The translations under genes and the position numbers were made by a program. The notes below the pieces were generated by a model. That model saw only the letters and a list, made by a program, of their open reading frames with translations. It did no database searches and had not been told where the DNA came from. A stretch of 40,655 bases of DNA from Hyphomicrobiales bacterium (GTDB lineage: Bacteria; Pseudomonadota; Alphaproteobacteria; Rhizobiales; JAJFHB01), in contig JAJFHL010000319.1 in the NCBI GenBank assembly GCA_021775615.1, forward strand, positions 1 to 40,655. Reading direction: 5' to 3'. Positions 1-40,655 of the stretch are shown here, one piece after another. How positions within the stretch are numbered: position 1 is the stretch's first letter; each line of letters begins with the position of its first letter.

Positions 1-2
1 TC

Positions 3-956
3 CACACCGGCGAGCGCCATGTCGGCCTCATCGGCATTGGGCCCAAGGACCGCTGGCTCTATGTGACACCAATGTTCCACATCGACGCCATCTATATTGC
101 ATCGATCTTGTTTCATACCGGTGGCGCAATGGCCATAGCGCCGGATTTCTCGGTGTCTAGGTTCTGGCGAGATGTCGAGGCTTCACAGGCAACGTATCTC
201 TGTCATCTCGGCGCCATATTCGGCCTTTTGCTGAAAGGGGAGGATGCACCGGCGCATTCCACGCTGAAAGTGGCGGTTGGAGGCGGTGCCTCCGTGGCAC
301 AGATCGAGGAAGCCGAACGGCGCTTCGGCATCCACGTGATCGAGGCCTTCGCCATGACTGAGTGTATCGCCTGCACCATCAACCGGTTCGGAGAGCGGCG
401 CATGGGATCGGCAGGCCGCGCCATCGACGGCTATGAGGTTTCCATTGTCGACGGGGAGGACAAAATGCTTGGCCCCGGCGAGAGGGGGGAAATCCGGGTT
501 CGGTCAAGCGAACCGTCGGGGCTCTTCACCCGGTATGTCGGCGACCCTGTTGCAACGTTGCAGGCAATGCGAGGCGGCTGGTTCCATACCGGCGATCTTG
601 GCGTCCTGGATGACGAAGGTTATCTGACCTACTGCGGGCGGTTGAAGGATGCGATCCGGGTCAAGGGCGAGAATGTCTCGGCCATGGAGTTGGAGGCGAT
701 TGCCGATCTTCATCCCGCCGTGATGCGGTCGGCGGCGGTGGGCGTCGCCTCGGAAATCGGTGATGAAGATATCCTCCTCTATGTGGAGGCACCAATCACC
801 GGTTTCCAACCTGATGGTCTGAGCGCGTTCATTGCCGAGCGCGCCGCACCGTTCCTGAAGCCGCGCTACATCAAGGTGGTGGAACGGCTGCCGCTCACGG
901 CGACGGGAAAGGTGGACAAATCCGAGCTCGCACGCGATCCCGCCGGTTCCTCGTAG
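3..956 (+). CDS. Acyl-CoA synthetase / AMP-dependent ligase, C-terminal part (5' truncated by window edge)
   Basis: The reading frame is open from the first bases of the window, so the true start lies upstream; the GTG at 63 is internal. The product belongs to the ANL superfamily, which activates a carboxylic acid as acyl-AMP and transfers it to CoA. Visible signatures are the A5-like FAMTECIA segment, GWFHTGDLG carrying the ATP-ribose-binding Asp, the hinge GRLKDAIRVKGENVSAMELE, and the A10 motif PLTATGKVDKSEL with the catalytic Lys near the C-terminus. The P-loop is not in the window. Carnitine-CoA or medium-chain ligases are possible, but the substrate cannot be read from this portion. It converges on the TPR gene with only 16 bases between stop codons. 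Confidence 0.9.
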   Translation, partial: HTGERHVGLIGIGPKDRWLYVTPMFHIDAIYIASILFHTGGAMAIAPDFSVSRFWRDVEASQATYLCHLGAIFGLLLKGEDAPAHSTLKVAVGGGASVAQIEEAERRFGIHVIEAFAMTECIACTINRFGERRMGSAGRAIDGYEVSIVDGEDKMLGPGERGEIRVRSSEPSGLFTRYVGDPVATLQAMRGGWFHTGDLGVLDDEGYLTYCGRLKDAIRVKGENVSAMELEAIADLHPAVMRSAAVGVASEIGDEDILLYVEAPITGFQPDGLSAFIAERAAPFLKPRYIKVVERLPLTATGKVDKSELARDPAGSS

Positions 957-972
957 ATTGCAGCCCGGAGCG

Positions 973-1836
973 CTACTTCAGTCCCGCCATCTTGCAGCCG
1001 TCGAGCCAGTGCTTCTTGTCGGCGGCAATCCGGAACGGGGCGAATTTTTCGGCCTGTTTCAGGGTCCATTTCCTGGATTCCTTGCGCGCCTTGAAATGCT
1101 TCAGGGCGTCGGCCGCCTTCTTCTGCTCCTGCCGGACGATCGGGGATTGCTTGGCGCCTTTCAGCTGGTTCGCCTTGTGGGCGCAAATGACCGCTTCAAG
1201 CAGCTTTACGTCGGCGATGTATTTGTCATCGCCGGGGTGCCAGTGCATTGCCCTGATCTCCTCAAGGGCAAATTCGTAGTAGATCGAGTCTGACCGGCCC
1301 TTGGCGAAGTAGGTCCAGGCCATCACCCAGCGATGCCAGTCCTGTATCCGTCTTGCCTTGTGCACCAGCCGCAGCGCCCGATTGTGCTGGCCGTCATGTA
1401 CCAGGGCGTCGGCCATCTCGACCAGCAGGTTCGGATTGTTGTCGTTTTTGCACAGATAGACCGCGCGTTCGAATTCCTTGATCGCCTGCTTCCAGCGCTT
1501 GGTGTTGACGTAAATATTGGCCAGCGACCAGTGCGTGTCATAGTCGCCTTCGTCGAGGGCCACAGCGTCATTGGCCAGACGCTCGGCTTCGCTCAGGCGT
1601 TTTGCCTCGTTCCACTTGGCCTCCGGATCGGAAGACTTGAAGGTCCATCCCTCGGTCACGCTCAGGAGATAGGCATAGGCGAGCCAGCCTCGCGGCCGGA
1701 CGTAGTCGGGGTCGAGCTTCAACGCCTGCTTCAGCTTTGCGACGTTCTTGCGGAAATTTGTGTCGGACGAGACAGGAAATCCGCTCGTCCCCTCGATGAA
1801 GGCATCGTAGGCTTTTTCATTGGTCGTGCCGCGCAT
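973..1836 (-). CDS. TPR-repeat protein, paralogue of the C-terminal half of the neighbouring adenylate cyclase
   Basis: A 287-residue helical-repeat protein without signal peptide or catalytic domain. The ATG at 1836 follows a strong Shine-Dalgarno (GGGAGGGG about 10 bases upstream). Its order of motifs mirrors the TPR tail of the adenylate cyclase immediately upstream: a YDAFIEG start, then RPRGWLAYAY, then ALDEGDYDTHWSLANIY, and an end of DKKHWLDGCKMAGL. The cyclase has the matching segments YEAFLKG, RPWGWLAYYH, ALNPADHDTHWALGSV and DLKHWLEGLERAGL. The gene therefore looks like a partial tandem duplication that lost the cyclase and TolB-like domains. It lies 73 bases downstream of the cyclase on the same strand and is probably co-transcribed. 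Its function is unknown; a role as interaction partner or competitor of the cyclase tail is inference. Confidence 0.85.
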   Translation of the reverse strand: MRGTTNEKAYDAFIEGTSGFPVSSDTNFRKNVAKLKQALKLDPDYVRPRGWLAYAYLLSVTEGWTFKSSDPEAKWNEAKRLSEAERLANDAVALDEGDYDTHWSLANIYVNTKRWKQAIKEFERAVYLCKNDNNPNLLVEMADALVHDGQHNRALRLVHKARRIQDWHRWVMAWTYFAKGRSDSIYYEFALEEIRAMHWHPGDDKYIADVKLLEAVICAHKANQLKGAKQSPIVRQEQKKAADALKHFKARKESRKWTLKQAEKFAPFRIAADKKHWLDGCKMAGLK

Positions 1837-1909
1837 GTTTCTGTAACCCCTCCCACGTTGATGAAACTAGGCATAAAGCCGGTGCCGCCGCTTGGCAAGG
1901 TCGGTAGCT

Positions 1910-3739
1910 CTATGGATTGGGCAGTCCGGCACGCTCCAGACCTTCCAGCCAGTGCTTGAGATCGGCGGCGTCGCGAACCCGCGTCAGGTTGCGCTGCTTG
2001 TCGAGCGTCCAGTCGGGACGCCGCTCCAGGAACCCCTTCATGTGGGCCGCGGCCCGGTCGGAGGATGATCGTGCTTCGGCTTTGCGTCCCTCGTGTCGGT
2101 GGTGCTCGGACAGCTGGGCATGGCTCGCCGCGATGATCAGCAAAACCTCATTTGAAGGGCTTTGAATCTTGCCGAGTTCGGCAATGGCCTCGTCATAGTC
2201 CTGCATGAAGTAGAAGCACCAGCCCAGGATCCACCGGTACCATTCAGGAAAGTGCGGATTGAGATGCATGGCGAACTTCACCCTGCTGATGGCCTCGAGA
2301 TGGTCTCCGGTGTAGGAGAGCATTTCGGCCATCTCCGCATGCAGGTCGGCGTCATTGATGTTCAGTTCAAGCGCCTTCTCGTAGGCCGAGCGCGCCTGGT
2401 CGAACTGTCCGGAATTGAACATCACACTGCCGAGGGCCCAGTGCGTGTCATGGTCCGCCGGATTGAGGGCCACGGCCTTCCTGGCCATCGACTGGGCTGT
2501 TTCGAGGGCGTCGTCGCCGCTCCAGCCATGCAGCCAGCTTTGCACGTGGTAATAGGCGAGCCAGCCCCAGGGGCGGGCATAGTTCCCGTCCAGTTCGATG
2601 GCCCGCTCCAGCCATGTGCGGCATTGTTCGAGGGTTTCTTCGTTTTCTTCGGCGCCGAGGAAACCGCTCATGAAATGAAGACCCTTCAGGAACGCCTCGT
2701 AGGAGTTGATGTTCCCGGTCTCTTTCTGTGCGACGCGCTCGCGTTCGACGATTGTCAATCTTGAGGCCAGGGAGGCAACAATCTTCCCAACCATCTCATC
2801 TTGCAGCGCAAACAGGTTTTCGACGTTGCCCTGGAAGCGCTCGGCCCAGACCTGCCGGGCGTTTTTGGTTTCATGCAGCTGGACGTTGATCCGAACCTCG
2901 GCTGCAGCCCGTTGAACAGCGCCGGTGACCACATACTCGACGCCGATTTCATTGCGCAACTCACCGACCGGTACGCGTGTTCCCTTGTAGGAGAACGCCG
3001 AGTTCGAGGAGATGACCGCCAGGTTGGCAAACCTCGACAGGTCTGTGGTCAGGTCCTGGGTCAGTCCGTCGCAGAAATAGTCCTGCTGCGGATCCTGGCT
3101 CAGGTTCTCGAACGGCAAGACCACGAGCGAAGGGAGATGATCGTTTCCTTCCGACCACACCTTCATGGATGTGACGGGCCCGTCGTCTTGAGGCAGGGCA
3201 GGTTTTGCGTCGCGTTTGCGGTTATGGATGACGACCCGGTAAACCTCAATCGGGTAGGGAATGTTCTTCAGGTTGAGGAAGCCCACTTCCTCGAACTCGA
3301 TTTCCGTCTTGTCTTTGACGCTCCAATAGGTCGATCCGGAAACCGCGACGCCGCCGGGCTCTGCGATCCCTTCCAGCCGCGCGGCAACATTGACCGGTGT
3401 GCCGTAGATGTCGTTTGATTCAACGATGATATCGCCGACATTGATGCCGATGCGGAACTCCAGCTCTCCATCTTCCGTCCGTGTGTCCGGGAATTTTGCC
3501 ACGTCACTTTGAAATTCCGCGGCGCATTCGACAGCATCGACCGGTTGCAGGAAATCGAACATCACGCCGTCGCCCATGGTCTTGACCAGGCGACCATGGA
3601 ACTGTTCGAGGGTGGGCGGGACGACCTTGTCGAATATCGTCTTCATCCGTTCGTGGGTGCCCATCTCGTCGTCGGCCATCATGCGCGAGTAGCCGACGAC
3701 ATCGGCGACAAAAATGGCTGATTGCCGGCGAATGACCAC
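1910..3739 (-). CDS. Class III adenylate/guanylate cyclase with TolB-like and TPR domains
   Basis: 609 residues, predicted to form cAMP (or cGMP) from the nucleoside triphosphate. The N-terminal cyclase domain (about residues 5-170) keeps both metal-binding aspartates, D13 in FVADVVGYS and D57 in KTMGDGVMFDF, and the transition-state Asn/Arg segment VNVAARLEG. A TolB/FlgO-like alpha/beta module follows (about 205-335: VVLPFENLSQDPQQDYFCDG), then a TPR region to the end. No transmembrane segment is evident, so it is probably cytoplasmic. This three-part layout is common in rhizobial cyclases. The start is GTG at 3739, with an AAAGGG ribosome site about 8 bases upstream. The 172 bases between this start and the end of the next gene hold its promoter region; I see nothing else there. 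Confidence 0.93.
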   Translation of the reverse strand: MVIRRQSAIFVADVVGYSRMMADDEMGTHERMKTIFDKVVPPTLEQFHGRLVKTMGDGVMFDFLQPVDAVECAAEFQSDVAKFPDTRTEDGELEFRIGINVGDIIVESNDIYGTPVNVAARLEGIAEPGGVAVSGSTYWSVKDKTEIEFEEVGFLNLKNIPYPIEVYRVVIHNRKRDAKPALPQDDGPVTSMKVWSEGNDHLPSLVVLPFENLSQDPQQDYFCDGLTQDLTTDLSRFANLAVISSNSAFSYKGTRVPVGELRNEIGVEYVVTGAVQRAAAEVRINVQLHETKNARQVWAERFQGNVENLFALQDEMVGKIVASLASRLTIVERERVAQKETGNINSYEAFLKGLHFMSGFLGAEENEETLEQCRTWLERAIELDGNYARPWGWLAYYHVQSWLHGWSGDDALETAQSMARKAVALNPADHDTHWALGSVMFNSGQFDQARSAYEKALELNINDADLHAEMAEMLSYTGDHLEAISRVKFAMHLNPHFPEWYRWILGWCFYFMQDYDEAIAELGKIQSPSNEVLLIIAASHAQLSEHHRHEGRKAEARSSSDRAAAHMKGFLERRPDWTLDKQRNLTRVRDAADLKHWLEGLERAGLPNP

Positions 3740-3911
3740 TATGAAACCCTTTCCGACCCCGGTGTATGCCGCATTCTACGAAATGCCGGGTGGCTTATAC
3801 TAGCTCACAATGTGCGCCGCCAGCCCGCGATTGGTAACAAGGACGCCGCCCGAAGCGGATCAGGGCCCGAGGGCGCGCCATGGCGTCGACCCGGTGTCGA
3901 GGCAACCTCGT

Positions 3912-5258
3912 TCAGGAGGCGCCGGCATCTTTTGCCTCGCGCTCCTGTGAGGCGTCCGAGAAAGCTCCGCTGATCCAGAGGTTCTCGTGCAGCCTGCCGG
4001 AAGGATGAGGTTTTACGAGGTGCTCGGCAGCGTTCGCGAAAAGCGCGGCCGTCGCACCTGAAAACGCCTCCCACTCGGTCCAGCGCCACAGAACATACAC
4101 CGCCTTTGGCGTGTGCTCGTCCAGACTTACGAACGCTTCACCAAGCACCTGCCGCCACCAGTCCTTGTCAGCGTCCGTGGGCCGGTAGGGGACAGATTGC
4201 CCGCCATTGCGCCCGGTCCGCCAGGTCTTCAGCAGGTCGGCGGTTTCAGCCAGGCCGGGAAAGTCCTGCGCGACCACGGTCGCCATGGCGGCACGCCACC
4301 AGTGCGCGAGGGCAGCGCGTTGATCGCGCGGCTCGAGATGCGGCACAAGCACCAGTGCAGCGTGCAGGCTGGTCAGGCCATGCAGGACGAAGAACTCGTT
4401 GCCGGAACCACGCAGCGCAGCGGCGATCAGTGCCGTCATCTCCTCGATGGCTGCGGTAAGCGGCTCCGTCTCCGGCGGCAGCCCGACCGGACCGGCCGCG
4501 TTGAGCGCTGCGCCGAGCGGCAGCGCGGGATCATCGAACGCGATCAGGCGCGGCTGGAACCGGCCGCGATCAAGCCGCATATAGGCCTCTGTCTGGCTTG
4601 CTTCCTGGGCGATGCGCGAGAGGCCGCGCTCCTGTGCGTCGGGGAGGAAGGCGAGAGCCGCGGCAACCGGACCGGCGGCCTCCGGCGACCACGGCGGGTC
4701 GGGCGGTGAATGGCGATCACCGGTGGCGAGCGGCTGAAAAGCGGTGGCCATGTAAGCAAGCCCGTCCGCGGTCATTTCGGAGCTGCCCGCCTCGACCCCC
4801 CATCCGGTGTGGATCAGCGGGTGCAGCGCCGCACCGGCAAGCCCGGGCAGCAGTGCTGGCAGATACTCGCGCAAAGTCGCGGAAATCCCGCTATCGGCAA
4901 TCCGTGCATCGAAAAAGTTGCGATAAGCGGGAAACCCGATGCGGGTGGTTTGAAAGTGATCGCGCCAGTTTTCCCGTGTGATCACCGCATGATCGGCGGG
5001 GAGCGTGCGCGGCGGGTCGAGGTCTCCCTCTTCGCGCGCCGGCTTCTCTTCCAGCTTGTTTGTGTAGAGATCCTCCCACCACTGCAGTTTTGCTTCGGGG
5101 GCGCCCGCGGCGCTCATGACCACCCAGTTGTGGGTCAGGTGATTTGAGAGGTATCCGCCATATTCAATGTCCCATTGCCGCGCCCGGGCGAGCCGGTCGC
5201 GAAGCGAGGCGCCCATAACCGGCGCTTTGTAGTAGGTGCCGGTATCCGTCTGTGTCAT
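3912..5258 (-). CDS. Questin oxidase-like family protein
   Basis: About 448 residues, cytoplasmic, no signal peptide. The sequence has the pattern of the questin-oxidase-like (DUF4243) family, named after a fungal Baeyer-Villiger-type enzyme: an early GGYLSNHLTHN segment, then LPALLPGLAGAALHPLIHTG and later FFVLHGLTSLHA with recurrent His residues. The longest open frame begins at a TTG at 5312, but the ATG at 5258 (MTQTDTGTYY) has GGGAG six to seven bases upstream and is the better start. Bacterial members are mostly uncharacterised, so the family is clear and the reaction is not. It is divergent from the SnoaL-like gene. The 195 bases between the two starts show no clear operator. Confidence 0.8.
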   Translation of the reverse strand: MTQTDTGTYYKAPVMGASLRDRLARARQWDIEYGGYLSNHLTHNWVVMSAAGAPEAKLQWWEDLYTNKLEEKPAREEGDLDPPRTLPADHAVITRENWRDHFQTTRIGFPAYRNFFDARIADSGISATLREYLPALLPGLAGAALHPLIHTGWGVEAGSSEMTADGLAYMATAFQPLATGDRHSPPDPPWSPEAAGPVAAALAFLPDAQERGLSRIAQEASQTEAYMRLDRGRFQPRLIAFDDPALPLGAALNAAGPVGLPPETEPLTAAIEEMTALIAAALRGSGNEFFVLHGLTSLHAALVLVPHLEPRDQRAALAHWWRAAMATVVAQDFPGLAETADLLKTWRTGRNGGQSVPYRPTDADKDWWRQVLGEAFVSLDEHTPKAVYVLWRWTEWEAFSGATAALFANAAEHLVKPHPSGRLHENLWISGAFSDASQEREAKDAGAS

Positions 5259-5453
5259 GTCAAGCTCCCGGCTTTCCCGGCCCCAGAGATGCTCGCGGGT
5301 GGTGGGGGCCAACGATACCGGACTTTTACGGAGATCCCATCGCTAATCCCGGTTTCGCTTTTCCGTCTTTGAACGGACGTGCAATATAGCCTGCCTGTTG
5401 TAAGCTCAGTCGCGACTTCAATCGCCGTTCCCCCTAAAAAGCCGGAGTTAGAT

Positions 5454-5861
5454 ATGCCGCTCAACCCTGCCGATGTGCAAAGCATGGCGGAACGCTATGC
5501 CGATGCCTGGAGTTCTCATTCACCTGAAGCGGTTGCTTCGTTCTACGAAGAAGACGGCAGGATCACAATCAATGACGGCGATCCCACGGTCGGGCGCGCT
5601 GCGATCGCGGAGGTCGCCAAGAGCTTTTATGACGAGTTCCCCGATCTGGTGGTGCGGCTGGACAAACTCCGTGTAGCGGGAAACTCCGCGGTCTTCCTGT
5701 GGACGCTTGAGGGCACGAACAGCGGGCCGGGGGGAACCGGGAATCGCGTCAAGGTCAGCGGCTGGGAGGCCTGGCGATTGTCGGATGAAGTGCGCGTCAT
5801 CGTGTCGGATGGCCGCTTCGATGCCGTCGAGTACGAGCGCCAAATCGCCGAAGGCGTGTAG
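5454..5861 (+). CDS. SnoaL-like / NTF2-fold protein
   Basis: A 135-residue protein of the NTF2-like cone fold. It begins with the usual helix (VQSMAERYADAWSSH), followed by SPEAVASFYEEDGRITINDG and the strand-rich half with FLWTLEGTNSGPGGTGNRV. Family members include polyketide cyclases, ketosteroid isomerases and many general binding proteins. The catalytic dyad is not obvious here, so no reaction is assigned. The ATG at 5454 is chosen because CGGAG lies about 7 bases upstream; the frame stays open to 5379 but that extension is low-complexity and lacks a ribosome site. A small membrane-protein gene begins 15 bases after its stop. Confidence 0.82.
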   Translation: MPLNPADVQSMAERYADAWSSHSPEAVASFYEEDGRITINDGDPTVGRAAIAEVAKSFYDEFPDLVVRLDKLRVAGNSAVFLWTLEGTNSGPGGTGNRVKVSGWEAWRLSDEVRVIVSDGRFDAVEYERQIAEGV

Positions 5862-5876
5862 GGCGGCGCACCGGAT

Positions 5877-6050
5877 ATGGACGATAACCGCTGTCAGATC
5901 ATCGGGCTTGTGGGGTTTATCATCGCGGGCCTGATCTTTGTCGCCGCCGGCATCAAGTTCGGCGATCCGCTGACCATATCGGGCAGCGTGGTCTGGATCG
6001 TGTCCTGCCTGGTCTGGATGATCCCGTTCGTGAGGTCCAAGAAGGATTGA
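5877..6050 (+). CDS. Small hydrophobic membrane protein (57 aa)
   Basis: A short frame from ATG 5877 to TGA 6050, 15 bases downstream of the SnoaL-like gene. The product starts MDDNRCQIIGLVGFIIAGLI. It has two hydrophobic helices (about residues 8-25 and 36-51) separated by a short KFGDPLTISG turn, and ends with a basic RSKKD tail. This is the pattern of a two-pass inner-membrane microprotein. There is only a weak GGGCGG-type ribosome site, so translational coupling to the upstream gene is plausible. No family is recognised. Codon use matches the neighbours and the frame ends cleanly before the convergent regulator gene, which supports it being real. Confidence 0.6.
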   Translation: MDDNRCQIIGLVGFIIAGLIFVAAGIKFGDPLTISGSVVWIVSCLVWMIPFVRSKKD

Positions 6051-6069
6051 GCGCTCTGGATTGAGAGCG

Positions 6070-6807
6070 TTATGAATGGGGATCGTTCAATGTGATTTCG
6101 CCCGCCAGGGAGCGGTCGATATAGCGATGGACCCGGGAGCGAAACAGCTCGACATGGTCCGAGGCAAGGCGATCGGCGGCGTTGCCGTCTCGCGCCTCAA
6201 TAGCGTCGACCATGGCTTCGTGCTGGCGGACCAACTCGGCGTAGTATTCTTCCTGGTCTTCACCATCGAGCGGTGCATCGGCGAAGGCGAGATGAGCCAG
6301 CCTCTGACTTGACATCAGCTGGGCGTCATAGACTTGAGCGAGAAACGTGTTGCCGCAACAGGCCGCGATCTTGGAGTGGAAGGAGCGGTTGATCTCTCCC
6401 ATGCTGCTTGGATCAAGCGCCCGGGTCGAAGCGGTGAAGGATGCGCTCAACCAGCGCATCTCGGTCACGTCCGCGTTGCCGCGGCGGGCGGCACACCACC
6501 GCGTCACCGCGCGCTGGGTCAACTCCAGCATTTCAAACATCTGCGAGATGTCGGACAGTTCGATGGACGAGACCCGTGCGCCCTGGTTGGGGAGAAGCGT
6601 GATGAGCCCTTCGGAGGCAAGCCGGATGAGCGCCTCGCGCACCGGTGTTCGGGAAACGCCGAACTCCTCTTCGAGGCTCGCCTCATTGACATCGGCGCCG
6701 GGCGCAAGCTTGAGTTTAAGAATGCTGTCACGCACCCGGTCATAGACGCGCTGGGTTCCGGTGCCCTTCGGCCGGCCGACACGGGATTTTTTTTCGCTTG
6801 CGCTCAA
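6070..6807 (-). CDS. GntR-family transcriptional regulator, FCD (FadR) subfamily
   Basis: About 245 residues. The N-terminal winged helix-turn-helix carries the GntR signature (VYDRVRDSILKLKLAPGADV, then LEEEFGVSRTPVREALIRL). The C-terminal FCD effector domain has the histidines expected for metal and ligand binding (FHSKIAACCGN, VRQHEAMVDAI, SDHVELF). The open frame reaches an ATG at 6831, but that codon has no ribosome site and lies next to a palindrome. A TTG at 6807 has AAGGAG nine bases upstream and is preferred. The gene is divergent from an acyl-CoA synthetase/hydrolase pair and most likely represses it and itself, with a carboxylic acid or CoA thioester as probable effector (inference). 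Confidence 0.9.
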   Translation of the reverse strand: MSASEKKSRVGRPKGTGTQRVYDRVRDSILKLKLAPGADVNEASLEEEFGVSRTPVREALIRLASEGLITLLPNQGARVSSIELSDISQMFEMLELTQRAVTRWCAARRGNADVTEMRWLSASFTASTRALDPSSMGEINRSFHSKIAACCGNTFLAQVYDAQLMSSQRLAHLAFADAPLDGEDQEEYYAELVRQHEAMVDAIEARDGNAADRLASDHVELFRSRVHRYIDRSLAGEITLNDPHS

Positions 6808-6833
6808 GTGCTGTTGCTCCTTCCCGATCATAA

Positions 6834-6854
6834 TAATATACTCTGCGTATATTA
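6834..6854. promoter_or_regulatory. Candidate operator: 8-bp inverted repeat between divergent GntR regulator and acyl-CoA synthetase
   Basis: TAATATAC, a 5-base spacer TCTGC, then GTATATTA form a perfect inverted repeat with 8-base arms. It sits in the short space between the FCD regulator and the gene at 6899. It is AT-rich in a GC-rich genome, and its TATAC/GTATA halves resemble known FCD-family operators. Its position would let one bound dimer cover both promoters. This is inferred from symmetry and context only. Confidence 0.6.
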
Positions 6855-6898
6855 ATCCAGACCCGCTCTTCGATCAGTCCCGAAAACGGTTAATCCTT

Positions 6899-8512
6899 AT
6901 GACACAGTTTGCCAGCGCGCCACGCCATTCGGCGGAGAAAATCAAGTATTTCACGGATGCGGGTTACTGGAATGACGACATTCTGCCCGACTATGTGCGC
7001 GGCTGGGCCGAACGCGAGCCGGACCGGGTGGCGCTCAGAACGCCGGATCGGGATATCACGTTCGGCGAGTACTACGGAGCGAGCCTCAGACTGGCGAACT
7101 CTCTGCTCGGCCTGGGCCTCAAAAAGGGCGACGTGGTCGGCATCCAGATGCCAAACGTGCCTGACTATCTCATTGCCTATATGGGGGTGAGCATGATGGG
7201 CGGCGTGCTCGCCACCATGCACATGCCCTATCGCGGCGGTGAAATGGAACCGCTGCTCAATCATGGCAAGGCCAAAGCGGTAATCTGCACCGCGTCGCTG
7301 CCGAACCACGACGCACCGGCCACCATGCTGGACCTGAAGGAGAAGGTTTCGACCCTGGAACATGTTCTGGTGGCAGGCGAAGAGGCCCCTGCGGGCACCC
7401 TGTCGCTTGCCCGGATGATTGCGGACGGGGCCGAGAAAGCCATTGCAGATCCGCCGTCGGTGGAAGATTTCTGTGCCCTGTGCTTCACATCCGGCACGTC
7501 GGCCGCCCCTAAAGGCGTCATGCGCAGCTATCAGACCTTTGCCTCCAATGCGCGCACCTTTGCGCCTGAAATAGATCTGACCAGCGACGATGTGGTGATG
7601 GTGGCGCCGCCCTTCACCCATGTGTTCGGCCTCTTATGTGCAAATCTTTGCCTCTATACCGGTGCGGTCAACCTGCTGATCCCGCTGTTCACGCCCGACG
7701 GCTACGCGGAACGGCTCATCAACGGGCGCCCGTCCGTGGTGTTCTCCGCGCCCGCCCATGTGGCCGCATCGATCAAGGCGGGGCTGCTCGACGATGTCGA
7801 CCTCTCGTCGATCCGCGATGTGATCATCGCTGGATCGGTCTGTCCGCCGGACGTGGCGGCAGCGCTCGAGGGGCGCCTGCCGAACGGCAGGGCGGGCCAG
7901 TTGTTCGGCATGACCGAAGTGCTGCTGGTCATGCAGACGCCGCTCGACGCGGTGCCGGACGTGCGCCACACCTCGACCGGGCGCTGCACCAAAGGGATCG
8001 AAGCCCGTATCACATCGGGCGAGGGCGGCGTTCTGGGTGTCGGCGAGGAGGGCGAGCTTGAGATGGCCGGATACACCATCATGGAAGGCTATCTCGACAA
8101 TGAAGAGGCCAATGCCCGCGCCTTTACCGAAGACGGCTGGTTCAAGACCGGCGACCTCGCCACCATCGATGCCGACGGCAATGTGGTTATCACGGGCCGC
8201 GTCAAGGATCTGATCAACCGCGGCGGCATTAAGATCAACCCGACCGACATCGAAAACACCATCATGGCCCACGACGCGGTGGTACAGGCGGCGGTGGTAC
8301 CGATGGCCGACGACATTTTGGGCGAGAAGGCCTGCCTGTTCGTCACCCTGAAGGAGGGTGCGTCTTTCAGTTTCGATGAGATGACGGCCCATCTCCTGGA
8401 TAACGGGTTCGCCAAGATGAAATGGCCCGAGCGGCTCGAGATCATCGACGACATGCCGGTGACCCCGACGCGCAAGATCATCAAGGGCGAGTTGATCGCC
8501 CGACTTAATTAG
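6899..8512 (+). CDS. Class I adenylate-forming acyl-CoA synthetase
   Basis: 537 residues, full length for the family. The product activates an unknown carboxylic acid to its CoA thioester via acyl-AMP. Motifs in order are the P-loop FTSGTSAAPKG (TSGTTG in most relatives), the A5 region GQLFGMTEVLL, GWFKTGDLATID, the hinge GRVKDLINRGGIKINPTDIE, and the C-terminal PVTPTRKIIKGEL with the catalytic Lys. ATG 6899 is selected because the sequence MTQFASAPRHS begins a normal N-terminus; the open frame continues upstream only through the promoter and operator. The alpha/beta hydrolase gene starts one base after its stop, so the two form an operon, probably under the divergent FCD regulator. Aromatic or alicyclic acid activation is a guess. 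Confidence 0.92.
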   Translation: MTQFASAPRHSAEKIKYFTDAGYWNDDILPDYVRGWAEREPDRVALRTPDRDITFGEYYGASLRLANSLLGLGLKKGDVVGIQMPNVPDYLIAYMGVSMMGGVLATMHMPYRGGEMEPLLNHGKAKAVICTASLPNHDAPATMLDLKEKVSTLEHVLVAGEEAPAGTLSLARMIADGAEKAIADPPSVEDFCALCFTSGTSAAPKGVMRSYQTFASNARTFAPEIDLTSDDVVMVAPPFTHVFGLLCANLCLYTGAVNLLIPLFTPDGYAERLINGRPSVVFSAPAHVAASIKAGLLDDVDLSSIRDVIIAGSVCPPDVAAALEGRLPNGRAGQLFGMTEVLLVMQTPLDAVPDVRHTSTGRCTKGIEARITSGEGGVLGVGEEGELEMAGYTIMEGYLDNEEANARAFTEDGWFKTGDLATIDADGNVVITGRVKDLINRGGIKINPTDIENTIMAHDAVVQAAVVPMADDILGEKACLFVTLKEGASFSFDEMTAHLLDNGFAKMKWPERLEIIDDMPVTPTRKIIKGELIARLN

Positions 8513-8513
8513 G

Positions 8514-9443
8514 TTGCCCACACCAGTGACAATTGAACTCCCCGAACCACTCGATACCTTCGACCTCGAGATGCCGGACGGCGCGGTCCTGCGTCTGCGC
8601 CGTCACGGCAATCCGGCGGGCTCCAGGTTGATCCTGGCCCATGGAAACGGTTTTGCGACCGATGCTTATTATCCGTTCTGGAAGTACTTGGCCGGTGATT
8701 TTGAGATTCTGATTCAGGATCTGCGCAATCACGGACAAAATCCGTTGCACGGCTCACTGGGTCATTCACTGAGGCAATGCTCGCTCGATCACGAGGTGGC
8801 CGTGGCGGCCATCAGGGACCGATTCGGAGCCAAGCCGACGGTCGGCATCTACCATTCGGTCTCATCGCTTGCCGCGATTCTCCAGACCGTTGATCGCGGC
8901 ATGATCTGGGACGGGCTGGTGCTGGTCGACCCGCCGCTCATCCCGTCTCCGGGCCATCCGCTGCATGAAGGCTGTTTCAAGTTCGAATTGGTGCTCGCCA
9001 ACTGGGCGATGAAACGGCAGAACCGGTTTCAGGACCCGCAAGAGCTTGCGCAACTGTTCCGCGAGACCAAGCTCATGCAGCTCTGGGTCGAGGGGGCCCA
9101 TGATCTTCTGGCCCGTTCAGTGCTGCGCGAAATGGACGGGGGGTGGGGGCTGTGCTGCCCGCGCGAGCTTGAAGCGACCCTCTACACCCAGAATGCCTAT
9201 TCCGGCCTGTGGGACCGGGTGCCGGAGCTGACGGATATCAGCGACCGGCTGTTGTTTCTCAGTGCCGACGGCGAACTCGAAGATGCTCCGCCCAACACAC
9301 GTGTCGGCAGGGCCTTGCGGGAGAGCTTCGGCTTCCGTGTGGATGTCCTGGAGAACACCACCCACATGCTGCAGATCGAGCGCCCCGAGGCGGCGGTGGC
9401 GAGCGTGAGGCGGTTTCTGGAGGACATCGGAATGACGGCGTAG
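8514..9443 (+). CDS. Alpha/beta hydrolase
   Basis: About 309 residues if the TTG at 8514 is used, or 305 from the in-frame GTG at 8526; neither has a strong ribosome site, and coupling to the gene ending at 8512 is likely. Fold signatures are the oxyanion turn LILAHGNGFATD, the nucleophile elbow IYHSVSSLA with the likely catalytic Ser, an acidic residue in FLSADGELED, and the late His in NTTHMLQIERPE. No signal peptide is seen. Paired with an acyl-CoA synthetase, it may be a thioesterase or ester hydrolase in the same catabolic route, but the substrate is unknown. Confidence 0.87.
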   Translation: MPTPVTIELPEPLDTFDLEMPDGAVLRLRRHGNPAGSRLILAHGNGFATDAYYPFWKYLAGDFEILIQDLRNHGQNPLHGSLGHSLRQCSLDHEVAVAAIRDRFGAKPTVGIYHSVSSLAAILQTVDRGMIWDGLVLVDPPLIPSPGHPLHEGCFKFELVLANWAMKRQNRFQDPQELAQLFRETKLMQLWVEGAHDLLARSVLREMDGGWGLCCPRELEATLYTQNAYSGLWDRVPELTDISDRLLFLSADGELEDAPPNTRVGRALRESFGFRVDVLENTTHMLQIERPEAAVASVRRFLEDIGMTA

Positions 9444-9469
9444 GCTGTCCCCGCATGGTCCGCATTTAT

Positions 9470-9556
9470 CGTCATTCCCGCGAAAGCGGGAATCCAGGGG
9501 CCACACCACGAGCATTGTGCTAGATGCACTGGATTCCCGCCTTCGCGGGAATGACG
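9470..9556. repeat. Paired-hairpin palindromic repeat element (REP/MITE-like)
   Basis: Two 27-base arms (9470-9496 and 9530-9556) are reverse complements with a single mismatch, separated by 33 bases. Each arm folds by itself into an 8-bp stem, ATTCCCGC...GCGGGAAT, with loops GAAA on the left and CTTC on the right. This is a widespread dispersed proteobacterial repeat; read in one frame it gives the familiar SFPRRRES...DSRFRGND peptide. It ends one base before the GGAGG ribosome site of the next gene, so it lies in that gene's 5' untranslated region. Confidence 0.9.
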
Positions 9557-9566
9557 GTGGAGGAAC

Positions 9567-10424
9567 ATGCTGGCGAAACTGCAAGATTTGTCGCTGCTTT
9601 GCATGTCGTTGGTGCTGATTTCCGTGGTTGGCGCATTCGCGCAAAACCTCTGGCAAACCCTGCCGCCACCTGCGGCACCCCCCGAGCCCGCCGCGACGGG
9701 CACCGTCACCCATGACGGTGCAACGCTTTACTACGCGATCCACGGTGAGGGCCCACCTGTCATCCTGCTGCATGGCGGCATGGGCAACACCGAACACTGG
9801 GGCGGGCAGGTCGGCGCGCTTGCGGCCACCCACAAGGTCGTCACCATGGACTCGCGCGGCCATGGCCGCTCGACCCGGGGCGGCAAACGGCTCAGCTATC
9901 ACCTCATGGCGTCCGATGTTCTGGCCCTTATGGATCATCTGGAGTTTGCGCAGGCCGCCCTCATTGGCTGGAGCGACGGCGGCAACACCGGCCTCGATCT
10001 CGCGATCCATCATCCGGGCCGCGTCAAACGCCTCTTCGTTTTCGGCTCCAACTTCCATCCGTCAGGCCTCAAGTCGCCGCCCGACGGAAGTGCCACGTTT
10101 CCGAATTACCTGAGGCGCGCCACGGCCGACCATGTGCGTTTGTCCCGCCAAAAGAATCAGTTAGCGGGGTTTCTCAAAGCGCTGCGCAATATGTGGCGCA
10201 CCGAACCCGCCTTCACCAAAGACCAGCTCGGCGCGATTGCGGTGCCGGTAACGGTCGCCCACGCAGAGCATGATGAGATCGTCCGGCGGGAACATTCAAA
10301 GAGATTGGCCAAACTGATCCCCGGCGCGCAATTGCGCGAACTGCCGGGGGTGAGCCACTTCGCCATGTGGCAGGATCCGGCCGCGTTCAACGCGGAACTG
10401 CTCGCGTTCCTCGCCGTTGACTGA
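9567..10424 (+). CDS. Secreted or membrane-anchored alpha/beta hydrolase
   Basis: 285 residues. The N-terminus has a hydrophobic segment (about residues 8-25, LSLLCMSLVLISVVGAFAQ), fitting a Sec signal peptide or anchor, then a Pro/Ala-rich linker, so the enzyme likely works in the periplasm. The catalytic fold shows oxyanion loop LLHGGMGN, MDSRGHGRS, nucleophile elbow GWSDGG with Ser136, acid AEHDEIV and His in GVSHFAMW, making a complete Ser-Asp-His triad. The ATG at 9567 has an excellent GGAGGA ribosome site directly after the palindromic repeat. The substrate is unknown; relatives include esterases and C-C bond hydrolases. Its stop is 6 bases from the stop of the convergent thiamine-diphosphate enzyme gene. 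Confidence 0.88.
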   Translation: MLAKLQDLSLLCMSLVLISVVGAFAQNLWQTLPPPAAPPEPAATGTVTHDGATLYYAIHGEGPPVILLHGGMGNTEHWGGQVGALAATHKVVTMDSRGHGRSTRGGKRLSYHLMASDVLALMDHLEFAQAALIGWSDGGNTGLDLAIHHPGRVKRLFVFGSNFHPSGLKSPPDGSATFPNYLRRATADHVRLSRQKNQLAGFLKALRNMWRTEPAFTKDQLGAIAVPVTVAHAEHDEIVRREHSKRLAKLIPGAQLRELPGVSHFAMWQDPAAFNAELLAFLAVD

Positions 10425-10430
10425 CGCTCC

Positions 10431-12326
10431 TCAACGGATCTTGCGCGCGCCGAAGGTCGGCTGTACCTCCGGGATCGGCGGCATCTGCCAGGTGCCGGTG
10501 ACCGGCACCGCCGTGTCGCGGTTGATGATCACCTCGATGACGGTCGGCACGTTCGACCTGAGAGCTTCTGAATAGGCATCGCCGAACTGGTCGGGGTGCT
10601 CGATGCGGATGCCGCGTGCGCCCATGGCCTCGGCCATCTTGGCGAAATCCGGGTTCCAGAACTGGCCGGTGCCCTCGTTGACAAAGCTGGTGCCGAGTTC
10701 GCGGCCGTCGAGATAGACCCGCTGCAGGTCGCGGATGGTGCCGATGGCGTAGTTGTTCTGCAGCACCCAGACGGCGGGAATCTGGTATTCGACGGCGGTT
10801 GCGACCGCGTGCGGCGCCATCATGAAGCCGCCATCGCCGCACAGCGTCACGCAAGGGCTGTCGGGCCGCGCCAGCTTGGCGCCGAGCACGCCGCAGACCC
10901 CGAAGCCCATGGCGGCGAAGCCGCCGGCGGTCATATGGGTGCCGGGGATGCGGGCCTGCCAGTACTGTTCCGACCAGGCCTGGCAGTTGCCGACATCGTC
11001 CACCATGATGGTGTTGGGCGGGGAGGCCTTGACCATGTCGGCCACCATGCGGCGCGGCTCAATCGGCACTTCATTGCTGTTCTCAAAGGGCTCGACAAAA
11101 TTGCGCCAGTCGGTGCGCCAGGCTTCGATCTCGCGGTGCCACGATGTGCCGTAGCTCATGCGGCGGCCCTGGGCGCGGGCGATCCTGTGCAATTGGCCGA
11201 GGAAGGCCTTGGCATCGGCGGCAATGCCGATTTCAACCGGATAGTTGCGGCCGATTTCCTCTGCGTCGATATCGACCTGGATCAGTTTGGTGGGCGGGAT
11301 GTTGTAGACATAGCCCGGTATCCACGAGCCGGTGTGGAGGTCGTTGAAGCGGGCGCCTATGGCGAGGATCACGTCCGCGTTGCGCGCCGCCTCGGTGGCC
11401 GGATATTCGCCCCAGACACCGGCAACGCCGAGATGCAGGCGGTGGTCCGACGGCATGGCGCCCTTGCCCATGAAGGTGGTGTAGACCGGGATGTCGAGCT
11501 GTTCGGCAACTGCCTTGAGCTCTTCGTAGGCGCCGGCGACACGGATGCCGCCGCCGGCGAGAATGAGCGGGCGCTGGGCGCCGGCAAGGAGAGCGAGCGC
11601 CTTTTCGACGGTCTCGTCGGAGGCCGTCGTGCGCCAGTTGAGCACTCTACCGTTTGTGCTCGGCTCTGGCGTCTGGACAGGGGCGGTGGAAATATAGAGA
11701 TCGTACGGCATGTCGAAATGCACCGGGCCGGGGCGTCCGGTGCGCATCATGTCGAAGGCGTCGGGCAGGGCCTTGGTGAGATCCTCGATCTTGCGGATGC
11801 GCCACGACTTCTTGACGATCGGCGCGAAGATGTCGGAGACGTCGCCGTTGTAGCGATAATCGTCCTGCAGCGCGCCGGTGTCGAACTGGGTCGTCGGCAC
11901 CTGACCGGTGATGAGGAAATAGGCCGAACAGTCGTAGAACGCATTGGCGACCGAAATCATCATGTTCATCGGTCCGGGACCGGTTGAGGCATAGACCGCA
12001 AGCGGTTGCCCGGTCAGGCGAAAATAGACATCCGCCATGAAGCCGGCGGCCTGCTCGATGCGCGGTGAGATGTGGCGGATCTTGTCGGTATGCTTGTAGA
12101 TGCCGTCCAAGAGCCCGATGGCGCCGTGGCCGGCATAGCCGAGGATGTAGGGTACCTTCTCCTTGACCAGATACTCGGCGATGATGTCGGCGCCGCGCAT
12201 CTCGTTGGAGCGCGGCATGGCGGAGGTTCGCACGCCCGGCGTAGCGGTGGTCGGCGTGTGCTGGCCCGATGTGGCGCCCGAAGACCTGTTGTAGTTGGAA
12301 TAGCGCGATCCGCTCCAGCTGGACAT
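10431..12326 (-). CDS. Thiamine-diphosphate-dependent enzyme, acetolactate-synthase-like
   Basis: 631 residues. It has the three-domain order of acetolactate synthase/glyoxylate carboligase relatives: a pyrimidine-binding domain with the conserved Glu91 in RIEQAAGFMADVY, a central domain (AGGGIRVAGAYEEL), and a pyrophosphate-binding domain with GDG at 497-499 and the paired Asn at 524-525. A Ser/Thr-rich extension of about 42 residues precedes the core. The start is supported by GGGAGGACGGCC directly before ATG 12326. The substrate is not identifiable; decarboxylation of a 2-oxo acid with carboligation is the general chemistry. It is divergent from the small orphan gene and lies just upstream of the sugar operon, with which it may or may not be linked. 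Confidence 0.88.
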   Translation of the reverse strand: MSSWSGSRYSNYNRSSGATSGQHTPTTATPGVRTSAMPRSNEMRGADIIAEYLVKEKVPYILGYAGHGAIGLLDGIYKHTDKIRHISPRIEQAAGFMADVYFRLTGQPLAVYASTGPGPMNMMISVANAFYDCSAYFLITGQVPTTQFDTGALQDDYRYNGDVSDIFAPIVKKSWRIRKIEDLTKALPDAFDMMRTGRPGPVHFDMPYDLYISTAPVQTPEPSTNGRVLNWRTTASDETVEKALALLAGAQRPLILAGGGIRVAGAYEELKAVAEQLDIPVYTTFMGKGAMPSDHRLHLGVAGVWGEYPATEAARNADVILAIGARFNDLHTGSWIPGYVYNIPPTKLIQVDIDAEEIGRNYPVEIGIAADAKAFLGQLHRIARAQGRRMSYGTSWHREIEAWRTDWRNFVEPFENSNEVPIEPRRMVADMVKASPPNTIMVDDVGNCQAWSEQYWQARIPGTHMTAGGFAAMGFGVCGVLGAKLARPDSPCVTLCGDGGFMMAPHAVATAVEYQIPAVWVLQNNYAIGTIRDLQRVYLDGRELGTSFVNEGTGQFWNPDFAKMAEAMGARGIRIEHPDQFGDAYSEALRSNVPTVIEVIINRDTAVPVTGTWQMPPIPEVQPTFGARKIR

Positions 12327-12483
12327 GGCCGTCCTCCCTCGATTTTCTCCCCTGTGCCCGCCTGACGCAGCCTAGCACACGGTGTACTTTGGACACACCA
12401 CCGTCCGCACACGGATTGTGAGCCGTCCAGCTAAGGCCAGAAAGCGCCCTTACGTTGGGATTCGCAGCAAACAGGAGGAAACG

Positions 12484-12705
12484 ATGGCTTTTTTCGTCGG
12501 CCAACGCGATGGCAGCAGAGTGACCTATTTCAACGTCAACAGGGCGCGTAGCATCTCGCACGACCAGACGTCTGTCGACCGCGCCCGCTGGACGTTCCGG
12601 TTCGGCCTCTTCACGACCACGACCATAGCCTTTCAGCAGGACTCCGATCCCGACGCCTACAACAAGATCACTCAGTACTTTGTCAGGAATTCAAGCGGGG
12701 TTTGA
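12484..12705 (+). CDS. Small hypothetical protein (73 aa)
   Basis: A 73-residue protein beginning MAFFVGQRDGSRVTYFNVNR and ending YFVRNSSGV. The start at 12484 has a near-ideal ribosome site (AGGAGG, 5 bases away), which is the main reason to believe the gene. The protein is polar and aromatic-rich, with no signal peptide, transmembrane helix or Cys cluster, and I recognise no family. It is divergent from the thiamine-diphosphate enzyme and 137 bases before the proposed start of the sugar operon, with no terminator seen between. Confidence 0.65.
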   Translation: MAFFVGQRDGSRVTYFNVNRARSISHDQTSVDRARWTFRFGLFTTTTIAFQQDSDPDAYNKITQYFVRNSSGV

Positions 12706-12842
12706 AGGCCAGGTTGTTCCGGCGGCCTCGCATGGCTGTGGTCCCGATGGTGAATTCGCGGTAGATAACCGTGCCGTGTCCCCTTGCGGAAATGGCAAAT
12801 TCCCGCCAAAAGAACCGCTCAAACATCGAAGGGACCATCGTT

Positions 12843-13454
12843 GTGACCGCAGCCGTTCAGACAGCCACCGCAGACCACGCCGCATCCTTCATGGATCAGG
12901 CGGCTGAGATCTGTGCCTCCATCGACACGCAAGCGGTTGAGCGCATTGCCGCGGGGCTTGCCGATGTCAGGGCGCGGGGCGGGCGGCTCTTCGTGCTCGG
13001 GGTCGGCGGCAGCGCCGCCAATGCCAGCCACGCGGTGAACGATTTCCGCAAGCTGTGCGATATCGAAACCTATGCCCCGACCGACAACGTGTCGGAACTG
13101 ACCGCGCGCACCAATGACGAGGGCTGGGAGACGGTGTTCGCCGCCTGGCTGCGCACCTCACGGGTCAACGAGAAGGACGCGATCCTGGTGTTTTCCGTCG
13201 GCGGCGGCAATGCGGAGCACAATGTCTCGATGAACCTGGTGTCGGCGCTTAAGGAAGCCAAATCGCGCGATTGCAGCGTCTTCGGCGTGGTTGGGCGCGA
13301 TGGCGGCTATACGGCCGAAGTGGCCGATGCGGTGGTGGTCGTGCCGACGGTGGACGAAAAGCACATCACGCCGCACACCGAAGCGTTTCAGGCAGTGGTG
13401 TGGCACTGCCTCGTCTCGCATCCCGCACTGCAGACCCAGGACACCAAGTGGTAG
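12843..13454 (+). CDS. SIS-domain phosphosugar isomerase, GmhA-like
   Basis: About 203 residues, the usual size of sedoheptulose 7-phosphate isomerases (GmhA), which convert the ketose phosphate to the aldose phosphate. SIS motifs are visible: FVLGVGGSAANASHAVNDF binds the phosphate and corresponds to the GNGGSAADAQH region of GmhA, and FSVGGGNAEHNV is the second phosphate loop. The family's late Glu/His-rich segment appears as KHITPHTEAFQAVVWH. The GTG at 12843 with AAGGGA upstream is preferred; in-frame ATGs at 12792 and 12771 are possible. It is the first gene of the 17-gene operon. The substrate could equally be an octulose phosphate. Confidence 0.87.
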   Translation: MTAAVQTATADHAASFMDQAAEICASIDTQAVERIAAGLADVRARGGRLFVLGVGGSAANASHAVNDFRKLCDIETYAPTDNVSELTARTNDEGWETVFAAWLRTSRVNEKDAILVFSVGGGNAEHNVSMNLVSALKEAKSRDCSVFGVVGRDGGYTAEVADAVVVVPTVDEKHITPHTEAFQAVVWHCLVSHPALQTQDTKW

Positions 13455-13466
13455 CGGCGCGGTTCC

Positions 13467-14039
13467 ATGTCGGAAGCCAGATCACGCGCCGTGTTTCTTG
13501 ACCGCGACGGGGTGATCACCGTTCCCGAATTTCGCGACGGGCGGTCCTTTGCGCCGAAGCGGCTGGAAGATCTCGAATACTATGGCGACGCCGCGCAAAG
13601 CGTTGCCGACCTCAAGGCCCTGGGGTTCCTCGTTATCGTTGCCACCAACCAGCCCGATGTGGGCAAGGGCGAGGTGGCGGAAGCGGTGATCGAGGCCATG
13701 CACGCCGATCTCAGGCGCACCATGCCGGTCGATGATATCGAGGTCTGCTACGACACGCGCGAGACCGCGACCGAGCGGCGCAAGCCCGGCGCCGGCATGC
13801 TGATCGACGCTGCGCGGAATTGGAATATTGACCTTGGGGGCAGTTATGTCGTAGGCGATCGCGCAACCGACATCGAAGCGGGCGAGCGGGCAGGCTGCGT
13901 GACGATCTTCGTCGATCGCGGCTATTCGGCGGAGCTCAGGCCAACCACGCAATCGGCGACAGTGCTGGAGCTTTCCGAAGCGGTGCGCTGGATTGCCGCC
14001 CAGGAACAGATGAAACAGGCTGCCCAGGCACAACAATAG
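13467..14039 (+). CDS. HAD-IIIA phosphatase, GmhB-like (histidinol-phosphatase family)
   Basis: 190 residues. It has all four HAD motifs: FLDRDGVI with nucleophile D12 and acid D14, VIVATNQPDVGKG, the Lys in RRKPGAGML, and YVVGDRATDIEAGERAG. GmhB enzymes remove the terminal phosphate from heptose 1,7-bisphosphate before nucleotide transfer. Most GmhB proteins bind zinc through a Cys/His loop just before motif III; here that region is EVCYDTRETATERRKPG with a single Cys, so the zinc site is absent. Its place between the isomerase and the transaldolase fits dephosphorylation of a sugar bisphosphate made in the same operon. Confidence 0.88.
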   Translation: MSEARSRAVFLDRDGVITVPEFRDGRSFAPKRLEDLEYYGDAAQSVADLKALGFLVIVATNQPDVGKGEVAEAVIEAMHADLRRTMPVDDIEVCYDTRETATERRKPGAGMLIDAARNWNIDLGGSYVVGDRATDIEAGERAGCVTIFVDRGYSAELRPTTQSATVLELSEAVRWIAAQEQMKQAAQAQQ

Positions 14040-14064
14040 TGCGGGGTCCGCGCAGGGGAACCAC

Positions 14065-14781
14065 ATGGCGAGCGTCGACAATCTGAAGATCAAACTCTTC
14101 GCCGATGGGGCCGATCTCGACGGCATCATGGAAATGTATGCCAACCCGATGATCCAGGGCTTCACCACCAACCCGACGCTGATGCGCCAGGTGGGGGTCG
14201 AAGACTACGAGGCCTTCGGCAAGTCGGTTCTCGAAAAGGTGACGGATCGGCCGGTGTCGCTCGAGGTCTTTGCCGACGAGTTTGACGAGATGGAGCGCCA
14301 GGCGCTCAAAATCGCGTCCTGGGGGTCGAACGTCAATGTGAAGATCCCGATCACCAACACCAAGGGTGCGTCGGCGGCAGACCTGATCGAGCGGCTTTCG
14401 GCGCAGGGGGTGATCGTCAATGTCACCGCGATCATGACCCTGGAGCAGGTGCAGGCCGTCGCCGATGCCCTGTCGCCGGAAACGCCGGCGATCGTTTCGG
14501 TGTTTGCCGGGCGTATCGCCGATACGGGCGTCGACCCGATCCCGCATATGGCCAAGGCGCTTGAGATCCTGAAGTCCAGGCCGAAAGCGGAGTTGCTGTG
14601 GGCGAGCCCGCGCGAATTCCTCAACCTGTTCCAGGCCAACGATGTAGGTTGCCACATCATCACGATGACCAACAACCTCCTCGCCAAGCTGGGTGGGACA
14701 GGCAAGGATCTCGATCAGTTTTCACTTGAGACGGTGCAGATGTTCTATCGCGACGCTTCAAGTGCCGGTTACACGCTCTAG
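14065..14781 (+). CDS. Transaldolase-family aldolase (fructose-6-phosphate aldolase type)
   Basis: 238 residues, the size of the small transaldolase/FSA group rather than the 320-residue housekeeping enzyme. Signatures are the early KLFADGADLDGIMEM, GFTTNPTLMRQ, the Schiff-base Lys93 in VNVKIPITN, VTAIMTLEQVQ and VSVFAGRIADTGVDP. The family moves a dihydroxyacetone unit between sugar phosphates. In the lincosamide pathway a transaldolase (LmbR) builds an octulose 8-phosphate from a C5 acceptor. The gene starts at an ATG with GGGGAA upstream, 25 bases after the phosphatase gene. The context points to de novo synthesis of a long-chain ketose phosphate rather than central carbon metabolism. Confidence 0.9.
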   Translation: MASVDNLKIKLFADGADLDGIMEMYANPMIQGFTTNPTLMRQVGVEDYEAFGKSVLEKVTDRPVSLEVFADEFDEMERQALKIASWGSNVNVKIPITNTKGASAADLIERLSAQGVIVNVTAIMTLEQVQAVADALSPETPAIVSVFAGRIADTGVDPIPHMAKALEILKSRPKAELLWASPREFLNLFQANDVGCHIITMTNNLLAKLGGTGKDLDQFSLETVQMFYRDASSAGYTL

Positions 14782-14812
14782 AACGGGCGCTATCAAAGGT
14801 GGGTTTGAAACA

Positions 14813-15814
14813 ATGACACATATTTGCGTATTGGGCGGCGGCGGTTATGTGGGCTCTCTTCTGTGCCCGCAATTGCTTGGCGACGGCCACAAGGTCACGG
14901 CCTTCGACATCGGCTATTTCGGCGATGGTTTCCTGCCGCACGACAATCCGGACTTCAATTTCATCCAGGGCGATATCCGCAAGGTGGATGACCTCAAACC
15001 CGCCTTCGAGGGCGCCGAGGTGGTCATCAACCTGGCGTGCATTTCCAACGACGCGAGTTTCGTTCTCGACGAGGGCCTCAGCACCACGATCAATCTCGAT
15101 GCCTTCGAGCCCATGGTGGTTGCCGCCAAGGAGGCCGGCGTGAAGCGCTTCGTCTATGCCTCGTCGAGCTCAGTCTATGGGGTTTCCGATCAGCCGGACG
15201 TCAAGGAAGACCATCCGCTGGTGCCGCTGACGCTCTACAACAAATACAAGGGCATGTGCGAGCCGGTGCTGTTCAAGCACCAGTCGGACGATTTCGTCTG
15301 CGTGGTGATCCGCCCCGCCACCCTGTGCGGGTACGCGCCGCGCCAGCGTCTCGATCTTTCGGTCAACATTCTGACCAATCACGCTGTAACCAATGGCAAA
15401 ATCACCGTCTTCGGCGGTTCGCAGCTGCGTCCCAACCTGCATGTCCAGGACATGTGCGACCTCTACCGGTTGCTCGTTGGCATCGAGGCGGAGAAGATCG
15501 CGGGCGAGACCTTCAACTGCGGCTATCAGAACATGTCGATCATGGACATCGCGAAGATCGTCAAGTCGATCGTCGAAGAGGAGATGCCGGAACTCGGCGA
15601 GATCGATATCGTCACCACGCCGAGCGATGACCTGCGCTCCTACCACATCAATTCGGACAAGATACACGAGCACATCGGCTTCAAGCCGTCGCATTCGATC
15701 GAGGATGCGGTGAGGGACCTCTGCAAGGCGTTCAAGGCGGACAAGCTACCCGACAGCATGACCAACGACTGGTACTACAACGTCAAGACGCTGCAGAAAC
15801 TGAACGCTGCGTGA
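14813..15814 (+). CDS. Extended SDR NAD-dependent epimerase/dehydratase
   Basis: 333 residues. A Rossmann glycine motif (VLGGGGYVG, residues 6-14) starts the protein. Further on are ACISNDASF, SSSSVYG and the catalytic YNKYK (Y142, K146), followed by the substrate-side IRPATLCGYAPRQRLD. The enzyme probably oxidises a hydroxyl of a nucleotide sugar transiently and then epimerises or dehydrates. ATG 14813 with AAAGGTGGG upstream is chosen; the frame stays open upstream inside the transaldolase gene. It is followed by a 153-base gap with a palindromic repeat, the only sizeable interruption in the operon. The sugar substrate is not known. Confidence 0.9.
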   Translation: MTHICVLGGGGYVGSLLCPQLLGDGHKVTAFDIGYFGDGFLPHDNPDFNFIQGDIRKVDDLKPAFEGAEVVINLACISNDASFVLDEGLSTTINLDAFEPMVVAAKEAGVKRFVYASSSSVYGVSDQPDVKEDHPLVPLTLYNKYKGMCEPVLFKHQSDDFVCVVIRPATLCGYAPRQRLDLSVNILTNHAVTNGKITVFGGSQLRPNLHVQDMCDLYRLLVGIEAEKIAGETFNCGYQNMSIMDIAKIVKSIVEEEMPELGEIDIVTTPSDDLRSYHINSDKIHEHIGFKPSHSIEDAVRDLCKAFKADKLPDSMTNDWYYNVKTLQKLNAA

Positions 15815-15850
15815 TTGGCGCTCGATGACCTCCCGTAGCCCAGATGCATC

Positions 15851-15945
15851 CCGTGTCTTGTGCCCCGCACTTGATGCGGGGTCCAGGGGCGCATGGCACG
15901 GCCCTACATTTTTGCCCTGGGTCCCGGATCAAGTCCGGGACACGG
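15851..15945. repeat. Intergenic palindromic repeat with two hairpins inside the sugar operon
   Basis: The left unit folds as CCCCGCA (15863-15869), loop CTTGA, TGCGGGG. The right unit folds as GTCCCGGA (15921-15928), loop TCAAG, TCCGGGAC. The loops are complementary to each other and the flanking CCGTGTC...GACACGG and CCAGG...CCTGG also pair, so the whole can form one long structure. Elements with a CGGACTTGATCCG core are dispersed in alphaproteobacterial genomes. It occupies the gap between two SDR genes and could act as an mRNA-stability or partial termination point. Confidence 0.85.
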
Positions 15946-15967
15946 CCTGTGAGTACCCGTCAGCACA

Positions 15968-16975
15968 ATGCCAGACAAGAAAACCATTCTGATCACCGGT
16001 GGCGCCGGATTTATCGGCAGCCATATGGTCGATATCGCGTTGAATGCCGGCTATGCGGTGCGTGTCGTTGACGATCTCTCCGGCGGGCGCGAGGCCAATC
16101 TGGCGCATCTGGGCGGCAACCGGAACCTCGACTGCGAGTGGACGGACATCCGAAACCTCGCCCCGGATGCCGCCGTTTTCAAGGGCGTCGAACGGGTGGT
16201 TCACTTCGCCGGCATCGGCGATATCGTGCCCTCCATCGAACGGCCGACGGACTACATGTCGGTCAATGTCCAGGGCACGGTGCATGCGCTCGAGGGTGCG
16301 CGTGAGGCGGGGGTTGAGAAGTTCGTCTATGCGGCATCGTCGTCCTGCTACGGCCTGGCCGATGTGCCGACCCGTGAGGACCATCCCATCCAGCCGCAAT
16401 ACCCCTACGCCCTGTCGAAGTACATGGGCGAGCAGGCGGCCTTTCACTGGCATCAGGTCTATGGCTTGCCGGTAAACGCGATCCGGATCTTCAACGCCTA
16501 CGGCACGCGGGTGCGGACCACAGGCGCCTATGGCGCGGTGTTCGGTGTGTTCTTCAAGCAGAAGCTAGAGGGCCAGCCCTACACGGTGGTGGGCGATGGC
16601 ACCCAGAGCCGCGATTTCCTCTACGTGACGGACGTGGCGGCGGCCTTTATGGCGGCGGCGGAAACCGAGTTCACCGGGCAGGTCTGGAACCTCGGCGCCG
16701 GCAATCCGCAGTCGGTCAATCATCTGGTCGATCTGCTCGGCGGCGAGAAAGTCTATGTTCCCAAGCGCCCGGGCGAGCCCGACTGCACCTGGGCCGACAT
16801 CACCGCCATCACCCGCGATCTCGGCTGGGCACCGAAGGTCTCCTTCGAAGTCGGTGTTGCGCTGATGCTGGAAGAGATAGACGCCTGGAAGGATGCGCCC
16901 CTGTGGGATCCGGACTCGATTGCCGAGGCCACCCGGACCTGGTTTGAGCATATGGACAAGGAAACGGCGCAATGA
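15968..16975 (+). CDS. NDP-sugar epimerase/dehydratase (UDP-glucose 4-epimerase-like extended SDR)
   Basis: 335 residues. Features are TGGAGFIGSH for NAD binding, ASSSCYG with the active-site Ser, YALSK with Y147 and K151, RIFNAYGTRV, and GDGTQSRDFLYVTDVA, a pattern shared by GalE-like and UDP-glucuronate 4-epimerase-like enzymes. It most likely epimerises or oxidises a nucleotide-activated sugar. In the lincosamide comparison it could fill the place of the epimerase LmbM. The ATG at 15968 has only a weak ribosome site just after the palindromic repeat. Its stop overlaps the next start by 4 bases (ATGA), so the two are translationally coupled. Confidence 0.92.
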   Translation: MPDKKTILITGGAGFIGSHMVDIALNAGYAVRVVDDLSGGREANLAHLGGNRNLDCEWTDIRNLAPDAAVFKGVERVVHFAGIGDIVPSIERPTDYMSVNVQGTVHALEGAREAGVEKFVYAASSSCYGLADVPTREDHPIQPQYPYALSKYMGEQAAFHWHQVYGLPVNAIRIFNAYGTRVRTTGAYGAVFGVFFKQKLEGQPYTVVGDGTQSRDFLYVTDVAAAFMAAAETEFTGQVWNLGAGNPQSVNHLVDLLGGEKVYVPKRPGEPDCTWADITAITRDLGWAPKVSFEVGVALMLEEIDAWKDAPLWDPDSIAEATRTWFEHMDKETAQ

Positions 16976-18522
16976 TGGTGTCGCTGACGGCGCAGTTCGG
17001 CCACAAGATCAAGACGGTCGAAGAGCTTTGCGAGCTTGTCGGGCCGCGGCCGCGCGAGAAAAAGGTCATCATGTGCCACGGCGTGTTCGACGTGGTGCAT
17101 CCGGGGCACATGCGCCACCTCATCTACGCCAAGAGCAAGGGCGATATCCTGATCGCCAGCCTGACCGCCGACCACCATATCGATAAGGGCGTCTACCGGC
17201 CGCATGTGCCACAGGAGATCCGCGCCGCCAATCTCGCCGCCTTCGAGGTGGTCGATTATGTGCTGATCGACAAGAACGCCAAGCCGCTGGAAAACATTGC
17301 GAAGATCCAGCCCGACTTCTTCGCCAAGGGCTTCGAGTATACCGAAGGCGGCATGAGCCCGAAGACGGCGGAAGAGAGCGACGTGCTGGAAAGCTACGGC
17401 GGCGAGATCGTCTTCACGCCGGGCGATGTGGTCTATTCCTCGTCCAGTCTGATCGACATGGCGCCGCCGGAACTGCAGCTTCAAAAGCTGCTCTCGGTGA
17501 TGGAGCGCGACAATATCGGCTTTGGCGATCTGCGCGCCACGCTTAGCGCCATGGCCGGCAAGAAGGTGCATGTGGTGGGCGACACCATTGTCGACAGCCT
17601 CACCCAATGCGCCATGATCGGCGGCCAGACCAAGACGCCCACCATGAGCGTGCTCTACCAGGACAAGCTCGACTTCATCGGTGGAGCAGGCATCGTTGCA
17701 AAACACCTGCGCGCCGCCGGCGCCGAAGTGGTGTTCTCAACGGTTCTGGGCGACGACCCGCTCAAGGATTTCGTCTTGAAGGGGCTTGAGGATTTCGGTG
17801 TCGAGGTGCGGCCCATTATCGACGAGTTCCGGCCCACCACCAACAAGAACGCCATCGTTGTCGGCGGTTACCGGCTTTTGAAGGTGGACACGCTGGACAA
17901 TTCGTCGATCTCGGATTCGATCGTCGAAACGCTGACCGAAGGTATCGGGCAGGTCGAGGCGGACGCCGTCGTGTTCAGCGATTTCCGGCACGGCATGTTC
18001 AACCGGCGCACCATTCCCGCGCTCGTCGATGCAATCCCGGACGGTATGTTCCGGGTGGCGGACAGCCAGGTTGCGAGCCGATGGGGCAATATTACCGAAT
18101 TCAAGGGCTTCGACCTGATCACCCCCAATGAGCGCGAGGCGCGGTTTGCCCTGGCGGATCAGGACTCCGGTGTGCGGCCGCTTGCCTCAAGACTTTACGA
18201 TGCGGCGGAATGCAAGACCCTGATCCTCAAGCTCGGGGAACGCGGCGTTCTCGCCTGCCGCAACTCCGACCATGAAGCGCTCGACAGCTTCTTCATCGTC
18301 GACAGTTTTGTCGACCGACTGGTGGATGCGGTGGGCGCCGGCGACGCGCTCTTGGCCTATTCGACGCTGTCATCTCTGGTCACCGACTCGCCCATTCAGG
18401 CCACCATCCTCGGCTCCATCGCGGCGGCGACCGAGTGCGAACTCGACGGCAACATCCCCGTGGCGGCGGAAGACATTCTGGCGAAGATCGACAAGGTCGA
18501 AAGGCAGGCGAATTACTCGTGA
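16972..18522 (+). CDS. Bifunctional nucleotidyltransferase-kinase, HldE-like with swapped domain order
   Basis: 516 residues. Residues about 30-165 form a cytidylyltransferase-fold domain with CHGVFDVVHPGHM (HxGH at 43-46), the KG...RP segment and VYSSSSLID. Residues about 195-516 form a PfkB-family sugar kinase with GDTIVDSL, FIGGAGIVAKHLRAAGAE, and DAVGAGD containing the catalytic base D458. In HldE (RfaE) the kinase comes first and the nucleotidyltransferase second, so the order is reversed here. HldE phosphorylates heptose 7-phosphate at C1 and later forms ADP-heptose. The matching role here is anomeric phosphorylation and ADP- or CDP-activation of the operon's sugar. The gene overlaps both neighbours by 4 bases. 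Confidence 0.9.
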   Translation: MMVSLTAQFGHKIKTVEELCELVGPRPREKKVIMCHGVFDVVHPGHMRHLIYAKSKGDILIASLTADHHIDKGVYRPHVPQEIRAANLAAFEVVDYVLIDKNAKPLENIAKIQPDFFAKGFEYTEGGMSPKTAEESDVLESYGGEIVFTPGDVVYSSSSLIDMAPPELQLQKLLSVMERDNIGFGDLRATLSAMAGKKVHVVGDTIVDSLTQCAMIGGQTKTPTMSVLYQDKLDFIGGAGIVAKHLRAAGAEVVFSTVLGDDPLKDFVLKGLEDFGVEVRPIIDEFRPTTNKNAIVVGGYRLLKVDTLDNSSISDSIVETLTEGIGQVEADAVVFSDFRHGMFNRRTIPALVDAIPDGMFRVADSQVASRWGNITEFKGFDLITPNEREARFALADQDSGVRPLASRLYDAAECKTLILKLGERGVLACRNSDHEALDSFFIVDSFVDRLVDAVGAGDALLAYSTLSSLVTDSPIQATILGSIAAATECELDGNIPVAAEDILAKIDKVERQANYS

Positions 18523-19460
18523 GCGGACTGCGCGTCATTGTCGTCGGTCTCGGCGTACAGGGCCATAAACGCCGCAAGTTCGCCGGCGCCGACTTTGTCG
18601 CTTCAGTCGATCCGGTCAACGAGGAGGCCGATTACAAATCGATCGAGGATGTGCCGCAGGACGCCTATGACGCGGCGCTGTGCTGCATTCCCGATGCGCC
18701 GAAGATCGCGCTTTTGAACGACCTGATCGGCATCGGCAAGCATGTGCTGGTCGAAAAACCTCTCTGGGCGGAAGACGACCGCGAGATAGAAGCGCTCGAG
18801 GCGCTTGCCCGGGACCGCGGCGTGGTCTGCTACACCGCCTACAACCACCGTTTCGAACCGCATTATATGCGGATGCGTGACCTCATCGCATCGGGCGAGT
18901 TGGGGCGGGTGTATCGTTGCCGCATGTTCTACGGCAACGGCACGGCGCGCCTGGTGCGCGATTCCGCCTGGCGCGATCACGGATCGGGCGTGCTGCACGA
19001 TCTCGGGTCGCACTTGCTCGATACGGCGGCGTTCTGGTTCGGCAGGCCGGCCGGGGACTTCATGGTCTATGCAAGCAACTGCTTCGAGAACCGTTCGCCC
19101 GACCATGTGGTGATCGGCTCGGAGGTGGGGGACATCAAGATCGAACTGGAGATGACGCTTCTGTCGTGGCGTAACCATTTCACCTGCGATCTGTTTGCCG
19201 AAAACGGATCGGCGCATATCTCCTCGCTTTGCAAATGGGGCCCGACCACCTTCACCCGGCGCACCCGCGTGCTGCCGAGCGGCCGGCCGACGGAAGACAA
19301 TGAGACCCTGGAACAGGACGATCCGACCTGGGAGGCGGAATACGCCCATTTCAAATCCTTGTGCCTGAACGGGGCCGAAACGGATCTTTCCGGCGACGTC
19401 TGGCTCAATGCAACCCTGCGCGGCCTGGGCGAGACGGCCGTCTCGATGGCGGCGCGATGA
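18519..19460 (+). CDS. Gfo/Idh/MocA-family NAD(P)-dependent oxidoreductase
   Basis: 313 residues. The Rossmann start RVIVVGLGVQGHKRRKF is followed by the conserved EKP triad (E79-K80-P81 in LVEKPLW), whose Lys is catalytic in the family, and by GSGVLHDLGSHLLD with the conserved His. The GTG start at 18519 overlaps the preceding stop in GTGA and has GGCAGG upstream. Such enzymes oxidise or reduce a secondary alcohol of sugars or NDP-sugars, often making 3-keto intermediates for an aminotransferase. The lincosamide octose pathway has a member of this family (LmbZ) acting together with a UDP-glucose-dehydrogenase-like protein (LmbL); here too that protein is encoded next door. Confidence 0.9.
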   Translation: MSGLRVIVVGLGVQGHKRRKFAGADFVASVDPVNEEADYKSIEDVPQDAYDAALCCIPDAPKIALLNDLIGIGKHVLVEKPLWAEDDREIEALEALARDRGVVCYTAYNHRFEPHYMRMRDLIASGELGRVYRCRMFYGNGTARLVRDSAWRDHGSGVLHDLGSHLLDTAAFWFGRPAGDFMVYASNCFENRSPDHVVIGSEVGDIKIELEMTLLSWRNHFTCDLFAENGSAHISSLCKWGPTTFTRRTRVLPSGRPTEDNETLEQDDPTWEAEYAHFKSLCLNGAETDLSGDVWLNATLRGLGETAVSMAAR

Positions 19461-20737
19461 CGGTCACCGTCGGATTTGTGGGGATGACCCATCTCGGCCT
19501 GGTGTCGGCGACCGGAGCCTGTTCGAAAGGCTTCAGGACCGTTTGTTTCGATGCCGATACGGATCTGATTGCGGCCCTCGGCGCTGGGCAATTGCCGGTG
19601 CTGGAGCCTGGCCTTGACGAGATGCTGGCGGCGAATGGCGAGCGGCAGGTCTTCACTTCGGAAGCCGGTGACCTGAATGCCTGTGACGTGGTCTATATCG
19701 CGCCCGATGTTCCGACGGACGATGCGGGATCTTCTGATCTCAGCGGCATAGAGGCCCTGATCGGCGAAGTGGATCCGCATCTGGGAAACGATGCGATCCT
19801 GATCATCCTTTGCCAGGTGCCGCCAGGATTCACCCGGTCCCTCGATTTTGCGTCCGACCGGCTTTTCTATCAGGTCGAGACCCTGATTTTCGGCCGGGCC
19901 GTCGAGCGGGCGGTCGAGCCGGAGCGGTTCATTGTCGGTTGCGCTGAACCGGCGGCTCCCCTGCCGGACGCCTATGGCCGTGTGCTCGATGCCTTCGGAT
20001 GCCCGATCCTGCCGATGCGCTACGAAAGCGCCGAGCTTGCCAAGATCTCCATCAACATGTGCCTGGTCGCCTCCATTGGCGTGGCCAACACCATGGCGGA
20101 GGTTTGCGAGAATGTCGGCGCCGACTGGCAGGAAATCGTACCGGCGCTCAAGCTCGACCGGCGGATCGGTCCATACTCCTATCTCGCGCCGGGTCTCGGT
20201 ATTGCCGGCGGCAATCTTGAACGGGATCTGGCGACCGTATTGCGGCTGGCGGAGCGCCACGACACCGATGGCGGGATCGTCTCCGCCTGGCTTGGCAACA
20301 GCCGCCATCGGCGCGACTGGGCGGCCCGGGTGCTGCGGGACGCCGTTCTGGCAAAATACGACAATCCCCTGATCGCGGTGTGGGGGCTGGCCTATAAGGA
20401 AAACACCCATTCGGTGAAGAACTCGCCGTCGCTTGCGACGCTCGCGCAGTTCCCGGACGTCCGCTTCGCGGTGCATGACCCGGCCGTTGCGGCCGATGCC
20501 GCGGGCCATGCGGGCGTGGAAGGCGCCGCGTCCCCGCTGAGCGCGCTTGAGGGCGCCGAGGCGCTGGCAATCCTCACCCCGTGGCCGGAATATCGCGAAG
20601 TGGCGCCGGTAGACATCGCCAGGGCGCTCGCCGGCACCATCATTGTCGATCCCTATCGGGTGCTCGACCCGCGGGCCTGCGTCACCGCGGGCCTTGCCTA
20701 TCACACGCTCGGCATGGCACCACTTGCCGCCGATTAG
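19457..20737 (+). CDS. UDP-glucose/GDP-mannose dehydrogenase-family protein lacking the catalytic Cys
   Basis: 426 residues in the three-part UDP-glucose dehydrogenase layout. The N-terminal Rossmann domain has GFVGMTHLGLVSATG, the central helix has ESAELAKISINMCL with the conserved K196 and N200, and the C-terminal domain has GLAYKENTHSVKNSPSL. The active-site loop, normally GGSCxPKD with the nucleophilic Cys, reads GIAGGNLERD, placing Asn253 where Cys should be. Four-electron oxidation to a uronic acid needs that Cys, so this enzyme is unlikely to make an acid; two-electron oxidation of an alcohol remains possible. ATG 19457 overlaps the previous stop. The nearest precedent I recall is LmbL of lincomycin synthesis. 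Confidence 0.87.
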   Translation: MTVTVGFVGMTHLGLVSATGACSKGFRTVCFDADTDLIAALGAGQLPVLEPGLDEMLAANGERQVFTSEAGDLNACDVVYIAPDVPTDDAGSSDLSGIEALIGEVDPHLGNDAILIILCQVPPGFTRSLDFASDRLFYQVETLIFGRAVERAVEPERFIVGCAEPAAPLPDAYGRVLDAFGCPILPMRYESAELAKISINMCLVASIGVANTMAEVCENVGADWQEIVPALKLDRRIGPYSYLAPGLGIAGGNLERDLATVLRLAERHDTDGGIVSAWLGNSRHRRDWAARVLRDAVLAKYDNPLIAVWGLAYKENTHSVKNSPSLATLAQFPDVRFAVHDPAVAADAAGHAGVEGAASPLSALEGAEALAILTPWPEYREVAPVDIARALAGTIIVDPYRVLDPRACVTAGLAYHTLGMAPLAAD

Positions 20738-20748
20738 CCTGGAGTGTC

Positions 20749-21648
20749 ATGCCCCCCGTGTTGCACCATCTGAATTCCTCGCCACAAGCCCCTGAACGGG
20801 TTGTTGTTTTGGGAGCCGCCGGTTTCGTCGGGGCGGCCATTGCGCGACGCCTGTCCGACAAGGGCGCCGCCGTTTCCGGCCTGACCCGCCGCGATGTCGA
20901 TTTGCAGGCGGACGGAGCGGGTGACGCTCTGGCGGCTCTGCTTTTGCACGGCGACGCGCTGGTGTGCGTTTCCGCCATCGCGCCGGTGAAGAACCTGGCC
21001 ATGCTGGCTGACAATCTCGCCATCATCGACACCATTGCGCAGGCGCTGCGCAAACAGCCGGTCGCCCATGTCGTGAATATCGGGTCCGACGCGGTCTACG
21101 CGGACAGCGCCGGACCGCTCACCGAATCTTCCTGCGCGGAACCTGGAAGCCTGCACGGCATCATGCACCTGACCCGTGAGCTGGTCTTGACGGAGGCTGC
21201 GGGTGAGGCGCCATTCGCCACCCTGCGCCCGACGCTCATCTACGGAGCGGATGATCCGCATAACGGCTACGGGCCGAACCGGTTCCGCAGACTTGCCGCC
21301 GATGGCGAGGACATCGTGCTGTTCGGCAATGGTGAAGAGCGGCGCGACCATGTCTGGGTCGAGGACGTCGCTGAACTCGCCGCCCGCATGGTTCTGAACC
21401 GGAGCGAAGGGGCGCTCAACGCGGCCACCGGAACGGTTGTGTCCTTCCACGACTGCGCCGAACTTGTCTCCTCCCATTTTGACCGTGATGTCGCAATCAA
21501 GAGCACGCCGCGTTCAGGACCCATGCCGCATAACGGCTACCGGCCGTTCGATCCGGCGGCAACGCTTGGCGCATTTCCCGATTTTGCCTACACACAACCG
21601 GCGGATGGATTTGCCAAGGTGCATGCGGCGACGGCGGGAGAGGGCTGA
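20749..21648 (+). CDS. NAD-dependent epimerase/dehydratase-like protein with altered active site
   Basis: 299 residues from the ATG at 20749, which has GGAG about 5 bases upstream. The Rossmann motif VVVLGAAGFVGAAIARRL and the segment VVNIGSDAVYADS are clear. At the place of the usual YxxxK the sequence is LHGIMHLTRE, so H136 and H140 replace Tyr and Lys. RPTLIYGADDPHNGYGPNRF and RRDHVWVEDVAE in the C-terminal half are normal for the extended SDR family. The protein may have lost redox activity, or use a different acid/base pair or serve as a binding or reductase subunit. Its stop overlaps the next start (TGATG). Confidence 0.83.
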   Translation: MPPVLHHLNSSPQAPERVVVLGAAGFVGAAIARRLSDKGAAVSGLTRRDVDLQADGAGDALAALLLHGDALVCVSAIAPVKNLAMLADNLAIIDTIAQALRKQPVAHVVNIGSDAVYADSAGPLTESSCAEPGSLHGIMHLTRELVLTEAAGEAPFATLRPTLIYGADDPHNGYGPNRFRRLAADGEDIVLFGNGEERRDHVWVEDVAELAARMVLNRSEGALNAATGTVVSFHDCAELVSSHFDRDVAIKSTPRSGPMPHNGYRPFDPAATLGAFPDFAYTQPADGFAKVHAATAGEG

Positions 21649-22307
21649 TGGGCGGCGAAGTCGACCTCCTCAAAGCGCTGCCCAAGACCAAGCGCAACCT
21701 CGAGGCACGCCAGGAGGCGAAAGACCCGGAAGTCATCCGGCTGTCCCGCGAGTATGGTGAGATGTATTTCGACGGGCCGCGGGACTATGGCTATGGCGGC
21801 TACAGATATGATGGCCGCTGGGTGCCGGTCGCCCATGACATCATTGCCCATTTCGGGCTCAAGCCAGGCGACCGGGTGCTCGATGTCGGCTGCGCCAAGG
21901 GGTTCCTGGTCAAGGATCTGGTCGATGCGCTGCCCGGGCTTGAGGTCTACGGCCTCGACGTTTCGGAATATGCGCTGATGCACTGCCACGAAGATGTGGT
22001 GGGCCGGCTGCACCTCGGAAGCGCAGATACGCTGCCGTTTCCCGACGACAGTTTTGATTGTGTTATTTCGCTCGATTGCGTACACAATCTGCCGCGTGAG
22101 CGGGCCAAGACGGCATTGAGGGAAATCCAGCGCCTGTCCGGCGGGAAAGCCTTCGTCAAGGTCGACAGCTATCACACACGCGAACAAAAAGAGATATTCG
22201 AGAGCTGGGTACTGACGGCGTTTTTCCATGATTTCCCAGAGGGTTGGCTGAAGCTCTTCGACGAAGCCGGCTACACCGGGGACTACGCATGGACAATCAT
22301 TTCCTGA
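21648..22307 (+). CDS. SAM-dependent methyltransferase (class I)
   Basis: 219 residues. The SAM-binding core shows VLDVGCAKGFLVKDL (motif I), VYGLDVSEYAL (acidic residue of motif II), SADTLPFPDDSFDCVISL and VHNLPRE. An N-terminal region rich in Tyr and Gly (GPRDYGYGGYRYDGRW) precedes the core and may bind substrate. The gene starts one base into the previous stop. Given the operon, O-, N- or C-methylation of the nucleotide sugar or its precursor is the likely job; the acceptor is unknown. Confidence 0.87.
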   Translation: MGGEVDLLKALPKTKRNLEARQEAKDPEVIRLSREYGEMYFDGPRDYGYGGYRYDGRWVPVAHDIIAHFGLKPGDRVLDVGCAKGFLVKDLVDALPGLEVYGLDVSEYALMHCHEDVVGRLHLGSADTLPFPDDSFDCVISLDCVHNLPRERAKTALREIQRLSGGKAFVKVDSYHTREQKEIFESWVLTAFFHDFPEGWLKLFDEAGYTGDYAWTIIS

Positions 22308-22362
22308 CTCAGATCCGGCCAAGCAGAGACCGGGGCGTCCATTCCGGAGCGGGTAAACACGT

Positions 22363-23355
22363 ATGAGCAAGACCTATGCAGTTCTGGGCGGCGGCGGATC
22401 CTTCGGCATCCACGCAGCGCTCTATCTTCTCGATAACGCCAATCCCAACAAGGTCATCGGCATCGGACGCAATCCGCTGCGGCCGGAACCGTTCTCCCTC
22501 AACATCGAAGACCGTGACGGTTATGAGTATCACGCCCGCCACGTGACCCATGAGATCGACCTGCTGTTGGAACTGCTCGACCGTGAGAAGCCGGATGTCA
22601 TTGTTAACTTCGCCGCGCAGGGCGAGGGGGCGGTATCGTGGAAGCACTCCTGGCGTTTCTTCGAAACCAATTCCATGGCCCTGGCCCGGCTGACCGAAGA
22701 ACTCATGCAGCGCGACTGGCTGGAGCACTTCATCCAGATCGGTACGTCGGAAATGTACGGATCGGTCAGCCATGCGGTGACCGAAGACGAGCCGATCAAG
22801 CCGACCAGCCCCTATGCCGCCTCCAAGGTGGCCTATGACATGTATCTCATGTCGGTTTCGAACTTCCTGAAGTTCCCGATGACGATCATCCGGCCGAGCA
22901 ATTGCTATTGCCCGGGACAGCTTCTGCACCGGGTCATTCCCAAAGCGGTCTGGGCCGGCCTCACCGGCGCAAAGCTGCCTCTGCACGGTGGCGGCAAGGC
23001 GGAAAAGTCTTATATGCACGCCCGTGATCTCGGCCGCGCCATCCATCTTTTGGCGGAGCGCGGGCCCAAGGGCGAAATCTTCAACGCCGGACCGGTCAAC
23101 CCGACTTCGATACGCGAAGTGGTCGAGCGCTGCGCCGGCGCCCTCGACATTCCGTTCGAACAGCTGTGCGAGGTGACGGAAGACCGGCTGGGCCAGGATT
23201 CGCGCTACTGGCTCGATTCAAGCGCCATCAAAGAAGCTGTCGGCTGGAAGCCGGAGATCGGCTGGGACGAGGGCCTCGCCGAAATGGTCGAGTGGGGCAG
23301 GCGCTATCTCGACGATATTCGCGACTGGCCGACGGATTATACGTTGCGGGCGTGA
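22363..23355 (+). CDS. NDP-sugar 4,6-dehydratase/epimerase-like extended SDR
   Basis: 330 residues. Motifs are VLGGGGSFGIHAALYLL at the N-terminus, VIVNFAAQGEGAVSW, QIGTSEMYGSV, and SPYAASKVAYD with Y151 and K155, then IIRPSNCYCPGQ and KSYMHARDLGRAIH. The TSEMYG and SPYAASK patterns are those of dTDP-glucose 4,6-dehydratase and GDP-mannose 4,6-dehydratase relatives, which create the 4-keto-6-deoxy sugars that DegT aminotransferases use. Whether it dehydrates or epimerises cannot be fixed by eye. It is the fourth SDR gene in the operon and precedes the split transketolase by 40 bases. Confidence 0.9.
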   Translation: MSKTYAVLGGGGSFGIHAALYLLDNANPNKVIGIGRNPLRPEPFSLNIEDRDGYEYHARHVTHEIDLLLELLDREKPDVIVNFAAQGEGAVSWKHSWRFFETNSMALARLTEELMQRDWLEHFIQIGTSEMYGSVSHAVTEDEPIKPTSPYAASKVAYDMYLMSVSNFLKFPMTIIRPSNCYCPGQLLHRVIPKAVWAGLTGAKLPLHGGGKAEKSYMHARDLGRAIHLLAERGPKGEIFNAGPVNPTSIREVVERCAGALDIPFEQLCEVTEDRLGQDSRYWLDSSAIKEAVGWKPEIGWDEGLAEMVEWGRRYLDDIRDWPTDYTLRA

Positions 23356-23395
23356 ACGCGGGGCGCCCGCCGAGCGCATAAGGTTTCGAACCGGG

Positions 23396-24256
23396 ATGAA
23401 ACATCAGGATCTATCGCCAGGCGATGCGCACGAAGCGCGGCGCAACGCATTTGACGCGGCCGCCGCGCGGGCGCGGTGCATGCGCTACCGGAGGCGCATT
23501 CTCGACATCTCCCAGCAGGTGACCGCGCTGCATGTGGCGCCGGCCTTTTCGTGCACCGAGATCGTCGATCTCATCTACAACGAGCTGATGCGCTGGCCCG
23601 AGGCGGGCCAGTCGCCGGACGTGTTCTTGATGTCCAAGGGACACGGCTGCATGGTCCAGTATGTCATCCTAGAGGAAATGGGCATTCTGGAGCGATCCGA
23701 CCTCGACGACTACTGCAAGCCGGGCGGTCGGCTTGGGGCCCATCCAGACTTCGGCGTGCCCGGTATCGCCGCATCGACCGGGTCGCTCGGACACGGCATG
23801 GGCATCGCCACCGGCATGGCCTATGCAGAGCGGGCCCAGGCGCGCGACGGTCTGGTCTATCTGGTGCTGAGCGATGGCGAATGCCAGGAAGGCTCGACCT
23901 GGGAAGGCGCCATGATGGCGGCGAACCTGAAGCTGGAAAACCTGATCGCCTTTGTCGACCTGAACGACTTTTCCGGTCTCGAGCGGATGAGTGAGGGGCA
24001 TCCGGCGTTTCACCCGCTTCTGGAGAAGTTCCAGGCATTCGGCTGGGAAGGGGTCAAGGTCAACGGCCATGACGCCGATGCCATTGAAGCGGCAGTTCGT
24101 GCGCGGTCCGGCGGCAAGCCCTTCGTGGTGGTGTCGGAGACCGTCAAGGGCAAGGGCGTTTCCTACATGGAACACGTGCCGATCTGGCACTACCGGGCGC
24201 CGAGCCCGGAAGAGTACATTCAGGCCTGCGAAGAGCTTGTGGAGATCAGCGGATGA
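23396..24256 (+). CDS. Transketolase, N-terminal subunit
   Basis: 286 residues corresponding to the thiamine-diphosphate-binding half of transketolase. Visible parts are the substrate-loop MSKGHGCMVQYVILEEMG, GRLGAHPDFGVPGIAASTGSL (abbreviated), GHGMGIATGMAYAERAQ, and the cofactor-metal motif LSDGECQEGSTWEGAM with the later LNDFSG. The C-terminal half is encoded by the next gene, overlapping by 4 bases. Two-gene transketolases are frequent in archaea, actinobacteria and special biosynthetic loci. The pair would transfer a two-carbon glycolaldehyde unit between sugar phosphates, supplying or extending the operon's ketose phosphate, or adding a two-carbon branch. Confidence 0.92.
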   Translation: MKHQDLSPGDAHEARRNAFDAAAARARCMRYRRRILDISQQVTALHVAPAFSCTEIVDLIYNELMRWPEAGQSPDVFLMSKGHGCMVQYVILEEMGILERSDLDDYCKPGGRLGAHPDFGVPGIAASTGSLGHGMGIATGMAYAERAQARDGLVYLVLSDGECQEGSTWEGAMMAANLKLENLIAFVDLNDFSGLERMSEGHPAFHPLLEKFQAFGWEGVKVNGHDADAIEAAVRARSGGKPFVVVSETVKGKGVSYMEHVPIWHYRAPSPEEYIQACEELVEISG

Positions 24257-25173
24257 GAAACAAGTTCGCAGATGTGTTCTATGAGCTCGGTGCGTCTGAC
24301 CCGAAACTGTGCATCGTCGTCGCCGACATCTCGCCGGCCGGCTCGATCGCCAAGTTCCGCACCGAGTTTCCCGACCGTTTTATCAACACCGGTGTCGCCG
24401 AGCAGATCATGATCGGCATGTGCGCCGGGATGGCGCAGCGCGGCCTCAGGCCGTTCGCCTATACCATCGCCACTTTCACGCTCTATCGGCCGTTCGAGTT
24501 TGTCCGCGACGACCTGTGCTACCAGAACCTTCCCGTGACCATCGTCGGCATTGGCGGCGGCGTCACCTATTCCACACTGGGTGGGACCCACCACGCCCAG
24601 GAAGACATCGCCATTGCAACCGCGATCCCGAACATGTCGGTGATCGCGCCCTGCGACCCGGCCGAAGCTGAGGCGGCGACCCGCTGGTGCGCAACGCAGA
24701 CAAGGGGCCCGGTCTACCTGCGCCTCGGCAAGGCGGGAGAACCGGTGCTCACGGACGGCGCGCCCGAACCTTGGGAATTTGGCAAGCTGCGGCATATTTC
24801 GCGGGGCAGCGACGTCTGCGTTCTGACCTATGGACCGGTGGCCAAGATGGCGGCGGATGTGGCCGAGCGCTACCGGGCACAGGGTAAGAGCGTGTCACTG
24901 GTCTGTGCCCATACGCTTAAACCTCTTGACGAGAGCGGCATCGTGGAGGTGCTGAAGTCGCACGATCAGGTGGTCGTGGTGGAGGAAACCAGCCCCTATG
25001 CGAGCCTTGGATCTCGGGTGAAGCAACTGGCCTGGGACGCCCAGGCGACCTGCCGCATCGATACGTTCTGTCTGCAGGACGAGTTCATACATCACTATGG
25101 CGACCACGCGGAGTTGCTGGCGGCGCACGGGCTTGAGCTCGATGCCATTTCAGCCAAGCTGAACCTGATGTGA
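24253..25173 (+). CDS. Transketolase, C-terminal subunit
   Basis: 306 residues matching the pyrimidine-binding and C-terminal domains of transketolase. FINTGVAEQIMIGMCAG contains the conserved Glu50 that activates the thiamine ring. YSTLGGTHHAQEDIA and SVIAPCDPAEAEAATRW follow, and the C-terminal domain contains VCVLTYGPVAKMA and VVVEETSPYASLG. It forms the active enzyme with the product of the preceding gene, whose stop it overlaps. 1-deoxyxylulose-5-phosphate synthase and the E1-beta subunits of 2-oxo acid dehydrogenases share this fold, but the partner subunit is of the transketolase type. Confidence 0.92.
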   Translation: MRNKFADVFYELGASDPKLCIVVADISPAGSIAKFRTEFPDRFINTGVAEQIMIGMCAGMAQRGLRPFAYTIATFTLYRPFEFVRDDLCYQNLPVTIVGIGGGVTYSTLGGTHHAQEDIAIATAIPNMSVIAPCDPAEAEAATRWCATQTRGPVYLRLGKAGEPVLTDGAPEPWEFGKLRHISRGSDVCVLTYGPVAKMAADVAERYRAQGKSVSLVCAHTLKPLDESGIVEVLKSHDQVVVVEETSPYASLGSRVKQLAWDAQATCRIDTFCLQDEFIHHYGDHAELLAAHGLELDAISAKLNLM

Positions 25174-25191
25174 CGGACGGAAAGGGATCGC

Positions 25192-26322
25192 ATGCTCTCC
25201 AAGACGCATTCCGGCGAGACCACCGTCAGGTACCGTAATCTTGCTGTCGAAGACGAGGCGTTCCGCTCCCGACTGGTGAGTGTGTTCGAACGCGTGCTCT
25301 CCCATGGCCAGCTGATCATGGGACCGGAAGTCGAAGAATTCGAACGCACGGTCGCGGAATACTGCGGGACCCGCTACAGCGTCGGCGTGGCGAGCGGGAC
25401 CAGCGCCATCTATCTTGCATTGCGGGCCCTGGGCGTGGGGCCAGGCGACGAGGTCATTACAACGCCCATGTCATGGGTTGCGACGCTCAACGGCATCAAT
25501 GCGACCGGGGCGATGCCGGTCTTTGCCGATGTGCGCGGCGACCTGAACATCGATCCCGCCGCGGTCGAAGCCGCCATCACGCCGAAGACCCGGGCGATCA
25601 TGCCGGTTCACTACACCGGTCGGCTCTGCGACATGGAGGCGATCTCGCGCATCGCGCGCGAGCACAATCTCCTGGTTGTCGAAGATGCCGCCCAGGCGAT
25701 GGGCGCGGAGCTGCCCGATGGCCGCAGGGCAGGGGGCTTCGGCGATGCCGGCGCCTTCAGTCTCAACCCGATGAAGGTGCTGTTCGGTTTCGGTGAAGCG
25801 GGCGCTGTGACGACCAGTGATGCGGGTGTGGTCAAGACACTGGAAGCACTGCGGTATCTCGGCACGGAAAACAAGGAAGTCTGCGTCGATCCTGAACTCA
25901 ATCACAAGATCGACGCGCTGCAGGCGGCGCTTTTGTGCGAGAGCTTCAAGGAGCTTGCCAGGGTGCTGGTGGCCCGCAAGAATGTTGCCCGCAGCTATTC
26001 TCAAGGGCTCCGTGACATTGTCGACTGTCCCGAGGTGCCGGCGGAGGGCGACTACAGCGCGATCTTCTTCGAATACACCATCCAGGCGGATGACCGGGAC
26101 AGTCTCCAGGCCTATCTGGCCGAACGGGGCGTTGAAACCAAGGTGAGGCATCCCATCTTGATGCCGGACCAGCCGGCCTATGCCCATCTCGAGCGGCCCC
26201 ATATTCCGCAGGCGCGACGGCTGGTCGAGCGGATCTTGTGCCTACCGTGCCACGAAAAACTGAGTGATGACGAGCTGGAGTTCGTCATCGGTTCCGTGAA
26301 AGATTTCTACGCCGCGGCGTAG
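25192..26322 (+). CDS. DegT/DnrJ/EryC1/StrS-family PLP aminotransferase
   Basis: 376 residues, full length. ASGTSAIYLALRALG binds the cofactor phosphate, VVEDAAQAMGAEL has the Asp that contacts the pyridine nitrogen, and FSLNPMKVLFGFGEAG carries the Schiff-base Lys195. Enzymes of this family convert a keto group on an NDP-sugar to an amine with glutamate or glutamine as donor. The start ATG has AAAGGGA about 6 bases upstream. In this operon it would act after one of the dehydrogenases, as LmbS does in the lincosamide route, and its amine could then be N-formylated by the enzyme encoded at 27649. Confidence 0.94.
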   Translation: MLSKTHSGETTVRYRNLAVEDEAFRSRLVSVFERVLSHGQLIMGPEVEEFERTVAEYCGTRYSVGVASGTSAIYLALRALGVGPGDEVITTPMSWVATLNGINATGAMPVFADVRGDLNIDPAAVEAAITPKTRAIMPVHYTGRLCDMEAISRIAREHNLLVVEDAAQAMGAELPDGRRAGGFGDAGAFSLNPMKVLFGFGEAGAVTTSDAGVVKTLEALRYLGTENKEVCVDPELNHKIDALQAALLCESFKELARVLVARKNVARSYSQGLRDIVDCPEVPAEGDYSAIFFEYTIQADDRDSLQAYLAERGVETKVRHPILMPDQPAYAHLERPHIPQARRLVERILCLPCHEKLSDDELEFVIGSVKDFYAAA

Positions 26323-26337
26323 ACGCAAAGACCGGCG

Positions 26338-26883
26338 ATGGACAAGGCATTCGATCCTGAAACCGTACGCGCGCTGGGGCTGACCGAGAGGGAACCCGGT
26401 GTGCTGGTGTGTTCGGGAGACTGCGCTTATGCCGACCGGACACTCGTTGAAGGACTGCAGCGCTATGCTGCCGGCAGACCAAATCAGCGGGGCCGCGTGC
26501 TGTTCCACGGCGATGAGAATGACGGACTGCACGAGATGCTGATTGCGGCCCGAGGCATGACCGTCTGGCCGCCGCACATCAACGAGGGCGGCGCCAAGTC
26601 GTGGACGGTATTGGACGGCGCCATTGCATATGTGCAATACACTTCTCCCGGCGACATCGTTGATCTCAGGCGTCTTGCCTGCGATGAAGCGGATGTGCCG
26701 TCCTTCTTTCGTTTGTCGGCGGAACGATGGCACACGATCGTGCCCCTGTCCGAGATGCCGGTCTATCTGGAGACGAAGCGCGGGCCGCACCGGAGGACCC
26801 GGTTTGCGGAGTGGGGACCGCAATCTCAAGACGACCCGGGTGGGCAACAGTTGCTGGAAGCTGTTCGGTCGCTCGGGCCCTGA
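26338..26883 (+). CDS. WbuC-like cupin-fold metalloprotein
   Basis: 181 residues. Family resemblance to WbuC, a cupin found in O-antigen loci, rests on several matches in order: RVLFHGDENDGLHEMLIA, WPPHINEGGAKSWTVLDG where the cupin metal His sits, FFRLSAERWHTIVPL, VYLETKRGPHRRT and FAEWGP. The N-terminal portion (about 45 residues, with LVCSGDCAYADRTLVEGL) resembles the short N-terminal extension of WbuC proteins. The biochemical role of WbuC is not established as far as I know, but its usual neighbours are NDP-sugar enzymes, as here. It might be an isomerase or epimerase of an activated sugar. Confidence 0.68.
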   Translation: MDKAFDPETVRALGLTEREPGVLVCSGDCAYADRTLVEGLQRYAAGRPNQRGRVLFHGDENDGLHEMLIAARGMTVWPPHINEGGAKSWTVLDGAIAYVQYTSPGDIVDLRRLACDEADVPSFFRLSAERWHTIVPLSEMPVYLETKRGPHRRTRFAEWGPQSQDDPGGQQLLEAVRSLGP

Positions 26884-26952
26884 GACCAGCGTACAGATCA
26901 CCAAGGCCCCCGGGACGCTTGAGCGCAGGGGGCAGAGCAGGAAAGAGCGAGA

Positions 26953-27636
26953 ATGGAAACCTCCGATAATCTTGAAATTCAGCTGAAGGTGCGTGACGCG
27001 CTTTCGGAGCAGCCACGCATTCTGCTAGGGCCGCGGGCCAGTCATGAACTTGAAAAAGACCCCAAGCATCTGTTGTTTGTGCTGTCGCGCTACAAGTTCG
27101 TCGCCAAGATGTTTCCCAACCGCGGGCGTTTGCTGGAAGTCGGTGCCGGTGACGGGCTGGGAACCAGCCTGGTGGCGCAGTCGGGCAACGAGATTGTCGG
27201 CATCGATCTTGAAGCGCTTGGGCTCGATGAATCGGCCGAAACCAGCTGGACCCGGAAATACATCCGCTTCGAGACCCATGACATGGTGGCCGGCCCCTAT
27301 GTGCCGAACGGACAACGCTTCGACGGGGCCTATTCGCTGGATGTGATCGAGCATATCCACCCGGATCAGGAGCGCACGTTTCTTGAGAACATCGTCGCGT
27401 CGATCGACGATTGTGCGCCGCTCATCATCGGGACGCCCAACGAGACCGCCAAGCCCTATGCCTCCAAGGAGGCGCTTGAGCAGCACATCAACTGGAAGAC
27501 CTATGACAGTCTCTATGAGTCCTGTGCGGAGTTCTATTCCAACGTCTTCATGTTCGGCATGAACGATGAGGTGGTGCACACGGGCTATGCGCCCATGTGC
27601 CATTACCTCTATGCCGTCTGCACGCAACCAAAGTAG
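26953..27636 (+). CDS. SAM-dependent methyltransferase (class I)
   Basis: 227 residues. Motif I is LLEVGAGDGLGTSLVA, followed by IVGIDLEALGLDE, FDGAYSLDVIEHIHPDQE and LIIGTPNETAKPYAS, typical of class I small-molecule methyltransferases of the UbiG/Methyltransf_23 type. The late part is aromatic-rich (YDSLYESCAEFYSNVFMFGM). It starts at an ATG with an AAGAGCGAG ribosome site, 69 bases after the cupin gene, the largest gap in this part of the operon, which holds nothing I can identify. It is the second methyltransferase of the operon; the acceptor is unknown. Confidence 0.87.
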   Translation: METSDNLEIQLKVRDALSEQPRILLGPRASHELEKDPKHLLFVLSRYKFVAKMFPNRGRLLEVGAGDGLGTSLVAQSGNEIVGIDLEALGLDESAETSWTRKYIRFETHDMVAGPYVPNGQRFDGAYSLDVIEHIHPDQERTFLENIVASIDDCAPLIIGTPNETAKPYASKEALEQHINWKTYDSLYESCAEFYSNVFMFGMNDEVVHTGYAPMCHYLYAVCTQPK

Positions 27637-27648
27637 GCGCGGGCGAGC

Positions 27649-28407
27649 GTGCCGGGCGAGATGGAAAACGCGATTGTCTTTTGCTGCGACCTTGTTGGGA
27701 CGCAGACCCTCAGGTTTCTCATCGAGGCCGGTGAGACGGTCGACGTTATCGTCCTGACGCGGGATACGCCCGAGATCGAAGACCTTGCACGCAGCCATGA
27801 TATCGCCTGTCTGAAGCACTTCGGGACACCGGATGTGCTGGCTCAACTGAAGGGGCGGCGGTTCCGCTGGCTGCTCAATCTCTGGGGCACGGCGGTTCTG
27901 AGACAGGAGGTTCTCGACATCGCCGAGCGCCGGCTCAACATCCACCCGGGTCTCGTGCCCGGCAACCGCGGCACAGATTGTGCAACTTGGGTGATCCGCC
28001 ACGGCATTCCGGCAGGCGTTTCGCTGCTCGACATGTCCGCGGAGCTCGATGCCGGTGACGTCTACGCTTCAGACGAGATCGATGTGGAGTTTCCGACAAC
28101 CGGCATCGAACTCGCCGAACGCCTGAAGCTGGCCTGTGTTGAGCTGTTCAAGCGGGAATGGCCGGGCATTCGCGATGGGCATGTGACCCCGGCGCCGCAA
28201 TCCGGCACGCCGCGCAGCTTCCGCCGGGCGGATACGCTCAAAGACAGGCGCCGGGATCTGGAAGGTGATGCGGCCACGCGTGAGGTCTTCGCCTGGCTTC
28301 TGGCGCACGACTTCTCGCCGCATTCGGCACCACGGGTGGTCTCCGGTGGCAAGGCCTACGATGTGACGATCAGTTTGACGCCGGTTCCCGGCAGCGGGTC
28401 AGACTGA
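27649..28407 (+). CDS. Formyltransferase-family protein (probable sugar N-formyltransferase)
   Basis: 252 residues if the GTG at 27649 is used; an ATG at 27661 would give 248. The fold is that of methionyl-tRNA and purine formyltransferases, and the catalytic triad of the family is present: N97 and H99 in LNIHPGLVPGNRGTDC, and D137 in LDAGDVY. Enzymes such as VioF, WlaRD and FdtF put a formyl group from N10-formyl-THF on the amine of a dTDP-amino sugar. Coming after a DegT aminotransferase, the most economical reading is N-formylation of the operon's amino sugar. It is the last gene of the operon, 12 bases from a convergent gene. Confidence 0.83.
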   Translation: MPGEMENAIVFCCDLVGTQTLRFLIEAGETVDVIVLTRDTPEIEDLARSHDIACLKHFGTPDVLAQLKGRRFRWLLNLWGTAVLRQEVLDIAERRLNIHPGLVPGNRGTDCATWVIRHGIPAGVSLLDMSAELDAGDVYASDEIDVEFPTTGIELAERLKLACVELFKREWPGIRDGHVTPAPQSGTPRSFRRADTLKDRRRDLEGDAATREVFAWLLAHDFSPHSAPRVVSGGKAYDVTISLTPVPGSGSD

Positions 28408-28419
28408 CAATCCGCTTTC

Positions 28420-29598
28420 TCAAGCATCGAGAAATTTCACGTTCCAGCTCAATCTCGGCGGCCAGATGAACTCGTTCGAGCGCTTTGTGGCGACCGGTTC
28501 GGGTTCGGCGCGCCAGCCGGTGATGCCCTTCGAACAGGCATGCAGGTGGTCCGCAACGGCCGAGACCTCGGCGCCGGAGTTCTTGCGGAGCTCGAATTTC
28601 TCTCCGGCCTGAAGCCTTTGCGTCAGGGCGCGGATGTCCAGAAGGCCACTTTCATAGAGGCTCTGATTGCGCAGTTTCTCGCCGTCCGGCGTCGTCACTT
28701 CGTGGGTCAGGTAGACATTGTGCTCCGACCCCCATGTGGAGTGCGCCTCGGGACAGTCGCAAACGCCGGTTGGAATGCCGAAGCCCCAACCGAGCGAGAT
28801 TGGCCCTGACGCCCCGCCGATCATGAACCGCGCGCGGCTCACCGCGAAGGCCTGGAGCATGAAGGAGTTCGGGATCCGGCTGATGTCCACCAGACCTTCA
28901 CGCCTGGGAAACGGCGTCATCTCGGGATGACCGGTCTGGACCACCTGGCAGTGCAGATCGTCGATGATGTGGTCGATGGCCTGGCGGTAGCTCTCCGGAT
29001 CGCCATTGCGCACCGGATTACCGCTTTTCAGCTGGTAGCTGCCGTCCCGGTAATGGACGATGGCGAAGTTCCTGTCCGGATCGAGGCCGAGGTCGATCAG
29101 CTGCCTGGTGAGCTCATCGTGCAGGTGAGCGGGTACCCGTAAGGGCGATGCCGGCTGGATGGCGTGAACGGTACGCGAGTTCGCCATGGAATCGAGCACC
29201 ACGAAGTCATAGAACGCCTCGTGATACCGTTTACTGCGTTTGATCGCCCCGGACAGCGGGCGCCAAAGACGCACGTCGCGCACGAACCTGCGCATGAATT
29301 GAGGCATTTCTCCGCTTACGGCCTCTGCGTGGTCGATGTTGGGCGCAAGAGAGATCACGTCGCGGCTGTACGGTCTGAAATCGTTGTATCGGACGATGAG
29401 CCGTGCGTGGTCGAACTGATCCTTCAGGCTGTTGACGAACGCGGTTTTGCAGATGAGGTCGCCCAGAGATGTTTCCGCGAAAGTCGCAAGGATCATGAAG
29501 GGCCGTTCCGGGCGGCTTCCGATTTCCGAATACAAGGTCACCGACGATGCCTTCTTCGGATTGTAGTAGGGTGGTGCGGACGGGTCCTGGCGTGTCAT
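28420..29598 (-). CDS. Putative glycosyltransferase (TIGR04372-like)
   Basis: 392 residues, no signal peptide or membrane span. The C-terminal half resembles the TIGR04372 putative glycosyltransferase group and GT-B heptosyltransferases: FAIVHYRDGSYQLK, NGDPESYRQAIDHIIDDL, VVQTGHPEMTPFPRREG, and FMIGGASGPISLGWGFGIPT, where a GASG loop normally touches the nucleotide-sugar donor. The N-terminal part (TSLGDLICKTAFVNSLKDQF) has the look of an acceptor domain. It is the only glycosyltransferase candidate near the sugar operon, convergent to its last gene, and probably transfers the finished sugar to an unknown acceptor. Assignment is from motif memory rather than alignment. Confidence 0.7.
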   Translation of the reverse strand: MTRQDPSAPPYYNPKKASSVTLYSEIGSRPERPFMILATFAETSLGDLICKTAFVNSLKDQFDHARLIVRYNDFRPYSRDVISLAPNIDHAEAVSGEMPQFMRRFVRDVRLWRPLSGAIKRSKRYHEAFYDFVVLDSMANSRTVHAIQPASPLRVPAHLHDELTRQLIDLGLDPDRNFAIVHYRDGSYQLKSGNPVRNGDPESYRQAIDHIIDDLHCQVVQTGHPEMTPFPRREGLVDISRIPNSFMLQAFAVSRARFMIGGASGPISLGWGFGIPTGVCDCPEAHSTWGSEHNVYLTHEVTTPDGEKLRNQSLYESGLLDIRALTQRLQAGEKFELRKNSGAEVSAVADHLHACSKGITGWRAEPEPVATKRSNEFIWPPRLSWNVKFLDA

Positions 29599-29643
29599 CT
29601 GGCGCGGTCATGTCGCAGTGGCGCGGCCCTAGCCCGGTATCAT

Positions 29644-29654
29644 TGACAGTGTCA
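29644..29654. promoter_or_regulatory. Palindrome TGACAGTGTCA in the divergent intergenic region
   Basis: The 294 bases between the glycosyltransferase gene and the fusion gene contain a perfect 11-base palindrome, TGACAGTGTCA, 46 bases upstream of the glycosyltransferase start. It is a possible regulator site, but nothing else supports this. The remainder of the gap is less GC-rich than the coding sequence, and I see no other clear promoter or RNA. Confidence 0.25.
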
Positions 29655-29892
29655 TGATCGAGATAGAAACAGCTGGGATTACAACGGGTTGGGCAGTGCC
29701 ATGTGGCGGCTGAACAACGTTGCGCGTATGCCTAACACACGAGCGTTCCGATTATCAATGGTGCGACCGCTTGGAGACTTGCAACCGGCCCGTCATGGGG
29801 CTAACTCCTATCCAATGTGAAATGTTTGCATGCTTGCCGCCGGGACGGTGCGTCTTCGGCGCGGGCAACCACGATTGTGCAAGAGATGGAAA

Positions 29893-31593
29893 ATGCCGGG
29901 TAAAGCACTGTCATCCAAATCGTTCGACTCGCTCCTGCTGGAACATGCAATCAACCGCTTCGGCGCTCAGTGCGAGGCCAAGTGGCTCAAGAAAAACGGA
30001 AAATCGAACTACACGAGCCACTTTCTCGAGCACGGTTACTACGTGACACCACTGCCCGAGGACACGGTAACGCAATTGAAGCGTATCTTCGTTGATGAGA
30101 ACATTGAGCCGATATCCCCGTCGTCCTGCGTCGATGGTTACCTGCAGTCGACCCTGGATGAGACGGCCTGTGCCCAGCTGAACAGCCAGAATACGTTCTA
30201 CGGCAAGCCCGAAGACGCTGTTATCTCGGCGCTGGGGCAGTACTTCACCTCCATAAAAGACGACATCGAAGCGCAGATCGCCCATGGCTGGGAAATTTCG
30301 AACGTGCGCTGCTGGGCGGTGAAACCCAATGCGGACTACGGGTCGAACACCTGGCATGCGGACGGGTTCTCCCGATACGTGCGCAAGTTGCTCGTGTTCG
30401 TCAATCCACCCAGTCCGGATGCGGGCACGATTGAAATCGCGACGCGGAAGAACGAGGTGTTCAACGTCGAGGCCGATACACCGGTCTGCCTGCTGTTCGA
30501 CAACGCCATGCTGTCACACAGGGGCCGGCCGCCGAAACTTGCGGCGCGCCCTATCATCGAGGTGACGATCGTACCGTCCGAAGAGAGTAATCCGGCGCCG
30601 GTATTCGCCGGCCAGGTCGCCCGGGTTCCCTTGGATCTGGCAAGTGACGAAGTGGAGAAGCTCAAGGCCAACTGCTACGTCGAAGAGGGCCCCAAACCGC
30701 TTCGTATTCCGACGCTTCGCCAGGTGAAGAAGAAGCTGCCCAAACTGGTTGCGAGTGCCGCCCGCACGGCGAAGCGAAGCGTGAAGAACACCAAGGCCGG
30801 ACGGGGCATGCCATCGGTGACAAACCAGATGGGCCGGCTCAATATCGGCGGTGGCCGGCGCTGGCAGCATAAGGGCTGGATCAATCTGGAAGGCGCGCCG
30901 GGGCCTGCGAACCCGTTCCCGTTCTGGTTTTCAGGCGATGCCGTGTTCCCGGTGCCGTCTTCGTCGATCCAGCTTGTCTATTCATCGCATTGCCTGGAGC
31001 ACCTCGACGATGCGACCGTCGAGCGGGCGTTGAAGGAAGCACGCAGGGTGCTGAGCACCGATGGCGCACTCGTCCTCAAGCTGCCCGACTGTGATGAGGC
31101 TCTCGAAAAGTGGAGAGCCCGCGACGAGAAGTACTTCCATGAATCGATCCGGTTCGGAAAGGTCCAGCCGACCTGGGCCGCGCATGGTGTTCGCGATACG
31201 CTCGACAATCGTGCGGCCTATGTGTTCTGCGGCTTCTGGAACGACGCCTTCGGACACAATTTCATCGGCAAGCACAACCGCAAAACCCATGGGCCGGATG
31301 CCTATAACGGTCCGCCGCTGCAGACCGAGAAGATGGCGCAGGACCTGATTGCACTCGACTCGCCGCACGAAATTGCCCACAGGCTGCGCCAGGCGGTGAT
31401 CGACAACGAGGACGACTACACGTTCAACCACCAGAACGGCTGGGGGCGCGACGAGCTGAAAACCCTCGTGGAGAGCTGTGGCTTCCGGGTCGAGTCCCTC
31501 GACCGCAGGGACGTCATCAAGCGCAATTCCGATGTGCCCGGCATCGAACTGATGGAAGATATCAGCGTTTACTGCCACGCCGTTCCGGTGTGA
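29893..31593 (+). CDS. Fusion protein: Fe(II)/2-oxoglutarate-type dioxygenase + SAM methyltransferase
   Basis: 566 residues from the ATG at 29893 (an upstream in-frame ATG at 29830 gives an unlikely Arg-rich extension). The N-terminal half (about 1-245) has the 2-oxoglutarate oxygenase metal triad: H155 and D157 in NTWHADGF, H209 in DNAMLSHRGRPP, with a following Arg for the cosubstrate. A Lys/Arg-rich linker (about 275-305) joins it to a methyltransferase domain with LNIGGGRRWQHKGWINLE, VYSSHCLEHLDD and EARRVLSTDGALVLKLPD. Both activities on one sugar or lipid acceptor are likely but unproven. It neighbours the sugar operon and is divergent from the glycosyltransferase gene. Confidence 0.8.
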   Translation: MPGKALSSKSFDSLLLEHAINRFGAQCEAKWLKKNGKSNYTSHFLEHGYYVTPLPEDTVTQLKRIFVDENIEPISPSSCVDGYLQSTLDETACAQLNSQNTFYGKPEDAVISALGQYFTSIKDDIEAQIAHGWEISNVRCWAVKPNADYGSNTWHADGFSRYVRKLLVFVNPPSPDAGTIEIATRKNEVFNVEADTPVCLLFDNAMLSHRGRPPKLAARPIIEVTIVPSEESNPAPVFAGQVARVPLDLASDEVEKLKANCYVEEGPKPLRIPTLRQVKKKLPKLVASAARTAKRSVKNTKAGRGMPSVTNQMGRLNIGGGRRWQHKGWINLEGAPGPANPFPFWFSGDAVFPVPSSSIQLVYSSHCLEHLDDATVERALKEARRVLSTDGALVLKLPDCDEALEKWRARDEKYFHESIRFGKVQPTWAAHGVRDTLDNRAAYVFCGFWNDAFGHNFIGKHNRKTHGPDAYNGPPLQTEKMAQDLIALDSPHEIAHRLRQAVIDNEDDYTFNHQNGWGRDELKTLVESCGFRVESLDRRDVIKRNSDVPGIELMEDISVYCHAVPV

Positions 31594-31644
31594 TCAGATA
31601 GTTGGGCGGCGGAGCGGCTTGGTCCAGACTTTTCAGAACATGCC

Positions 31645-32499
31645 CTAGTAGCGCTCCGAATTCGGCAGCGGGAAGCCGCGGACGCGGTGCCTTTTCCAGA
31701 ACTGTTCGGCCCGTTTCTTGATTCGGTAGACGAGCATGGAGCGGGATTTCTTGCGCTTCTTCTTGCGTTTCCATGTCTTGGTGTAGCGGTGCATCTGCGG
31801 AACCGTGTCGCCGGTCGACTCTTCGGTTTTCCGGGCGGTCAGCACAATTCCGTAATGGCCGCGCGGCAGGCCGCCACCGGACACATAGCGCAGGCATCCC
31901 GGCTCGTAGTCGGCTGCGATCCACTTCTGCGTATTGCCCCACCGGTTGTATTCGATGAATTTGAAGCTCGAAAACTCGAATTTGTTAGCTTCATAGAAGT
32001 CCCAGAACAGGGTCGGCGAGAACATGTAGAAGCCGTGGTCGACATTGTTCGACGACGGCGAGATATGAATGACCCTGCCACCCACTTTGAGAAACCTGTA
32101 GATGTGCATCAGCGAGTTGGGCAGGTGAAATACGTGCTCGATGGTGCCGCCGTCGATCAGCACATCGTACTTGCCGATATGATCCTCCGGCGTTTCGGGC
32201 TGGTTCATGTCCATGGTGAAATTGGCACCCTGAAAGTCGCTGAAATCGGTGCGGATGATCTCGTCGAAGCCCAGGCTTTTCAGGAGGTACATGTCGGTCA
32301 GATGATTGTGCCGATCGTATTTGGTGATCGTGTCGTCGGTCACCTCGGTCAGCGGGTAACCGACGCTGCCGGCGAGCTTTTCCAGCTCCGCTTCGGAGAT
32401 GATCACCTGCTGGACGCCAAGGGTCAGAACGCGGCCGGTAAACGGCTCTTTCTTGGCTTCCTTCAGCAAATAATGGACGGCGGCTTTACTGATACCCAT
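31645..32499 (-). CDS. Methyltransferase-like protein with basic C-terminal tail
   Basis: 284 residues. The middle has KYDVLIDGGTIEHVFHLPN and a following FLKVGGRVIHISPSSN, as in class I methyltransferases of the glycan-locus type. The usual glycine-rich motif I is not clear; the corresponding segment is FTGRVLTLGVQQVIIS. The last 60 residues are very basic (KTWKRKKKRKKSRS), which may bind membrane lipids or nucleic acid. The function is unknown. It converges on the dioxygenase-methyltransferase fusion gene 51 bases away and is divergent from the NUDIX gene; the 160-base gap on that side shows nothing distinct. Confidence 0.72.
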   Translation of the reverse strand: MGISKAAVHYLLKEAKKEPFTGRVLTLGVQQVIISEAELEKLAGSVGYPLTEVTDDTITKYDRHNHLTDMYLLKSLGFDEIIRTDFSDFQGANFTMDMNQPETPEDHIGKYDVLIDGGTIEHVFHLPNSLMHIYRFLKVGGRVIHISPSSNNVDHGFYMFSPTLFWDFYEANKFEFSSFKFIEYNRWGNTQKWIAADYEPGCLRYVSGGGLPRGHYGIVLTARKTEESTGDTVPQMHRYTKTWKRKKKRKKSRSMLVYRIKKRAEQFWKRHRVRGFPLPNSERY

Positions 32500-32659
32500 C
32501 GCGGGACACGTCTCCTCGAATGCACCATGTGCGCCGCGACGGTGTCGCCGGGCGCTGGAAATTTGCGCTATTGCTATTTGAGCGCTAGACGCTAGTCCAG
32601 AACAAATCGTCCCATGGCCACCTTATGCCGCTGATCCGGCGCAGGGAGTACTTCCTTCG

Positions 32660-33121
32660 ATGACCAACAACCTGCGCCTCAAGGTGCCGCTGGCGCCCAA
32701 GGACGCCGTCGCCGCGCTTATCGTGCTCGACGACGGCCGCTATCTCATGCAGCAGCGCGACGATATTCAGGGCATATTCTATCCGGGTTACTGGGGGCTG
32801 TTCGGCGGCGCCATGGAACCGGGCGAAACCGCCGAAGAGGCGCTGGTGCGCGAGGTGCACGAAGAGCTGGCCTTCGACGTGCGCGACCTGCGCTACTTCA
32901 CCAAGGTGGTGTTCGATTTCGAGTTTGCCGGCATCGGCATGCTTGACCGCTTTTTCTTCGAAGTGGACATGGCCGCCTCACAGTTGCCGAATCTGAAGCT
33001 GGGCGAGGGCAGGGCGCTCGACACGTTCACCGCCGATCAGGTCCTCGACGAACCGAAGATCGTGCCCTATGACGCCTTTGCGCTGTGGCAGCACATAAAC
33101 CGGGATCTGATCACGGGGTGA
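32660..33121 (+). CDS. NUDIX hydrolase
   Basis: 153 residues. A complete Nudix box is present, GAMEPGETAEEALVREVHEE, matching GX5EX7REUXEE with its metal-binding glutamates. It hydrolyses a nucleoside diphosphate linked to another group; NDP-sugar, CDP-alcohol or oxidised nucleotide are options, and the sequence does not decide. The start ATG 32660 has a weak CTTCCTTCG leader. A link to the sugar operon is possible but it may simply be a house-cleaning enzyme. It ends one base before the stop of the convergent ogt-like gene. Confidence 0.92.
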   Translation: MTNNLRLKVPLAPKDAVAALIVLDDGRYLMQQRDDIQGIFYPGYWGLFGGAMEPGETAEEALVREVHEELAFDVRDLRYFTKVVFDFEFAGIGMLDRFFFEVDMAASQLPNLKLGEGRALDTFTADQVLDEPKIVPYDAFALWQHINRDLITG

Positions 33122-33122
33122 T

Positions 33123-33578
33123 TCAGATCAGGTAGGGATAGGCGTTCTCGTGGCGCAACAGGGTGATTTTCATCTCGACGCCGCCGAAGCCCGAGAATCC
33201 ACCAAGGCCGTTCGCCGCCAGGACCCGGTGGCACGGAATGATGATCGGGATCGGGTTTGAGCCGCAGGCCTGGCCGACCGGCTGTGGCATCCCCTCGAGA
33301 GCCTTTGCGATCTCGCCGTAGGTTTTTGTCTCACCGAAAGGGATGGCCAGCATCTGACGGTAGACGGACTTCTGGAAGTCGGAGCCGGCAGGCTTCAACG
33401 GCAGGTCGAACTGCGTCAGCTCGCCGGCGAAATATGCATTCAGCTGCCCGGCAGCTTCGCGTTGGACCGCATTTGCCGGCGGATTTTCATCCACCGACCA
33501 GAGCACCTTGGTAATGGCGCCGTCGTCTTCGACGAGGCCGATGCGTCCGATGGGCGTTTCCACTGATACCGTGGGCAT
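33123..33578 (-). CDS. ogt: Methylated-DNA--[protein]-cysteine S-methyltransferase
   Basis: About 151 residues. The active-site motif IPCHRVLAANGLGGFSGF is complete; its Cys takes the methyl group from O6-methylguanine in a suicide reaction. The DNA-binding helix region includes FQKSVYRQMLAIPFGETKTY, and the N-terminal half has VSVETPIGRIGLVEDDG. The ATG at 33578 (MPTVSVETP) gives the usual Ogt N-terminus with GAGAG upstream; an in-frame ATG at 33608 would add 10 residues. There is no Ada-type regulatory domain, so this is the constitutive Ogt form. Confidence 0.9.
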   Translation of the reverse strand: MPTVSVETPIGRIGLVEDDGAITKVLWSVDENPPANAVQREAAGQLNAYFAGELTQFDLPLKPAGSDFQKSVYRQMLAIPFGETKTYGEIAKALEGMPQPVGQACGSNPIPIIIPCHRVLAANGLGGFSGFGGVEMKITLLRHENAYPYLI

Positions 33579-33671
33579 GACGTATTGTCTCTCAAATCCG
33601 GTCGACATTGATGCTGCCGGTAAAATAGTGCTTTAAGATAGCGCAAACGACCCGATTCATGCGAGGCCATC

Positions 33672-34157
33672 ATGCCATCATTCGATGTTGTATCGCGCAC
33701 CGACCTGCAGGAAGTGGAAAATGCCGTGCAGGGCGCCATGCGCGAGATCACCACCCGTTACGACTTCAAGGGCTCCAATTGTACCGTCGAACGCAATGAT
33801 GAGGTTTTGAACATCAAGGCCGACGACGAGTTCAAGCTGAAGCAGGTACAAGAACTGCTGCGCGGTCATCTGGCCAAGCGCAAGCTCGATGTCGGCGCTT
33901 TCGATTTCAAGGAGCCGGAAAAAGCCTCCGGTTACAGCATGCGGCAGACCGTGCTCGTGAAACAGGGGATCGAGCGCGAGCTGGCGCAGAAGATCGTCAA
34001 GGATATCAAGGGCGCCAAGCTCAAGGTTCAGGTGGCGATTCAGGGTGACGAGCTGCGCGTTTCGGGCAAGAAGCGCGACGATCTGCAGGCGGCGATCGCC
34101 CAGATCAAGGCCCTCAAGATCGACCAGCCATTGCAATACATAAACATGCGCGACTGA
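33672..34157 (+). CDS. yajQ: YajQ-family nucleotide-binding protein
   Basis: 161 residues, typical for the family, starting MPSFDVVSRTDLQEVENAVQ, which is the standard YajQ beginning. Also seen are TTRYDFKGSNCTVE, VLVKQGIERELAQKIVKDIK and IKALKIDQPLQYINMRD at the end. The two-domain fold binds nucleotides; some homologues bind cyclic di-GMP and influence virulence gene expression. It is probably a monocistronic housekeeping gene, convergent with the LysE gene 7 bases away. Confidence 0.95.
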   Translation: MPSFDVVSRTDLQEVENAVQGAMREITTRYDFKGSNCTVERNDEVLNIKADDEFKLKQVQELLRGHLAKRKLDVGAFDFKEPEKASGYSMRQTVLVKQGIERELAQKIVKDIKGAKLKVQVAIQGDELRVSGKKRDDLQAAIAQIKALKIDQPLQYINMRD

Positions 34158-34164
34158 ACGGCCT

Positions 34165-34749
34165 TTACGGCCAGAGCGCCAGGGCGACGACCGCCAGCAT
34201 CGAGAGCGCCATCACCACATTGACCGTGCGCGCCGCCTTCGGCGATAGCGCCAGGCGCTTGACGGTCGCGCCGGCCCATAACCACAGGATATGCACCGGC
34301 AGGGACATGGTCATGAAAATGACGGCCTTGATGGCGGATTCGACCAGGGTGCTCTCGGGATAGAAGGCAAACCCGGAGAACAGTGTGGTCATCACCGCGT
34401 AGGCCTTCGGATTGATGACCTGCAGGGCAATGCCGTTCATGAACCCCAATGGACGGGCCGCCTCCTTGATGGCGACCCCAACATTGGACGTGGCAATCCG
34501 GTATGCGAGGTAGAGCAGGTATGCGGCCGATGCGGCGAGCAGAACCGTGCGCAGCGGCGGATATGAGAACAGGAACGCGGCAAGGCCCGTCGTCACGGCG
34601 GCGATGACGGTCAGCGTGCCGAGCACCACGCCGGCCATATAGGGCAGACCGGCACGGAAACCGAACGCCGCGCCGGCACCGGCCACCGACAGCACACCGG
34701 GGCCCGGTGTGATCAGGAGGAAAAATGCGGCGGCAATGAAGGACAGCAT
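34165..34749 (-). CDS. LysE/RhtB-family amino acid exporter
   Basis: 194 residues, almost entirely hydrophobic, with about six membrane segments. The family signature is at the N-terminus (LLITPGPGVLSVAGAGAAFG), followed by GLPYMAGVVLGTL, and NPKAYAVMTTLFSGF in the middle. These proteins export amino acids or related small molecules by proton antiport. Only 42 bases separate its start from the end of purC upstream on the same strand, so co-transcription with purC is possible. The substrate cannot be deduced. Confidence 0.9.
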   Translation of the reverse strand: MLSFIAAAFFLLITPGPGVLSVAGAGAAFGFRAGLPYMAGVVLGTLTVIAAVTTGLAAFLFSYPPLRTVLLAASAAYLLYLAYRIATSNVGVAIKEAARPLGFMNGIALQVINPKAYAVMTTLFSGFAFYPESTLVESAIKAVIFMTMSLPVHILWLWAGATVKRLALSPKAARTVNVVMALSMLAVVALALWP

Positions 34750-34791
34750 GGCGCGCCTTGTAGCGCGCTACCCGAAGGCCTGCCAGCTTCT

Positions 34792-35802
34792 TCAGAAGTA
34801 TCCGGGCAGTGCTTGCGCCAACGCATCGCGGATCTGATCGCGCAGGGGCCGGTCGACATCCGGTTTGACGAACTGCCTGCCGGTCACCGTCTCGAACAAC
34901 GAGATGTACTTGCCGCCGAACTCGATCAGCGTTTCCGCCGGGATTTCCGGGATCGGGTCCTTGTAGGGATCGCAGCGTGCGTTGATCCACAGACGCAGGA
35001 ACTCCTTGTCGAGACTGTTGGGAGCGGTGCCGTTGGCAAGCGCGTCGTCATAGGTTGCGGCCAGCCAGTAGCGGCTCGAATCGGGTGTCAGGATTTCGTC
35101 CGCAAGGACAACACGGCCGTCCTCGTCGAGGCCGAACTCGAACTTGGTGTCGACCAGGATGAGGCCCCGTTTCGCAGCAAGCTCGCGGCCGCGGGCGAAG
35201 ACCGCGAGTGTCTTTTCGGCCAGCTCGTCCCACAGCGCCCGGGTCAGCAGGCCCTGTTCAACGATCTCTTCCGCGGTGATCGGCCGGTCGTGGTCACCGT
35301 CCATGCCTTTCGTGGTGGGGGTAATGATGGTTTTCGGCAGCTTCTGGCTCTTGATCAGCCCGTCTTCGAAGGTGTGGCCGTAGAGCACCCGTTCGCCGCG
35401 CTCGTACATGGGCCAGATGCTGGTCTCGGTGGATCCCGTGAGATAGTCGCGGATCACCATTTCGACCGGCAGCATGTCGAGGCGCTTCGAAATGATCACA
35501 TTGGGGTGCGGGTATTCGATGACATGGTTGGGACAGATGTCGGCCGTTTCGTCAAACCAGTAGCGTGCGGTCTGGGTCAGGACCTGGCCCTTGAACGGCA
35601 CAGCGGCGAGCACCTTGTCGAAGGCGGACTGCCGGTCGGTAGCGATCATCACCCGGCGGCCGTCGTCGAGATCGTAGCTGTCGCGCACCTTGCCGCGCTG
35701 AAAGCTCGGCAACTCGGGAAAATGGGCATCGGTCAGGACATTGGCGAGGGCGCGCTCATCATCCGGGGACACGGCTGCGGCTGTGGTTTCGGCGGCGGTC
35801 AT
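34792..35802 (-). CDS. purC: Phosphoribosylaminoimidazole-succinocarboxamide synthase (SAICAR synthetase)
   Basis: 336 residues. It catalyses the ATP-dependent coupling of CAIR with aspartate in purine synthesis. Motifs are [20 protein letters not shown] with the nucleotide loop, [41 protein letters not shown] and [11 protein letters not shown]. It is longer than the 240-residue E. coli type and matches the long form shared with yeast Ade1. The N-terminal 25 residues are Ala/Thr-rich. It is divergent from the IlvD/Edd-family gene; the 172 bases between contain no obvious riboswitch or operator. Confidence 0.95.
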
Positions 35803-35974
35803 CGAAAAACCTCTTGAAGCTCGAGAAACAAGCTTCGCCTTGTGGCGAACCCGGCCAGCGGCGTCAAGTGTGTGACCGCTGCCCTGTTGATAGAAAACCT
35901 CTATGGTGGTCTAGTTGGTATCGATTAGGGCGGCGGTGCGCGGCCGAAATTTGCCGCATGGAGGAGAGCATCAC

Positions 35975-37744
35975 ATGGCAAAGGACAATAAGAAAACAGC
36001 CAAAGCGGCCAAGAAGGCCGCAAAGAAGGGGCCCTTCCTGCGATCGACCGAATGGTTCGGCAAACCCGGGATGGACGGGTTCCATCATCGAAGCTGGATG
36101 AAAAACCAGGGCCTGCCGCATCACCTTTTCGACGGCCGGCCGGTTATCGGCATTTGCAACACCTGGTCAGAGCTGACGCCGTGCAATGCCCATTTCCGTA
36201 TACTTGCCGAACGCGTCAAGCGTGGGGTCTACGAGGCCGGCGGTTTTCCGCTGGAGTTCCCGGTCATGTCGCTGGGCGAGACGCTGATGCGGCCGACCAC
36301 CATGATGTTTCGAAACCTCGCCTCGATGGATGTGGAGGAATCGATCCGCGCCAATCCGCTTGACGGAGTGGTGCTGCTGGTGGGGTGCGACAAGACCACA
36401 CCCTCGCTGGTCATGGGGGCGGCGTCCTGCGATTTGCCGACCATCGTGATCTCCGGCGGACCGATGCTCAATGGCCGTTTTCGGGGCGAGGCCATCGGAT
36501 CGGGCACCCATGTGTGGAAATTCGTTGAAGCGCAAAAACGCGGTGAGCTCTCGGCGCAGGACTTCCAGGATGCCGAGGCCTGCATGTCGCGCTCGGTCGG
36601 CCACTGCATGACAATGGGCACCGCATCGACCATGGCCTCGATGATGGAGGCGATCGGGCTGGGCATGCCGTCCAATGCGGCGATCCCGGCAGCCGATTCG
36701 CGGCGCAACACGCTGGCGCACCTGGCGGGGCGGCGTGTCGTCGACATGGTGACCGAAGACCTGAAAATGTCGAAGATCCTGACCCGCAAGGCATTCGAGA
36801 ACGCGATCCGGGCCAATGGCGCGATTGGCGGCTCGACCAATGCGGTGGTGCATCTGCTTGCGGTGGCCGGCCGTGTCGGCGTCAAGCTCTCGCTTGAGGA
36901 CTGGGACGCGCTGGGCCGCGATGTGCCGTGCCTGGTCAACCTGATGCCGTCCGGCAAGTATCTCATGGAAGACTTCTACTATGCGGGCGGCCTGCCGGCG
37001 GTGTTGCGCGAGCTGGGCGATGCGGGACTGCTGCACAAGAACGCCAAAACCGTCAACGGCAAGTCGATCTGGCAGAACGTCAAGGACGCCGAGGTCATCG
37101 AACGCGATGTTATCCACGGCATGACCAAACCCTTCAAGGCGGAAGGGGGAATCTGCGTGCTGCGCGGAAATCTCGCGCCCAACGGCGCCGTCATCAAACC
37201 GTCGGCGGCGACCCGCAAGCTGATGAAACACAAGGGCAGGGCGGTGGTCTTCGAAGACATCGAACACTACAAGGCGCGTGTCGACGATCCGAAGCTCGAT
37301 ATCGACGAGACCTGCGTCATGGTGCTGAAGAACTGCGGACCGCGGGGCTATCCCGGTTTCTCCGAGGTCGGCAATATGGCGCTGCCGGCCAAACTCCTCA
37401 AAAAAGGCGTCACCGACATGGTGCGGATCTCGGACGCTCGTATGTCGGGAACCGCTTATGGTACCGTGGTGCTGCACACTTCGCCGGAAGCGGCGGCGGG
37501 CGGGCCGCTGGCCTTCGTTCAAGACGGCGACATGATCGAGCTCGACGTCGGCAAACGGCGCGTTCATCTCGATGTCTCAGAGGAAGAGCTGGAACGGCGC
37601 AGGGAGGCGTGGGTCGCGCCCTCTCCGCCCGATCGCGGCTACTGGCGGATCTACCACGACCATGTCATGCAGGCGGACACGGGCTGCGATTTTGACTTCC
37701 TGATCGGATCGTCGGGCGCGCCGGTGCCGCGCGAAAGCCACTGA
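35975..37744 (+). CDS. IlvD/Edd-family dehydratase (sugar-acid dehydratase, L-arabonate dehydratase-like)
   Basis: 589 residues. The iron-sulfur ligands of the family are present: C61 in GICNTWSELTPCN, C138 in LVGCDKTTPS and C454 in KNCGPRGYPG; the catalytic Ser is S491 in ARMSGTAYG. GGPMLNGRFRGEAIGSGT is the pattern of pentonate dehydratases such as L-arabonate and D-xylonate dehydratase rather than IlvD, so it probably dehydrates an aldonic acid to a 2-keto-3-deoxy acid. The start ATG 35975 has GAGGAGAG upstream. Residues 2-18 are a Lys/Ala-rich extension of unknown role. An epoxide-hydrolase-like gene begins two bases after its stop. Confidence 0.92.
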   Translation: MAKDNKKTAKAAKKAAKKGPFLRSTEWFGKPGMDGFHHRSWMKNQGLPHHLFDGRPVIGICNTWSELTPCNAHFRILAERVKRGVYEAGGFPLEFPVMSLGETLMRPTTMMFRNLASMDVEESIRANPLDGVVLLVGCDKTTPSLVMGAASCDLPTIVISGGPMLNGRFRGEAIGSGTHVWKFVEAQKRGELSAQDFQDAEACMSRSVGHCMTMGTASTMASMMEAIGLGMPSNAAIPAADSRRNTLAHLAGRRVVDMVTEDLKMSKILTRKAFENAIRANGAIGGSTNAVVHLLAVAGRVGVKLSLEDWDALGRDVPCLVNLMPSGKYLMEDFYYAGGLPAVLRELGDAGLLHKNAKTVNGKSIWQNVKDAEVIERDVIHGMTKPFKAEGGICVLRGNLAPNGAVIKPSAATRKLMKHKGRAVVFEDIEHYKARVDDPKLDIDETCVMVLKNCGPRGYPGFSEVGNMALPAKLLKKGVTDMVRISDARMSGTAYGTVVLHTSPEAAAGGPLAFVQDGDMIELDVGKRRVHLDVSEEELERRREAWVAPSPPDRGYWRIYHDHVMQADTGCDFDFLIGSSGAPVPRESH

Positions 37745-37746
37745 GC

Positions 37747-38646
37747 GTGGCGATGCTGGACTTTCGGTTCGACAGGGCGGCGGTCAACGGTGTTGAACTT
37801 CATTACGCCGCCTGCGGCGACCGCGATGCCCCGCTGATGTTGTTTCTGCATGGCTTCCCGGAGTACTGGGCGGGGTGGAAGGATGTCATGCCGCACTTCG
37901 CGGCGACCCATTTCTGCGTTGCGCCGGACCAGCGCGGCTACAATCTTTCGTCCAAACCCGAAGGCGTCGAGAACTATGGCGCCAGGCATCTGGTGAAAGA
38001 CCTCCACGGTCTGACAAACCTGTTGTCTCCCGACCGGCCGTTCGTTCTGGCCGGACATGACTGGGGCGCTTCGGCGGCTTACGCCTTTGCCATGCGTCAC
38101 GGGACCCGTGTCGAACGGCTGGTGATCGCCAACGGGGTTCATCCCGGGCCGTTCCAGAGAGCCCTCCTTAATGATGCCGAGCAGATAGAGGCCAGTCAGT
38201 ATTTCCATCTGCTACGCAGCGACAAGGCCGAACGGGTGTTTGGTGAGAACGGCTTTGCGCGCCTCTTCAATATGCTTGAAGGTTTCTCGGACGTGTCGTT
38301 TCTGGATAAGGCCACACGGGCGGCCTATGGCACGGCCTGGGCTCAGCCCGGCGCCCTGACCGGTATGATCAACTGGTACCGTGCATCGCCGATCTATGTG
38401 CCCGAAGCCGGCAAGCCCGTGGATGCGGACAAGGCGCTCGCCATCGATCCTGACCGCTTGCGTATCGCAATGCCGCATCTCCTGATCTACGGCACCGAAG
38501 ACCGTGCTCTGCGCCCCGCCGCGTTCGAAGATATCGAGACATTCGCGCCGCGGACCGAGCGCCATGACGTGCCCGGAGCGGGTCACTGGATCCTGCATGA
38601 AAAGCCGGACCTGGTGGCCGGGATCATGGCCGGCTGGCTGGATTGA
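37747..38646 (+). CDS. Alpha/beta hydrolase, epoxide hydrolase / haloacid dehalogenase-like
   Basis: 299 residues from GTG 37747, or 297 from the ATG at 37753. Signatures are LFLHGFPEYWAGW with the oxyanion loop, the nucleophile elbow AGHDWGASAAYA with Asp105 in place of Ser, the lid tyrosines (SQYFHLL, NWYRAS), the acid in GTEDRAL and the His in GAGHWILHEKP. An Asp nucleophile is characteristic of epoxide hydrolases and fluoroacetate or haloalkane dehalogenases. The two lid tyrosines favour epoxide hydrolase. It follows the IlvD-family gene by two bases and is likely co-transcribed. Confidence 0.9.
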   Translation: MAMLDFRFDRAAVNGVELHYAACGDRDAPLMLFLHGFPEYWAGWKDVMPHFAATHFCVAPDQRGYNLSSKPEGVENYGARHLVKDLHGLTNLLSPDRPFVLAGHDWGASAAYAFAMRHGTRVERLVIANGVHPGPFQRALLNDAEQIEASQYFHLLRSDKAERVFGENGFARLFNMLEGFSDVSFLDKATRAAYGTAWAQPGALTGMINWYRASPIYVPEAGKPVDADKALAIDPDRLRIAMPHLLIYGTEDRALRPAAFEDIETFAPRTERHDVPGAGHWILHEKPDLVAGIMAGWLD

Positions 38647-38667
38647 CAGGCGGTGTTGCCCGCGGCC

Positions 38668-38691
38668 CCGGCGCTCGTTATCGTGCGCCGG
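38668..38691. terminator. GC-rich hairpin between two coding regions
   Basis: CCGGCGC (38668-38674), a 10-base loop, then GCGCCGG (38685-38691) make a perfect 7-bp stem in the short gap after the epoxide-hydrolase-like gene. There is no run of T after it, so it may only weaken or pause transcription. Confidence 0.35.
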
Positions 38692-38725
38692 CGAAAGTGA
38701 AATATGGGGCCGGAAGGGCGCAATC

Positions 38726-39538
38726 ATGACTGCCGAGGACTACGCCAATCAGCGCGCCGCATTGCTGCGGGATCTGGACGGCATGCGCGTCGAGAAGGAC
38801 GCGGGCAAGGGTGTCGGATACCTGATTTTCGACCGGCCGCCGATGAACGTCATCTCCTATCGCGGGCGGTTTCAGATCCGGGCGCTCATCGAAGCGATGG
38901 ATGATGACCCTGAGGTGCGCGTTATCGTCATCCGCGGCGCCAACGGGCTCTACAGTTCAGGCGGCGATATCCCGGGATTCCTGAACGTCGAACGCGACGG
39001 CATGTCGGATCTGGCCTTCAACGTGGCGGCGCCGGAGCGCTGCCGCAAGCCGGTCATCGCGGCGATCGAGAAATTCGCCATGGGCGTGTCGTTCGAGCTG
39101 GCGCTGGCCTGTGATTTCAGGATTGCCACCGAAGACACGGTTCTGGCCCTGCCGGAGATCAATCTCGGCGCCATTCCCGGCAGCGGCGGTTCGATCCGGA
39201 TCGCCCGGATCGCCGGGCTCGGCCGGGCCAAGGAGATGATCATGCGCGGTCGCCGCATCAAGGCGGCCGAGGCGCTGCAGTGGGGCCTGTTGAGCGAGGT
39301 GGTGCCGCCGGGCGAACTCGATGGCGCCATAGAACGGTGGGCCGGTGATCTGGCGGCGCGGCCCTCGGTTCCCCTGGCGACCCTGAAGCGGGTTCTGAAC
39401 GGCGCTTATGAGGCACCGCTTGGGGTCGGTCTCGATCTGGAGGGGCAGGCCTTCGAGAAGAACCGTTTCGGACCGGAATTCGCCCATGGAATCGATGCCT
39501 TCGTTAAGAAAGAAAAGCCGGACTTCTCGGAAATGTGA
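38726..39538 (+). CDS. Enoyl-CoA hydratase/isomerase-family protein
   Basis: 270 residues. The crotonase fold shows the first oxyanion segment YSSGGDIPGF and the second, MGVSFELALACDFRIATED, then LPEINLGAIPGSGGSIR. The two acidic residues of true hydratases correspond to the Glu in VSFELAL and the Glu in PEINLG, so hydration of a 2-enoyl-CoA is plausible. The ATG at 38726 has GGAAGGG about 8 bases upstream; the frame is open further upstream but only in the previous gene's tail. Its exact substrate is unknown. Confidence 0.9.
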   Translation: MTAEDYANQRAALLRDLDGMRVEKDAGKGVGYLIFDRPPMNVISYRGRFQIRALIEAMDDDPEVRVIVIRGANGLYSSGGDIPGFLNVERDGMSDLAFNVAAPERCRKPVIAAIEKFAMGVSFELALACDFRIATEDTVLALPEINLGAIPGSGGSIRIARIAGLGRAKEMIMRGRRIKAAEALQWGLLSEVVPPGELDGAIERWAGDLAARPSVPLATLKRVLNGAYEAPLGVGLDLEGQAFEKNRFGPEFAHGIDAFVKKEKPDFSEM

Positions 39539-39582
39539 GGGGTTCGGCGGTACTGTAGCCGGCCATATGGGAGCTTGAGCGC

Positions 39583-40050
39583 ATGGCGATCATCACCACT
39601 GAAATGGACGAAGCGATAGGCCGCACATCTTTGTGTTATGTGGCGACCGTCAATGAAGATGGAACGCCCAACCTGTCGCCGAAGGCCTCGCTCAGCGTGA
39701 TTGATGGGGACCATCTGGGCTTCTGCAATCTGGCATCGCCGCAGACGGTGGCCAATATCAGGCGCAACCCCGCGGTGGAAGTGAATATTGTCGACATCTT
39801 CACCCGCAAGGGCTTCCGGTTTCGCGGCTCTGCAAGCGTGCTCAACTCTGGTTCCGATTTCGACCTGGTGGAGCAGCGATTCCTGGACCGGGCCGGGCCG
39901 GAATACTCGGTGATCGATGTGGTGAAGATCGCGGTGGACTATGCGGCGCCCCTGCTGTCGCCGCTCTACACGACAAACCCGGATGCGGACGAAGCCGAGG
40001 TGCGCAAGCACTATATGACGATCTACTGCAAGGACCAGGTTCTCGACTAG
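39583..40050 (+). CDS. Pyridoxamine 5'-phosphate oxidase-like flavoprotein
   Basis: 155 residues of the split-barrel FMN-binding family: TSLCYVATVNEDGTPNLSPK at the start, GFCNLASPQTVANIRRNPAV and VEVNIVDIFTRKGFRFRGSA. The family covers pyridoxamine phosphate oxidases, general stress proteins and F420/FMN reductases; the Arg/Lys set of a true PdxH is not seen, so vitamin B6 synthesis is not claimed. The start ATG at 39583 lies 44 bases after the enoyl-CoA hydratase stop with GGGAG about 9 bases upstream. The E1 gene starts directly after its stop. Confidence 0.88.
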   Translation: MAIITTEMDEAIGRTSLCYVATVNEDGTPNLSPKASLSVIDGDHLGFCNLASPQTVANIRRNPAVEVNIVDIFTRKGFRFRGSASVLNSGSDFDLVEQRFLDRAGPEYSVIDVVKIAVDYAAPLLSPLYTTNPDADEAEVRKHYMTIYCKDQVLD

Positions 40051-40655
40051 ATGGCTGATCGTTCTTCACTGCCCAACGTGGATCCGGTGTTCTATGAAAA
40101 CATGCTGGAGCGCTGGCGCGAGGATCCCGGCACGGTCGATTCAAGCTGGCGGGAACTGTTCGAGGCCCTGGAAGAAGCCCCGGGCGTATCCGTGCGCGAG
40201 CCACGGGGCGATGTCGATGCTGCCGCAAACAGCACGTCACCGGATCTGGCGGCGGCCGTTCTGAGACGGGTCTACCGCGAGCGTGGTCATCTGATTGCGG
40301 ACTGTAATCCACTCAAGCGCCGGGCGAACGGATCGGCGGGTGATCTCGGCCTTGAAGAGTTCGGTCTCGGGCGGGCGATGATGGACAGTGCGCTCTCGGC
40401 AGAGCTTGATGCTGCCTATTGTGGAACGTTGTCGGCGGAATTCGTGCATCTGGATGATGCGGAGCCGCGCAACTGGATGGCGTCGGCCATGGAGACCGGC
40501 TTCGGTGCACCCGGCGCTGGTCAGAAGGCCCGTATTCTTGATCAGCTCATCGCCGCAGAAACCTTCGAGCACTTCATGCAGACCAAGCTGCCAACCATCA
40601 AGCGGTACGGATTGGAAGGTTCGGAAGCGCAGATCCCGCTATGCGAACGCCTGCT
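40051..40655 (+). CDS. sucA: 2-oxoglutarate dehydrogenase E1 component, N-terminal part (3' truncated by window edge)
   Basis: The ATG at 40051 directly follows the TAG of the preceding gene, and the frame stays open to the window end, giving 201 residues. The start is typical of the thiamine-dependent E1 (SucA/OdhA): FYENMLERWREDPGTVDSSW, a region that binds the E2 core. YRERGHLIADCNPLKRR and LDQLIAAETFEHFMQTKLPT, KRYGLEGSEAQIPL follow as in SucA. E1 with its E2 and E3 partners converts 2-oxoglutarate to succinyl-CoA. The linker between the E2-binding helix and the core is short. The usual sucB neighbour would lie outside the window, so a paralogous E1 for another 2-oxo acid cannot be excluded. 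Confidence 0.85.
   Translation, partial: MADRSSLPNVDPVFYENMLERWREDPGTVDSSWRELFEALEEAPGVSVREPRGDVDAAANSTSPDLAAAVLRRVYRERGHLIADCNPLKRRANGSAGDLGLEEFGLGRAMMDSALSAELDAAYCGTLSAEFVHLDDAEPRNWMASAMETGFGAPGAGQKARILDQLIAAETFEHFMQTKLPTIKRYGLEGSEAQIPLCERL

Follow-up and report, generated by a model that had tools for sequence, protein, structure and literature searches.

A cysteine-less UDP-glucose-dehydrogenase-superfamily enzyme, probably ketone-forming, in a conserved sugar cassette of Gram-negative bacteria

What reaction can a member of the UDP-glucose dehydrogenase (UGD) superfamily carry out when its catalytic cysteine is absent? The question is raised by the ORF at 19457..20737 (+ strand) of the window, i.e. 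the whole stretch of 40,655 nucleotides analysed here, which was assigned from Pfam, alignments and an AF2 model to a Cys-less enzyme of this superfamily, named UGDN. It encodes 426 amino acid residues, and its ATG start codon overlaps the stop codon of the upstream gene by 4 bp (ATGA). The protein shares the three-domain architecture and the fold of the UGDs: all three UDPG_MGDP_dh Pfam domains match with scores above the cut-offs, and the AF2 model (pLDDT 94.5) has 3gg2 as its closest solved structure (Z 42.3, rmsd 2.1, 406 residues aligned), with other dehydrogenases appearing below the UGD-superfamily entries at Z of about 17. UGDN is 27–28% identical to 3gg2 and 4a7p. It resembles the UDP-glucose 6-dehydrogenases (3gg2, 4a7p, 2q3e, 1dlj) in the fold and in the Lys, Asn, Asp and Glu of the first oxidation, but differs from them in lacking Cys260, Tyr10 and Thr118 and in its gene neighbours.

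The initial annotation had placed Asn253 at the position of the catalytic Cys, and both phmmer alignment and family conservation bear this out. In the loop GIAGGNLERD, N253 aligns with the Cys of GGSCFPKD in 4a7p, 3gg2 and 3vtf. Asn occupies the site in all 48 family rows covering it (49 rows, the window and 48 loci, with L084 ending before the site) and in 28/28 matches from a sample of Alphaproteobacteria, a set that includes the window and, not being de-duplicated, may overlap with the 48 loci; Cys stands there in 30/30 covering rows among 31 from other superfamily members. Mapped by motif onto the UGDH of S. pyogenes, N253 corresponds to Cys260, H12 to Tyr10, Q120 to Thr118, K196 to Lys204, N200 to Asn208, D257 to Asp264 and R256 to Lys263. 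According to passages of PMC4794789, Cys260 is among 18 residues invariant across 229 UGD-superfamily sequences, Tyr10 is assigned to thioester hydrolysis, and Tyr10, Thr118 and Cys260 are tied to the water and thioester steps. Among 16 rows of the UGDN family, ten of the 17 invariant residues other than Cys260 are kept (G7, G12, E141, E201, K204, N208, N219, G258, D264 and K320), G9, T83, T118 and P140 are changed in every row and G257 in 15, and the N287 position is ambiguous by one alignment column. At the S117 position, 13 of these rows have Ser, and the window (C119) and two others have Cys; there is no Cys elsewhere in the UGDN loop. Counted over all 18 invariant residues, the family departs at 6 and the window protein at 7.

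The first-oxidation residues Lys196, Asn200 and Asp257 are kept, as is E141, and the Lys, Asn, Asp and Glu together with the diphosphate Lys are invariant in alpha-, beta- and delta-proteobacterial and chlamydial records of the family. The retention of K196 and N200 reported earlier therefore stands, but that of the Rossmann motif does so only in part, since Thr11 replaces the second Gly of GXGXXG and His12 the next Tyr. The losses sort by half-reaction: Cys260 and Tyr10 are gone, and Lys204, Asn208 and Asp264 stay. With Asn for Cys260 and His for Tyr10, the earlier suggestion that the aldehyde-to-acid half-reaction has been lost is probably right, as far as residues can tell.

The neighbouring genes, all on the + strand, point to a long-chain sugar. 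A GmhA-like SIS sugar-phosphate isomerase (12771..13454; PF13580, with phosphoheptose isomerases in the PDB; 33/48 loci) is the counterpart of the isomerase domain of LmbN (32% identity in blastp against the lmb-type cluster L092). It is followed by a HAD sugar-bisphosphate phosphatase (13467..14039; LmbK counterpart, 41% identity; 34/48 loci), a small transaldolase of the fructose-6-phosphate-aldolase type (14065..14781; PF00923; LmbR counterpart, 30% identity; 33/48 loci) and two NAD-dependent epimerases/dehydratases, SDR1 (14813..15814; PF01370; 40/48 loci; the ATG at 14813 was chosen as start, and the domain scan was run from 14693) and SDR2 (15968..16975; LmbM counterpart, 25–31% identity; 43/48 loci). 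A nucleotidyltransferase–PfkB kinase fusion, NT-PfkB (16972..18522; PF01467 and PF00294; 46/48 loci), has HldE-like domains in reversed order, and the rfaE domain models match it below their cut-offs. The Gfo/Idh/MocA oxidoreductase directly upstream of UGDN (18519..19460; PF22725/PF02894/PF01408; LmbZ counterpart, 28% identity; 48/48 loci) starts in a GTGA overlap, its domain scan having been run from 18435. Downstream are SDR3, a predicted ketoreductase/epimerase (20749..21648; PF01370, scanned from 20740; 43/48 loci), MT1, a methyltransferase-fold protein of the extended cassette (21648..22307; 40/48 loci), and, in the variable part, SDR4, a dTDP-glucose-4,6-dehydratase-like SDR (22363..23355; 15/48 loci).

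The initial annotation had noted the Gfo/Idh/MocA gene as a neighbour, and the co-occurrence check turned this into a very strong partnership, found at all 48 loci compared. Twenty-one of these loci are shorter than 20 kb, and in the 27 of at least 20 kb both the Gfo/Idh/MocA and the NT-PfkB genes are present without exception. The loci of Skermanella aerolata (L081) and Thalassobaculum fulvum (L058) contain the transaldolase, isomerase, NT-PfkB and phosphatase genes. The controls were the neighbourhoods of 20 of 32 ordinary-UGD matches, where neither gene was seen at 40% identity or more (0/20) and a Gfo/Idh/MocA gene was seen in 1/20 at 24%; at any identity (E<=1e-8), these 20 contained SDR2-like genes in five cases and Gfo/Idh/MocA (24%), SDR4, thiamine-diphosphate enzyme and transaldolase (47%) homologues in one case each. 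UGDN or NT-PfkB occurs in 29 of 385 genomes, 27 of which have both (Fisher p 3e-39, kinship ignored). A further set (A4) held 92 of 316 non-cassette ORFs, drawn from 16 of the 48 loci.

The nearest characterised relatives are LmbL and CcbL, the GDP-octose enzymes of lincomycin and celesticetin biosynthesis in Streptomyces. LmbL is described as one of four enzymes that jointly turn GDP-octose into GDP-lincosamide, and elsewhere it is termed a predicted C8 dehydrogenase or a dehydrogenase. Its clusters were reached through the transaldolase and not through UGDN: among 392 genomes of one Streptomyces-like genus, the transaldolase query gave four matches at E<=1e-12, all four inside octose-type (lincosamide-type) clusters, and all four clusters contain a Cys-less UGD, with Thr at the Cys site. 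LmbL/CcbL share with UGDN the superfamily, the absence of the catalytic Cys, Asp84 and three replacements (Tyr10 by His, Thr118 by Gln and Lys263 by Arg), and their clusters share the transaldolase, SIS isomerase, HAD phosphatase, SDR and Gfo/Idh/MocA genes (counterparts of LmbK, M, N, R and Z). H12, D84, Q120 and R256 are present in 20/20 family and LmbL-type rows (16 + 4) versus 0/31 other rows (0/30 covering rows for R256), and they are invariant in the 47 rows of the A2 alignment (the window and 46 loci; L070, with an in-frame stop, and the truncated L084 were left out). The differences are a Thr where UGDN has Asn253, an identity of only about 27% to the window protein, the presence of an aminotransferase, LmbS, whose counterpart occurs in the window but is not general among the UGDN loci, the lack of a match to the NT-PfkB fusion, and the host, as LmbL/CcbL belong to an antibiotic cluster of an actinomycete (Streptomyces) and the UGDN loci to Gram-negative bacteria. 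The family and LmbL form one clade in the best tree at 99/94 and 98/99 (only loop columns dropped), with 16 family rows of 49 in one tree and, in another, 50 rows less four that were long or short, and at 82/81 in a smaller set (30 of 51 rows) without columns 9–14, 84, 119–120 and 250–257. However, the AU tests still allow other placements of LmbL (p 0.19–0.21), and therefore we do not accept it as a proven sister; its best BLAST score is 158 bits to ordinary UGDs versus 132 bits to the UGDN family. The long-chain-sugar setting proposed at the outset is strengthened both by the transaldolase, isomerase, kinase, phosphatase and nucleotidyltransferase genes and by the equally Cys-less LmbL.

Considering these results, we favour, with a modest balance of probability, UGDN as a two-electron, C6-ketone-forming enzyme that acts on an NDP-octose from its own cassette and possibly also dehydrates it. 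An octulose phosphate would be formed by the transaldolase, and the SIS isomerase, PfkB kinase, HAD phosphatase and nucleotidyltransferase would convert it into the NDP-octose, whose C6 UGDN would oxidise to a 6-ketone. C6 is a primary alcohol for ordinary UGDs and would be a secondary alcohol in the octose; a ketone cannot proceed to an acid, which would account for the loss of the Cys260 and Tyr10 equivalents and the retention of those of Lys204, Asn208 and Asp264. The 6-ketone may then drive the loss of the 8-OH (6,8-dehydration), or may pass to the Gfo/Idh/MocA partner, which would reduce or epimerise it. We infer the octose from LmbR-, LmbN- and LmbK-type homologues at only 30–41% identity, and a heptose is also possible, given that the SIS isomerase and the NT-PfkB fusion resemble ADP-heptose enzymes as well. 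The ADP-heptose pathway consists of GmhA, HldE, GmhB and HldD; the cassette follows the same logic of isomerase, kinase plus nucleotidyltransferase, phosphatase and SDR, but differs in the reversed domain order of the fusion and in the additional transaldolase, Gfo/Idh/MocA and Cys-less UGD.

Two variants of this ketone-forming reading can be weighed. The first adds one further step and makes UGDN an internal dehydratase of the LmbL type, in which C6 is oxidised, the 8-OH is eliminated and the hydride is returned at C8; the product would be an 8-deoxy-6-keto octose, and no NADH would be gained overall. The LmbM/LmbL/CcbZ/CcbS set reportedly includes a 6,8-dehydration, so UGDN may go beyond a simple ketone; no characterised Cys-less UGD closer than LmbL, which shares H12, D84, Q120 and R256, was found, and the invariant E141 could serve as acid/base. 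However, Asn in UGDN against Thr in the LmbL type, and V140 against P140, allow a different chemistry, and we give this variant a real chance that falls short of even. In the second, which we consider somewhat unlikely, UGDN is a simple two-electron dehydrogenase that frees the 6-keto sugar and NADH, and the Gfo/Idh/MocA enzyme reduces the opposite face, amounting to an epimerisation with no net redox change. The overlap of the two genes in the window, their joint presence at 48/48 loci and the absence of the second-oxidation Cys and Tyr agree with it, but several SDRs of the cassette could already epimerise, and LmbZ belongs to a pathway with dehydration.

A four-electron dehydrogenase of the kind of UGD, UDP-ManNAc DH and GDP-Man DH that makes a uronic acid, via Cys182 or by direct aldehyde hydration, is improbable. 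The UGD fold and the first-oxidation residues are intact and Cys182 is invariant in 47/47 aligned members (A2), but Tyr10, Thr118 and Cys260, whose ties to the water and thioester steps were given above from passages of PMC4794789, are all changed, Cys182 lies just before strand 184–188, 14 residues before K196 and outside the GGxC loop, and the four LmbL-type proteins have no Cys in that column (L095 has one a column later). One versus two NADH per turnover would clearly discriminate between ketone and acid. It is very improbable that UGDN has no catalytic role and regulates the cassette or acts as its scaffold. The changed invariant positions would fit this, but the Lys, Asn, Asp, Glu and diphosphate Lys do not vary between the proteobacterial and chlamydial records, unlike a decaying active site.

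If UGDN probably makes the keto and not the acid form of a long-chain sugar, as the sequence comparisons suggest, which enzyme uses it? The initial annotation had proposed that the ketone is made for the DegT/DnrJ/EryC1 aminotransferase of the window (25192..26322; PF01041). The co-occurrence check does not support this: a DegT homologue is near 8 of 48 members (3/48 at 40% identity or more; 5/27 loci of at least 20 kb), and it is therefore a local neighbour outside the conserved cassette, and aminotransferase coupling is rejected as a general feature. A two-subunit thiamine-diphosphate enzyme is present in 25/27 full-length loci, with one subunit seen in one locus, and its types are mutually exclusive, namely a split transketolase in 20/48 loci and PDH-E1-like subunits in 18 others. 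The window has the former, as TKTn (N-terminal subunit, 23396..24256; PF00456) and TKTc (C-terminal subunit, 24253..25173; PF02779 and PF02780). Both the avilamycin pair and the paulomycin pair belong to the PDH-E1 type. As in the UGDN loci, the two-carbon branch installers AviB1/AviB2, Pau11/Pau12 and YerE are thiamine-diphosphate enzymes beside sugar genes; according to PMC4753412 they install a C-4 acetyl branch. It is a speculative and rather unlikely extension that the cassette makes an undescribed branched C10 sugar of Gram-negative surfaces, in which the thiamine-diphosphate enzyme would add a two-carbon branch to the octose ketone of UGDN. If so, the Cys-less UGDs would be a distinct ketone-forming nucleotide-sugar class in bacteria far outside the antibiotic producers.

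A possible C10 product, together with the UGDN genes of Bradyrhizobium genomes (7 of 242 in the genus, two of the seven known beforehand), prompted a look at bradyrhizose. Primer sites of the ORS285 gdh gene, taken from a portion of PMC4743980, were used as a probe; one site was found in 0/9 genomes, and both were absent from the fetched Bradyrhizobium stretches at up to 5 mismatches. A photosynthesis marker was present in 2/7 carriers versus 2/14 non-carriers. A link between UGDN and bradyrhizose is therefore not claimed.

In the Alphaproteobacteria sample, the cassette-marking UGDN is present in 28/385 genomes (~7%), and it also turns up in records whose titles name beta- and delta-proteobacteria or Chlamydiae; many of these records are MAGs. 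No viral carrier was found (244 stretches matched a pattern, with 0 relatives). The 260 plasmid records at E<=1e-20 are all below 60% identity, with no clear family member among the matches listed, and the best 40 of them show 28.7–31.8% identity, the range of ordinary UGDs. Among actinomycetes, 0/295 other genomes gave a match at 1e-72, and the single positive genome, that of L046, probably owes its match to a contaminating contig. Among the matches listed from the open PMC literature, no account appeared of the cassette or of Cys-less UGDs forming a family in Gram-negatives. A 2022 review sorts nucleotide-sugar dehydratases into three fold groups, none UGD-like (PMC8987622), and a ketone-former or dehydratase with the UGD fold would therefore widen this scheme. 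UGDN is a widespread bacterial enzyme that resembles an ordinary UGD without the acid-making residues, within a cassette resembling the lincomycin octose pathway. Since general UGD models match the family, its members are likely to be mistaken for UDP-glucose dehydrogenases despite the absent Cys chemistry: TIGR03026 (nucleotide sugar dehydrogenase) matches 47/47 members at E<=1e-20, and each of the remaining models matched is for a UDP-glucose or a UDP-ManNAc dehydrogenase. The window protein itself scores 0.8 bits under the TIGR03026 cut-off.

The ORF at 19457–20737 (+) is real and intact, and its product, the Cys-less member of the UDP-glucose dehydrogenase (UGD) superfamily called UGDN here, matches all three UDPG_MGDP_dh domains, scoring 189.0 bits against the general nucleotide-sugar-dehydrogenase model, slightly under the cut-off of 189.8 bits. 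Its AlphaFold2 model (pLDDT 94.5, pTM 0.88) superposes over the full length on UGD structures (3gg2: Z 42.3, with 406 residues aligned at rmsd 2.1 and 27% identity; 4a7p: Z 41.8). Alignment to solved UGDs places N253 at the position of the catalytic Cys, which confirms the replacement proposed in the initial annotation; the Rossmann motifs, said there to be kept, are not all so, as GXGXXG is altered with Thr for its second Gly. The Asn is a family-wide trait, present in 48/48 rows covering the site, from a set of the window plus 48 loci, and in 28/28 UGDN hits of a 385-genome sample of the window's class, by inference Alphaproteobacteria; the enzyme is carried by 28 of these genomes. In the source genome and 60 relatives there are six orthologues including the window's own (62–100% identity); after a gap, the next matches, from 34% identity downwards, are ordinary UGDs. 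The 48 loci (42–78% identity) came from a non-exhaustive, pattern-based scan of a species-genome collection, and their record titles, many of them those of MAGs, name Chlamydiae and other groups besides alpha-, beta- and delta-proteobacteria. Variant loops retaining the Asn, seen in L121, L122 and L144, are GGSNLIRD (two genomes) and GGGNIGRD, and the family member of L070 (10001–11266) has one in-frame stop, from sequencing error or decay. The cassette is also present, at 45–72% identity, in L046, whose record is titled Actinomycetota MAG and which is probably a contaminant contig; apart from its source, 0/295 Actinomycetes had the enzyme.

When the window's proteins were used as queries against the 48 loci, the Gfo/Idh/MocA protein was found in 48/48 and the nucleotidyltransferase–PfkB kinase fusion (NT-PfkB) in 46/48, followed by SDR2 and SDR3 (43 each), SDR1 and the methyltransferase-fold protein MT1 (40 each), the HAD phosphatase (34), and the SIS isomerase and transaldolase (33 each). 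These counts are lower bounds, since 21/48 loci are shorter than 20 kb; in those of at least 20 kb, Gfo/Idh/MocA and NT-PfkB both reach 27/27. In 20 ordinary-UGD neighbourhoods of the same order, no cassette gene was found at ≥40% identity except one transaldolase, and at any identity SDR2-like genes occurred in 5/20 and a Gfo/Idh/MocA-like gene in 1/20. Moreover, across the 385 genomes UGDN (E ≤ 1e-100) and NT-PfkB (E ≤ 1e-90) were each found in 28, and both in 27, the unpaired ones being G1082 (UGDN only) and G1081 (a partial NT-PfkB match only). The UGDN gene is thus bound to the cassette, which is widespread and octose-type, with the Cys-less UGD as its diagnostic member; no description of such a cassette was found in the open PMC literature searched. 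In the window, 4-bp overlaps (ATGA/GTGA) at 16972, 18519, 19457 (the ATG start of UGDN on the Gfo/Idh/MocA stop) and 24253 join SDR2/NT-PfkB, NT-PfkB/Gfo/Idh/MocA, Gfo/Idh/MocA/UGDN and the two subunits of a split transketolase (TKTn/TKTc), which suggests that these pairs may be translationally coupled. Two regions lie outside the conserved cassette because their homologues near UGDN are few: an acetolactate-synthase-like thiamine-diphosphate enzyme at 10431–12326 (−; 7/48 loci), and, at 26338–28407 (+) downstream of the DegT aminotransferase, a protein that matches no Pfam family (1/48), a methyltransferase (6/48) and a formyltransferase (0/48).

According to PMC4794789, 18 residues are invariant across 229 NDP-sugar dehydrogenases, among which Lys204 and Asn208 serve the first oxidation, Cys260 is the nucleophile on the aldehyde, and Asp264 is the base activating a water also contacted by Thr118; the paper also assigns Tyr10 to thioester hydrolysis. 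With UGDN mapped by motif to this S. pyogenes numbering, the alignment gives Cys260 to Asn, Tyr10 to His and Thr118 to Gln, while the equivalents of Lys204, Asn208, Asp264 and Glu141 are retained, so UGDN is predicted to have lost the second half-reaction and kept the first, the losses being mechanistic in pattern. The two-electron oxidation proposed earlier, though a prediction, is therefore well supported, as Cys260 and Tyr10 of the second half-reaction are gone. In an octose, C6, the carbon oxidised by UGD, is a secondary alcohol, and its oxidation gives a ketone on which thiohemiacetal-to-thioester steps are impossible, so that loss of Cys260 and Tyr10 would be expected. For this reason we hold that UGDN would form a C6 ketone on an NDP-octose by two-electron oxidation, followed by dehydration or hand-over to Gfo/Idh/MocA. 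As to the nucleotide, the cassette's transferase domain is similar to ADP-heptose enzymes and to cytidylyl enzymes alike.

The closest parallel to the UGDN family is LmbL, the Cys-less UGD of the lincomycin pathway. With the window transaldolase as query, 4/392 genomes of one Streptomyces-like genus matched (E ≤ 1e-12), all four within clusters with SIS, HAD, SDR, Gfo/Idh/MocA, DegT and a UGD-like protein. In one of them, on a 10,319,054-base contig, the homologues follow the lmb order as published in section 4 of PMC12945683, and we take it to be the lincomycin cluster. LmbL and the three other cluster UGDs have Thr at the Cys site, where the UGDN family has Asn, and both groups share His12, Asp84, Gln120 and Arg256 (20/20 rows); other residues stand at 12, 84 and 120 in 31/31 other superfamily rows and at 256 in 30/30 covering rows. 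The two may share ancestry: trees group them (support 99/94 and 98/99), also in a smaller set with the shared active-site columns removed (82/81). However, AU tests did not reject other placements (p 0.19 to 0.21), branches are long, and by BLAST LmbL scores at best 158 bits to ordinary UGDs versus 132 bits to the UGDN family. A 2020 paper on LmbM/LmbL/CcbZ/CcbS reportedly has 6-epimerisation, 6,8-dehydration, 4-epimerisation and 6-transamination among the steps. GDP-lincosamide is formed from GDP-octose by the joint action of these four proteins (PMC12945683). LmbL itself is annotated as a dehydrogenase or as a predicted C8 dehydrogenase (PMC4351081, PMC12945683), and octose 8-phosphate is built by LmbR and LmbN (a title cited in PMC4351081).

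The initial annotation suggested an aminotransferase as a possible consumer of the ketone, which found no support; the recurrent candidate in UGDN loci is a thiamine-diphosphate enzyme instead. In a Pfam scan covering 92 of 316 non-cassette neighbouring ORFs, the commonest family was E1-dehydrogenase alpha (10 members), followed by the transketolase pyrimidine and C-terminal domains (7). Counted at ≥40% identity for transketolase and E ≤ 1e-20 for E1, 25/27 full-length loci have one of two enzyme types: in 11 it is a split transketolase with its two subunits, as found in the window, and in 14 it is PDH-E1-like, with both subunits in 13 and an alpha fragment at the locus edge in L067; L045 and L068 have neither. 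The two types are mutually exclusive across the 27 loci (Fisher p 6e-6, uncorrected for relatedness), and in a few, e.g. L077, the pair is 8–10 kb distant or on the opposite strand. In the full set of 48 loci, transketolase is present in 20 and E1 subunits in 18; a single locus has just a third type of thiamine-diphosphate enzyme, and nine have none, seven of these being short; neither type occurred in the 20 ordinary-UGD control neighbourhoods. According to PMC4753412, AviB1/AviB2 and Pau11/Pau12 are the proposed installers of the C-4 acetyl branch of antibiotics, and that of yersiniose is installed by the flavoprotein YerE. Our guess is that the thiamine-diphosphate enzyme places a two-carbon branch onto the ketone of UGDN. 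In L191 and L192, from Bradyrhizobium-genus genomes with a photosynthesis marker (G1247, G1198), the genes for SIS, transaldolase, SDR1, SDR2, NT-PfkB, Gfo/Idh/MocA, UGDN, MT1, TKTn and TKTc are consecutive. In addition, L052, L053, L058, L063–L065 and L045 have a second UGD-superfamily protein about 3–4 kb downstream (14.5–16.8 kb in the locus), WbpA/TviB-like, with the Cys intact (GGHCIGVD) in the four aligned (L045, L053, L058, L064).
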